Shown: positions 1 through 44,250 of the stretch, in pieces | How the letters are laid out: each line of letters starts with the position of its first letter | Numbering within the stretch: the stretch's first letter is position 1 | From: a virus | Virus record (IMG/VR): IMGVR_UViG_3300011253_001050 | Span: 1-44,250 of that record | Strand: one strand, 5' to 3' | Length of the DNA: 44,250 nucleotides | The notes under the pieces: model-generated | What the model was told of the DNA's origin: nothing | What the model saw: only the letters and a program-made list of their open reading frames with translations | Databases searched by the model: none | Position numbers and translations under genes: made by a program

Positions 1-524
1 TCGTCGTCTTCTTCTTCGTCGGTATCCACAACGTCGAAGTCGTCAATCGATGCAACAGATCCACCACCGGCTAGAGATTCGCCGTGTCCATAAAACTGAA
101 CACCTTGTAATCCGGCATTGATACGACGGCCGAAACTGTTGTCTTGCGCCCAAAGGTTCAGCTTCACTGTGACCCAAGCGCCCGCGTACAACTTCTCGTC
201 GTCTTCTTCGAGGCGGGCTCTCTCACCATCGATTAGCGTTGGTCGTTTCTTGGTACTGGCATTGATGTACACAACCGTGTCGTCGTAGCCGTCGTAATCT
301 TCTTTTTCTTCGCCGTCGTAGATGCAGATTTTCAGATCTTTCGGCTTTTTCTTTGGCCATTTTTCTGCCGCGCACTCGTCAATGAGTTCGTGCAATTCAT
401 CCATCTGTTTGTGATCCTTCGAGATGATGAATCGGGCGGTGTATTTCTTGTCATCGTTATGCGGGTTTGGCTCAAACAAATGTGGTAAGTCCAGCCTCAC
501 GCGATTAAGTCGTATTTCAAACAT
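1..524 (-). CDS. DUF2815-type phage ssDNA-binding protein, cut by the window edge
   Basis: Translation begins at ATG 524 and stays open to base 1 (174 codons plus 2 nt). It starts MFEIRLNRVRLDLPHLFEP and ends in an acidic run (VDTDEEEDD), the architecture of DUF2815 proteins: an OB-fold-like ssDNA-binding body with an acidic tail. Family knowledge places these next to DUF2800 exonucleases in phage replication/recombination modules, as here, where the two genes overlap by 8 nt. If base 1 is joined to base 44250, the frame continues with GAC ATC and then TAG at 44246-44244, giving a complete 176-aa protein of normal length. I infer that it is intact and only the linearisation point splits it. 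Confidence 0.85.
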   Translation of the reverse strand, partial: MFEIRLNRVRLDLPHLFEPNPHNDDKKYTARFIISKDHKQMDELHELIDECAAEKWPKKKPKDLKICIYDGEEKEDYDGYDDTVVYINASTKKRPTLIDGERARLEEDDEKLYAGAWVTVKLNLWAQDNSFGRRINAGLQGVQFYGHGESLAGGGSVASIDDFDVVDTDEEEDD

Positions 525-1719
525 TGTCTATTTCCTCTTTACGAGTTAAGTCTTCAAAGTCGGCGGTGACGTCAATCGCTTCGCGTTTGTCGTTTGCCGG
601 TGCGATGGTGGGCTTACCTTTCGGCTTGGTGATTAGGTCGCCAAATTTCTTGGCGAATTTCTTAACACCCATGATTTTTTCTAACGCGGGTGCTGTAATG
701 AATTTGCGGGGGGCGTACGTATCAATATTGACCGTTCGCTGTTTCTTCAATGCGCTGAGAGCATCATCTACATCGGTCCATCGGCGGTTACTTCTACCCT
801 CGACTAACTTCCATCCAGGGATCACGCCCCCGGTGCTCAGAGTGTCTAGAGCGTATTCTTCGATGGTGGTTAACCAGCTCTGAACCGACTTGATTTTCGT
901 TAACATGTACGAGATTTCATCGGGCGTTACGCCGGTTGTCGTGGTTCGTACCTTGAACTTGGTTAAGTCCTCGAAGTCATCGGATACATCGTGTGCATTG
1001 ACTTCGTGGAACTTGCGGCACGTCTGTTTCGCTGTACAGAACGTACAGTGGTCACCGGGGGTTGATTTCTCGACGACGTCGTCATCGGTTACCGCATTAG
1101 CATCGTCTATCGCGTTTCGGACTTCGTCTGCAAAAGCGAGTAATTCATCGCGGTAATAGGTGAATTCGTCGATGTGGTCTAAGCGAGGTTGATAAATCGC
1201 GAGGGTGAATTCTTCAATCTCGCAGATGTAATCGAAGCTTTGCATAACGCCAAGTGCGTAAAGCATTAGCTGTTTGTTACCTTCTGCAAACACCTGCACG
1301 CCTGCCCCGTATTTCAGGTCGATCACATAGGCGTGCTTTAAAGGAAAGTCGATTTTGACTGCATCCGACGTACCGTTATTCGGGAGTATCCCGATCAGGT
1401 CTAGTCGGTGTTCAACGAACAGATCGCAACCGATGACTTCATCAACGTATCTTTTATATCCATTGATGTGATCACACATCGCGGCATCAACTAAAATTGG
1501 TTCGCCGCCGTCATCTAAGTCTATAGTTGTATCTACAAACTCGAATGCATCGACGTTACCTTTTAGGCATCGCTCTGCGAGTTCATGGGCCGCGCTACCT
1601 TCACGCGCATATTCGCTGGTCTTATCGTTGAACGCGGATTCTTGATAAGCCGATGCAACACAACCCATGAACTTGCCCGCCCCCGAGGGGCGGAACATAG
1701 CTTCGATAGGTCTAGTCAT
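517..1719 (-). CDS. DUF2800 Cas4/RecB-like PD-(D/E)XK exonuclease
   Basis: This 400-aa protein has the layout of iron-sulfur RecB/Cas4-family nucleases. One cysteine lies near the N-terminus (C20) and three at the C-terminus (C225, C228, C234). Between them are H45 in GSAAHELAE, D119 in GTSDA and the D134-x-K136 pair in YVIDLKYGAG, with Q150 as a likely QxxxY-type residue. The expected role is cytosolic DNA end resection for phage recombination or replication, with the ssDNA-binding protein encoded immediately downstream. Its start overlaps the preceding gene by 8 nt, so it is part of the leftward operon. I am confident of the family. The exact polarity of the nuclease is not visible. Confidence 0.88.
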   Translation of the reverse strand: MTRPIEAMFRPSGAGKFMGCVASAYQESAFNDKTSEYAREGSAAHELAERCLKGNVDAFEFVDTTIDLDDGGEPILVDAAMCDHINGYKRYVDEVIGCDLFVEHRLDLIGILPNNGTSDAVKIDFPLKHAYVIDLKYGAGVQVFAEGNKQLMLYALGVMQSFDYICEIEEFTLAIYQPRLDHIDEFTYYRDELLAFADEVRNAIDDANAVTDDDVVEKSTPGDHCTFCTAKQTCRKFHEVNAHDVSDDFEDLTKFKVRTTTTGVTPDEISYMLTKIKSVQSWLTTIEEYALDTLSTGGVIPGWKLVEGRSNRRWTDVDDALSALKKQRTVNIDTYAPRKFITAPALEKIMGVKKFAKKFGDLITKPKGKPTIAPANDKREAIDVTADFEDLTRKEEIDNV

Positions 1720-2059
1720 CGGACTCGACCAACGCTTTTGCAGCCAAGTAAACTTCGGAAAGTTTCTCGTCTGGCACGTCGTCGAATTTTTTAAATCCTA
1801 ATTCGTTTAGTAGTTCAAGCGTACGTTTTCTTTTCAGTACGTGAACTAGATAGTTTCGTATCTCCGGGCGTTCCGGAATATCTTCGTCCTTCGGTGCGGC
1901 TTCTTTCGTAGCCTTAGTTTTGGGTTTCGCTTTAGTCGTTTTTGCTGGTGGTGTCTTTTCGACTTCAGAGCCCTGTGAGGTCTCTAAGCACTTCTCTACT
2001 AGGGTGCAAAGCCGATTGATACCGGTCGCGATATCGTCTAATGTTTTCTCGATTGCCAT
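1712..2059 (-). CDS. hypothetical protein with Lys/Ala/Pro-rich linker
   Basis: The 115-aa protein has three parts. An N-terminal amphipathic helix (about residues 3-28) is followed by a low-complexity Lys/Ala/Pro/Thr linker (about 35-60). A compact charged helical C-terminus (about 63-115) completes it. No catalytic motif is visible. A GGAG ribosome-binding site lies 8 nt before ATG 2059, which supports this start even though it lies inside the upstream gene. The end overlaps the exonuclease gene by 8 nt, so the pair is probably translationally coupled. A role as an accessory to the nuclease or ssDNA-binding protein is inferred only from position. Confidence 0.7.
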   Translation of the reverse strand: MAIEKTLDDIATGINRLCTLVEKCLETSQGSEVEKTPPAKTTKAKPKTKATKEAAPKDEDIPERPEIRNYLVHVLKRKRTLELLNELGFKKFDDVPDEKLSEVYLAAKALVESDD

Positions 2060-2282
2060 TGCTTGATTCTCCAGAATCGTGGTTGTGGTTAATCAGCTCA
2101 CTGGTGTTTTCGTTGGTAGCGGGGGCACCGGTGGGCTTTGTTACTGCGGGTCGTACATAGACATTTCCGTCGTCTTCGTAAACGAATTCAAACCCGAGAC
2201 GGGCTAAGAACACGCCTAATACAACGTGCGGAACTTGGGAAGTTGGTTCGATAATTATGTTGTTTGTTGTTGAGGTGGGCAT
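1965..2282 (-). CDS. hypothetical protein, first gene of the leftward early operon
   Basis: The 105-aa protein starts at ATG 2282 behind AGGAAA. Residues 10-45 look like a folded alpha/beta segment (VPHVVLGVFLARLGFEFVYE followed by DDGNVYVRP). The C-terminal half is Asn/Ser/Arg-rich and probably disordered. Unusually, the last 95 nt overlap the next gene in another frame. The N-terminal half and the ribosome-binding site look genuine. The extended C-terminus could be real, or could result from a recent frameshift or lost stop. No function can be assigned. Confidence 0.6.
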   Translation of the reverse strand: MPTSTTNNIIIEPTSQVPHVVLGVFLARLGFEFVYEDDGNVYVRPAVTKPTGAPATNENTSELINHNHDSGESSNGNRENIRRYRDRYQSALHPSREVLRDLTGL

Positions 2283-2363
2283 TTGATTTTCCTATGTAGT
2301 TAGCGATTTCATTTAGCTTTGAATTACCTTTTTCAATTTCACGTTTATAGTTGTTATGCCTAA

Positions 2364-2392
2364 AATGTAAATCAAACGTTTACAATGATCAA
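2364..2392 (-). promoter_or_regulatory. candidate leftward early promoter (PL-like)
   Basis: On the minus strand a -35-like TTGATC (2392-2387) is followed after exactly 17 nt by a -10-like TACATT (2369-2364), each matching four of six sigma70 consensus positions. It lies in an AT-rich gap about 80 nt upstream of the first leftward gene at 2282. It coincides with the palindrome at 2366-2384, as expected for a repressed phage promoter. Call by eye, not tested. Confidence 0.45.
2366..2384. promoter_or_regulatory. candidate operator TGTAAA-N7-TTTACA
   Basis: A perfect 6-bp inverted repeat with 7-nt spacer overlaps the -10 element and spacer of the candidate PL-like promoter. Repressor binding here would switch off the leftward replication/recombination operon. 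The half-site differs from the palindrome at the rightward promoter, so the same protein need not bind both. Confidence 0.4.
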
Positions 2393-2457
2393 GTATAAAT
2401 TCATAATTAGTTTCGGTAATAGTTCCGGTTTGGAACAAAGAAGTTTTTCGCAGGCAT

Positions 2458-2480
2458 AAAAAAACCCCGTAAGAACGGGG
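2458..2480 (-). terminator. intrinsic terminator behind the PAS gene
   Basis: Read leftward, CCCCGT (2480-2475), a short loop and ACGGGG (2470-2465) form a GC-rich hairpin followed by seven U (2464-2458). It lies 26 nt beyond the PAS gene stop and insulates the immunity genes from the leftward early operon. Confidence 0.85.
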
Positions 2481-2505
2481 CTTCTAGTCGGCGTCGATAG
2501 GGTTA

Positions 2506-2943
2506 CTAATCGGGGCAGTAGATATCGTAAGCGGAGACAATATATTCGTTATTGTTGATATCGATTGAACGCCCTTTCGATGACGCCGTAACGAGATAGC
2601 CTTCTTTATGCTGATAGTTTGCCGTTATCCAACCGTACGAACCGAACGTACTGACGCTTTCCAAACAGGCTTGCTTAAATACGTCGGACATCAAACAAAA
2701 ATCGTTTAGGTTCAGCTTCCGCTCGACCACGTCCACAGCGGTATAACCAAATAAACTGGTAAACCGTTTATTGCACCACCGTAGTTGGCCACACATCGTA
2801 AAAATCATCGCGCCAAATGGTGAGTCTTCTAGAAAAGGTAATGTCTTGTTCTCAATAGCAGTTTTAATATGGGCCTGAACGTCAGCAGAAAGCACGGGGT
2901 CCATTGCGCAGGGGATCGTCTGGTGGGATAAAGACACTGGCAA
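2506..2943 (-). CDS. stand-alone PAS-domain protein
   Basis: The 145-aa protein carries one PAS domain over about residues 30-140. The core is typical: LEDSPFGAMIFTMCGQLRWC, then NKRFTSLFGYTAVDVV, and a C-terminal sheet ending ISVxEYIVSAYD-like. There is no kinase, GGDEF, HTH or transmembrane segment. PAS domains sense ligands, redox state or partners. An isolated one next to a repressor that lacks a protease domain suggests a modulator of lysogeny, which is inference. The 145-aa reading needs a TTG start. GTG 2937 is better spaced from AGGA, and ATG 2904 would give 132 aa without losing the domain. It is followed by its own terminator. Confidence 0.75.
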   Translation of the reverse strand: MPVSLSHQTIPCAMDPVLSADVQAHIKTAIENKTLPFLEDSPFGAMIFTMCGQLRWCNKRFTSLFGYTAVDVVERKLNLNDFCLMSDVFKQACLESVSTFGSYGWITANYQHKEGYLVTASSKGRSIDINNNEYIVSAYDIYCPD

Positions 2944-2968
2944 ACATCCTAGTTAAGTGTTGAGTTTG

Positions 2969-2987
2969 GCTGTACACCTTGTACAGC
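2969..2987. promoter_or_regulatory. perfect palindrome GCTGTACA-CCT-TGTACAGC
   Basis: Two 8-bp arms are separated by 3 nt, just upstream of the PAS gene and downstream of the repressor gene. It resembles a LexA box (CTGT...ACAG), but the interior is 9 nt instead of 8, so a canonical SOS box is not claimed. Position suggests an operator controlling the PAS gene. Confidence 0.5.
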
Positions 2988-3103
2988 TTCGACCTTAACT
3001 ATCGTCCAAAATCCCTAAAATGGTGCATCCTTTGGATGGTTTTGTGCTCTGTGCACACTTACCAATCGTCTGAATGCGGCGCCGTATGGGTTGTAACGTT
3101 TCT

Positions 3104-3754
3104 TTACTTAGCGAGATTTCTTGACTGCGCTGCAACAATTACAAGGGATTCTAACGTCGACTCATCTAGCTTACCTTTTTCGAGCAATACATAGGCTTGT
3201 CGTAACGCGACCATCGTTGCTTCCGGAGGTAATTCGACGTTTAGTTTTTCAGCGCATTGGGAAAGTTGGAACAGTAGATCGCCGACCTGGTCCATCGTCA
3301 CCCACTGCGAATTCTCTGCGAGATGGGATTCCTCGACGTTGAAGTACGCGCAAATTTTTTCGAGTAATGGCCGGCTAATTAAACGGTGTTTTATCGCTTC
3401 GTATAGCGTTTTTCGTGTCAGTTTGAGTTCCGCCGCGAGTCCGGTTTTAGTCAATCCTTCGTTCTTCATTAAAGCTTCTAGTTTGTCTACGTGGAGCGTC
3501 AGCACGTCATCGCCCGGTTGGTAAGGCGACGGTGCGGTTTCAACGCCTTCTGCCAACCATTGGGCATCTACGCCGATTTCGCGCGCTATATCCCACATCC
3601 GAGACCCGGGAATCCCGCGTGTTTTCCAACCTTGATAAGCCTGTCGGCTGATTTCAATCGAATCGCAGAACTGCGAGAGCTTGATATTTCGCTCCGATAA
3701 CGCAGCTTCTAACCGCTGTATCGTTGGATGCGAATGTTGTTTTTTGTGTTCCAT
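3104..3754 (-). CDS. phage repressor with two HTH domains and no peptidase domain
   Basis: This 216-aa protein has two helix-turn-helix regions. The first spans about residues 10-70 (SQFCDSIEISRQAYQGWKTR) and the second about 85-145 (LTKTGLAAELKLTRKTLYEA). A helical C-terminus (about 150-216) probably serves oligomerisation. No S24/LexA-like Ala-Gly cleavage site or Ser/Lys dyad is visible, so RecA-stimulated self-cleavage is unlikely. It is divergent from the CII-like gene across a 134-bp operator region, the classic CI position. ATG 3754 lacks a close Shine-Dalgarno sequence, so translation may be weak or leaderless. Its family is clear, but target sites are inferred. Confidence 0.82.
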   Translation of the reverse strand: MEHKKQHSHPTIQRLEAALSERNIKLSQFCDSIEISRQAYQGWKTRGIPGSRMWDIAREIGVDAQWLAEGVETAPSPYQPGDDVLTLHVDKLEALMKNEGLTKTGLAAELKLTRKTLYEAIKHRLISRPLLEKICAYFNVEESHLAENSQWVTMDQVGDLLFQLSQCAEKLNVELPPEATMVALRQAYVLLEKGKLDESTLESLVIVAAQSRNLAK

Positions 3755-3784
3755 TTGGCGAAATGTAACCTTTTTGTGTACTAA

Positions 3785-3805
3785 TTCAATAAATCTTATA
3801 TTGAA
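3785..3805. promoter_or_regulatory. candidate operator TTCAATA-N7-TATTGAA
   Basis: A perfect 7-bp inverted repeat with 7-nt spacer overlaps the -35 hexamer of the rightward promoter. A second weaker repeat, TAAAC-N5-GTTTA at 3811-3825, lies in the promoter spacer. Both are placed to let the repressor block rightward transcription. Confidence 0.55.
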
Positions 3806-3829
3806 ATTCTTAAACTAATGGTTTATATT
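3801..3829 (+). promoter_or_regulatory. rightward early promoter (PR-like)
   Basis: TTGAAA (3801-3806), a 17-nt spacer and TATATT (3824-3829) form a near-consensus sigma70 promoter about 60 nt upstream of the CII-like gene. It would drive the CII-like, nuclease and primase/helicase genes. Confidence 0.65.
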
Positions 3830-3888
3830 TTTCCCACAATAATTAAATAAATCTAATCAATGTTCGCTAACTATTATGAATAACCGCT

Positions 3889-4230
3889 ATGAAAACACAC
3901 GAAATCGTTGCCGAAACTTTAACGGCACCCATGAAATCCCATGCAAGCACGCGGGATACCACGCAATTGTTACTGCAACGAGCGCGAGAGGTTGGCCAAC
4001 GTAATATCGCTAAGGCGACCGGGATGTCCGAGTCTACAGTTTCGCGTTGGTTTTCTGAAAACGTTGAAGCGTTAAGTGAGTCACTATCTTTTATGGGGTT
4101 AAAGGTCGTTCCGGCCGATAGCACTTGTATCAATGATACAGCCGCACTCGACAATATCGTTTGGCTAGCTCAGCGAGGTGCGGCTTCGCTCAGTGTTGAT
4201 GACTTGCTGAAACAGGAGTACGCGAAATGA
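3889..4230 (+). CDS. CII-like transcriptional activator
   Basis: This 113-aa protein matches the lambda CII family in layout. A helix precedes an HTH at about residues 38-56 (NIAKATGMSESTVSRWFSEN), followed by the conserved LSFMGLKVVP-like segment. CII proteins are tetrameric activators of repressor and integrase promoters that favour lysogeny. It is the first gene of the rightward operon, as cII is behind PR. Its stop overlaps the next start (ATGA). The C-terminal 35 residues are acidic and hydrophobic and may control stability, which is inference. Confidence 0.82.
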   Translation: MKTHEIVAETLTAPMKSHASTRDTTQLLLQRAREVGQRNIAKATGMSESTVSRWFSENVEALSESLSFMGLKVVPADSTCINDTAALDNIVWLAQRGAASLSVDDLLKQEYAK

Positions 4231-4859
4231 CAGTTCAGGCAATAGAGACCTTTTACGCTGGGTACAAATTTAGATCCCGACTCGAAGCTAGATGGGCAGT
4301 GTTTTTTGATTCACTCAATATCGAATGGCAATACGAGCCTGAAGGATTTGAACGTTCTGAATTTGATGACGACAATAATTTGCAGATAGTGGATCGATAC
4401 CTACCTGATTTCTATTTACCTAAAACTGAAACGTGGGTCGAAGTGAAAGGCGACTCAGGCGCGTTAGTTAAAGATTGGATCACGTGGGATTTACGAATCG
4501 ACTTCGGCGGAATTCTACCGGGGGTTTGTGATTCGTACCAAACGGGCCGGGGGTTACTTGTACTTACCGACATCCCAAGAATCAAATATCAAACAGTAGT
4601 TCATCCGCTGTTCCAGCATTACAAAGGCACCATTAAATCGTACGCAATGTTCACCGAAGACGGTATCAAATACGTTAGTGCGTCTGGTCTTCCAGGATTC
4701 TTTTTTGACGAAACTATTGCCCCTTGCGAAGACGATTGGTCCGCGCAACCCGTAAATATTCGGGGTACAAATATGGATTGTAGGAAAATAGGGAAGGCAT
4801 ACGACAACGCCAGACAAGCGCGTTTTGAACACGGCGAGGTACCTTGCACCACAATCTAA
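4227..4859 (+). CDS. PD-(D/E)XK endonuclease-like protein
   Basis: In this 210-aa protein the first third has a nuclease core: E20 in FRSRLEARWAVFFD, then D61 in YLPDFYLP, then E72-V-K74 in WVEVKG. This is the E...D...ExK set of small phage endonucleases of the PD-(D/E)XK superfamily. The remaining 130 residues have no recognised domain and contain scattered cysteines (C105, C167, C184, C207). It is translationally coupled to the CII-like gene and followed by the primase, so it is made early. Its substrate is unknown. Host DNA degradation or processing of replication intermediates are both possible. Confidence 0.72.
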   Translation: MTVQAIETFYAGYKFRSRLEARWAVFFDSLNIEWQYEPEGFERSEFDDDNNLQIVDRYLPDFYLPKTETWVEVKGDSGALVKDWITWDLRIDFGGILPGVCDSYQTGRGLLVLTDIPRIKYQTVVHPLFQHYKGTIKSYAMFTEDGIKYVSASGLPGFFFDETIAPCEDDWSAQPVNIRGTNMDCRKIGKAYDNARQARFEHGEVPCTTI

Positions 4860-4910
4860 AAACAGATGTATAACTACCAAGAATAGCCGGAGGTAATACG
4901 AGGTGAAAAC

Positions 4911-6965
4911 TTGTCTCGCGTAGCGCGTGACACCAACAAACGCCCACCTGTTGAAGTTACGAACACTCCCAGCGCTTTGCAAGATCACGAGCGTTGGGTT
5001 GTCTGGAAACTAGTACACGACCCTAAGCGCAAGAAACCGCGCAAAGTTCCTCAATGCCCACCCGGTGCTAAACCACCCGAGGGCGAGAAGAAATGGTCGT
5101 GGAAGCATTCCGAGTGCTGGTTATCGTTCGTCGATGCCTTAGCGCTGTACAAAAACAACCCCAAAAAATACGACGGTATCGGCTTCGTAATGCTGGACAT
5201 TACCGAAGATGTCTTCGCTGAGCCGATCATCGGTATCGACGTCGATGATTGTATCGACGAGTCCGGTAATCTAAACGATGTCGCCAAACGTTTTATCCGT
5301 GAAATACCAACCTATTGGGAAATCAGCCCCACCGGTACGGGTATTCGCGGTTTTTGCACCGGGTCAATCAAACGTGAGATTGATGTAGATAAAGTTGAAA
5401 TCTACGATGGTTCATCAACGCGTTATCTCACGTTAACCGGCCGCAAGATAGACGGGTCAACCGATACCGTTCAACCTGGTGATCAAACCTTCCTCGACGA
5501 AATCATAGACGAGTACGCAAAGTCAGCTAAAGAGAAGAAAGCAACCGAGTACGGCGAGATGCCGGTACTACTCGACGAACACGATGCGTTACATGCGCTC
5601 GATGAACTCTTTGAAGTTGCCAACGAAGACCTTCAACACTACATCACAACCGGCTTACCGATTGGACGTTACGATCATGATGGTGGCTTAAGTGAGGTTG
5701 TCGCCGGTTTTATTCGTACCGCGTATTTAAATGCCTTCGATGATTCGCAAGTGTTGTCGATGCTCTGGTATCACGAACATACCCAAGCCAACTATAAAAC
5801 GGAACGCGGAGACCGTCGCCTCGATTTCTTTTGGCAAGAGTGTTGTCGATGTCGGGGGCCGGTGGTCGCTGATGACTTTGACTTCTTAACCTTTGATGAA
5901 TTCGAAGACGAAGAAACGGGCGAACCGTTTTTTCATGTTAGTGAACTCGAAGGGTTAGACATACCTGAACCGGATATGGTCGTAGAAGAGTTTATGCGTA
6001 ACCGCGTGGTTACTTCGCTATATGGTGATGGCGGTATCGGTAAGTCTTTACTCAGCCAACAACTACAAACGTGTGTCGAACATAATCTTAAGTGGTTAGG
6101 GCGTGAAGTAAAACAAGGTCCAACGCTCGGCATTTATTGCGAAGATGATCGCGAAGAATTACACCGGCGTCAGCGAAGCATTAATCGGAAATACGATTTA
6201 AGCTACAAAGATTCTCCGAGCATTTACTTTTGGTCGCGAGTAGGGGAAGACAACACTCTAGCGACATTCGATAACAAAGGCACGATCAAATCGACGAGCT
6301 TTCTAAAAGCCGTACATAAGAAATGTCTCGACGTGAAACCCGTCTTACTTATTCTTGATCCCGCTACCGAGCTATTCGGCGGCAATGAGATAAACAAACG
6401 TGATGTCCGCCAATTCGTCAATCGACTAACGAAACTCGCACGTCGTCATAACATGGCGGTACTGTTGCTAGCCCACCCCTCGCAGTCGGGCATGGCTTCC
6501 GGTGCTGGTTATAGCGGTAGTGTTGATTGGAACGCGGCAGTTCGTTCACGTCTCTATATGACCAAAGATAAACACGACGACGACACCCGATATATCGAAC
6601 ATATGAAATCGAACTACTCGAAGAGTGGTTCAGTCGTGCAATTGATGTGGCACAACGGCTGCTTTTTATCGGAATTCGATATCAAGATGCAAGAGATATT
6701 GAACGAGAGAGCGGCCGAAGCCAATCAGGTGTTCTTGGAATACATGCGGGAATGTGAGCTGTCGAATATCGGCCTCGCCGTGAAAGCGAACGCTGAAGGT
6801 TACTTCGCCACGCGGTTCGCTAAATTCGCTAAACGGGACGGGTTCACTATCACCGTAGAGCAGTTTAAAAACGCCGCTGACGACCTCGAATTACAAGGTC
6901 GTATCGAGCAGCGAAGCGCCAATCGAAGACAGCAATATTTCCTAATTACAGGAGGAAATGAGTGA
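4911..6965 (+). CDS. bifunctional primase-polymerase / RepA-like helicase
   Basis: This 684-aa replication protein has two recognisable parts. Residues about 20-185 form an archaeo-eukaryotic-type primase-polymerase domain, with GIDVDD at 108-113 as the metal-binding motif and SPTGTGIRGF at 139-148. A linker with a primase C-terminal-like helical region follows (about 225-315). Residues about 360-560 are a RecA/RepA-like ATPase, with Walker A GDGGIGKS at 372-379 and Walker B LLILDPATE around D483. The C-terminus looks like a winged helix. The start is TTG 4911, five nt behind GAGGTG. It should prime and unwind at the phage origin, whose candidate lies directly behind it. Confidence 0.88.
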   Translation: MSRVARDTNKRPPVEVTNTPSALQDHERWVVWKLVHDPKRKKPRKVPQCPPGAKPPEGEKKWSWKHSECWLSFVDALALYKNNPKKYDGIGFVMLDITEDVFAEPIIGIDVDDCIDESGNLNDVAKRFIREIPTYWEISPTGTGIRGFCTGSIKREIDVDKVEIYDGSSTRYLTLTGRKIDGSTDTVQPGDQTFLDEIIDEYAKSAKEKKATEYGEMPVLLDEHDALHALDELFEVANEDLQHYITTGLPIGRYDHDGGLSEVVAGFIRTAYLNAFDDSQVLSMLWYHEHTQANYKTERGDRRLDFFWQECCRCRGPVVADDFDFLTFDEFEDEETGEPFFHVSELEGLDIPEPDMVVEEFMRNRVVTSLYGDGGIGKSLLSQQLQTCVEHNLKWLGREVKQGPTLGIYCEDDREELHRRQRSINRKYDLSYKDSPSIYFWSRVGEDNTLATFDNKGTIKSTSFLKAVHKKCLDVKPVLLILDPATELFGGNEINKRDVRQFVNRLTKLARRHNMAVLLLAHPSQSGMASGAGYSGSVDWNAAVRSRLYMTKDKHDDDTRYIEHMKSNYSKSGSVVQLMWHNGCFLSEFDIKMQEILNERAAEANQVFLEYMRECELSNIGLAVKANAEGYFATRFAKFAKRDGFTITVEQFKNAADDLELQGRIEQRSANRRQQYFLITGGNE

Positions 6966-6967
6966 TG

Positions 6968-7116
6968 CAAGTAACTTACAAGTGTTACAAGTCCCTACTT
7001 AAGTCATTGATTTCATTGATACAAGTGTTTTACAAGTCCACTTGCACGGTTTACAAGTGGACTTGCAAGTCTTTGAATTTAATAGAATTGTCAATTACAA
7101 GTGTTTTTACACAAGT
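6968..7116. repeat. iteron-like CAAGT cluster, candidate replication origin
   Basis: CAAGT occurs nine times in direct orientation, starting at 6968, 6979, 6988, 7022, 7033, 7054, 7066, 7098 and 7112. It occurs twice inverted, at 7040-7044 and 7061-7065, all within 149 bp of AT-rich DNA. The fuller unit is about TTACAAGTSY. Several spacings are near one or more helical turns (11, 9, 34, 11, 21, 12, 32). Two 12-bp arms, CAAGTCCACTTG (7033-7044) and CAAGTGGACTTG (7054-7065), form a perfect inverted repeat with 9-nt spacer. The position directly after the primase/helicase gene supports an origin with initiator-binding iterons. Confidence 0.7.
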
Positions 7117-7155
7117 ACCCTTATTACATAAGGGTTGCCGCCTTAAGGCGCGGCA
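7117..7155. repeat. two adjacent perfect hairpins beside the iterons
   Basis: ACCCTTAT-TAC-ATAAGGGT (7117-7135) is followed at once by TGCCGC-N8-GCGGCA (7136-7155), whose loop contains most of the palindrome GCCTTAAGGC. Neither has a U-tract, so they are not ordinary terminators. Next to the CAAGT cluster they may be single-strand initiation sites or origin boundary structures. Confidence 0.6.
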
Positions 7156-7221
7156 CCCTATCTCATGTAATGTTTCGCGCTTGGCTTGCCCCCCGGTGAA
7201 ATTATTTCGAGGTGCAACGTC

Positions 7222-7635
7222 ATGAGCAGCAGACCCAGAGAACACGAAATGTTGCGCGACTTGATGTTCGCGGAATGGGTGCCGGTTGTCGTGGGTGAAT
7301 TAAACGATGCCGGCGGCTTTCCGATGTTCACCATTGAATACAACTTACAGCGATTCCACGGCGAACCACCTGACCGCGGACATCCACCTGATTGGCCGGA
7401 AGCGGCTTACGTTATCGAACGCGAAGTGGTTCGACTACCTGACGAGTTACGGCAAGTTGTCATCGTCGAATTCGGGTTAGTCCGCGACGGTGATGGATAT
7501 CGATTGAACGCGAAACAGCGAAGCGAACTGTTACACATGTCGCGAGCTAAATACCACCAGCTGGTTTATGCGGCACAGTCAGCGTTGTGGCAAAACGAAG
7601 AGATCAGGAAATATTGTTTAGCGATGGCGGCTTGA
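7222..7635 (+). CDS. probable late regulator, Q-like antiterminator
   Basis: The protein is 137 aa from ATG 7222, chosen because GAGGTG lies 8 nt upstream. An in-frame start at 7186 lacks one. The C-terminal half reads LPDELRQVVIVEFGLV...LLHMSRAKYHQLVYAAQSAL, a helical region ending in an HTH like sigma region 4. This pattern occurs in one class of lambdoid antiterminator Q proteins. The gene sits where Q is expected, after the replication genes and before lysis, and is followed by a palindromic site array and a terminator that a Q protein would have to read through. The assignment rests on pattern and position. Confidence 0.55.
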   Translation: MSSRPREHEMLRDLMFAEWVPVVVGELNDAGGFPMFTIEYNLQRFHGEPPDRGHPPDWPEAAYVIEREVVRLPDELRQVVIVEFGLVRDGDGYRLNAKQRSELLHMSRAKYHQLVYAAQSALWQNEEIRKYCLAMAA

Positions 7636-7665
7636 TTCGCTATTTTTCTAAGGAGAATTTAATCG

Positions 7666-7839
7666 ATGAATATACCAGACACAGAATTTGATACAGTAGT
7701 CGCAGCCGTCGTTGAAGCTATCGAAGCACGGCAGACAGACAACGGATATTACGAACCCGGGATGCCGCAGATTGCAACCAATCGTAAAGTCATCCTCCGA
7801 TACGAAAAATTATTAGAAACAATTCGCAACTCGAATTAG
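7666..7839 (+). CDS. 57-aa hypothetical protein
   Basis: ATG 7666 is preceded by AAGGAG at 10-nt spacing and the frame runs to TAG 7837-7839. The product begins MNIPDTEFDTVVAAVVEAIE and ends in a basic helix (NRKVILRYEKLLETIRNSN). It is acidic at the N-terminus and mostly helical, with no membrane segment. It probably shares a transcript with the Q-like gene 30 nt upstream. Function is unknown. Confidence 0.6.
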   Translation: MNIPDTEFDTVVAAVVEAIEARQTDNGYYEPGMPQIATNRKVILRYEKLLETIRNSN

Positions 7840-7872
7840 CTGAATACGACTAAATCAATAACGTCTAAAAGA

Positions 7873-7935
7873 ATCTGTCTAGACACAACTGTCTAGACAC
7901 TAGTGTCTAGATCTTTACCGAGTGTCTAGACAGAT
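7873..7935. repeat. array of four TGTCTAGA palindromic sites
   Basis: TCTAGA-centred sites lie at 7878-7883, 7892-7897, 7906-7911 and 7925-7930, with centre spacings of 14, 14 and 19 bp. Two are full TGTCTAGACA palindromes plus flanks, and the outer two form a perfect 14-bp inverted repeat (ATCTGTCTAGACAC and GTGTCTAGACAGAT). The array lies in the 227-bp gap between the 57-aa gene and the endolysin gene. It looks like a multi-site operator or regulator-binding array for late transcription. No strong sigma70 promoter is evident in the gap. Confidence 0.75.
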
Positions 7936-8025
7936 CAACCGTTTTTGATTACCTTTCATGGTACGCGTTGAGAGATGCGCATAAATCAATCCCATATGTA
8001 GTTTACCTTTGTGGAAAAGAAACGA

Positions 8026-8048
8026 CCCCGCCTAGTGCGGGGTTTTTT
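8026..8048 (+). terminator. intrinsic terminator before the lysis genes
   Basis: CCCCGC (8026-8031), loop CTAGT and GCGGGG (8037-8042) are followed by six T (8043-8048). It would end transcripts of the Q-like operon, or act as the terminator that a Q-type antiterminator overrides. Confidence 0.88.
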
Positions 8049-8066
8049 CGTTGGACCTTTTAAAAC

Positions 8067-8636
8067 ATGAATACCAATCAATCTAGCAGCGCTGAACAAA
8101 TGTCGTTCTCGCTGTCGGATGTGATCGTGTCTATGTGGCTTGAACGCATATTAGGTCACGAAGGAGGCTTCAGTCTCGACCCAAATGATCGCGGTAACTA
8201 TACAGGCGGCGAAGTTGGGATTGGTGAACTTAAAGGGACTAAGTGGGGCATCGCCTCAAATACCTACCCGCATCTCGATATCAAAAATTTAACATCAATC
8301 GACGCGGCGAAAATCTATCGTGCCGATTATCTCGAACCACTAGCGGCAGACCTATACGCCGATGGGGTGGCTTTTCAATTACTGGATTTCGCTGTGAACA
8401 GCGGACCACGACGAGCGATTAAATCGATACAGAAAGTGGTCAAGGTAAAAGCCGACGGAATCATCGGCGACAAAACCATCGACGCCATTAACCAATACAG
8501 CGAATCGGATTTAATCATGTTGCTAACTGCATACCGCATCGACTTTATGACGAGATTGAAAACTTGGAAACATCACGGACAAGGTTGGATGCGTCGGATC
8601 GCCGGGAATTTGCGTTATGGGGCGATAGATTCATGA
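8067..8636 (+). CDS. endolysin, glycoside hydrolase 108 family (muramidase)
   Basis: This 189-aa peptidoglycan hydrolase has the catalytic Glu32 in the HEGGF motif typical of GH108 (ZliS-type) lysozymes. A C-terminal peptidoglycan-binding segment of the PG_binding_3 type follows (VKADGIIGDKTIDAINQ). A short hydrophobic stretch at about 13-24 precedes the motif but is not a clear signal peptide. Release through the holin encoded next, with an ATGA overlap, is therefore most likely. It acts on host murein at lysis. Start ATG 8067 lies shortly behind the terminator and has only a weak ribosome-binding site. Confidence 0.9.
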   Translation: MNTNQSSSAEQMSFSLSDVIVSMWLERILGHEGGFSLDPNDRGNYTGGEVGIGELKGTKWGIASNTYPHLDIKNLTSIDAAKIYRADYLEPLAADLYADGVAFQLLDFAVNSGPRRAIKSIQKVVKVKADGIIGDKTIDAINQYSESDLIMLLTAYRIDFMTRLKTWKHHGQGWMRRIAGNLRYGAIDS

Positions 8637-9010
8637 GTGACGATTCAAAGATCGTTAAAGACATTGGCGATGCGTTGTCGCAATACGACCTGTACACGTG
8701 GCTTTGGGTTGCTGCTTTATCTTTGTGGGGCGGTACCGCGAATTTCTTTCGGAAACTAAAAGCAGGTGCGGTACGACCATTCAATTTTGTCGAGTTTATC
8801 GGAGAAATATTTATCTCTGGCTTCGTTGGTGTATTAACTTTTTTCTTTTGCGAGGCGGCAAAAATCTCACCGTTGGTGAGTGCTGCATTGATAGCGATCT
8901 CCGGACATATGGGTAGCCGCGCACTGTTTTTGTTTGAACAGATGTGGGCGAATCGATTAACACCTGGAATTAATGCAAACCCCAAAACATTCGAGAGAGA
9001 TGAAAAATGA
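8633..9010 (+). CDS. holin, LydA/phage_holin_3 type
   Basis: The 125-aa product from ATG 8633 overlaps the endolysin stop as ATGA. It has three hydrophobic segments at about residues 20-35, 55-74 and 81-105. A lysine-rich loop (FRKLKAG) lies between the first two, and the tail is charged. This topology and the SAALIAISGHMGSRAL segment match LydA-like holins, which permeabilise the inner membrane to release endolysin. The cassette endolysin-holin-spanins is tightly packed with overlapping start and stop codons. Confidence 0.8.
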   Translation: MSDDSKIVKDIGDALSQYDLYTWLWVAALSLWGGTANFFRKLKAGAVRPFNFVEFIGEIFISGFVGVLTFFFCEAAKISPLVSAALIAISGHMGSRALFLFEQMWANRLTPGINANPKTFERDEK

Positions 9011-9501
9011 TCACCAAATACTTAGGCATAGCCACCGCGTTACTTTTAACTGCATTGATTGCCTTGAGCGTGTACGCGAAGAACTTAACCGAAGACATCG
9101 CGGTGCACGAAGCAAACGTTGCGCAGTACGAATCAGCTATCGATGACCATATCGACGCGATTGACCAATTGATCGTAGAACGTACTCAAATGGATGAGTT
9201 GTTAAACCAAAGAGAGGAAGAGCACCAGCAAATAAAAACAAAATTATCGCAAACAAAGCGAAAACTCGCAGAGGCATTTCAAAATGATCCAGAAACTAAA
9301 ACGTGGGGCGACACTAAGTTGCCTGTTGCTATCCTTGATAGCTTGCGTAGCACCCAAAGTGGTGACAAAACCCGTGGTGAAAAAACTAACACCACCGGCC
9401 CAACTTACTACGCCGACAATCGAACCTGTCATGACAGGCGATACGAACGAAGACCTTTGGTCGTGGGCAATGGACTTATTGGAGGCGCTTCGTCTAGCTA
9501 A
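9007..9501 (+). CDS. inner-membrane spanin (Rz-like)
   Basis: This 164-aa protein has one N-terminal membrane segment (about 6-25) and a long coiled-coil periplasmic region (about 27-95). That is the form of Rz-type i-spanins, which fuse inner and outer membranes at lysis. The start overlaps the holin stop (ATGA). The partner lipoprotein is encoded in another frame from 9284 on, so the C-terminal third of this protein is constrained by two frames and looks low-complexity (TRGEKTNTTGPTYY). Confidence 0.8.
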   Translation: MITKYLGIATALLLTALIALSVYAKNLTEDIAVHEANVAQYESAIDDHIDAIDQLIVERTQMDELLNQREEEHQQIKTKLSQTKRKLAEAFQNDPETKTWGDTKLPVAILDSLRSTQSGDKTRGEKTNTTGPTYYADNRTCHDRRYERRPLVVGNGLIGGASSS

Positions 9502-9538
9502 CGCTGACAAAGCGAAGATTCGCGAATGGGCAGAGTAA
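9284..9538 (+). CDS. outer-membrane spanin lipoprotein (Rz1-like), nested
   Basis: The 84-aa protein has a basic start and a hydrophobic signal ending in lipobox LSLIAC with Cys21 as the lipidation site. A proline-rich segment (KKLTPPAQLTTPTIEP) and a short helix follow. These are the hallmarks of Rz1 o-spanins. It starts inside the inner spanin gene in another frame and extends 37 nt past its stop, a classic nested arrangement. Together the pair should bridge the envelope in the last step of lysis. Confidence 0.85.
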   Translation: MIQKLKRGATLSCLLLSLIACVAPKVVTKPVVKKLTPPAQLTTPTIEPVMTGDTNEDLWSWAMDLLEALRLANADKAKIREWAE

Positions 9539-9855
9539 CAACATTCGCAGCCATCGCGTTGATGGTAAGTTGCGCACCACTTGCACCGGCGAACGAACTT
9601 AAGTTCGTTGTCCCAGAACGGATGTGTGGTGTATTCGGGGTTTGGGTGAAGATGTTCTCGTCTATCGGTGATCCGGATAGTCAATTACAGATCATCTCTC
9701 AAGACAAACCCGACGCACATGTACGAGCTTATGTGTCAGCCTACAACTACTCGAAAGAGTTAGAGGGGTCGCACGAAGATAAGGAAGTGCAAGCGCGTGT
9801 TCTATGTCTACTGGCGCATCGTCAATCAGACGATAACCCCATTTACGATATTTAG
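9526..9855 (+). CDS. hypothetical secreted protein
   Basis: The 109-aa protein starts with a probable signal sequence (MGRVTTFAAIALMVSCAPLA). LMVSC may be a lipobox at Cys16, though the match is weaker than in the preceding spanin. The mature part contains two further cysteines (C34 and C93 by count) and no recognised domain. Its start overlaps the Rz1-like gene by 13 nt. It may assist lysis or be a periplasmic accessory. This is position only. Confidence 0.6.
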   Translation: MGRVTTFAAIALMVSCAPLAPANELKFVVPERMCGVFGVWVKMFSSIGDPDSQLQIISQDKPDAHVRAYVSAYNYSKELEGSHEDKEVQARVLCLLAHRQSDDNPIYDI

Positions 9856-9857
9856 TT

Positions 9858-11066
9858 TTGAGTTTACCGAAAGGTTGGGCGTCCGAAGCCTACTTCGAGT
9901 TCTGCGAAACTGAAACGCAGACTAAATACCTCAAAGCCGTGATAGAGCACGGTTCAAACACAAAAGCCGCCAAAGAACTTGGGATGGGGCGGAGAGCAAT
10001 AGACCAATGCATGGCGCGTATATACAGCAACGCTGTGAAACGAGGCTATGACCCGCGTAACGGAGTAAACGCAACTTTACCAAGAGGACACACGGTAAAG
10101 GGAATTTCCCAACTGTTAGATGCTGAAGGCAATATAAAACAGCAATGGGTGAAATCTGACGCACAAAAGGACGGATCAGACGTTTTACGTGGCATTATTG
10201 ATGCACTAACGGAAGAGATGCCGAGACTAGCCCCGGTGAAATATAAGGGGGTTGGCGGGTTCGCGGATCTACTTACTGTCTATCCGATTGGTGATGCACA
10301 TGTTGGTATGTATGCATGGGCTGCCGAAGCAGGGGAAGATTTTGATCTAAAAATTGCCGAGCAAGATTTATGCGCTGCTTTCGACAGACTTATCGACAGC
10401 GCACCGTGTTCAAAGGAAGCTTGGTTGATCAACCTCGGTGACTTCTATCACGCCGACGATTCAAGAAACGAAACACCAGGACACAAAAACAAACTCGATG
10501 TCGATGGACGATTCGATAAAGTTATGTGGACCGGTGTCAAAATTCTACGATATGGTATTGATAAAGCACTTAAGAAACACGAGACCGTACGAGTAAGGGT
10601 AGAGAAAGGAAACCACGACCCACACGCCGCTGTAGCTTTAACGATGGCGTTGAAAGCGCTATACGAGAAAGAGCCCCGAGTCATCATTGAAGACACACCA
10701 GCGAACATGTGGTTTCGCACCTTTGGCAATAACTTAATTGCTACCACGCATGGTGACAAACAGAAGCCTGAAAAATTACCTTCGCGATTGGCTGTTGATG
10801 CAATGCATGAATGGCATCGCGAATTCAAATACATCTTACACGGGCATTTCCACACAACAAAAGTAACCGAAGACCTAGGCGTACACGTTGAAGGGTTCCG
10901 AATTCTCGCGCCAAACGATGCTTGGCATCAAGCGGCCGGATATAGATCAGGGAAAGAAATGCAATGTCTTGTTTTCGATAAAGACTGCGGCATCCTGGAA
11001 CGACACCACGCCGGGTTAAGGCTAATCCGGAAACTACAAAAACGTGAAACTAAAAATAGTCGGTAA
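9858..11066 (+). CDS. calcineurin-like metallophosphoesterase with N-terminal HTH
   Basis: In this 402-aa protein the N-terminus (about 20-60, TKAAKELGMGRRAIDQCMAR) is a helix-turn-helix-like segment. The main domain has all metallophosphoesterase signatures: GDAHVG 145-150, LGD 193-195, GNHD 251-254, HGD 298-300 and HGHFH 328-332. These bind two metal ions and hydrolyse phosphoester bonds in nucleotides, nucleic acids or phosphoproteins. Similar HTH-phosphoesterase proteins are common in tailed phages near late genes, with no settled role. The start is an unusual TTG at 9858 directly after the previous stop, without a clear ribosome-binding site, so the true N-terminus is uncertain. Confidence 0.82.
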   Translation: MSLPKGWASEAYFEFCETETQTKYLKAVIEHGSNTKAAKELGMGRRAIDQCMARIYSNAVKRGYDPRNGVNATLPRGHTVKGISQLLDAEGNIKQQWVKSDAQKDGSDVLRGIIDALTEEMPRLAPVKYKGVGGFADLLTVYPIGDAHVGMYAWAAEAGEDFDLKIAEQDLCAAFDRLIDSAPCSKEAWLINLGDFYHADDSRNETPGHKNKLDVDGRFDKVMWTGVKILRYGIDKALKKHETVRVRVEKGNHDPHAAVALTMALKALYEKEPRVIIEDTPANMWFRTFGNNLIATTHGDKQKPEKLPSRLAVDAMHEWHREFKYILHGHFHTTKVTEDLGVHVEGFRILAPNDAWHQAAGYRSGKEMQCLVFDKDCGILERHHAGLRLIRKLQKRETKNSR

Positions 11067-11346
11067 GACCTATACGGTCGATTACGTCGATCCTGACATG
11101 CTAGATAGTGGTTGCACGTACGGCTTATGTTTGCCGGACAAACAGAAAATTCTAATAGCGAAAGACTTGGCGCCTGAAAAGTCGCGTGAGGTTTTATTGC
11201 ACGAAATTCTACATGCAGTATGGGACGGGATGGATATCGGGTTTTCCGAAACCACCGAAGAGAAAGTCGTCTCAGCAGAAGGTAAAGGGTTGGCGGCTTT
11301 CATATTCGACAACCCGAAAGAAGTACTCGACGAAATATTCAAATAG
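11044..11346 (+). CDS. small HExxH metallopeptidase-like protein
   Basis: The 100-aa protein contains H53-E54-I-L-H57 in LLHEILHAVWDG, with Glu72/Glu73 (ETTEEKVV) as possible third ligands. This is the zinc-peptidase pattern of small phage proteins distantly like ImmA/IrrE or SprT. The start is GTG 11044 and overlaps the phosphoesterase gene by 23 nt. A terminator follows 24 nt after the stop, so this closes the lysis transcript segment. Its substrate is unknown. Cleavage of a repressor or structural protein would be speculation. Confidence 0.65.
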   Translation: MKLKIVGKTYTVDYVDPDMLDSGCTYGLCLPDKQKILIAKDLAPEKSREVLLHEILHAVWDGMDIGFSETTEEKVVSAEGKGLAAFIFDNPKEVLDEIFK

Positions 11347-11370
11347 GTTTCATGTAGTGCCAGCGACTTG

Positions 11371-11396
11371 GGGCCGATTAATTCGGCCCATTTTTT
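11371..11396 (+). terminator. intrinsic terminator after the lysis/phosphoesterase block
   Basis: GGGCCGA (11371-11377), loop TTAAT and TCGGCCC (11383-11389) are followed by A and six T (11391-11396). The perfect 7-bp GC-rich stem separates the lysis block from the fibre genes. Confidence 0.9.
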
Positions 11397-11416
11397 ATAT
11401 TTATTGGTAAATTCAT

Positions 11417-11773
11417 ATGGCTAGAGAAACGCCTAATTACACGTTAAAAATAACGCAGGGCGCTACCCTAAACTTGCCAATGACGTGGAGAGATAGCGCG
11501 GGTGCTGCTATTGATGTGACCAGCTACACAGCGGTGTTGCGTGCGAAAGAGAAAATATCTGATAGTGCAAACGTACTAGATATGACGAGCGCGAACAGTC
11601 AAATTGTTGTGGGTAATACGAATGGGATATTCACTCTAGCGCTAACCGCAGCAGAGACCGCCGCGTTATCTTTTAGAAAAGCGATATACCAAATGGAAGT
11701 GACTTCGCCTGCGGGTGTTGTGACACGACTAATACAAGGTACTGTTCTTGTATCGACTGAACTCATCGTATAG
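11417..11773 (+). CDS. small beta-sandwich-like protein of the fibre block
   Basis: The 118-aa product alternates beta-prone and turn segments (YTLKITQGATLNLPMTW, then FTLALTAAETAALSF, then AIYQMEVTSPAGVVTRLIQG). This resembles the small Ig- or BppU-like proteins often encoded just before phage fibre genes. No cysteine or catalytic motif is present. It ends 2 nt before the big fibre gene, so they are co-transcribed. It probably belongs to the fibre or its attachment, inferred from fold type and position. Confidence 0.6.
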   Translation: MARETPNYTLKITQGATLNLPMTWRDSAGAAIDVTSYTAVLRAKEKISDSANVLDMTSANSQIVVGNTNGIFTLALTAAETAALSFRKAIYQMEVTSPAGVVTRLIQGTVLVSTELIV

Positions 11774-11775
11774 AC

Positions 11776-14709
11776 ATGGCTGATCCGACAGTCACAATAG
11801 TCGAGACCATCACGACTTTAGAGATCAATGAAAGTAACTCGACCACCACGGTGGAGATACAATCGGACTCAGTAGAAGTTATCGAGGTCGGTATCGCCGG
11901 ACCTGCTGGATCTTCAGGTAGCGGATCTGTTAGCGGTACAGGTTTAATAACGCAGACTGCTGAAGGACCAACGGTTCAAACCGTCCGAACGATCACAGGT
12001 ACGTCTAACCGTATCAGCGTCACGGATGGCGATGGTGTTTCAGGCAACCCGACTTTAACGATTGCAGATAATGCGGACTTACCCGGAACAGCGGGTATGT
12101 TGTTACCAGCTGGAACTACAGCACAACGAGTCGATACAGCCCGACGTCTTCGATACAACACGCAAACCAACATCATTGAATGGTACAACGGTACCGATTG
12201 GATTCAGCCGGGCACAGCGGGCGGAGAAGCAAACCAAAACGCTTTTGCGATTGTTACCGGTGATAGTGGATCAGCTAATGCTGATGCGACACAAGACACG
12301 ATAGCTTTTACCGGCGGCGATGGTGTTGTGACATCCGTTGCCGAGACACCCGACGGCTTAGTCATTGATCTAGACGTAACGGGGTTAACGAATCTTGGCG
12401 GCGCGCCCGCTACTGGTGATTCGATAATTGTTTACGACGTTAGTGCTAGCGCGTTACGAGAAGCGACTGTAGGGAACGTATTTACTAGCCCTGCGTTAAC
12501 TGGAACACCTACAGCCCCGACAGCGGCCCCCGGGACAGACTCGACGCAACTTGCGACAACTGCTTTCGTTGAAGCGGCTGTAACGGCGGGTGGTGGAGGG
12601 GATGCGAACCAAAACGCTTTCTCAATTGTCACCGGTGATACCGGTACCGCGACATCTGATATACCAGAAGATACCTTAGTCGTCGCAGGCGGCAGTGGTA
12701 TAACTACTGTTGCAACAGATGGACCAGAAACGGTAACGATCAGTTTCGATATCTCCGGATTAACCGATCTAGGTGCTGCACCGGCAACCGCTGATAGCCT
12801 AGCCCTGTTAGACGCTTCGGTCCCGGGCTTGCGGGAAATGACAATCGGTAATTTATTTACCGGTCCAGCATTTACGGGAGTACCAACTGCGCCGACGGCT
12901 GTTGTTAACACAAACACCACTCAACTTGCGACAACAGCTTTTGTTGTTGCCGAGATCGCGGACGCCGGAGGCGGTGGGGGTGAAGCGAACCAAAACGCAT
13001 TCTCTATCGTCACTGGGGATACCGGCACAGCGACATCCGATGTAGCTGAAGACACACTAGTTGTTGCAGGTGGTAGCGGTATAACAACCGTTGCTACTGA
13101 CGGACCCGAAACGGTAACGATCAGTTTCGATATCCCTGGTTTAACGGATCTAGGCGCGGCCCCTGCAACGGCCGATACCTTAGCTATTTTCGACGCATCG
13201 GCCACGGCTTTGCGCGAAATGACAATAGGGAATTTGTTTACAGCCCCTACGTTTACTGGGATACCAGCCGCGCCAACCGCGTCTGTTAACACGAACACCA
13301 CACAACTTGCGACTACAGCTTTTGTAGTTGCCGAGATTGCGGACTTCGGCGCCGAAGCAAATCAAAACTCTTTTTCGATTGTCACCGGTGATACAGGTAC
13401 CGCGACATCTGATATTGCAGAAGACACGTTAGTTGTTGCAGGTGGTAGCGGTATAACAACTGTTGCTACTGATGGACCAGAAACGGTAACGATTAGTTTT
13501 GATATTCCTGGATTAACAGACCTGGGCGCAGCACCAGCAACCGCCGATACATTGGCTATATTCGACGCATCGGCAACGGCCTTGCGTGAAATGACGATAG
13601 GCAATCTGTTTACAGCCCCGACATTCACAGGAGTACCAGCGGCGCCGACAGCAGCTGTTAACACCAATACAACCCAACTTGCCACAACAGCTTTTGTCGT
13701 TGCTGAGATAGCAGATACTGGTGCGGAAGCAAATCAAAATTCATTCTCAATTGTCACCGGTGATACAGGTACCGCAACATCTGACATTGCAGAAGACACC
13801 TTAGTTGTTGCAGGTGGCAGCGGGATAACAACCGTTGCTAGTGATGGCCCTGAAACGATAACGATCAGTTTAGACATCCCTGGATTAACGGATCTAGGCG
13901 CCGCGCCAGCTACGGCTGATAGCTTGGCCATTTTCGACGCGTCGGGCACAGCCTTGCGCGAAATGACAATCGGTAATTTATTTACCGGCCCAACTTTTAC
14001 GGGAGTTCCAGCAGCACCGACTGCGGCACCCGGCACCGACTCAACTCAAATTGCAACAACTGCCTTCGTAGAAGCTGCTGTTACGGCCGGGGGCGGGGGT
14101 GGTGGTGCGACAGTAACAGCGTCGTCGACCGAGCCGGTATCGCCAAGCGCCGGTGATCTTTGGTATCAGACAGATGACGGCGTCATGTACATCCGTTTCG
14201 ACGACGGTGACACGACACAGTGGGTGCCAGTGGATTCACAGGCGACTGTTGGTTCCGGCGTCGTTGTACAAGAAATCGAAGCTGAACCAGACGCAACATT
14301 TAGAAGTACGACAGCGACGTTCCCTTTTGACGACACGATCCCTCAGAGCACTGAAGGAACAGCGCTACCAAACGAGGTCACCATCACGCCAACAAGTGCG
14401 GCAAATCGGCTCGTAATAGAGGTTGAAGCCCCGATGTCTATATCTGCATCAGCTCACATGATACTAGCGCTGTTCAAGGACAGCGATACAGGCGCATTGG
14501 CAACCATCGCCCATGACGGCGTCGGAGTTAGCGCGGTGTCATCGCTGATAATGAAGCACACGATGGTCGCGGGGACGACAAGTCCGATTACTTTCAAACT
14601 TAGATACGGGGGTACTTCTGGGACTACTTACTTAAACGGTAATAACAGTGCCCGTCGATTTGGCGGAACCATGAACACCCGTCTACGTGTCAGGGAGCTA
14701 CGAGTCTAA
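11776..14709 (+). CDS. large tail fibre / adhesin with five internal repeats
   Basis: The 977-aa protein has an N-terminal beta-rich region with a Gly/Ser linker (about 1-60). A shaft of five repeats of 124-127 aa follows (about residues 151-775). Each begins like ANQNAFSIVTGDTGTA and ends like TTQLATTAFV.AEIA. After a Gly-rich hinge there is a trimerisation-like STEPVSPSAGDLWYQTDDG segment. The C-terminal domain of about 150 aa starts VVQEIEAEPDATF and also occurs twice in the next protein. This architecture fits a trimeric fibre carrying host recognition. The stop overlaps the next start (TAATG). Confidence 0.8.
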   Translation: MADPTVTIVETITTLEINESNSTTTVEIQSDSVEVIEVGIAGPAGSSGSGSVSGTGLITQTAEGPTVQTVRTITGTSNRISVTDGDGVSGNPTLTIADNADLPGTAGMLLPAGTTAQRVDTARRLRYNTQTNIIEWYNGTDWIQPGTAGGEANQNAFAIVTGDSGSANADATQDTIAFTGGDGVVTSVAETPDGLVIDLDVTGLTNLGGAPATGDSIIVYDVSASALREATVGNVFTSPALTGTPTAPTAAPGTDSTQLATTAFVEAAVTAGGGGDANQNAFSIVTGDTGTATSDIPEDTLVVAGGSGITTVATDGPETVTISFDISGLTDLGAAPATADSLALLDASVPGLREMTIGNLFTGPAFTGVPTAPTAVVNTNTTQLATTAFVVAEIADAGGGGGEANQNAFSIVTGDTGTATSDVAEDTLVVAGGSGITTVATDGPETVTISFDIPGLTDLGAAPATADTLAIFDASATALREMTIGNLFTAPTFTGIPAAPTASVNTNTTQLATTAFVVAEIADFGAEANQNSFSIVTGDTGTATSDIAEDTLVVAGGSGITTVATDGPETVTISFDIPGLTDLGAAPATADTLAIFDASATALREMTIGNLFTAPTFTGVPAAPTAAVNTNTTQLATTAFVVAEIADTGAEANQNSFSIVTGDTGTATSDIAEDTLVVAGGSGITTVASDGPETITISLDIPGLTDLGAAPATADSLAIFDASGTALREMTIGNLFTGPTFTGVPAAPTAAPGTDSTQIATTAFVEAAVTAGGGGGGATVTASSTEPVSPSAGDLWYQTDDGVMYIRFDDGDTTQWVPVDSQATVGSGVVVQEIEAEPDATFRSTTATFPFDDTIPQSTEGTALPNEVTITPTSAANRLVIEVEAPMSISASAHMILALFKDSDTGALATIAHDGVGVSAVSSLIMKHTMVAGTTSPITFKLRYGGTSGTTYLNGNNSARRFGGTMNTRLRVRELRV
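12226..14096 (+). repeat. five tandem repeats of about 372-381 bp in the fibre gene
   Basis: Unit starts are near 12226, 12601, 12982, 13354 and 13726. Units 3, 4 and 5 are most alike at protein level. The first is more divergent and lacks the full GTATSD...EDTLVVAGGSG block. Codon-level differences between units show they are not a very recent amplification throughout, though units 3-4 share long identical stretches. Repeat number could vary between isolates and set shaft length. Confidence 0.85.
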
Positions 14710-16874
14710 TGGCTGCACTAGATTTTCCATCATCACCAACAACCGGTGATCAATATGTCGGCGACAACGGTGCGATATATGTTTTTGATACGAACCGTTG
14801 GAAATTATTCACACCGCAAGTAAACCTTGCTGAAACCGTGATGGTCGAAGTGTTTACCGCTAGTGGTACTTGGGTTAAGCCGTCTGGATTGATTTATGCA
14901 GAGATAGACGTCGTCGGCGGCGGTGGCGGTGGCGGTGGCGGCTCTAGCGTGAACGGGTCCGTTGGATCTGGCGGGGGCAGCGGTGGATACGCAAGAGCTA
15001 CCATCCTTGCATCGGATTTAGGCGCTACAGAAACTGTTACTGTTGGCGCTGGTGGTACCGGTGGTAGTTTTGGGAACGGCTCAGTTGGCGGGACAACTAC
15101 CTTCACTCGCACAACCGGCGACAATTTGGTTGCAAATGGCGGGGAGGTTGGCGCTGGTAGAACTTCCCCTAGTTCAGTCTCTAACGGCGGCGCCGGTGGA
15201 ACCGCAACAGGCGGAGATATAAATATTGAAGGCCGCACCGCTCTTTCCGTCCCAGGTTTAGGCAGTACTGGAAACGTCGGTGGGAAAGGTGCGGACGGGT
15301 TTTTAGGATCAGGCGGGTTAGGAGCAGCAGCAAGCGCTGGCGGCGCTGGAGCAGGTTTTGGCGCTGGCGGCGGCGGCGGCCGACGTACTGGCGGAGGTGT
15401 GAATGGTGCAGGCGGCGCAGGTGCAGCTGGTGTCGTTATTGTTACCAGTCACATTGCCGCACCACGTGCAGCAGCAGGTTTGCTAGTCACAGGTGGCGTA
15501 GGTCAATCAGTGCTCTTCACTGCTAACACGACCGATGCTACTCAAACGGATATGACCTATGCAGGTGATGGTAACTTCGTTATTCCCGCCCAAACCGCAG
15601 TTGGTTTTGAAGCCTACATCACTGCGCGCGACACTGGTTCTGATGATGCGAAAGCGTGGACAGTAAAAGGGCTTATCGCGCGAGACAATGCAAACAACAC
15701 GGCGATTGTTGGATCAGTTGTTAAAGAAATTATTGCCGAGGACTCAGGTGCATCTGATTGGGATGTCACGATTGAAGCCGATGACACTTCAGAGTTACTA
15801 GAAATCAAAGTCACAGGCGAAGCCGCTACGACAATTAGCTGGCGAGCCACGATGATGTTCAATAGTGACAACGGGAATTTATCCGTTGGTGTCACTAATA
15901 CCGATGATATCGGTGTACTTCAAATAGTTGAGGGTACACCCCACACAACATACGGTACGACCACCGCTACTTTTAATTTTGACGACACCATCCCTCAAAA
16001 TACGGAAGGAACCGACACCATCGGTGGAGTTACTCTACCCTCGGTGACGATCACACCGAAAAGTGAGTTTAGTCGGTTAGTTATTGAAGCGAGCGTCCCT
16101 ATATCTGTAGATAACGCTGGTTCAGCGACCTACGGGATTGCAGTATTCCAAGACTCTACTGCAGACGCCATTGCCGCGATGGCAGGTGCTGGAGAACAAA
16201 GTCTTGTCGAGAACGTTATTTTGCGACATGAAATGGTGTCGGGAACTACCAGCGCTACAACGTTTAGTTTAAGAGTTGGTTCTAACGGCACGATTGCGGT
16301 AAATGGTACGGCGATAGCTCGCTTATTCGGCGGAGTGATGGCAACTCGCATACGAGTGACTGAGTACCTCGCCGATAATCAAATCCTCTCGAACACGATT
16401 TTGCAAACCGGTGCTTTGGTTCAAGAAATTGAAGCAACTCCGCACACAGCTTACGGTAGCACGAGCGCCAACGTAGCGTTTGATAACTCTATTCCGCAGA
16501 ACACGGAGGGGGCTAACTCAATCGGCGGTGTCACTCTGCCAACATTGACGATCACGCCCACAAACGCGAACAATCGCTTGGTTATTGAATCGAGTTATGA
16601 GGGACAAACTAGTGTAGCTGCGGCAATGACGCTGGCGTTATACCAAGACGATATAGCGAGTGCTATTGCAGTTGGTTCAACAGGGACTGCTGCGGGTTTT
16701 CAGACACAGGTAATAATGAATCACGAAATGGTAGCGGGTACAACCGACCCCATAACGTTTTCCACTCGCGTCGCGGCCAACGCAGGAACCCTTTACGTAC
16801 ACGGCAGTTCTTCTAACAGAATATATGGCGGCATCTCCGCTATGAGGCTCCGCGTCAGGGAGATTAAAGCATAA
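14709..16874 (+). CDS. glycine-rich tail adhesin
   Basis: The 721-aa protein starts with a short tip-attachment segment (DFPSSPTTGDQYVGDNGAIY). A glycine-rich domain follows (about residues 68-245) with many GGxGG runs, like the polyglycine-II adhesin tips of T4-type gp38 and related phages. Next comes a beta-rich region (about 255-400). The last part is two copies of a module of about 150 aa (about 400-555 and 570-721) that is also the C-terminus of the preceding fibre. The role is surface receptor binding or fibre tip. Both neighbours overlap it by one base (TAATG). Confidence 0.75.
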   Translation: MAALDFPSSPTTGDQYVGDNGAIYVFDTNRWKLFTPQVNLAETVMVEVFTASGTWVKPSGLIYAEIDVVGGGGGGGGGSSVNGSVGSGGGSGGYARATILASDLGATETVTVGAGGTGGSFGNGSVGGTTTFTRTTGDNLVANGGEVGAGRTSPSSVSNGGAGGTATGGDINIEGRTALSVPGLGSTGNVGGKGADGFLGSGGLGAAASAGGAGAGFGAGGGGGRRTGGGVNGAGGAGAAGVVIVTSHIAAPRAAAGLLVTGGVGQSVLFTANTTDATQTDMTYAGDGNFVIPAQTAVGFEAYITARDTGSDDAKAWTVKGLIARDNANNTAIVGSVVKEIIAEDSGASDWDVTIEADDTSELLEIKVTGEAATTISWRATMMFNSDNGNLSVGVTNTDDIGVLQIVEGTPHTTYGTTTATFNFDDTIPQNTEGTDTIGGVTLPSVTITPKSEFSRLVIEASVPISVDNAGSATYGIAVFQDSTADAIAAMAGAGEQSLVENVILRHEMVSGTTSATTFSLRVGSNGTIAVNGTAIARLFGGVMATRIRVTEYLADNQILSNTILQTGALVQEIEATPHTAYGSTSANVAFDNSIPQNTEGANSIGGVTLPTLTITPTNANNRLVIESSYEGQTSVAAAMTLALYQDDIASAIAVGSTGTAAGFQTQVIMNHEMVAGTTDPITFSTRVAANAGTLYVHGSSSNRIYGGISAMRLRVREIKA

Positions 16875-17464
16875 TGGAATTTGATCACGTCAATGAAACT
16901 ATCACGGGGCGGGTTGGTGCGCTTGCTGGTATTGCCTTCGCAAATATGTTGCACCTTGTACCAGAGAGGACTGTTACATCTGTTGCAAATGAAGACATCA
17001 CTGACTTACCAGTGGGGTTAGGGTTGTTGATGCTTGTCATCCACGAATACCGCCCAGTGACCGATTCTTCTTCGCTTCTTCTGCAAACTAGTACTAACAA
17101 CGGTTCATCATTTAACTCTACGTCTGACGCCTATCACTGGAGTCGAATGTACAACACCGTCAGCAATGGTTTCTCAGGTAATCTGAACTTCACCACCGGT
17201 AACGCAATGCTAATAGCTGATGCGCTGGGTAACGTCTCGGGTGAGAACACCTCCAGCATTCTGTTTATCACAGGAGTCCGAAATGCAGCAATAAAAACCA
17301 GCATGCATGCTATCACGCTGTTGGGTAATACAGTGGGAACGCTTAACCCAGTGGTAACGGCAGCGCAGCGCACTGGCGCAGAAGACAATAATGCTTTTCG
17401 ATTATCTTCTAGCAGCGGGAATATAGCCACCTTGACCTATTCAGCATATGGGTTGCTTGCTTAA
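16874..17464 (+). CDS. hypothetical fibre-associated protein
   Basis: The 196-aa protein is Ser/Thr/Asn-rich and beta-prone throughout (SSLLLQTSTNNGSSFNSTSD, NLNFTTGNAMLIADAL), with no cysteine or catalytic motif. Start ATG 16874 overlaps the adhesin stop as TAATG, so it is coupled to it. It most likely forms part of the adhesin complex or assists its folding. I do not recognise the family. Confidence 0.65.
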   Translation: MEFDHVNETITGRVGALAGIAFANMLHLVPERTVTSVANEDITDLPVGLGLLMLVIHEYRPVTDSSSLLLQTSTNNGSSFNSTSDAYHWSRMYNTVSNGFSGNLNFTTGNAMLIADALGNVSGENTSSILFITGVRNAAIKTSMHAITLLGNTVGTLNPVVTAAQRTGAEDNNAFRLSSSSGNIATLTYSAYGLLA

Positions 17465-17777
17465 AGCCGTGCCTTACTCACCCCCGACACACGGGATACA
17501 TCCTGACTTAGTAGATAACAAACCTAAACGGATGAGTGCAGCCAAGCGGGGCTATGGCCGTAGATGGCAGCGCTATCGCCTGAGTTATTTAAAGGCTAAT
17601 CCATTGTGTGTGAAGTGTATCGAGCAGACCAAAGCAATTGCTGCTGAGGTTGTTGATCACATCATTCCGCATAAGGGTGATCACGACTTGTTTTGGGATA
17701 AGAACAATCATCAACCCCTTTGTACCCCTTGCCACAACTACAAAACAGCCACGGAAGACGGCGGTTTCGGTAGGTAG
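17448..17777 (+). CDS. HNH endonuclease of the packaging module
   Basis: The 109-aa protein has a C-terminal HNH core: CVKC, VDHIIPHKGD, NHQPLCTPCHNYKT. This gives two zinc knuckle CxxC pairs and the catalytic His in DHI. Phages with HK97-like packaging often encode such an HNH protein next to terminase, where it cooperates with the large subunit in genome cleavage. The N-terminal 28 residues overlap the previous gene. ATG 17532 (MSAAKRGYGRRW) would give an 81-aa form that still holds the whole domain. Confidence 0.85.
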   Translation: MGCLLKAVPYSPPTHGIHPDLVDNKPKRMSAAKRGYGRRWQRYRLSYLKANPLCVKCIEQTKAIAAEVVDHIIPHKGDHDLFWDKNNHQPLCTPCHNYKTATEDGGFGR

Positions 17778-17942
17778 GCAGAGGGGGGAGGGTAAAAAGT
17801 TTTATTTGTACAAACGTAGACCGCCCCCAAAGCGTGCATTTTTTTCCACAAAAAATGTTTCGGAAAACGGCCTAGTATTTGAAATGCTGGTAGCTTTCAA
17901 GCAGGATAAGGGAATATACGTTTGTAGATACCAAATTGAATT

Positions 17943-18506
17943 ATGAACATTGAAGGGGTATTTGTTGCTTTCTCGACCGCGGCTGCAGGCTCAGGTTTCT
18001 TCTATTGGCTGCTAAGGCGATCGTTCGATTCGAGATTTCGCGAACTTGAGGCGAAAGTTGAAGCGCAGGCTAAGGAACAAGGACGACGGAGCGGTAAGGT
18101 ATTCGACAAATATTTTGAAGCAGTTATGGAATCCGCACAATTGATGCATCGCCTCGGGCACAATTTGATGGCTTATTGTGATATGGCGGAACAAATGGAG
18201 GTAAAGGGACAGTTAGGCCAAGATAGGGTGGCGGAGATTTCGCGGTGGGTAGAACATGCGAGAAGTAACGTCAGCCGTATGCACGATACTATGGCCACGG
18301 CAACCCTTTTAATGCCATTAGAAATAAGGGAGGCTCGCCGACAATTTGAACAGAGTTTTGAACAGTTTCTATTGCAATACGATTCTTGGCGAGCAGACTT
18401 GAAAACGACGCTTCCTTCGAATCTAGAATGCCGAAAATCGCTTTCTGATTTGACCTCCAAGTTTGACGTTATACGCAAAAGTATGAATGAATTACTTGAC
18501 GTTTAA
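17943..18506 (+). CDS. membrane-anchored coiled-coil protein, possible moron
   Basis: The 187-aa protein has one N-terminal membrane segment (about 5-24, VFVAFSTAAAGSGFFYWLL) with basic residues following. A long helical cytoplasmic domain (about 30-185) follows, including coiled-coil regions (FRELEAKVEAQAKEQ). It interrupts the conserved HNH-TerS order. A 165-bp AT-rich gap lies before it, with an inverted repeat TTGAAA-N10-TTTCAA (17879-17900). Its own terminator lies 40 nt after it. That independent-unit layout is typical of morons expressed from prophages. Exclusion or host modification is possible. No motif proves it. Confidence 0.65.
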   Translation: MNIEGVFVAFSTAAAGSGFFYWLLRRSFDSRFRELEAKVEAQAKEQGRRSGKVFDKYFEAVMESAQLMHRLGHNLMAYCDMAEQMEVKGQLGQDRVAEISRWVEHARSNVSRMHDTMATATLLMPLEIREARRQFEQSFEQFLLQYDSWRADLKTTLPSNLECRKSLSDLTSKFDVIRKSMNELLDV

Positions 18507-18545
18507 CCTGCCATCTTTGGTTAGATCTACCTAAACATCCAACAA

Positions 18546-18571
18546 ACCCGGTCACAGTGTCGGGTTTTTTT
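18546..18571 (+). terminator. intrinsic terminator after the coiled-coil gene
   Basis: ACCCG (18546-18550) pairs with CGGGT (18561-18565). The inner CAC/GTG extends the stem, and seven T run from 18565 to 18571. It isolates the coiled-coil gene from terminase. Confidence 0.75.
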
Positions 18572-18588
18572 ATGCCCGGTAAAAACAG

Positions 18589-18978
18589 ATGGGAAGACCA
18601 AAGACAGCCACTAATATCCTAGATGCACGAGGTGCATTTAAGAAAAACCCGGATCGCGCTCGCCCGAAAGAACCGAAGCCAAAAGGTAAGTTCCGAAAAA
18701 CGCCACCGACGCACCTGACCGATTTACAGAAAACTTGCTGGAAAGAAATCGTTAAACAAGTCCCACCCGGTGTTCTAACAGAAGCCGACCAAGTGACGTT
18801 CGAGATAATCGTCATATTGTTCGCCGAGTTCAGATTGAAAGGCGCAAAGATGTCGGCGGCGCACTTAACGCGAATGACAGCCATGATGGGGCGCATCGGA
18901 CTAGATCCAGCGGGTCGCGCAGGGTTAGTTGTTGATACCGGTGACAAACCAAACAATACCGGCTTCGATGATTTCTGA
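18589..18978 (+). CDS. terS: terminase small subunit, P27 family
   Basis: The 129-aa protein begins MGRPKTATNILDARGAFKKN. It has the basic, proline-rich N-terminus and LTDLQKTCWKEIVKQVPPGVLT-type helical core of P27-like small terminases. These recognise the packaging site and deliver DNA to the large subunit. The stop overlaps the TerL start by one base (TGATG). The ribosome-binding site of ATG 18589 is weak. Confidence 0.85.
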   Translation: MGRPKTATNILDARGAFKKNPDRARPKEPKPKGKFRKTPPTHLTDLQKTCWKEIVKQVPPGVLTEADQVTFEIIVILFAEFRLKGAKMSAAHLTRMTAMMGRIGLDPAGRAGLVVDTGDKPNNTGFDDF

Positions 18979-20624
18979 TGACCTACTGGCAACGCGCGGC
19001 GGCCTATGCCGACGCGGTATTGAATGGTGACATTCCCGCAAATGTCTTCATCAAACTGGCGTGTGAACGTTTTGTAAAGGATTTACAACGCGATGACATC
19101 TACCCAAGCGAGGAAGGCGAACGGTGGTGTAGGTTCCTGGAGCGGTTACCGCACGTTAAAGGGCCGTGGGCTTCACGTGGGGAGACGTTAAAGCTAGGTG
19201 ATTGGCAGATATTTGCGACTATCAACCTATACGGTTGGTACTACACGGCAACGAACCTACGTAGATATCGCGAAGGTTTTATCCTGGTTCCGCGTAAAAA
19301 CGGTAAATCGTTTTGGGTATCAGGTTTAGCACTTGGTCATCTGTGCATTGATGGCGCTTACGGCGCCGAAGTCTATTGCGGGGCAGCCAGTGAAAAGCAG
19401 GCATACGAGGTCTTCAAACCGGCGAGACTAATTTGTAAGCGTCTTCCGGGGTTGCGCGAACGCTTCGGAATTGAAGTAAATGCAAAGTCACTCAACAGAA
19501 TAGGTGATGGTTCTTCATTTGCGCCGGTCATTGGTAACCCCGGTGACGGTTCGTCTCCTTCGGCGGCGATTGTAGACGAATACCACGAACACAAGACGAA
19601 CGACCAAGTCGATACTTTCGTCACCGGGATGGGTGCTCGTGAACAGCCAATGCTGTTACAGATATCGACAGCCGGTAGTGATATCGGCGGCCCGTGTCAT
19701 ACGAAACAGATGGAAGTGCAAGATATCTTGCGCGGTTCCATTGAAGACGACACCGTTTTCGGTCTCATCTATGGCATAGATGAAGATGACGAATGGGACA
19801 CGATAGAGGCACAGAAAAAAGCAAACCCAAACTACGGGGTTAGCGTTGGTGAACTGTTCTTAGAAACCGAGCTGAAGAAAGCTAAGCGTTCGGCGACATA
19901 TCAGAACAGATACCGAACCAAATACTTAAACCAATGGGTAGGTGCTAAAACGGCATGGATGAACATGCTCGCTTACCAGAAGTGTCGTAATAAAGACTTA
20001 AACATAGAGAGCATGAAAGGTCGCGATGTCATCGTGACATTAGATTTGGCTTCTCGAAAGGATTTCGCAGAAATCGGATTGTTGTTTCCGAAGGGAGACA
20101 AGATGAAGGCTTTTGTGAAGCACTATTTACCCGAAGACACGATACACGAAACCACCAATAAGCGGCTACACGATTGGCACGCAGCAGGGTGGATTGAAAC
20201 GACTGAAGGTAACACGATTGATTTCCAGCAACTCGAAGACAAGTTGATAGAAATTAAACGCGATTACAACGTTATTGATACAGCGTACGACCCTTTTCAA
20301 GCGACTTATCTAGTCACTCGATTGCAAAAACTAGGATTCCCATTAACAGAGTTCAAGCAAAACTTGTTCAATATGAGCGAGCCAATGCACGAACTCGAAG
20401 CGCTAATACTCGAAGGAAATATCGAATTCGAGTACGACCCGGTGTTGATGTGGCAGTTCGGTAACGTTGTCGCGAAAGTAGATGCGAAGGGAAAAATTTA
20501 TCCAAACAAAGAACGAGACGAAGCAAAGATCGACGGCGTCGTTTCGATAATCATGGGCGTGGGCCGAAAGATAGTTAGTAAAGGCCCGGGCTTAACGAAG
20601 TCACGCGGAGTTATTGTGATATGA
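18978..20624 (+). CDS. terL: terminase large subunit
   Basis: The 548-aa packaging motor has an ATPase domain with Walker A-like VPRKNGKS at 104-111 and Walker B AAIVDEY with D200-E201. It also has an RNase H-like nuclease domain with acidic residues in VTLDLASRKD (about 355) and DTAYDPF (about 435). The length and motifs match the Terminase_1 family that works with HK97-type portals. It cuts concatemers and drives DNA into the prohead. The start overlaps terS and the stop overlaps a 51-aa gene. Confidence 0.95.
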   Translation: MTYWQRAAAYADAVLNGDIPANVFIKLACERFVKDLQRDDIYPSEEGERWCRFLERLPHVKGPWASRGETLKLGDWQIFATINLYGWYYTATNLRRYREGFILVPRKNGKSFWVSGLALGHLCIDGAYGAEVYCGAASEKQAYEVFKPARLICKRLPGLRERFGIEVNAKSLNRIGDGSSFAPVIGNPGDGSSPSAAIVDEYHEHKTNDQVDTFVTGMGAREQPMLLQISTAGSDIGGPCHTKQMEVQDILRGSIEDDTVFGLIYGIDEDDEWDTIEAQKKANPNYGVSVGELFLETELKKAKRSATYQNRYRTKYLNQWVGAKTAWMNMLAYQKCRNKDLNIESMKGRDVIVTLDLASRKDFAEIGLLFPKGDKMKAFVKHYLPEDTIHETTNKRLHDWHAAGWIETTEGNTIDFQQLEDKLIEIKRDYNVIDTAYDPFQATYLVTRLQKLGFPLTEFKQNLFNMSEPMHELEALILEGNIEFEYDPVLMWQFGNVVAKVDAKGKIYPNKERDEAKIDGVVSIIMGVGRKIVSKGPGLTKSRGVIVI

Positions 20625-20776
20625 AAGATGCACTAGAAGATGTCCTTTGTGGCTCCGGCGCGATAGCAGTTTCTTACGGCGCCTATTTAGTTTACGAGCC
20701 CGCTGGTTTTATTGTCGGTGGATTACTCCTTATCACCGGCGGATTCTTTGTCGCCAAAGCAAAGGGGCATCGCTAA
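20621..20776 (+). CDS. 51-aa small membrane protein between TerL and portal
   Basis: ATG 20621 overlaps the TerL stop (ATGA), and TAA 20774-20776 is directly followed by the portal ATG. The product starts MKDALEDVLCGSGAIAVSYG. It has one or two short Gly-rich hydrophobic segments (about 10-25 and 28-44) and a basic tail (AKAKGHR). The perfect fit between its neighbours supports a real gene. Function is unknown. It may be membrane-associated or a glycine-zipper component. Confidence 0.7.
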   Translation: MKDALEDVLCGSGAIAVSYGAYLVYEPAGFIVGGLLLITGGFFVAKAKGHR

Positions 20777-22045
20777 ATGGGCATCCTTAGCAATGCGATA
20801 AACAATCAGACGGACGGAAGCACTATCAGTACGTCCGCGGATCTCGCTGCGTTCCTTATACACGGTGGTTTCGACAGCACTGCGGGTATAAGCGTCACAC
20901 CCACAACGGCTATGGGCGTCGCCGCATGGTCATCCGGCGTGAGCTTAATAGCTGAAGCTATCGCACAGCTACCACTGAAGGTCTACAAGAGGCTTCAACC
21001 GGAAGGTAAAGAAGTCGCTATGCAGACTGCTATTTGGCGTGTACTTCACGACAAACCGAACGGGTTTCAAAACTCATTTGAATGGCGCGAGATGATGACA
21101 CTTCATCTCGTGCTTTGGGCGAACTGTTATTCGATTAAAACGTTTAACGCCCGTCGCGAAATCCTCGAAATGCTGCCGGTTCACCCGACACGCGTAAAAC
21201 CGAAATTGGATAGTTCGTTCAACGTCGTTTACGAAGTGAGAGGACCGGAAGGGCAAGTCGAGACATTTCCTAAATCAAGAATATTCCATATCAAGGATCG
21301 ACAATTCGGCGACAACATGGCCGAAGGCCGACCACGTATTCTAGATGCAAAGAACACTCTAGGGCTCGCATTAGCGGCGGAAAAGTGGGGCGGACAACTA
21401 TTCGGTAACGGTGCGCGCCCTAGTGGACTGATATCAACCGAAGAACCTGTTGGTGACGAAGAAGGTGATCGAATTATTGAGTCGTGGACGAAAGCCCACG
21501 GGGGTGACAACGCACTAGGGACAGCGATATTAGACAACGGGTTTAAGTGGACGCCGTTGGTGATGAACAATACCGATGCCCAGTTCTTAGAAACCCGAAA
21601 ATTCCAGATTGCCGAAACGGCTCGAATCCTACGTATTAACCCGGTGTTACTCGGAGAGAACGACAAAGCATCGCTAAACAATGCAGAGACCTTCGGCATT
21701 CAATTTATCAAATTCACGCTACTACCTTGGATTCGTCGATGGGAATCGGCGATTAACGATCAGTGCATCGCTGAATCGAAACGTGGAGAAATCTTTGCCG
21801 AGTTCTTAGTTGATGGACTAGAGCGTGGCGACTCTGCATCCCGGACGGCTTACTACACCGCCGGTCTCCGTGATGGTTGGTTGAACCCGAACGAAGTACG
21901 CGGCAAGGAGAACATGAATCCGATTGATGACCCTAGCGCCGATGAATACCGACGTGCCGAAAGCATTCACGGGCCTGATGATGAAGAAAACGACATAGAC
22001 GAACCGGAAGATCCGGATACTGAAGAGGAAGATACCGATGATTGA
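20777..22045 (+). CDS. portal protein, HK97 type
   Basis: The 422-aa portal of the HK97/Phage_portal family shows AAWSSGVSLIAEAIAQLPLK near the N-terminus. It also shows the typical central LLGENDKASLNNAETFGIQF segment before WIRRWESAINDQC. It forms the dodecameric ring for DNA entry and tail attachment. The last 30 residues are very acidic (DDEENDIDEPEDPDTEEEDTDD-like) and overlap the protease gene by 8 nt. Confidence 0.95.
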   Translation: MGILSNAINNQTDGSTISTSADLAAFLIHGGFDSTAGISVTPTTAMGVAAWSSGVSLIAEAIAQLPLKVYKRLQPEGKEVAMQTAIWRVLHDKPNGFQNSFEWREMMTLHLVLWANCYSIKTFNARREILEMLPVHPTRVKPKLDSSFNVVYEVRGPEGQVETFPKSRIFHIKDRQFGDNMAEGRPRILDAKNTLGLALAAEKWGGQLFGNGARPSGLISTEEPVGDEEGDRIIESWTKAHGGDNALGTAILDNGFKWTPLVMNNTDAQFLETRKFQIAETARILRINPVLLGENDKASLNNAETFGIQFIKFTLLPWIRRWESAINDQCIAESKRGEIFAEFLVDGLERGDSASRTAYYTAGLRDGWLNPNEVRGKENMNPIDDPSADEYRRAESIHGPDDEENDIDEPEDPDTEEEDTDD

Positions 22046-22853
22046 GCTACCCAAAGGCGCGCATCGTGGGCGCCGACGTTACTTTGCGAAAGTGAATCCA
22101 CGTTTTGAAGTGGAGGTTGCCGAGACAGGCGCGGACCTTTTGATTTACGACGAGATATCTCCGTTCGGTGTCAGTGCCACGCAGATACGCCAAGCGTTAG
22201 ACGAAATTGACGCACCGGATATTAATGTACGAATTAACTCGCCGGGTGGTGATGTGTTTGATGGTATTGCTATCCACAACGATTTACGAGCACACCCAGC
22301 AGACATACACGTACACGTCGTTGGTTTAGCCGCATCCGCAGCTTCATTAATCGCGATGGCCGGCGACACTATTACGATGGCCGACAACGCACATCTCATG
22401 ATTCATAACGCGTGGACATTAGCTGTTGGCGACCATAACGACTTACGTGAAATGGCGGATATATTACAAGGCATAGATACAACGCTCGCGCGAACGTATG
22501 CAAGTCGCACTGGCGTCGATGTCGATGATGTCACCGCAATGATGGACGCCGAAACGTGGCTCAGTGCTGATCAAGCAATAGAATTAGGCTTTGCCGAAGG
22601 CGTTGGCGAAAACGAAGATGTAAAAGCACTATTCGACTTAACAGTATTCAACCGAGTACCGAACTCGGTGAAACGACAAATTGAAGGTAGCTTGCGCGAT
22701 GCAGGTTACTCGAAATCGGAAGCCATCATCGCATGTGCGAAAGGTTTCCATGCGCTAGGCCGGAGTGAGTCCGGCAATCCATCCCGGAGTGAGTCTGTGG
22801 ATCAGGAAGTGCACGCTTCATTAGAAGCAGCAATCCAAAACTTCCGCGTTTAG
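22038..22853 (+). CDS. ClpP-like head maturation protease
   Basis: The 271-aa serine protease has a ClpP fold. INSPGGDVFDGIAI is the conserved beta/helix motif, Ser100 in GLAASAAS is the expected nucleophile, and His123 in LMIHN is the base. The C-terminus after about residue 235 is variable and contains a short near-duplicate (GRSESGNPSRSES). It cleaves the delta domain of the capsid protein during prohead maturation. It overlaps portal and precedes the capsid gene by 59 nt. Confidence 0.92.
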   Translation: MIELPKGAHRGRRRYFAKVNPRFEVEVAETGADLLIYDEISPFGVSATQIRQALDEIDAPDINVRINSPGGDVFDGIAIHNDLRAHPADIHVHVVGLAASAASLIAMAGDTITMADNAHLMIHNAWTLAVGDHNDLREMADILQGIDTTLARTYASRTGVDVDDVTAMMDAETWLSADQAIELGFAEGVGENEDVKALFDLTVFNRVPNSVKRQIEGSLRDAGYSKSEAIIACAKGFHALGRSESGNPSRSESVDQEVHASLEAAIQNFRV

Positions 22854-22912
22854 CGGAAATTCCCATAACTTACTTTTCCGGCCTATAGAAAGGCCGATAG
22901 AGGTGTATTGAA

Positions 22913-24217
22913 ATGAGTAAAGAATTACTAGCACTCGTGGAAGATCTGAACACGACCGTTGTCGAGTTCAAAGCGAAACACGAGCAAGAATTGAAGGAAA
23001 TCAAAGCGAAAGGTGTTGCCGACCCCTTACTTACCGAGCAGGTGAATAAGATCAATGACAACGTCATCGAACTGAGTGAAAGAATTGAAACTACCAAAGC
23101 CGAATTGAAACAGGTAGAAATTCAGGCTGCACGTCCAGCGTTTGGCGGCACCGGTGAAGCTGCCGAGAAAGAGCAAGCCTTAGCGAATCAGTTTTTTAGC
23201 GCTGTTCGCGGCGAGCCAGTCAACGCTAGTGAAGGTGAAATCGAGTCTGTACGAGAGTACCGCCCAGCGTTTCAAGGTTATCTGCGACGCGGTGATAAAG
23301 GTCTTGGCGAATTGCAAAATGCCTTGTCCGTTGGCTCTGATCCTGATGGCGGTTATTGGGTTATGCCTGACACAGGCGGCCGAATCGCGCAATTGGTTTA
23401 TGAAACATCCCCACTGCGAAGTGTAGCGGCGGTTCAGTCAATCGGTACTGATGCTTTGGAAGGCATCAACGACCTTGATGAAGCTGGCGCCGGTTGGGTT
23501 GGTGAGCAACAAACTCGAAGCGAAACGACTACACCACAAGTTGGTAAATGGCGTATTCCCGTTCACGAGCTGCACGCTTCTCCGAAAACGACTCAAAAGC
23601 TTCTCGACGATTCGATGGTTAACGTTGAGTCCTGGCTCGAAGGCAAAGTTGCGCGACGATTCGGTCGTTTAGAGAACGCTGCGTTCATCAATGGTGATGG
23701 CGTCGCTAAGCCTCGTGGCTTCCTAACTTATGCATCTGGTACCCCTTCTGCATCCGCTTGGGATGTTATGGAGCGGGTGAACACAGGTGTTAATGGTGGT
23801 TTCGCAGCCTCTCCGACTAGTGGTGACGTTTTCCACGATGTTATGGGTGCTTTGAAAGCGGAGTACTTGAATGGCTCCGTTTGGGTGATGAACCGTACGG
23901 TATTAGCTGCTGTTCGTAAGTTGAAAGACGGCGACAACAACTATCTGTGGGAGCGTTCCTTTGACGCGTCGCAGCCGTTCCAAATCCTTGGGCATCAAGT
24001 GATTCGTATGGAAGATATGCCCGCCCTCGGGACCGGTTCACTGTCTATTGCGTTTGGTAACTTCGGTGAAGGCTATCAAATCGTAGACCGTATCGGTATT
24101 CGAGTGTTGCGCGACCCGTTCACCTCAAAAGGTAACGTCGTTTTCTACACCACGAAGCGAACCGGTGGCGATGTCGTTAACTTCGAAGCTATCAAGCTTA
24201 TGAACTTTGCGGCCTAA
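22913..24217 (+). CDS. major capsid protein, HK97 fold
   Basis: The 434-aa protein starts with a charged coiled-coil scaffold (delta) domain over about residues 1-75 (LVEDLNTTVVEFKAKHEQEL). The mature capsid domain follows and ends with TTKRTGGDVVNFEAIKLMNF. Family knowledge says the delta region is removed by the upstream protease. The likely cut is somewhere near residues 85-110, but I cannot place it exactly. GAGGTG lies 9 nt before ATG 22913, a good site for a highly made protein. Confidence 0.95.
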   Translation: MSKELLALVEDLNTTVVEFKAKHEQELKEIKAKGVADPLLTEQVNKINDNVIELSERIETTKAELKQVEIQAARPAFGGTGEAAEKEQALANQFFSAVRGEPVNASEGEIESVREYRPAFQGYLRRGDKGLGELQNALSVGSDPDGGYWVMPDTGGRIAQLVYETSPLRSVAAVQSIGTDALEGINDLDEAGAGWVGEQQTRSETTTPQVGKWRIPVHELHASPKTTQKLLDDSMVNVESWLEGKVARRFGRLENAAFINGDGVAKPRGFLTYASGTPSASAWDVMERVNTGVNGGFAASPTSGDVFHDVMGALKAEYLNGSVWVMNRTVLAAVRKLKDGDNNYLWERSFDASQPFQILGHQVIRMEDMPALGTGSLSIAFGNFGEGYQIVDRIGIRVLRDPFTSKGNVVFYTTKRTGGDVVNFEAIKLMNFAA

Positions 24218-24271
24218 CTTTTTGCAGCTTATTAGCAAATAAATTGAACGCATAACTAGAGGATTACAAAG

Positions 24272-24685
24272 ATGCGAGATTTAACGAGTGGCCTGCAACT
24301 AGCAGGTGCGGAAGTAGTAACGGTATCGGATACCACCGCTGTGGTGTCTCCGATAGTCGATATGCAAGGTGCAGACGGCCTTGTTTTTCTAATTGGTGCG
24401 GGAACCCTTGCAGACGCCGACGCGACTTTTACCGTGTTGGTTGAAGAAGGCGATGTTTCTAACCTGTCGGACGCTGCTGCGGTTGCAGATGTAGACCTGA
24501 ATGGGACTGAAGCATTGGCAGGATTTCAATTCGATGACGATGATGAAGGCCGAAAGATTGGCTACGCCGGATCGAAGCGATACGTCCGTTGCACGGTAAC
24601 CCCAGTGGCTAATACTGGTAGTGCTCCGCTTGCCATCATCCCAGTGAAAGGAATGCTAACTAATCAACCAGGTAGCAACCCCTAA
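24272..24685 (+). CDS. putative head decoration/stabilisation protein
   Basis: The 137-aa, Ala/Asp/Val-rich beta protein (VVTVSDTTAVVSPIVDMQGA, TFTVLVEEGDVSNLSDAAAV) is encoded directly behind the capsid gene. It ends before a strong terminator, so capsid and this gene can be made in excess. That position and composition fit a capsid decoration protein. The family is not recognised with certainty. Confidence 0.55.
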   Translation: MRDLTSGLQLAGAEVVTVSDTTAVVSPIVDMQGADGLVFLIGAGTLADADATFTVLVEEGDVSNLSDAAAVADVDLNGTEALAGFQFDDDDEGRKIGYAGSKRYVRCTVTPVANTGSAPLAIIPVKGMLTNQPGSNP

Positions 24686-24742
24686 ATAGTCCGTAACCAA
24701 TACGTATAGATTCAGAAGGATCCTATACATAACAACGAGGAA

Positions 24743-24767
24743 GGGTGCAGTAATGCACCCTTTTTTT
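24743..24767 (+). terminator. intrinsic terminator after the capsid genes
   Basis: GGGTGCA (24743-24749), loop GTAA and TGCACCC (24754-24760) are followed by seven T (24761-24767). The perfect 7-bp stem is probably a partial terminator that reduces transcription of connector genes relative to capsid. The ATG at 24753-24755 lies in the loop and 3' arm. Confidence 0.85.
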
Positions 24768-24962
24768 ATTATGGTTTTACTTAAAGCAAATGAAGAATTC
24801 GTTGGCGCCCCGAATGGATTTGATACACGCAAGATCGAAAAAGGCGAAGTTTTTGAAGCTTCTGATGATTTTGGCTTGCTGGTGTTGGATGATGGTAGTT
24901 GCGAAGTAGCTGCCGACTCCGATGAAGTAGAAGAAGACGATTTCGACGACGAAGACGTCTAG
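24753..24962 (+). CDS. small acidic hypothetical head protein
   Basis: The product is 69 aa from ATG 24753, or 63 aa from ATG 24771. The first start has GAGGAAGG at good spacing but lies in the terminator hairpin. The second has no ribosome-binding site. The body (FVGAPNGFDTRKIEKGEVFE) looks like a small beta barrel and the tail is almost purely acidic (DSDEVEEDDFDDEDV). It lies 2 nt before the connector gene. It may be a head-completion accessory. Confidence 0.6.
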   Translation: MHPFFIMVLLKANEEFVGAPNGFDTRKIEKGEVFEASDDFGLLVLDDGSCEVAADSDEVEEDDFDDEDV

Positions 24963-24964
24963 AA

Positions 24965-25531
24965 ATGAGCTTAATAGTTGCAACACCGCCGGTCTTCGAG
25001 CCTATAGATATTGATTACGTAAAGTGTTGGACGCGTATTGACCAAGACGCGGACGATGTCGTTCTCAATAGCTTGATCCTTGCCGCACGAGAGTATGTAG
25101 AGAAATTCACGCGCCGTGCATTGATCACCCAAACGCTCGAAGAACGTTTTGATTGTTTTCCGGGAAACTGTTTCGAGCTTCGTCGATCACCCGTTCAAAG
25201 CGTCACCAGTATCGAATATTTCGATATTAATGACGTCGAGCAAACGGTATCAGCGACCACGGTGTACGAAACAGACTTAAATTCGGAACCGGCGCGTATT
25301 GCTCTGCGCGAGGGTGGCGTTTGGCCGACTGTAGATTCGCGTCTAGATCCGGTCAAAGTCACCTACGTTGCGGGGTACGCAACACCTGAAGAAGTGCCGG
25401 AATCAATCCGCCTAGCAATGGCTATGTTGGTCGATCATTGGTACGAGCATAGATCCCCGGTGACCGAATTAAAGTTAGCGCAAACACCTATCAGTGTTCG
25501 AGCGTTATTAGCCCAAAACCGTGTGTATTAA
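24965..25531 (+). CDS. head-tail connector, gp6-like
   Basis: The 188-aa protein begins with the family pattern of HK97 gp6-like connectors: IDIDYVKCWTRIDQDADDVV, then LILAAREYVEKFTRRALITQ. A beta-rich centre and a helical end (ESIRLAMAMLVDHWYEHR) follow. It forms the ring under the portal. It sits in the conserved order connector, stopper, gp10-like, terminator. Confidence 0.85.
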   Translation: MSLIVATPPVFEPIDIDYVKCWTRIDQDADDVVLNSLILAAREYVEKFTRRALITQTLEERFDCFPGNCFELRRSPVQSVTSIEYFDINDVEQTVSATTVYETDLNSEPARIALREGGVWPTVDSRLDPVKVTYVAGYATPEEVPESIRLAMAMLVDHWYEHRSPVTELKLAQTPISVRALLAQNRVY

Positions 25532-25533
25532 TC

Positions 25534-25851
25534 ATGGAATCGGGCAAATTAAATAAGCGGGTTGAAATACAACGCGCAACGAAAACCGATGACGCGTCCG
25601 GTACTCCTGTTGAAACCTGGGCGAAACTCGCTGACGTTTGGGCTCAACTAAAACCATTACGTGCTCGTGAGATCGTCCAGGAAGGACAAGTACAGGGCGA
25701 TTTAACGCATCAAATCCGTATTAGGTACTACCGGGGTTTAACTCGGAAGGACCGAATTAAATTTGGCACCCGAATTTTTAACTTGGTTGAAGTCATCAAT
25801 GTTGATGAACGCGGCCAGATGCACGAGTTACTTGCGAAGGAATCGGTCTAG
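25534..25851 (+). CDS. head closure / head-tail joining protein
   Basis: The 105-aa beta-barrel protein of the Phage_H_T_join (SPP1 gp16-like) family starts GKLNKRVEIQRATKTDDASG and contains WAQLKPLRAREIVQEGQ and KFGTRIFNLVEVINVDERGQ. It acts as the stopper below the connector. Its last base is shared with the start of the next gene. Confidence 0.85.
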   Translation: MESGKLNKRVEIQRATKTDDASGTPVETWAKLADVWAQLKPLRAREIVQEGQVQGDLTHQIRIRYYRGLTRKDRIKFGTRIFNLVEVINVDERGQMHELLAKESV

Positions 25852-26276
25852 TGGCCAACGGTATCGACATTCGATTACTCGGTGACAAACAGCTCCAACG
25901 TAAATTAACGAATCTCGAACTAGCTGTTCAAAAGAAAATTGTACGTAAGGCATTACGCGCGGGCGCTAAGCCGATGCTCGCGACCGCGAAAGCAAAAGTG
26001 AACGTTGATACTGGCGCTCTAAAAGCCAATATAAAAATCAAAGCATTAAAACGTAGCCGTCGCGGGAGTTTTGGCGTTCAGGTTACGACGCCACCGCGAG
26101 AAAAATTAGGCATTGCGGCCGATGACCCTGGTTACTACCCGGCAATTCTTGAATACGGTTCCGCGACAAACAGAGCGCAACCTTTCCTAAGACCAGCGTT
26201 CGACGACAACCGAAGTAGATCTCTAGATGTTGTGAAAGAAACCATTGCTAGCGGCGTAAGAGGGGCGGTGAGATGA
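25851..26276 (+). CDS. HK97 gp10-like tail completion protein
   Basis: The 141-aa protein uses GTG 25851. KKIVRKALRAGAKPMLATAK and VDTGALKANIKIKA, followed by YYPAILEYGSATNRAQPFLRP, are the signature of the HK97-gp10/minor tail family that works at the head-tail junction. The stop overlaps the next start (ATGA). Confidence 0.85.
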   Translation: MANGIDIRLLGDKQLQRKLTNLELAVQKKIVRKALRAGAKPMLATAKAKVNVDTGALKANIKIKALKRSRRGSFGVQVTTPPREKLGIAADDPGYYPAILEYGSATNRAQPFLRPAFDDNRSRSLDVVKETIASGVRGAVR

Positions 26277-26683
26277 GTTTACTAGTGGAAGGTGTTATCG
26301 CGCATCTAAGAGCACAAAGTTCTATTACAGACCTTACGGGGACACGTATTCGAGCATCGCAAGCCGGAGAAGACGACGATTTACCGTACGTGACATTAAT
26401 CATGGTAAGTGACCCGTCTGTCTATCACATGGGCGGTGCATCGGGCATCGCACAAGCACGTATTCAAATTGACTGTATTGGTTCGCTTCCGCTTGAAGCG
26501 ACGAACGTTGCGGAAGCAATCCGTTCGTCGATATCAGGCTTTCGCGGAACGATGGGCACTGTCGCTGTTAGACGGTGCCACAAGGCGGACCGAGCTGGTC
26601 CGGATTTTTTCCAAGCGCAAGATGGTAAGGACAAAGGTAAGTATCGAATGCGTATGGATTTCATGATCGACTACAACGAATAG
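26273..26683 (+). CDS. tail terminator/completion protein, DUF3168 type
   Basis: The 136-aa protein contains LRAQSSITDLTGTRIRASQA, then LPYVTLIMVSDPSVYHMGGA, and a beta-rich end. This is the pattern of DUF3168 proteins that cap the tail tube and join it to the head. Order in the cassette agrees. Confidence 0.8.
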   Translation: MSLLVEGVIAHLRAQSSITDLTGTRIRASQAGEDDDLPYVTLIMVSDPSVYHMGGASGIAQARIQIDCIGSLPLEATNVAEAIRSSISGFRGTMGTVAVRRCHKADRAGPDFFQAQDGKDKGKYRMRMDFMIDYNE

Positions 26684-26695
26684 GAGGCTGATTAA

Positions 26696-27103
26696 ATGGC
26701 AGCTACCGACGTAGGTACAGGAACAGCTATTACGTTCCAAAGCGGTCTCTTAGGTGAGATCACAAGTTTGTCTGTTAACGGACAAGAAATTCCGGTTATT
26801 GATGTACCGAATATGGCGGACACAGGTGTGTTTAGCCGAATCTTCGGGCGATTGGCTGCTCCGCCTACGCTTGAAGTTGGTGTCAATTTAGACCCGGACG
26901 ACAACGTAGCCACGGTGTTAGCGGCGGCTGCGGAATCGGTAACCATTACCTTCCCGACACCGGCGGGCGGTACCTCCGGGGCTACTTGGGTATTCACAGG
27001 TAAAGCGACAGGGTTTGAAGCAGATGTCCCCGTCGAAAATGTGATGACAGGAACGTTCACGATCACCGCTACCACGGCAATCACTTACACCGCGTCAACC
27101 TAA
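26696..27103 (+). CDS. major tail tube protein
   Basis: The 135-aa product starts MAATDVGTGTAITFQSGLLG and consists of beta strands (ITSLSVNGQEIPVIDVPNMA, VTITFPTPAGG). This matches lambda gpV/TTP-type tube subunits that polymerise around the tape measure. AGGAGG lies in front of ATG 26696. Directly after it come a small gene and the frameshifting chaperones, the usual order. Confidence 0.8.
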   Translation: MAATDVGTGTAITFQSGLLGEITSLSVNGQEIPVIDVPNMADTGVFSRIFGRLAAPPTLEVGVNLDPDDNVATVLAAAAESVTITFPTPAGGTSGATWVFTGKATGFEADVPVENVMTGTFTITATTAITYTAST

Positions 27104-27354
27104 TGATCGTTGATGCGCAAGGTAATCCGTTAACCGTTACATCGGCCCCTTCACCGGGGCCGGTTAACTTAGTTGGAGAGTGGGAGGGCATCACCATGGA
27201 AGTCAAATTAATAGAACCTTGGAACGGCTATGACACTGATACAGAAATGACAGTGCGGCCGAACCAAGGACGCTGGTTACTCCGCACAGAACGTGCGATT
27301 GAAATAGAGGATAACAACAATGCCGAAGACGAAACGCAACATACAGAAAATTGA
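27103..27354 (+). CDS. small hypothetical tail protein
   Basis: The 83-aa protein starts at ATG 27103, overlapping the tube stop (TAATG), and overlaps the chaperone gene by 35 nt. The centre is beta-prone (GITMEVKLIEPWNGYDTD, RWLLRTERAIEIED) and the end is acidic and Asn-rich. The position between tube and chaperone suggests a tail assembly accessory. No family is recognised. Confidence 0.6.
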   Translation: MIVDAQGNPLTVTSAPSPGPVNLVGEWEGITMEVKLIEPWNGYDTDTEMTVRPNQGRWLLRTERAIEIEDNNNAEDETQHTEN

Positions 27355-27646
27355 AATCGAAGGCGTAGATGATATCTACATCCGAGAACTAAATGCTAAG
27401 CAGTTCGCCGAGGTCGCGGACTTACTAAACGGACTCGACAACACAGATTCAACGCAAGCCGCGAACGGTATGGCTTTCGTGTGTTTCCGATCCGTGTGCG
27501 ATGAACAAGGCACTCCAATTTATAAAAACACTGAGGAAGTATTAGAAGAAACGTTCAGCTTCATCGAAAAGTGCACTGAGGCCGCACTAGAAATAAACGG
27601 TCTTAACGCCGATGAACAGCTGGCAGCAGACGTAAAAAACTCCTAA
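27320..27646 (+). CDS. tail assembly chaperone, short form (G-like)
   Basis: The 108-aa helical and acidic protein (IYIRELNAKQFAEVADLLNG) ends ADVKNS just after a slippery A AAA AAC heptamer. It corresponds to lambda gpG, which coats the tape measure during tail assembly. Most ribosomes should end at TAA 27644-27646. A minority shift to make the long form. Confidence 0.85.
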   Translation: MPKTKRNIQKIEIEGVDDIYIRELNAKQFAEVADLLNGLDNTDSTQAANGMAFVCFRSVCDEQGTPIYKNTEEVLEETFSFIEKCTEAALEINGLNADEQLAADVKNS

Positions 27647-27984
27647 ACCGTCCGGTACTTTTCTTCGCATATAAGTTGGGCTTTCACTTAGGTGAGCCCA
27701 ACCCCGAAGAAATGTTAGAAACCATGACCGCGCAAACACTGCGACGGTGGCGAGCTTTTGACGAAATCACCCCGTTCGGTGATGAACGCGCGGATCTAAG
27801 AATGGGTATTTTGGGATCACATCTCGCAAATATTCACATACAAAAAGGTCGGCGATATAAACCGACCGATCTAATCCCCAACTTCCGACGACCACAACAA
27901 CAATCTGTATCAGAGATGGAACAGGTGATGAAACAGTGGGCGGCTGAAACTAACAGGTTCTTTGAAGAAAATGGCAGTAATTGA
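27320..27984 (+). CDS. tail assembly chaperone, -1 frameshift fusion (GT-like)
   Basis: A -1 slip at A AAA AAC (27634-27640) joins 107 codons of the short form to a second frame. That frame is open from 27640 and continues through KLGFHLGEPNPEEMLETM to TGA 27982-27984, giving about 221 aa. The T-part has no good start of its own (only a TTG at 27676). This is exactly the lambda G/GT arrangement, in which the fusion bridges tape measure and tube protein. Confidence 0.85.
27634..27640 (+). other. programmed -1 ribosomal frameshift site
   Basis: The heptamer A AAA AAC obeys X XXY YYZ in the frame of the upstream gene, and the stop follows two codons later (AAC TCC TAA). The -1 frame is open for 115 codons. 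I did not find an obvious strong downstream pseudoknot by eye. Confidence 0.85.
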
Positions 27985-29338
27985 AACATTATCAGTTGCA
28001 TTGACTGCGCGTACCCAACGTTTTACGTCGGGTATCAAAAGAGCAGGTGGTCAGCTATCCCGGTTTTCTAAACGCGTCGCTAAGATCACTGCCAAGGTTG
28101 CGGCTTTTGGTCTAGGTCTCACGGGTTTAGCCGGTGGCGGATTGCTTTTGTTCGCAAATGCACAGCGGGATGTTATTGACCAGACCGCTAAGTTTGCTGA
28201 TGTGGTTGGGCTAAGTACCGAAGCATTAACCGGGTACCAACTCGCGGCAAAGATAACCGGTGTAGAGCAAAGCCAACTAAACACGGGCTTACAACGATTT
28301 CAGAAATCGATAGCCGACGCACAGTCTGGTTTATCTACGGCTAAACGAGTATTCCAAAACCTAGGGCTCGATCCAGCGCGTTTATCGCTTTTGTCTATGG
28401 ACGAAGCGTTCAAGACAGTCGCAGATCGATTACCTACGATTCAAAACCAATTCCAACGAACCCAAACCGTACTTGACCTATTCGGCCGGTCTGGTCTTGC
28501 CTTAACGAAACTCCTAGAAACTGGTCGGGATGGTATTAATCGATTTCAAGCCGAAGCGGACAAACTCGGTTTGGCGTTTAGTCGTGTTGACGCTGCCAAA
28601 GTAGAAGCGGCCAACGATGCCGTTGCGCGTTTACAAGGATTGTTTACCGGCATATCTCGAACTTTAATCATCGAAGTATCGCCATTCATAGAAGCATTCG
28701 CACAACGATTAGTTGATGCCGGCATAACGGGCGAGGGTGTCGGGCAACGTGTTCTACAAGTATTCACACGAGTCGCCAGTACATTGGCTCAAGTCGTAGA
28801 CATCGTGCATCTTCTGTCGGCCGCGTGGAATGGGTTTCGCTCTGTTGTCGAAGGCGTCACCGGGGTTGTACTAACTGCGCTCGGTGCTATCGCCGAAGGT
28901 ATTACGAATTTATTAAACAAGATCCCGGGTATTGATATCCAGGGTGAAAACTTCGCATTAACGCTTGGCGCCGACCTAATCAAAGCCGCCGAGAAGTCTT
29001 TCGTTAAATCACAAATCAGTTTCGGGAAGTTCAGCGAACAAGCCGCTAGCAACACGGTGAAGGATTTCTTCTCCGGTGTCGCAAGACGAGCCGATACGGC
29101 TGCTCAAAATGCGATTAGTCCGGCACAAAATGCAATTGCAGAACAGCAATCGACGAGTGCTAAAAGCAACGATTTTGGTGCGCGGGGTATCGACCTAGGC
29201 AATGTATTCGTCGGGGCGTTGAATACCTCTAAACGGCAGGAACAACGCGTTACGGACCCAACCGTTGCCCGGAAACTAGACAGAACGAATCAACTACTCG
29301 CCAATATGGTGGGTGGTGGGGGAGCGGTAGCAGTATGA
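27971..29338 (+). CDS. tape measure protein
   Basis: The 455-aa product from ATG 27971 overlaps the chaperone end. It contains the tape-measure signature ALTARTQRFTSGIKRAGGQL, a Gly/Leu hydrophobic stretch (about 47-65), then GLSTEALTGYQLAAKITGVE and long helices. A second hydrophobic region lies at about 265-310. At roughly 1.5 A per residue the tail would be near 65-70 nm, short for a siphovirus. That estimate is inference. It lacks a visible lysozyme or peptidase domain. Confidence 0.85.
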   Translation: MAVIETLSVALTARTQRFTSGIKRAGGQLSRFSKRVAKITAKVAAFGLGLTGLAGGGLLLFANAQRDVIDQTAKFADVVGLSTEALTGYQLAAKITGVEQSQLNTGLQRFQKSIADAQSGLSTAKRVFQNLGLDPARLSLLSMDEAFKTVADRLPTIQNQFQRTQTVLDLFGRSGLALTKLLETGRDGINRFQAEADKLGLAFSRVDAAKVEAANDAVARLQGLFTGISRTLIIEVSPFIEAFAQRLVDAGITGEGVGQRVLQVFTRVASTLAQVVDIVHLLSAAWNGFRSVVEGVTGVVLTALGAIAEGITNLLNKIPGIDIQGENFALTLGADLIKAAEKSFVKSQISFGKFSEQAASNTVKDFFSGVARRADTAAQNAISPAQNAIAEQQSTSAKSNDFGARGIDLGNVFVGALNTSKRQEQRVTDPTVARKLDRTNQLLANMVGGGGAVAV

Positions 29339-30159
29339 CGACACGCACTGAGAATTTCGTAGAGGGGACATCGGTAACCTTAGATGCGCAGGGTTCAACC
29401 GCTGTGCGTGTTTTCATACTGCAAGACGTTCCAGGCAACACCGATTCAAAGTTATGGAACGCAACCCAAGATTCACGCATCCCGCCCTACGGTGACCCAC
29501 ACCCGGTAATACCGGGACTACAGGTAACACAGGTGGTAGCAACGCCGCTTAGCGATAGGGACAACGCTCACGTTCGCGTAGAAGTTACTTATTCGGTACC
29601 GAACATTAGCGACGACGTACCGTTTGACCAAGATACGACACCTGAAGAAAAAGGGGTGATGTCTTTAAGTGCCGCACTCGTTACCGAAGAAACAAACTTT
29701 GATCGCAACGGACGACCGCTATTAGTTCAGTACACCGGCACTTTAGTTGATTCAGAAGGCAACCAAGTGGAAGTCGATAACGACGAACAAATAGCGACGT
29801 TGGAAATACCCCGTGTAATGCCGGTGGTTAGTTTTACGCGGCGAGAAACGGAATCGCCTATCGATGCCGTCCAAAGCCTCGTGGGGACAATCAACAGCCG
29901 GTCTATTGGTGGTTTTGCAGAGAAGACAATCTTACTAACGAGGATCGACGCTTCTTCGCAAGATGGCGGACTAACTTTCGACGTTACTTACGAATTCCAA
30001 CATAACGAACGGGGGTGGACATCGACTGTCGCTTGGATTGATCCCGAGACTGATCGACCACCAACGGATGTTACCAGCACCAACGGTCTCGCCGACTACG
30101 AGCTTTACAGGGAAGCAGATCACCACTTCTTACGACTACCGTTCAACATCACACGATGA
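29335..30159 (+). CDS. tail tip protein of unknown family (1)
   Basis: The 274-aa beta-rich protein (VRVEVTYSVPNISDDVPFDQ, then TILLTRIDASSQDGGLTFDV) follows tape measure with an ATGA overlap, where a distal tail or baseplate hub protein is expected. Two alternating halves, each ending in FDVTYEFQ- or VEVTYSVP-like strands, suggest a duplicated beta domain. I do not recognise the family. Confidence 0.65.
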   Translation: MTTRTENFVEGTSVTLDAQGSTAVRVFILQDVPGNTDSKLWNATQDSRIPPYGDPHPVIPGLQVTQVVATPLSDRDNAHVRVEVTYSVPNISDDVPFDQDTTPEEKGVMSLSAALVTEETNFDRNGRPLLVQYTGTLVDSEGNQVEVDNDEQIATLEIPRVMPVVSFTRRETESPIDAVQSLVGTINSRSIGGFAEKTILLTRIDASSQDGGLTFDVTYEFQHNERGWTSTVAWIDPETDRPPTDVTSTNGLADYELYREADHHFLRLPFNITR

Positions 30160-30707
30160 CACTTAAATCCACTGATAAACCTTCGATTGTAAAACCGAAG
30201 GAATGGTCCGTCGGGGAGCCGTTAACCGCTCGCCGGCTTAATGAACCGGTGAAAGTAATACGCCAACTAATTCGAGGCGTCGAACCTGCGAGACAACTGA
30301 AGTCTTCATCTAGGTCAACATCGGTAGATGTCCGTCAATTTAGAATCAAATCAATCGATTTAGATTTCATGATCTGTCGTGAATGGAATGGCACCGCTGA
30401 AGGTGATGCAGATTTTATTATCGCCAAACCCCCGCTATTACGGGCGTCGGTTACAGAGAGGACGTTCGGCGTACTTACGGCAACGTATTCGGCAGTTAAC
30501 AGTACGGGTACTCAACGCACTGCGACTGTTGGCGGTGATAGTGAAACGCAAGTCGTTATCCCGTCTTACGAGGTAGATGATGTTGTATACGCCATTAGAA
30601 ACGTCAAAGGCGGCACAGGGGCGACACGAGAAGAACTTGGAAACGACATAGCAGTTGACTGGTTAGAACTAAACCAAGGTCGCGCTTGGGCTACGAAGGC
30701 GTCCTAA
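30156..30707 (+). CDS. tail tip protein of unknown family (2)
   Basis: The 183-aa product begins with a Lys/Pro/Arg-rich extended segment (VKPKEWSVGEPLTARRLNEP) and ends in a beta-rich domain (FRIKSIDLDFMICREWNGTA ... VVIPSYEVDDVVYAIR). The ATGA overlap with the gene before it and the immediate start of the next gene place it in the tail tip transcript. Function is unknown. Confidence 0.65.
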   Translation: MTLKSTDKPSIVKPKEWSVGEPLTARRLNEPVKVIRQLIRGVEPARQLKSSSRSTSVDVRQFRIKSIDLDFMICREWNGTAEGDADFIIAKPPLLRASVTERTFGVLTATYSAVNSTGTQRTATVGGDSETQVVIPSYEVDDVVYAIRNVKGGTGATREELGNDIAVDWLELNQGRAWATKAS

Positions 30708-31982
30708 ATGGGAAGCGATTTCGACAGCTTCAATGCAACCGGGTTTGATGGATTCATCGACAGTGGTTTCGATGCTCGCGGTGTGGGTGGGGTTCAACCG
30801 AAAGGCGACTTGATTTTGGTCGGTACGTTCTCGTCTTTTGATGGGAATACGGTCGATAGTATCTGTACTTATGATTTCACAACCGGAGACATCGACACTA
30901 CGATAGGCGACCAGATAGGTAGCTTTATCGGGGGTTCCCGACGGGTACTTTTTCATGAAGGAAGCGGCGGGCTCTATTTTGTTTCTGGAACTCGTTTGTA
31001 TCGTTATTCCTCTGACGGTTTCGGGGATAACATTAATATTGAAGATTGGTTTGAAGGGTGTGTGTGGGGCGACAAGATCGTCGTCATTGGTGATGACGTT
31101 AGCGGAAACCAAATCGGTGTATACGATATCAACGCTGATTCGTTTAGCACCTCTGAAATCCCCGACCCAGTAGCGACGGGTATTTACGACGACGTGCATT
31201 TATTGCAGGTAAAACCGATCACTATTAACGGTACCGAAATGTTGATGTTCTTCGGATATCAACAACAAAACTTCAACGGTATAAGAACCGCCTACTGTGA
31301 AATATGGAACGGCTCTTCTTACCTATATACGCTCGAAGATGACTACCCGGTGTCGGGATTTATGAGCACGACATCCACCTGGGACAGCGATACTGTCGTG
31401 AATGGTGAAGATGTATGGTTTACCCACCGCATGACCCGGACAAGTACCGCTACCGGGACAAATGATCATGACTACATCGTACGATGGCGACCCCGCTCTA
31501 GTAATTCACAAGGATGGTCGCGACCGGCTGCCGCGTTTCAGTTAGGCCTGGTCAATCCGAACATACCGAATCCGCCGGGTCTGTACATTAACGAATTAAA
31601 CGGTAGTTTCTACTACACCGGGGCACAAACCTGGGAAGCTAACGACGGTAGCAACATTTTCAGTTTGCGTACGGTAAGACTCGACCAAGGTTTTAGCGCC
31701 AGCGGTGGTACGTCGATCACCGATACCGGAGGGTACGACACTGGTGTTGATTTCATGGAAGTCTTACAGGGTGATGCCGCAGGTAATAACTATTTGTTCG
31801 CGTCGCGTGACCCGGCCGCAAGTGCGGAGATAACCGGAGGTGGATCAAACATCGACGGCGGTGCAACTAAACGACTCATATTTTTTAACGGTTCTGTTTG
31901 GGATGAATTTCCAGCTCAACCAGATAACGGCGAGATTCTCGCCATGCTCCCTTTGAACGCGGACGACATTGTCGATCCGTAA
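30708..31982 (+). CDS. beta-propeller-like tail protein
   Basis: The 424-aa protein has repeated aromatic/glycine blade-like segments (KGDLILVGTFSSFDGNTVDS, then GLYFVSGTRLYRYSSDGFGD, KIVVIGDDVSGNQIGVYDIN, NGSFYYTGAQTWEANDGSNI). They suggest a kelch or beta-propeller fold of about 5-7 blades. It is encoded in the tail-tip operon, so it is probably exposed on the virion and may bind the host surface. The fold call is by eye. Confidence 0.6.
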   Translation: MGSDFDSFNATGFDGFIDSGFDARGVGGVQPKGDLILVGTFSSFDGNTVDSICTYDFTTGDIDTTIGDQIGSFIGGSRRVLFHEGSGGLYFVSGTRLYRYSSDGFGDNINIEDWFEGCVWGDKIVVIGDDVSGNQIGVYDINADSFSTSEIPDPVATGIYDDVHLLQVKPITINGTEMLMFFGYQQQNFNGIRTAYCEIWNGSSYLYTLEDDYPVSGFMSTTSTWDSDTVVNGEDVWFTHRMTRTSTATGTNDHDYIVRWRPRSSNSQGWSRPAAAFQLGLVNPNIPNPPGLYINELNGSFYYTGAQTWEANDGSNIFSLRTVRLDQGFSASGGTSITDTGGYDTGVDFMEVLQGDAAGNNYLFASRDPAASAEITGGGSNIDGGATKRLIFFNGSVWDEFPAQPDNGEILAMLPLNADDIVDP

Positions 31983-32001
31983 TGATCTGAGGTTACATTA
32001 A

Positions 32002-33252
32002 ATGGCTACAAAATATTTCACCGGTGAAGCAGTTGCGGTTGCGCAGGTCGCTACAGCGTCAATCGATACGGTAGATGGAACGCCCGCCGATAATACCTTT
32101 ACAGTAACAATAGGTGGGGTCGCTATCTCTGTAGTTGGAGATACCAACGTAAACACGACGGCCACGAATTTGCGGGCCGCATTAAACGCTTCAACGCATC
32201 CTTATTTCGCCGCCATCACGTGGAGTGGTGCGAGTGCTGACATCGTCGGTACAGCGGATGTCGCCGGAGTGCCCTTCGTTGCTACTCTAACTGAAACGGG
32301 TGCCGGTTCGGGTACCGTTACAGACTTTGCCGCCACGACCGATGCTGACGGGCCAAACTTTTGGAGTTCCGCCGCCAATTGGTCAACCGGGTCCGTACCA
32401 GTAAGCACTGACGATGTAATAATCGAAGGAACATCAACGAACATCGTTTATGGGCTTGCTCAGAGTGCCGTCACTTTAGCTTCTTTAACGATACGCAAAA
32501 CATTCACCGGGAAGATTGGATTGAACCTCCGAGCTTTCGCCACTTCGGCCGACGCCGATACAGTTGACGCTACGGTGAATGACTACCGAGATGACTATTT
32601 AGATATCGGATATGACAATGCCGACATCGGTCAACACGTCGGCCCCGGGCAACCAGCAGGATCGAGTCGTATCAAACTGGATAACGCTAAGGCTGGCGCC
32701 TCAACGACAGTGGTTCACGATACCGCTTCCAGTGCATCGGAAACCGGTTTCCCTGCTGTACGTTTGATAGCAGCTAACGCGAACGCGGATGTCGTAGTTC
32801 GGGGAGCGCGTGCCGGGGTTGGTATCGCATTAGATGAACCCGGTGAAACAACCACGATAGGCGACCTTGATGTATCGGGTGGTCTTGTGTTCGTCGGTGA
32901 GGGTGTAACAGTCACCAACGTTCGTATGAACGGCGGAACAGTTGCAGTGCAAGCCGCTGCAACGATAACGCTTGTCGAAATTGATGATGGTACGTTAACG
33001 ACCGAAGGCAACTATACGATCACTACTTTGACCGTGAACGGTGGCCAAGTATTTTGTAATCACACGTCGGGCGGCAATGCGATCACAACGCTGAATATGA
33101 ACGGAGGTAGAATCGACGGTCGCGGTAACTTAGAGCCACGGACATGGGCTACGGTGAATCCGGACGAAGGAACTATCTTAGTTGATGACGGTGTCGTAAC
33201 TATTACGACGTTCGATGCACCGGCGGGGTCGAAAACTATTTCGGTAAGCTAA
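32002..33252 (+). CDS. beta-helix-like tail protein
   Basis: In this 416-aa protein the N-terminal region (VDGTPADNTFTVTIGGVAIS) resembles small carbohydrate-binding or Ig-like domains. From about residue 200 on, short repeated strands with turns (TVTNVRMNGGTVAVQAAATI, TLTVNGGQVFCNHTSGG, TLNMNGGRIDGRGNLE) look like a right-handed beta helix. Last gene of the rightward late block. No clear terminator follows. It is probably a spike or tip component. Confidence 0.6.
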   Translation: MATKYFTGEAVAVAQVATASIDTVDGTPADNTFTVTIGGVAISVVGDTNVNTTATNLRAALNASTHPYFAAITWSGASADIVGTADVAGVPFVATLTETGAGSGTVTDFAATTDADGPNFWSSAANWSTGSVPVSTDDVIIEGTSTNIVYGLAQSAVTLASLTIRKTFTGKIGLNLRAFATSADADTVDATVNDYRDDYLDIGYDNADIGQHVGPGQPAGSSRIKLDNAKAGASTTVVHDTASSASETGFPAVRLIAANANADVVVRGARAGVGIALDEPGETTTIGDLDVSGGLVFVGEGVTVTNVRMNGGTVAVQAAATITLVEIDDGTLTTEGNYTITTLTVNGGQVFCNHTSGGNAITTLNMNGGRIDGRGNLEPRTWATVNPDEGTILVDDGVVTITTFDAPAGSKTISVS

Positions 33253-33350
33253 TCCCTGAATTTTTCACGAAGTGATTGACATGAGATCTCGAATTTGATC
33301 TTATGTGCATCCGGTGGAGGAGACTCCGCCGCCCCTAAGCTAGCTGCACA

Positions 33351-33461
33351 CTAGCAAGGCTTCGGTTTAGATCGCACATGCGATTTAACCTTAACGGGTT
33401 TTGGACCTGGCTTAGCGCCTTGTCTGACTTTCCGTTTTACCGTCTTACATGGTTTTCTCAT
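33351..33461 (-). CDS. 36-aa extremely basic peptide
   Basis: ATG 33461 is preceded by AAGGA at 9 nt, and the frame ends at TAG 33353-33351. The peptide starts MRKPCKTVKRKVRQGAKPG and ends SKPKPC. About 40 percent is Lys/Arg and it has several prolines, no acidic residue, and one Cys near each end. Such a composition suggests nucleic-acid or membrane binding. The ribosome-binding site and skewed composition argue against chance, but its small size limits confidence. Confidence 0.5.
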   Translation of the reverse strand: MRKPCKTVKRKVRQGAKPGPKPVKVKSHVRSKPKPC

Positions 33462-33640
33462 AGTATGAGTTCCTTGTATTAGACGATGGGGTGAGCCCAT
33501 CGCTCCGAGAACACCCATTGCCCTCGCTGCCTATCAAGGGATTAGTAACTCAGAGCAATTAATAAAACGGCGGAGCCTCCATAGCAGACGCTATTTTACC
33601 CCAAAATACCCCGTGGACCCTAAAGATTTGGTCGTGCTAT

Positions 33641-33712
33641 TTAAGTCGGTGACCAAACGATACGAATCCCGGTGTCACGAGATCCACAATCGCTACACTT
33701 CAATCGTGGTGC
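33641..33712 (-). pseudogene. remnant of a zinc-ribbon gene
   Basis: Read leftward, this stretch encodes APRLKCSDCGSRDTGIRIVW followed by SPT and stop. It is nearly identical to the C-terminus of the intact zinc-ribbon protein at 34318-34536. The 65 bp 33648-33712 differ from 34331-34395 at only four positions. No start codon or N-terminal CxxC half is present upstream in this frame. It is a truncated duplicate. Confidence 0.75.
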
Positions 33713-33764
33713 AAAGTAATGGTGGTAAAGATTACGACTTTTGGTCTGAAGACATCATGTTTAG

Positions 33765-34328
33765 CTAGCCAGTACGGGATAGCCCTTCGCTAACCGCAGC
33801 AAGCGCCCCAACGAAAACTATGACCGCAACCATAAAATTAATGCTCAATTGGTGTGAGCGCTTAGCTGGCATTTCGGATAAGAATACGGCGAAAATCTTG
33901 TAGACAAATAACCCTAACGTGATAAAAACTAAACTTTTTGTTTCAGGTGTGTAGTAAACGGTTAACCAAACACACAACAGCATGAAGTAGAAAGCCGGTA
34001 CGTTGAAATCATAATCTGTCTTGTGATTTAAAATTATTCCTCTTAAATGCGAAAACGATACTAGTGAGAGTAGCACTATCGCGTCGACATCCAGTTCGCT
34101 TAACTCTCGCTTAACCGAGAGCGACAAGAAGTTAGCTATGGGTTTTGTGAAATTCCGGTAGAAATCGATGGTATTCGAAAGAAAACCTTTTAACGCGAAG
34201 ACATTATCAGCCAACGAAGCTAATGATAAAACGGAAGACGCAAACGCGACCGCAAGTAAAACCTTGGTTAGCGGTTCCAGCGCCGACCATACACGTTTTA
34301 GCTCGTCGTAATCGTCCTTAACTGACAT
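33765..34328 (-). CDS. five-TM membrane protein of the accessory block
   Basis: The product is 187 aa from ATG 34328, which overlaps the zinc-ribbon stop by 11 nt. A start further upstream would lie inside that gene. Hydrophobic segments lie at about 21-42, 82-100, 110-127, 131-151 and 161-180, with a charged N-terminus (SVKDDYDELKRVW) and a cytosolic or periplasmic loop at about 43-80. No transporter signature is visible. Coupling to a zinc-ribbon gene and position by the attachment site suggest a prophage-expressed membrane factor such as superinfection exclusion, which is inference. Confidence 0.7.
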   Translation of the reverse strand: MSVKDDYDELKRVWSALEPLTKVLLAVAFASSVLSLASLADNVFALKGFLSNTIDFYRNFTKPIANFLSLSVKRELSELDVDAIVLLSLVSFSHLRGIILNHKTDYDFNVPAFYFMLLCVWLTVYYTPETKSLVFITLGLFVYKIFAVFLSEMPAKRSHQLSINFMVAVIVFVGALAAVSEGLSRTG

Positions 34329-34536
34329 CTGGTGACCAAACGATACGAATCCCGGTGTCCCGAGATCCACAATCGTTACACTTCAACCGAGGTGCGAGTG
34401 TCGATATCTCAATATCGCCAAACTTTTTCATAATACTTTCGCACGGTAGTTTCTTCATCACTCCACAGCTATTACACACGCCACAGATATCGTGATTGCT
34501 GGTTAAGTCTGAAAGATGACTTAAACTCGTCTGCAC
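34318..34536 (-). CDS. small zinc-ribbon protein
   Basis: The 72-aa protein has two CxxC knuckles, C21-x2-C24 (CNSCGVMKKL) and C53-x2-C56 (LKCNDCGSRD), about 30 residues apart. This fits one zinc ribbon. C18 and C32 are extra. Small ribbons with this GDIEISTLAPRLKC-type middle occur widely as single-domain proteins in proteobacteria, from memory. Function is unknown. GTG 34536 is the longest start and has no clear ribosome-binding site. The stop overlaps the membrane gene's start region. Confidence 0.7.
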   Translation of the reverse strand: MQTSLSHLSDLTSNHDICGVCNSCGVMKKLPCESIMKKFGDIEISTLAPRLKCNDCGSRDTGIRIVWSPDVS

Positions 34537-34548
34537 GTTTAGCGCATA

Positions 34549-34662
34549 CTAGAATATAGATTTTATCTGATGCTGCAAGAAAGGTATTCCAAGCCACCAA
34601 ATTGCCGCACATGTGACAAGTACGATGGCGGAATCAAGTAGTATCTTTTGTCTTCGCGTCAA
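34549..34662 (-). CDS. 37-aa single-TM peptide, translationally coupled
   Basis: TTG 34662 overlaps the preceding stop in TTGA, and the frame ends at TAG 34551-34549. The product begins LTRRQKILLDSAIVLVTCAA and continues IWWLGIPFLQ. It has a basic start, one membrane span and a short tail. The overlap with the neighbouring small membrane gene and the N-in topology are consistent with a real gene, but a TTG start and 37 residues are weak evidence. Confidence 0.4.
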   Translation of the reverse strand: MTRRQKILLDSAIVLVTCAAIWWLGIPFLQHQIKSIF

Positions 34663-34871
34663 ACTTTACGTCTCGCCATCGATGAACCCATAAAGCCAAG
34701 TGATGTTACTGCGACGGCAGTGAACCAGCAAAACGCAAACGCTGCTGCGTATATCCACACCTTATCGACGCTGTACGTATTGAAGAGAGTGAGACCTACA
34801 ACGAATGCGACCATCGCCCCGATTGAATTTAAAGTGAAGTATCTTGCTCGATATGACTGTTCGTAATCCAT
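34659..34871 (-). CDS. small two-TM membrane protein
   Basis: The 70-aa product starts at ATG 34871 behind GGAGAACGG. Two hydrophobic segments at about 15-33 and 38-60 (GAMVAFVVGLTLFNTY, IYAAAFAFCWFTAVAVT) are separated by a short loop. The end is basic (ARRKV). It belongs to the leftward accessory block between the prepilin-like and zinc-ribbon genes. No family is recognised. Confidence 0.65.
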   Translation of the reverse strand: MDYEQSYRARYFTLNSIGAMVAFVVGLTLFNTYSVDKVWIYAAAFAFCWFTAVAVTSLGFMGSSMARRKV

Positions 34872-34891
34872 TTTCCGTTCTCCTCGACCCC

Positions 34892-35887
34892 CTAAGGGCC
34901 GTCAATATCTACGCCATTCGCACCTAACGCGCCGACGATATCTTCTGTGACATTGAAATCAATGCCATACGGATTTGCGGCCGATATCGTGTAGATGGGA
35001 GATGCAGCCGGGTCGTAGTTAATGTTTCCACCGAAAGGGCTACTAAGTATCGTGATTGCCACTGGCGGAGTGTAAGGGAATCCAGCCCTGATCGCGTCAG
35101 AATAGACTTGGTTTTTCATCGTACGGATATTGTCGTTAAGTATTTGCATTTTTGAGGGAAGCGCACCCGAGACAACTAATGGTGCCGTTAGAGCTTCTTC
35201 GTTCAACACGACAACTACATCGTCAAAGGGCGTCGTTTCACTGTCAGAGAAATTCGCAGCGATTAAATCGCCATCCGCATCTATATTTTCTAATTCGTTT
35301 ATTGCTGTCGCCACAGGGTTAGGTAGAGCGTTACCGTCCCGAGTCCGCCCTCCTGAACGATTAGCGCCGTGAGAGAAAAATGCGACAACACCATCGGTGA
35401 TCAAATTTACTGCGCCATTGCCTAATGTAATGTACGAAGTAACATCCCCCGGTGCCCAACTAACAGTTGTCCATGAATTCGGCATGGTCGCTTCTTCAAT
35501 TACAAGGTACGTGAATTGCATCGCCCAACCGTCGGTAACTTCACCTAGCCCAACACCTAACGTTTGAAACGGTAAAGCACCCCGCAAGATACCTGTGGCA
35601 CCTAGTTCTAGGTTCACGCAATCTTCGGCCCCGTAATTGACGTTGGTGCGGGGGAGCGTTGGGTCGGCTGGGCAGGGGAGTTCGCCATTCTGTGCCAAGT
35701 AGTTGCGTAATAGGTCAGCGACGAAATCTGTTCTCAAGCCTGTTTCGGCAATACCAGAGTTGACACGCTGAACTCGATACATATTGATCGCGCCGACCGC
35801 TAAAGTACTGACGATGGCTAAAACGATAGCCGTCTCGATTAACGTGAAGCCTTTCTGTAATGTGTTCATACGTTTCGCTCGATTCAT
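34892..35887 (-). CDS. type IV prepilin-like protein
   Basis: The 331-aa product has a textbook class III signal, K-G13|FTLIETAIVLAIVSTLA, with Glu at mature position +5 and a hydrophobic helix. This is how type IV pilins and type II secretion pseudopilins are recognised by prepilin peptidase. The large C-terminal domain has a possible disulfide pair near LPCPADP and EDCVN and is otherwise beta-rich. Length exceeds that of ordinary major pilins and fits a minor pilin-like protein. ATG 35869 has GAGCGA upstream and may be the true start. A pilin-like gene is very unusual in a phage. Confidence 0.8.
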   Translation of the reverse strand: MNRAKRMNTLQKGFTLIETAIVLAIVSTLAVGAINMYRVQRVNSGIAETGLRTDFVADLLRNYLAQNGELPCPADPTLPRTNVNYGAEDCVNLELGATGILRGALPFQTLGVGLGEVTDGWAMQFTYLVIEEATMPNSWTTVSWAPGDVTSYITLGNGAVNLITDGVVAFFSHGANRSGGRTRDGNALPNPVATAINELENIDADGDLIAANFSDSETTPFDDVVVVLNEEALTAPLVVSGALPSKMQILNDNIRTMKNQVYSDAIRAGFPYTPPVAITILSSPFGGNINYDPAASPIYTISAANPYGIDFNVTEDIVGALGANGVDIDGP

Positions 35888-35957
35888 CCGATAAGTATAA
35901 GATAGATGAATGAAAAAACTGATGCGCTGAGATACTTCCCAATTACGACGAAATGTC

Positions 35958-35983
35958 GCACGGGGAATTCACGGGTCTGAGTT
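35958..35983. repeat. left copy of a 26-bp repeat flanking the attachment core
   Basis: GCACGGGGAATTCACGGGTC and the next six bases match 36184-36209 at 22 of 26 positions, same orientation. The right copy lies in the 3' end of the integrase gene. It could be an integrase arm site or a duplicated remnant of an integrase gene end. Confidence 0.6.
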
Positions 35984-36071
35984 GCGCAAAGTAGGACATT
36001 GTTAGGCAGAAACAAGCAATGGGCACGGCCTAAATTATTGATTTTAAAGGCTTGCTAGAACGGATACCGAA

Positions 36072-36116
36072 CTTCGAACCAGGTGGTCGGAGGTTCGAAT
36101 CCTTCTGGGCGCGCCA
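36072..36116 (+). other. attP: attP core: 3' part of a tRNA gene (Arg-like)
   Basis: The segment reads as anticodon loop CTTCGAA, stem arm CCAGG, variable TGGTC, T-arm GGAGG-TTCGAAT-CCTTC, acceptor strand TGGGCGC, discriminator G and CCA (36114-36116). The 5' half of a tRNA is missing: upstream bases do not pair with the acceptor or the CCAGG arm. Acceptor ends of the GGGCGC-G-CCA form are typical of arginine tRNAs in gammaproteobacteria. It lies 20 bp from the integrase stop codon, the usual attP position, so integration would restore the host tRNA 3' end. Confidence 0.75.
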
Positions 36117-36136
36117 AAATACACATTTGTTTTCAG

Positions 36137-37279
36137 TTAGTTAGCCGCAATTGCCGTTGCGGCTTTTCTTTTTACCATATGCAGCACGGGAGATTCACGG
36201 GTTTGAGATCCCAAAATGCGGTTACTCGCCTCGTATAAATCTATCAATTCCGGTACTGAATAATGATCAGTAACGTCGCCGCTACGGTGACCCAACAACA
36301 CTTGTCTTGTGTCTTTCGGTACACCCGCTGCACGTAGTCTTCGACCAAACGTGTGCTTCAAGTTATGCGGTCCCTTCAAGTAATCACCACTCGTTGGTAA
36401 CCCCGCATCCTTCCACGCTCGTTTCCAAGCGCTGTTATGCATCATCGGTAACGTTCTACCTTTGTAAGTGAACACGTGCGTGGGGTGTTTTCCGCGCATT
36501 GATTCCACTACATTGCCGGCAGTGTCGTTACAAACAATGATTCGATCATGACGATTCTTCACTTGCGAACCCCGAGCTTCGGTAAGCGTTACGCCTGACG
36601 GTATGAGAAATACCACAGGATCAAAACCCGGAATATTGATTTCCCATTCCCATCGCAACCCGCAAACCTCTGCCTCACGTGACCCCGAATTAACTTTATA
36701 CAAAGCCATTCGAGCTAAATGCACCGGTAGTTCTTTTAGCAATTCCGCCTGTTCCGACCAATCTAACGGGTACGGCGATTTGCTATCGGTTACCGGTAGC
36801 ATCTCGATGTATGGAGCCTGAGCCAGCCAAGTTAAGCCGGTATCGTCTCGCCACATCCGAGCGCACAAGTTCAAAACTCTACGAACGACACCCAACGCTA
36901 TGTTGATGGTTTTCGCTCGTCGTCCTTGCTTCTGTCTATCAGCAATAAACGGTCGCAATGTTTCCATGTGAACCTGATCCAAAGGTAGACTACCTATATA
37001 CGGATCAAGTTGTTTCAGGTGCCGTGCGATTTCATCGATTCGTGTCCGGTGTAAATTTTCCTGTATGAATTTAGTAGCAGCTTGCCGCCAAACTCTCACC
37101 GGTCGTGAACCGAATAAAACTATATCGGCGATTTCACGCGTTCGTTTTGCTAAGTACCTTTCGGCGTCTTCGAGGTTGCTAAGTCCAGTGCTTTCGCAAA
37201 GTCGTCTTCCGTGGATGACCTTGTCGATTTGCCAGACGTTGTACCTTTTGGACAAGCCGGGTGTTTTCTTTCTACCCAT
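36137..37279 (-). CDS. int: tyrosine integrase
   Basis: The 380-aa product from ATG 37279 is chosen for AGGAGG 9 nt upstream. The catalytic set is R201 (SGSREAEVCGLRW), likely K241, H305-N-L-K308-H309, H331 (LLGHRSGD) and nucleophile Y340 (DHYSVPEL). The second arginine of the classic HxLRH box is lysine here. A similar HDLKHTFGRRL box recurs in a group of phage integrases, from memory, so it is probably active. An N-terminal arm-binding and core-binding region spans about 1-165. It sits directly beside the tRNA-derived attP and overlaps the excisionase-like gene. Confidence 0.92.
   Translation of the reverse strand: MGRKKTPGLSKRYNVWQIDKVIHGRRLCESTGLSNLEDAERYLAKRTREIADIVLFGSRPVRVWRQAATKFIQENLHRTRIDEIARHLKQLDPYIGSLPLDQVHMETLRPFIADRQKQGRRAKTINIALGVVRRVLNLCARMWRDDTGLTWLAQAPYIEMLPVTDSKSPYPLDWSEQAELLKELPVHLARMALYKVNSGSREAEVCGLRWEWEINIPGFDPVVFLIPSGVTLTEARGSQVKNRHDRIIVCNDTAGNVVESMRGKHPTHVFTYKGRTLPMMHNSAWKRAWKDAGLPTSGDYLKGPHNLKHTFGRRLRAAGVPKDTRQVLLGHRSGDVTDHYSVPELIDLYEASNRILGSQTRESPVLHMVKRKAATAIAAN
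36144..36173 (+). terminator. rightward terminator inside the integrase 3' end
   Basis: GCCGCAA (36144-36150), loop TTGCCG and TTGCGGC (36157-36163) are followed by TTTTCTTTTT (36164-36173). It is oriented with the tRNA segment, 28 bp after its CCA, and lies within the last codons of the leftward integrase gene. After integration it would end transcription of the host tRNA. Confidence 0.75.
36184..36209. repeat. right copy of the 26-bp repeat, in the integrase 3' end
   Basis: GCACGGGAGATTCACGGGTT plus six bases lie 67 bp right of the attachment core, while the left copy ends 88 bp before it. On the integrase strand it encodes SQTRESPVL. Confidence 0.6.
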
Positions 37280-37497
37280 GTAGTGCGTCCTCCTTCTTCG
37301 GCCGGACGCCCATTGCACTGCTTATACTCATCTAGTGCGGCGTCAATTTCAAGCCGATCAAATGCAATGCCCTGTTTGCCAATAGGAATTACCGTAATTT
37401 TGGGACGGATGGTGTCGTTGAATAGCGTTCGAGCCATCCCGCAATAGCCGTGTGCGTCTCTCGCTCGAATGAAGCGCGGATTAAGCTGCATCGCCAT
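37150..37497 (-). CDS. xis: excisionase-like DNA-binding protein
   Basis: The 115-aa product has an N-terminal part (about 1-58) with RARDAHGYCGMARTLFNDTI, then a strand-turn (VIPIGKQGIAFDRLEIDAAL) and a helix. This resembles the winged-helix pattern of AlpA/Xis-type proteins. The basic C-terminus (about 60-115) overlaps the integrase gene by 130 nt. Position just upstream of int in the same transcript fits a recombination directionality factor. The family call rests on pattern. Confidence 0.55.
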   Translation of the reverse strand: MAMQLNPRFIRARDAHGYCGMARTLFNDTIRPKITVIPIGKQGIAFDRLEIDAALDEYKQCNGRPAEEGGRTTWVERKHPACPKGTTSGKSTRSSTEDDFAKALDLATSKTPKGT

Positions 37498-37738
37498 CGC
37501 TGCCGCGAATCGGAACTACCGGGGCCGGGGGATCTTCGTTTGGTGGCGGGTGTCCGTAAGTCGTGTAGTACGCCCTTCGAGACGCTGCGCGCATTTCATC
37601 AATCATCGAGCCAACGGTATCCAGAAAATCTATTCGTTCTAAATCACTTAACTCGATAAAAGTTTCACTCATTGCGCAATTAGCCGAATCCGCTTCACGA
37701 TCCCAAGCGAACCCTAGTATTATTTCGGTTTCCATCAT
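37481..37738 (-). CDS. hypothetical protein
   Basis: The 85-aa product starts at ATG 37738 behind AGGAG. It is acidic and helical at the N-terminus (FIELSDLERIDFLDTVGSMI) and proline-rich at the end (PPPNEDPPAPVVPIRG). It overlaps the excisionase-like gene by 17 nt. No known motif. Confidence 0.65.
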   Translation of the reverse strand: MMETEIILGFAWDREADSANCAMSETFIELSDLERIDFLDTVGSMIDEMRAASRRAYYTTYGHPPPNEDPPAPVVPIRGSDGDAA

Positions 37739-37754
37739 TTTTAGTTACTCCTAG

Positions 37755-38210
37755 TTAAACCCAATCGACTCTCTTACCTAGCGGAATTCGATCATCGAAT
37801 CGAAAGTACATGCCGGTCTCGCGCATGATGAAACCCCACTCGGTTTTGTTTGCGAGTTGAAGCCAAAGCGAGAAGGTGAATCGCGGCCACCACACAATTC
37901 GATGCACAGTGCTAGCGTTCATGACGTAAGGGACGAAGGGGAGATGCCATTTGAAATAAGTCTCACCGGTGGGCAATCTTCGTTCTTCCTTGAACGGACC
38001 CAATGGTATCGACATCATTAATTCATGCCGGTGGCAATGAAAGAATCGCTTGTCTTCTTCATCTAGAAATCGTTGAACGAATAAAGCGGCCCACGATTGA
38101 CCGTTACCGAACACTCGCCACTGTTCCATTTTCGCCCCGTCTTTCTCTTCATCTTCGTGGGGAATGACTCGGTGACGACTATTAATAAACGCTTTCAGTT
38201 GTTTCAACAT
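37755..38210 (-). CDS. hypothetical protein, His- and aromatic-rich
   Basis: The 151-aa protein contains FFHCHRHELMMSIPLGPFKE and STVHRIVWWPRFTFSLWLQL. The strands are beta-rich with a central H-x-C-H-x-H cluster that could bind metal in a cupin-like barrel, but a cupin motif is not complete. ATG 38210 overlaps the exonuclease stop (TAATG). Function is not known. Confidence 0.65.
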   Translation of the reverse strand: MLKQLKAFINSRHRVIPHEDEEKDGAKMEQWRVFGNGQSWAALFVQRFLDEEDKRFFHCHRHELMMSIPLGPFKEERRLPTGETYFKWHLPFVPYVMNASTVHRIVWWPRFTFSLWLQLANKTEWGFIMRETGMYFRFDDRIPLGKRVDWV

Positions 38211-38755
38211 TAATGAAACCTCCTAGCGGTAATTCGTTGAACCATTTGCGCTTGCCGTACCGCGTCGGCTACTGCAATGTGTTTGGGTAGGTTGGGGTTG
38301 TCGTACAGGTCTGCAAATTCGGCTTTGTGGTCAACATCCCGAAATAAGGTTCTCGTGCATCGTTCGTCGCGCCAATGCCAAGGTCGTTCTATACATAGTT
38401 CGTTGAACCAGTAATTGAGGATGACCAAATCGAAGTTCGCACCATGCGCCCAAATCTCCTTCGCCTTAACGTCTTTGTAGAATTCATGGAAACCCATCAA
38501 CCCGTGAGCCAAAGGTACCGGGGGAGGGCTTAACAGCGCGTGGCGTGCGATGTCCGGTTGGGTAAGCCACCATCTGACTGTGTTCTCGTCATAATGTCCG
38601 AGACCGTCGAGACCTTCGGTGCTGGTATTCAATGAGAACACATGTTCAAACGCTTGAGATTGTTCGGCAGGATCAAACGCAACCGCACCGATCTGGCATA
38701 TCGAACCCTTGGGAGACCCTCCAAAGGTTTCGATATCCACCATTACGGCAATCAT
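38210..38755 (-). CDS. DEDD 3'-5' exonuclease (Rv2179c/PF16473 type)
   Basis: In this 181-aa protein the exonuclease residues are D7-x-E9 (MVDIETFG), D109 (HGANFDLVIL) and H159...D164 (PKHIAVADAV), the DEDDh set. Length and the GSICQIGAVAFD and ARHALLSPP-like segments match the Rv2179c-like family common in phages. It degrades RNA or ssDNA 3' ends. Its start overlaps the diphosphohydrolase stop (ATGA). Confidence 0.88.
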   Translation of the reverse strand: MIAVMVDIETFGGSPKGSICQIGAVAFDPAEQSQAFEHVFSLNTSTEGLDGLGHYDENTVRWWLTQPDIARHALLSPPPVPLAHGLMGFHEFYKDVKAKEIWAHGANFDLVILNYWFNELCIERPWHWRDERCTRTLFRDVDHKAEFADLYDNPNLPKHIAVADAVRQAQMVQRITARRFH

Positions 38756-39111
38756 TCTTTCGCCCCCGGTGCTTTACCCGTTGGTCTATCGTCGTAGTCA
38801 CCTAACCGGCGTTCCTCGTAGGTGACGAGGAACATTAGGCAACAGGCCGCGTGCCACAAATGTGAGAAATTGGTTTCATCATCGAAAGTACCGAACAAGA
38901 AGTTACGGCAGGTGGGAGATTTTCCCGCCCACCAGGACCATAAATGCCGCATACAAGCGCCGAATACTCGGGAGTAATCCAAGCCATCTTCCCAGTTACG
39001 ATCAGCATATTTCTTAGCACCGAACGTGAGGATTTCCCCGACAGCAAAGATAAATTCGGAACTGATAAGTTCTAAACGGATTTTGTTTTCATCGTGTTTA
39101 ACACCAGTCAT
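38752..39111 (-). CDS. dATP/dGTP diphosphohydrolase-type (DUF5664, MazG-like)
   Basis: The 119-aa protein follows the family pattern: KHDENKIRLELI near the N-terminus, GAKKYADRNWEDGLDYSRVF at 31-50, then MRHLWSWWAGK and DDETNFSHLWHAA at 77-89. The acidic/His residues bind metal. The relatives hydrolyse dNTPs to dNMPs, and one group (MazZ) serves 2-aminoadenine phages. No PurZ homologue is seen here, so nucleotide-pool control is the safer reading. GAGG lies 9 nt before ATG 39111. Confidence 0.82.
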   Translation of the reverse strand: MTGVKHDENKIRLELISSEFIFAVGEILTFGAKKYADRNWEDGLDYSRVFGACMRHLWSWWAGKSPTCRNFLFGTFDDETNFSHLWHAACCLMFLVTYEERRLGDYDDRPTGKAPGAKE

Positions 39112-39112
39112 T

Positions 39113-39325
39113 CTATTTGTCCTCTCTTAATGCGATTTGCAAGTTCGTTAGCCGCACGTGTAATTGGTTGGCGGCGTCTACTGCGAGCGTTGCTCGCGCT
39201 AATACTTCGGCCGAAAGGTCTTCTGCCAAAGTAAGTGTTTCGGTCGCGATTTTGAATTTAGCCGCCGCTACTTCTAGTAGGCGAACGGCTTCGTTTACGG
39301 TCTCTTTGTTATGTACTTCGGGCAT
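39113..39325 (-). CDS. 70-aa helical hypothetical protein
   Basis: The whole protein is a predicted amphipathic helix or coiled coil (NEAVRLLEVAAAKFKIATET, RATLAVDAANQLHVRLTNLQ). It sits between the SNF2 helicase gene, which it overlaps by 17 nt, and the diphosphohydrolase gene. It could be an oligomerisation partner. No function is visible. Confidence 0.6.
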   Translation of the reverse strand: MPEVHNKETVNEAVRLLEVAAAKFKIATETLTLAEDLSAEVLARATLAVDAANQLHVRLTNLQIALREDK

Positions 39326-40709
39326 GGGTATTTACTCCGCTACGTTTCATTCTTTCCATTAGTAGATCCTGGACACTCGCTTTGGCGACTAAACTATTCA
39401 GGATGATTTCATGTACGGTGTCGGCAACAACTATCGTGTGAATCGTGACCGTCGAACTACGTTGACCGGGACGCCGAAGCCGTGCGTTCATCTGTTCGTA
39501 TATTTCTAGGTCTCGACTAGGGATAGGACCGAACCAGGTCATCACATTCCCGCCATCTTGAAGATTCAAACCGAGACCCCCGGAGCCGGGTTGCACGAAA
39601 AGTAAATCTATTTTTCCTGAATTCCAGTCGCGCACGGCGTCTTCGTCTTCAGTTAGCGTTACACCGTGGGGATATCGTTTCTTAAGTTTCTCTAGATCGA
39701 AGTTGAACCAGTAGGCAACGAGCATCGGCGCCCCGTTAGCCTCTTCGATAATTGAATCTAAGGCGTCGAGCATCAAGTCGTGAACGTTAGTCCACGTGCG
39801 ATCACCATGTGCGTTATCGTGATAGACAGCGCCGTTTGCGAATTGAATGCACTTAGCGACGGCCGCCGAAGAATAAAACACTTCAATCGGCTGACCTTCC
39901 AGTTCTACATACATGTCGTGTTCGAGACACAAGTAATCTCGTTTCAAATTTGCGGGGAGATGAACCGGAATGACGTTATCGATTAATTCCGGTAACTCAA
40001 TGTGATCAGCCGTGCGCATCGACAGACAGATATCTTTGCACGCGTTGTGTATTTCATCGTCGGCGTCCGGTAAGGGTTGATACTTTTGCCACTCTCGGGC
40101 ACCTATCTGTTTAAACCACTTAGTACGAAATGCGCCGAGTGTTTTCCCGAGCCGTTCGCCTCTGTCCAACAAATAGATTGGCATCCATAGATTGATAAGT
40201 CCGTTCGGGGCGGGGGTGCCTGTTAGTTGTAAACAACGATCAACATGTTTCATTGCTTTCGTGCGATATGCCCGAACCCTTTTAGCCGCATGGTTTTTCA
40301 TTCGGGTAGATTCATCGAATATCACCATGTCAAACGGCCAATCTTTGCCGCACCACTCGCACCACCACGCCAACATTTCATAGTTGACGATAAAAACATC
40401 GTAGTGGGGGAGTACTTGGGGTAGCAGCCTTTTGCGTTCGGCCGGTGAGCCCTGCAATACCGTGTATCGAATGTCGGCAAATGCATCCCATTTGTCGATC
40501 TCCGCCGGCCATACGTCAGTAACAACGCGTTTCGGGGCGACGACTAGAACTTTCTGTACCTCATTACAAACAAGTAGGTGATTAATTGTTTCTAAAGTAA
40601 TGGCGGTTTTCCCTAAACCCATTTCAAGCCACAACGCACTGTTCTTCGTTTGGTAAGCGAACTCCACTGCGGTGCTTTGATAGGTTTTTAAGGCTAGAGT
40701 TTGAGCCAT
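39309..40709 (-). CDS. SNF2-type DEAD/DEAH-box helicase
   Basis: The product is 466 aa from ATG 40709 (AAGGAT 8 nt upstream). Superfamily 2 motifs: GLGKT 31-35 (I), DEST 132-135 (II), TGTPAPN 163-169 (III). In the C-terminal lobe it has VQPGSGGLGLNLQDG (V) and QMNARLRRPGQ (VI). Phage members usually follow a VRR-NUC nuclease, as here with a 16-nt overlap, and act in replication fork or recombination intermediates. ATP-driven translocation on dsDNA is expected from the family. Confidence 0.92.
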   Translation of the reverse strand: MAQTLALKTYQSTAVEFAYQTKNSALWLEMGLGKTAITLETINHLLVCNEVQKVLVVAPKRVVTDVWPAEIDKWDAFADIRYTVLQGSPAERKRLLPQVLPHYDVFIVNYEMLAWWCEWCGKDWPFDMVIFDESTRMKNHAAKRVRAYRTKAMKHVDRCLQLTGTPAPNGLINLWMPIYLLDRGERLGKTLGAFRTKWFKQIGAREWQKYQPLPDADDEIHNACKDICLSMRTADHIELPELIDNVIPVHLPANLKRDYLCLEHDMYVELEGQPIEVFYSSAAVAKCIQFANGAVYHDNAHGDRTWTNVHDLMLDALDSIIEEANGAPMLVAYWFNFDLEKLKKRYPHGVTLTEDEDAVRDWNSGKIDLLFVQPGSGGLGLNLQDGGNVMTWFGPIPSRDLEIYEQMNARLRRPGQRSSTVTIHTIVVADTVHEIILNSLVAKASVQDLLMERMKRSGVNTHARST

Positions 40710-41017
40710 CGTTTTATCCTTCTCTTCCAAACGGCCCACAACCCAACGATTTCAACCAACATGGCATCGACAGCCGGTTTGCTATCGACGACATACACGG
40801 GAAACCCCAAGCGACGTAATCTTTCATGCTCGCGTAGTTGAGCCGGAGTAGCTTTCTTTCCTGTCGCTTTGCATTCAACGAAAAAACAAAAACGAAAAGG
40901 TAGAAGCACCAGTCGATCAGGGACGTTTCTTCGATTAGGTGATGAGAATTTATAGGCAAAACCACCAAGCCCCTTAATTTCGCCGTATAGATAGGATTCG
41001 ACATAACTTTCACGCAT
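40694..41017 (-). CDS. VRR-NUC nuclease
   Basis: The 107-aa product starts at ATG 41017, which overlaps the methyltransferase gene end by 8 nt. The VRR-NUC motifs are E13 (YGEIKGLG), P33-D34-R (NVPDRLVLL), E48-C-K50 (FFVECKATG) and Q60 (TPAQLREHERL). This stand-alone PD-(D/E)XK domain acts on branched DNA such as Holliday junctions in viral members. It pairs with the SNF2 helicase. Confidence 0.92.
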   Translation of the reverse strand: MRESYVESYLYGEIKGLGGFAYKFSSPNRRNVPDRLVLLPFRFCFFVECKATGKKATPAQLREHERLRRLGFPVYVVDSKPAVDAMLVEIVGLWAVWKRRIKRWLKL

Positions 41018-41549
41018 TAAACTTGTCGGTTTCGTTACCCCAGTTATCCCAACCTGGAAACGTTTCCCGCGCAAACAATTCGATGCGTGGGACATCTCCC
41101 ATTAGTTGAACCAGGGATTCGCGGACTTCATCCGGTTTACGGGAGTGTTCGCGGGTGGGGGCGTGTACGAGCTGTCGCACGCTCGCCGATACTCGTTTCG
41201 GTTTGCCTTTAACAGCGAACAAACAGTCCTCGGTGTTAGCGCGAGTCCAGTTGCCCATACCGAAATGGTCTTTGCCGGTTTTAGTGAGTTTGTGCCAGGT
41301 GAAACCCTTCGTGGTTTTAATCGTGAAGCCCCAACCCTCGACCACTCGTAGTGCTTCCCGGGGCATCGGGGCAACCCACCACATCGCGAGTAAACAGTCG
41401 TCAGCGGCTATTTCATCGATAGGAAGTGCACAGAGTTGGCCGAGGGTCATCACCGGATACTTAAACCCGGCCCCACGCTTGCCGGCGACCGCTTTGTCTT
41501 TGTACTGCCAAGGCGGGTCGGCGTAGATCAACTGGTATCGTCTAGTCAT
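41010..41549 (-). CDS. MT-A70 family N6-adenine methyltransferase
   Basis: The 179-aa product from ATG 41549 overlaps the previous stop. The catalytic DPPW motif is at residues 11-14 (IYADPPWQY). The C-terminal SAM-binding end (RIELFARETFPGWDNWGNE) is characteristic of MT-A70 phage enzymes. It probably methylates adenines in phage DNA to evade restriction. RNA as substrate is less likely. No cognate endonuclease is adjacent. Confidence 0.92.
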   Translation of the reverse strand: MTRRYQLIYADPPWQYKDKAVAGKRGAGFKYPVMTLGQLCALPIDEIAADDCLLAMWWVAPMPREALRVVEGWGFTIKTTKGFTWHKLTKTGKDHFGMGNWTRANTEDCLFAVKGKPKRVSASVRQLVHAPTREHSRKPDEVRESLVQLMGDVPRIELFARETFPGWDNWGNETDKFNA

Positions 41550-42057
41550 CGCCCAACTTCCAGCTATCAAGAGTTTCATTCCAGCCATCGACCAGGTCTT
41601 TCCTTGAGATTTTTTTCTCTGCAAATTGTCTGCATAGTGATCGTTGGAACGGTGAGAAGTCTTCTACGGTTAGTTTGCAATCAACGTCCTGCCACCTACG
41701 AACAAAATTACGAGCGGAAATTTGGCCCTCGCAAAATTGCAACGCGACCTTCTGTTTTTCTTTGTCTATTTGTTCGGCGTTAAAATTCTTGATGTCTGTA
41801 TCGAGCGATTCGTCGAGACTATCTAACTCGGTGAGAATCGAATCGATTTTGTCTCTCATCGAGTTAAATTCTTCGCTAAATTTTGCGGACCTTACGAGGT
41901 TGGTAGCATCTTGATGGGCAAATCGGGTTTCACGGAGTTTTAGAGACACGTGTTTTAGCGCTCGTCGAGCACACGAGATGTTCTTAGATATTGGCGTTCC
42001 TCTGTGAAAACGTTTTTCACGATTTAGAGCATTTCTTCTATGTACGTTTACGTTCAT
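41542..42057 (-). CDS. hypothetical coiled-coil protein
   Basis: The 171-aa product has a basic N-terminus (about 1-60). A central coiled coil follows (about 60-105, RDKIDSILTELDSLDESLDT). The helical C-terminus has a repeated theme, ISARNFVRRWQDVD and ISRKDLVDGWNETL. It lies 5 nt downstream of the polymerase gene with AAGGAT as ribosome-binding site. No catalytic motif. Confidence 0.65.
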   Translation of the reverse strand: MNVNVHRRNALNREKRFHRGTPISKNISCARRALKHVSLKLRETRFAHQDATNLVRSAKFSEEFNSMRDKIDSILTELDSLDESLDTDIKNFNAEQIDKEKQKVALQFCEGQISARNFVRRWQDVDCKLTVEDFSPFQRSLCRQFAEKKISRKDLVDGWNETLDSWKLGDD

Positions 42058-42062
42058 CGTTT

Positions 42063-44027
42063 TTATCCTTTTCTGTAGAACTGCGATTCATACCCTTCAG
42101 CCGCGAGCGGTAAGTCGGGACACCAGTCTGGGTTTTGGGCGAGCATTGAACTTAGGGCTTTATGTGAATAAGCCGCCGTGTCTTCACACTCGGTGACAAC
42201 TTCGTCATGCACGGTGAGAATTGGCGCGTATCCGGCGCGATTGACCAGTTGCATACCTTCGGCCAATACATCACGCGCAACGGCTTGTGTGACGTTCTCC
42301 ACGAGCTTGCCGCCGTATGTGGGGATGCGGACCCATTTGCCGTACACGTTGCCTAAGTAAGACAACACGGCGTTTGTGCGACCGCGATCACGTACTAGGT
42401 TTACTTGTGGTTTGTGGTAATTAAGAAATCCGCCGGACGGAAGTTTCGCGATTAGCATCGGGATTGTTCGGGTGTCGTAGACCCACTGCACTTTCCCGCA
42501 TTGATAGACACGACCCGGTTTCTCGACAGCGTTTATCGCTGCGTCTTGCGTGCCGTACCAGTACTTAACGATTGCAGGGTGCGCTTTACGCCAAGCTTTC
42601 ACCGTTTTGACGATTTCATCTTCTGATAAGACAACACCAAAGGTTTTCGCCATAGTGTTAAACGCACCGACTGCACCCTGAAAACCACACGCAAGCTCAA
42701 CGGTTTTACCGATTTGTCGTTGCGCTTTTGTGACTTCTTCGATGGGGATTGAAAAAGATCGTGAAAAAGCCACGTAATACAAATCAGGTCCGTCGCCGGC
42801 GTCGTACAGTTGGTAGGCTTCTAGCTTCCAACCTTCGCTAGCGAGCCACGCTAGAACGCGGCCCTCTATATTGGCTAGGTCGGATACGACAAGCTTGTGA
42901 CCCGGGAATGCTGCGATACAGGCACGAATTGCCGACATCGTTACTTCAATTGGGTCGCTGTAAAAGGGTGCTACATCACCGTCCTTGATAACTGAAACCA
43001 AGGCGCCCACCTCACAGTCATCAAAGACGGGACGTAGCATGTTTTGTGGTTGCAGCAGCCGACCGGCCCATCTTCGGGTTCGGCCGGCGCCACAAAATTG
43101 TAGGGAGCCGCGTAAACGACCGTCATCCATCAATGCCGCTAATGCTGCTTCGTATTTGGCGATGGATGCCTTACCGGCCTGCGACCGTATTTCGATTACT
43201 CGCCGGACTTTGGGGTGTAAATCATCCCGCGCGAGTAGTTTCGGGATCACATCTTTACTTAACGAATCGATATTTAGATCGTGCTTATCGAAAAACTTCT
43301 TCATCTTGGCGACTTGTGATGCTTCGGTGACTTCGCCTTTGGTGATTGTTTCTAGTTCAACGTTTAGTTCGTCGAACGTTTTCCGACTCATCTTGATGGC
43401 TGCAACGGCGAGTTCTTTGTCGATTGGCAACCCACGATCATTTATCTCCTGATCTAGTAGCCAGTATTTCCGCTCAACGATATACCCCCGTCTAGGCAGC
43501 GAATCCCACAACTCGCGTACGAGTTCAGCATCCCGTAAACAATATTCAATAAAGCGAGACCATTCTCCTTCGTGTGTCTCTCTCGTGTATCGGTCAGCTT
43601 TGTGGTTCTTCCCTGCGGGTTTGCAAAATCGATTAATCAATTTTGCGCCGTCCTTTATCTTTGCTTTATCGTCACTCATACCGAGCGCCGCACATAACGT
43701 TTCAAGTTTCCCAGGAAGGCCACCGGTGAGCGCTAAGACCATCGTGCATTGCCAGCGACTTAGGGGCACAGTCCCGATTTCCTCGGGGTAGAGCGTGCCT
43801 AACACCCTGCGTTCGAAGTTTGCGTTGTGCGCGCAAAGCTCGTGCCCATCTGCAACGACTTTAAAGAAATGGTCTAGCGAATCACCGGCGGTTAAGTCGA
43901 CCGTAATTAACGGTCCATCGTCAACGCAATAGCAAAGAAGCATCAACTCGCAGAGCGTCGCGTACTTATAGGCGCCCAACGATTTGATGTCCTGCGTACA
44001 GAACGTTTCGATGTCGAGATAAATCAT
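42063..44027 (-). CDS. DNA polymerase A family with 3'-5' exonuclease
   Basis: This 654-aa enzyme has a proofreading domain with D5-x-E7 (LDIET), N68/E72 (HNANFE) and Y162...D166 (YCLRDAEL). The polymerase domain has D383...E388 in VSDLANIEGR (motif A), R437...K441 in RQIGKTVELACGFQG (motif B) and H607-D608-E609 in LTVHDEVV (motif C). It lacks a 5' nuclease domain, as usual for phage replicases. It follows a 37-aa gene through TAATG. The ribosome supply may thus be coupled. Confidence 0.95.
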   Translation of the reverse strand: MIYLDIETFCTQDIKSLGAYKYATLCELMLLCYCVDDGPLITVDLTAGDSLDHFFKVVADGHELCAHNANFERRVLGTLYPEEIGTVPLSRWQCTMVLALTGGLPGKLETLCAALGMSDDKAKIKDGAKLINRFCKPAGKNHKADRYTRETHEGEWSRFIEYCLRDAELVRELWDSLPRRGYIVERKYWLLDQEINDRGLPIDKELAVAAIKMSRKTFDELNVELETITKGEVTEASQVAKMKKFFDKHDLNIDSLSKDVIPKLLARDDLHPKVRRVIEIRSQAGKASIAKYEAALAALMDDGRLRGSLQFCGAGRTRRWAGRLLQPQNMLRPVFDDCEVGALVSVIKDGDVAPFYSDPIEVTMSAIRACIAAFPGHKLVVSDLANIEGRVLAWLASEGWKLEAYQLYDAGDGPDLYYVAFSRSFSIPIEEVTKAQRQIGKTVELACGFQGAVGAFNTMAKTFGVVLSEDEIVKTVKAWRKAHPAIVKYWYGTQDAAINAVEKPGRVYQCGKVQWVYDTRTIPMLIAKLPSGGFLNYHKPQVNLVRDRGRTNAVLSYLGNVYGKWVRIPTYGGKLVENVTQAVARDVLAEGMQLVNRAGYAPILTVHDEVVTECEDTAAYSHKALSSMLAQNPDWCPDLPLAAEGYESQFYRKG

Positions 44028-44140
44028 TACCAGTGCAGCGACACTAGAAAGACTATTATTATTGTTAGAGCCACGTTGATTAGCACTTTGTTAACCCGTA
44101 ATGCCGGTACGTGGTTATATCCTCGTCTTCGTTCTTTCAT
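44027..44140 (-). CDS. 37-aa single-TM peptide before DNA polymerase
   Basis: ATG 44140 follows GGAGGA at 9 nt. The product begins MKERRRGYNHVPALRVNKVL and ends with membrane-like INVALTIIIVFLVSLHW. Its TAA overlaps the polymerase ATG (TAATG). A very good ribosome-binding site and tight coupling support it, either as a membrane peptide or as a leader that sets polymerase translation. Confidence 0.65.
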   Translation of the reverse strand: MKERRRGYNHVPALRVNKVLINVALTIIIVFLVSLHW

Positions 44141-44158
44141 TGTTATTATTCCTCCGTT

Positions 44159-44236
44159 AAAAAAGGCCCGACTAAATAGTCGTAGTGGGTTTTGTATGAG
44201 TAGTAGCTAGCACCCACCGAACCTAGATAGTCGGGC
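44159..44236 (-). terminator. nested terminator / attenuator-like element
   Basis: Read leftward, GCCCGACTA (44236-44228) can pair with TAGTCGGGC (44174-44166), which is followed by C and six U (44164-44159). Inside, GTGGGT (44217-44212) can pair with ACCCAC (44190-44185). A third copy, CGACTA (44182-44177), lies 2 nt before the 3' arm and competes for it. It sits just after the stop of the DUF2815 gene (with joined ends) and 19 nt before the 37-aa gene. Confidence 0.65.
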
Positions 44237-44250
44237 GCGTCCTCTAGATG

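Follow-up and report, generated by a model that had tools for sequence, protein, structure and literature searches.

A predicted MSHA-family type IV prepilin encoded beside the attachment site of a temperate phage

The window analyzed here, that is, the whole 44,250-nucleotide stretch of viral DNA comprising positions 1 to 44,250 of IMG/VR record IMGVR_UViG_3300011253_001050, belongs to a phage that, judging by its gene content, is a temperate phage of the HK97 type; its attachment site is gammaproteobacterial. A minus-strand block of cargo genes lies between the late genes and the phage attachment site (attP), convergent with the tail genes, and includes a gene for a predicted type IV prepilin. 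The relevant features are as follows.

3104-3754, minus strand: CI-type repressor (phrog_8 / phrog_2328), a marker of temperate phages
3889-4230, plus strand: CII-like regulator (phrog_725)
18978-33252, plus strand: late-gene block, which also holds further ORFs of the tail region; convergent with the cargo block
18978-20624, plus strand: large terminase subunit (TerL), late genes
20777-22045, plus strand: portal protein, late genes
22913-24217, plus strand: major capsid protein, late genes
27962-29338, plus strand: tape measure protein, late genes
33765-34370, minus strand: hydrophobic ORF, at most 201 aa, the final gene of the cargo block; no PHROG match
34318-34536, minus strand: zinc-ribbon-like ORF of 72 aa (CxxC...CxxC), recognized from the sequence
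34659-34871, minus strand: 70-aa protein with two hydrophobic segments, beginning 20 nt past the prepilin stop; weak match to phrog_23647, a moron membrane-protein family (E 0.0084)
34892-35887, minus strand: predicted prepilin, 331 aa; class III signal G13/FTLIE, hydrophobic helix 16-67, two cysteines (72 and 90), lobe 1 at about 70-245 and lobe 2 at 246-323
34892-35869, minus strand: alternative extent of the prepilin coding sequence, 325 aa; internal ATG, leader MNTLQKG, GAG purine motif upstream
36072-36116, plus strand: attP core of 45 bp, with the same sequence as the 3' half of tRNA-Arg(TCG)
36137-37318, minus strand: tyrosine integrase (phrog_1, E 2e-31)

The DNA polymerase gene is, like the integrase gene, on the minus strand. 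The two ends of the window (1-524 joined to 44250) fall within one ORF for an SSB-like protein with the acidic tail EEEDDDI, and there is no terminal repeat; because the contig ends meet inside this ORF, the window appears to be a circularly permuted, probably complete genome. Over 18.4 kb (positions 8978-27369), the window matches a second viral record, L002, at 99.93% identity; L002 stops short of the prepilin and the rest of the cargo. Comparison with this record also brought out a tail-fibre-like ORF (11776-14709, 977 aa) with strong internal repeats, the segments within 12220-14107 being 70-78% self-similar.

That the prepilin gene is located next to attP, as originally predicted, was borne out: the attP core lies between the prepilin gene and the integrase gene, 184 bp from the former, and matches (45/45 bp) the half of tRNA-Arg(TCG) from the anticodon loop to the CCA end in two gammaproteobacterial MAGs; its T-loop motif has a single exact copy in the window. 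From the orientation of these elements, we infer that, once integrated, the prophage would have its integrase beside the reconstituted tRNA gene and its prepilin at the opposite end, adjoining attR. One MAG, OFTM106, contains two copies of the 45-bp core (L074 and L075) whose 5' side is not tRNA sequence, resembling attR ends of other elements integrated at the tRNA-Arg site.

Within the cargo block, the gene for the 70-aa protein probably forms an operon with the prepilin gene, as its second member, and the 201-aa hydrophobic ORF, by its composition, probably encodes a membrane protein; apart from the weak match of the 70-aa protein, the three ORFs 3' of the prepilin gene gave no informative PHROG matches. 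The 201-aa ORF is flanked by a 65-bp direct repeat (33648-33712 and 34331-34395, 94% identical) corresponding to the zinc-ribbon ORF's C-terminal half, which suggests either a duplicated, partly decayed zinc-ribbon gene or insertion of a cassette. The block appears to be accessory: no N_methyl match was found in 20 records whose terminases are related (many of these records being partial), and in one relative (G005) the tail genes are followed by the integrase, with no prepilin. In its location and its absence from related phages (as far as their often partial contigs show), the prepilin gene looks like a moron, an accessory gene at the late/early boundary or at the att site.

The prepilin ORF is intact. 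The N-terminus of its product reads MNRAKRMNTLQKG up to the cleavage site and FTLIETAIVLAIVSTLAVGA past it, which comprises a complete signal: a short basic leader, the cleavage-site glycine (Gly-1), Phe+1, Glu+5 and the hydrophobic helix. Pfam N_methyl (25.7 bits, cut-off 21.2) and NCBIfam TIGR02532 (25.7 bits, cut-off 16.3) both score above their cut-offs, so that the original prediction of a full-length prepilin with a clear signal holds and the protein, by its class III signal (N_methyl), classifies as a type IV prepilin. Translation may actually start at the internal ATG at 35869, because the resulting seven-residue leader is typical of type IVa prepilins and is preceded by the purine motif. 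The codon usage of the gene is typical of the carrier phage. There was no clear consensus sigma-70 promoter for the gene, a promoter and terminator scan performing no better on the sequence than on shuffles.

AlphaFold2 modeling with the family alignment (mean pLDDT 82, pTM 0.74) yields a long, high-confidence N-terminal helix (16-67), followed by a mixed globular part, a second helix (246-268) and a C-terminal lobe rich in strands. A Foldseek search of this model against PDB and BFVD produced no confident match; the prepilin assignment therefore rests on sequence, with no structural confirmation of a pilin fold in the globular part.

Relatives of the protein surfaced only through whole-genome search and an alignment. 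One genome has the attB core with a single mismatch; of 369 genomes searched from its class, 70 had a match at E <= 1e-5, the best of these matches being chromosomal prepilins that align over residues ~7-257; the similarity is far beyond chance, with E-values down to 2e-32 over the same residues in a single-genome search. The closest-homologue search proposed with the original prediction thus led to chromosomal prepilins of MSHA (mannose-sensitive haemagglutinin) operons, with about 30% identity to the nearest ones, and to one phage homologue (29% identity) discussed below. The phage protein aligns with the chromosomal prepilins over its full length; it shares the second, "PWG" lobe with their long, MSHA-operon form and retains Gly13, Glu18, the LPCP cysteine and the motifs G-LP--LG, DGW--F-Y, SHG, EN-D and FDD; once the signal was removed, the alignment (A2) varied too much to be used for scanning. 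In the phylogenetic tree, it nests within the long, two-lobed chromosomal subclade (support 100/98). The end branches of this prepilin and of its phage homologue are 1.85 and 1.78 changes per site, respectively; the median is 0.63. For a clade that unites the two phage prepilins, the test gives neither support nor rejection (p-AU 0.25), which is compatible with one shared phage origin or with two captures.

We examined 20 neighbourhoods of chromosomal family members for genes encoding a secretin, an MshE/PilB-type ATPase, a PilC/GspF platform protein, and PilM/N-like and PilO-like proteins: all 20 contain at least one MSHA-type marker and 18 contain at least two. At one locus (L129), the secretin is MshL, scoring above the curated cut-off, and the ATPase contains an MshEN domain with a c-di-GMP motif. 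These neighbourhoods tie the prepilin family to MSHA-like pili. Because the family sits in operons of this type, the target postulated originally, a host pilus or secretion machine, can now be specified further. The chromosomal members have MshL, MshE and MshG neighbours; the phage gene is flanked instead by attP and the integrase gene and by tail genes. By sequence, then, the phage protein is a member of the long MSHA-operon prepilin family that is not part of an MSHA operon.

The window is not a unique case: phage-borne prepilins recur in uncultured phages. An alignment search of viral contigs identified the same prepilin family in phage contig G393 (IMGVR_UViG_3300047477_000152), identical in two records. 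There, as in the window, the prepilin is located at the end of the late genes, ahead of the early genes; unlike in the window, the virion genes are unrelated to those of our phage, and the 282-aa prepilin, which shares 29% identity with the one in the window, is co-directional with the late genes. The largest protein of the G393 late operon is a relative of the large structural protein of Pseudomonas phage KPP25, and the prepilin gene follows 18 nt downstream; next come another prepilin, of the MSHA type, and the early block, which encodes DNA ligase, an integrase and a DNA polymerase. The two tandem prepilins of this contig (also L127; 9992-10840 and 11025-11600) belong to two families, both of which are also found in host MSHA operons. 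Contig L192 encodes, in tandem, a PilA-like prepilin (4538-4951), which matches phrog_27437 almost from end to end, and one of the MSHA type (about 5986-6620), along with a terminase and a head-tail adaptor. Further MSHA-type prepilins are encoded on the large viral contigs L165 (6441-7097), L193 (5983-6663) and L194 (5998-6657), where the accompanying genes include those for DnaB, thymidylate synthase, portal or tail fibre; L165 and L193, like L192, are marked as phage by clear replication or packaging genes; for L194 there is a tail-fibre match.

Other searches were less productive. Used alone as the query, the window prepilin had no match in the viral contig and genome contig sets (viral_contigs and genome_contigs) or in INPHARED. 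Among named phages, such prepilins are rare: with the window and G393 prepilins, the family consensus and two other phage prepilins as queries, that collection yielded a single likely true match. The record comes from a Salmonella genome project, has a prepilin annotation and could represent a large mobile element or contamination. Plasmid matches were ordinary prepilins, mostly aligned over the first ~70 residues. The GFTLxExA motif is present in contigs L149 and L155, and many other matches to this pattern in viral contigs were false, being internal to large proteins or located in short or unlikely frames; contig L195 has no recognizable prepilin ORF. Our search of the literature, which was not exhaustive, turned up no description of type IV prepilins encoded by phages.

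Because the complete prepilin gene matches a kind found in host pilus operons, the phage, to judge from sequence comparison, probably alters the pili of its lysogens. The reading that we favor, with middling confidence, is lysogenic conversion in which the phage prepilin, processed by the host, joins the MSHA-like pilus as a variant minor subunit and alters binding. Under this scenario, the lysogen would make the prepilin together with the small membrane protein; the host prepilin peptidase (PilD) would cleave and methylate it, the N-terminal helix would anchor it in the inner membrane, and the host MshE/MshG/MshL machine would build it into the pilus. The modified pilus would bind differently, including to other phages, to the advantage of the prophage. 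Against this reading, PilD and the MSHA-like machine are ascribed to the host by extension from genomes that have the same attB or are of the same class, the scans gave neither a clear promoter nor a confident structural match, and the branch is very long. The role as a subunit is favored by the intact Gly-1, Glu+5, helix, cysteine pair and second lobe, the MSHA neighbourhoods of the family and the accessory position of the gene, and also by the temperate modules (CI, CII, Int and attP), the recurrence in G393 and the phage-typical codon usage. More tentatively still, unrelated lineages of tailed phages might repeatedly take up MSHA-operon prepilins as mimics that retune or mask the pilus receptor, thus controlling superinfection through subunit substitution rather than through inhibition of the motor.

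The strongest rival, which we consider rather unlikely, is a dominant-negative or competing prepilin that, after processing by PilD, enters the platform and caps or poisons the filament, so that the pilus is lost or shortened and superinfection is excluded. The published phage effects on type IV pili that we found work through blocked assembly proteins or lowered pilin expression: Tip and Aqs1 bind the assembly ATPase PilB, and PfsE binds the platform protein PilC (PMC8764522, PMC11436027). Furthermore, the neighbouring gene for a small membrane protein is of a type common among exclusion proteins, and the very long branch of the phage prepilin would also fit a protein that no longer assembles normally. 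Nevertheless, the conservation of Glu+5 and of both lobes, along with the cysteine pair, as expected of an assembly-competent subunit, leans towards the assembling form, and there is no evidence of pilus-dependent phages preying on this host.

The alternative that the gene is a passenger, a host prepilin captured via recombination or aberrant excision and without a selected role, appears improbable. The family is a host family, present in 70 of the 369 class-level genomes, and the gene adjoins attP; capture by imprecise excision had been proposed along with the original prediction. However, the attP is intact, the ORF is uninterrupted with codon usage matching that of the phage, the nearest relatives are only ~30% identical, scanning the genome collection by peptide yielded no confirmed relative, and the same family recurs in the unrelated phage G393. 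A near-identical chromosomal copy at the same tRNA locus, the observation that would have pointed to simple capture or chimeric assembly, was not found among 84,980 species genomes (one per species); in four attB-bearing genomes, the prepilin matches lie on contigs other than those with the attB copies, with no copy at the tRNA site. Given that there is no close copy among the species genomes or at the tRNA site, recent capture through faulty excision is unlikely.

It is less probable still that the protein is a pseudopilin serving a type II secretion system rather than a pilus. Such systems share parts with pilus systems, and the family shows weak N-terminal likeness to the GspG, GspH and PilV models, but the GspG and GspH scores are all far below the cut-offs (for the phage protein, GspH scores 14.7 bits against a cut-off of 80, and GspG is absent from the listed matches), and the examined homologues adjoin MshL and MshE-type genes. 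Finally, it is very unlikely that the contig is a chimera or includes host DNA: the prepilin gene is on one contig only, the near-identical L002 lacking the cargo, but a single attP core separates prepilin and integrase, codon usage and GC content are phage-like, the contig ends join within one ORF, the phage DNA is present in that second record, and the prepilin family recurs independently in G393.

The phage prepilin, as a putative variant pilus subunit, can be compared with several known systems. With the MSHA-type prepilins of Gammaproteobacteria (the unnamed "LPCP ... DGWG ... FDD" family) it has in common the signal, helix, cysteine pair and both lobes; it differs in being only ~30% identical, in its branch of about three times the median length, and in being carried by a phage that has neither a pilus operon around it nor a further pilus gene. 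The PHROG families phrog_3433 ("pilin", moron) and phrog_27437 (unnamed) are likewise phage-encoded and have the N-methyl signal, although the match of the window prepilin to them is confined to the signal region (residues ~9-38); together with the prepilins on other viral contigs, these families contradict, as a general statement, the premise of the original prediction that phages encode inhibitors and not pilins. Tip, Aqs1 and PfsE are, like this prepilin, products of phage genes directed at the host type IV pilus machine, which is the expected target here, but they are not described as prepilins (PMC8764522). A filament subunit supplied by the phage, should this reading be correct, would be a different route to changing adhesion, surface sensing, DNA uptake and access for other phages, and one that is testable, given that the protein family, the type of host operon and the position of insertion are defined.
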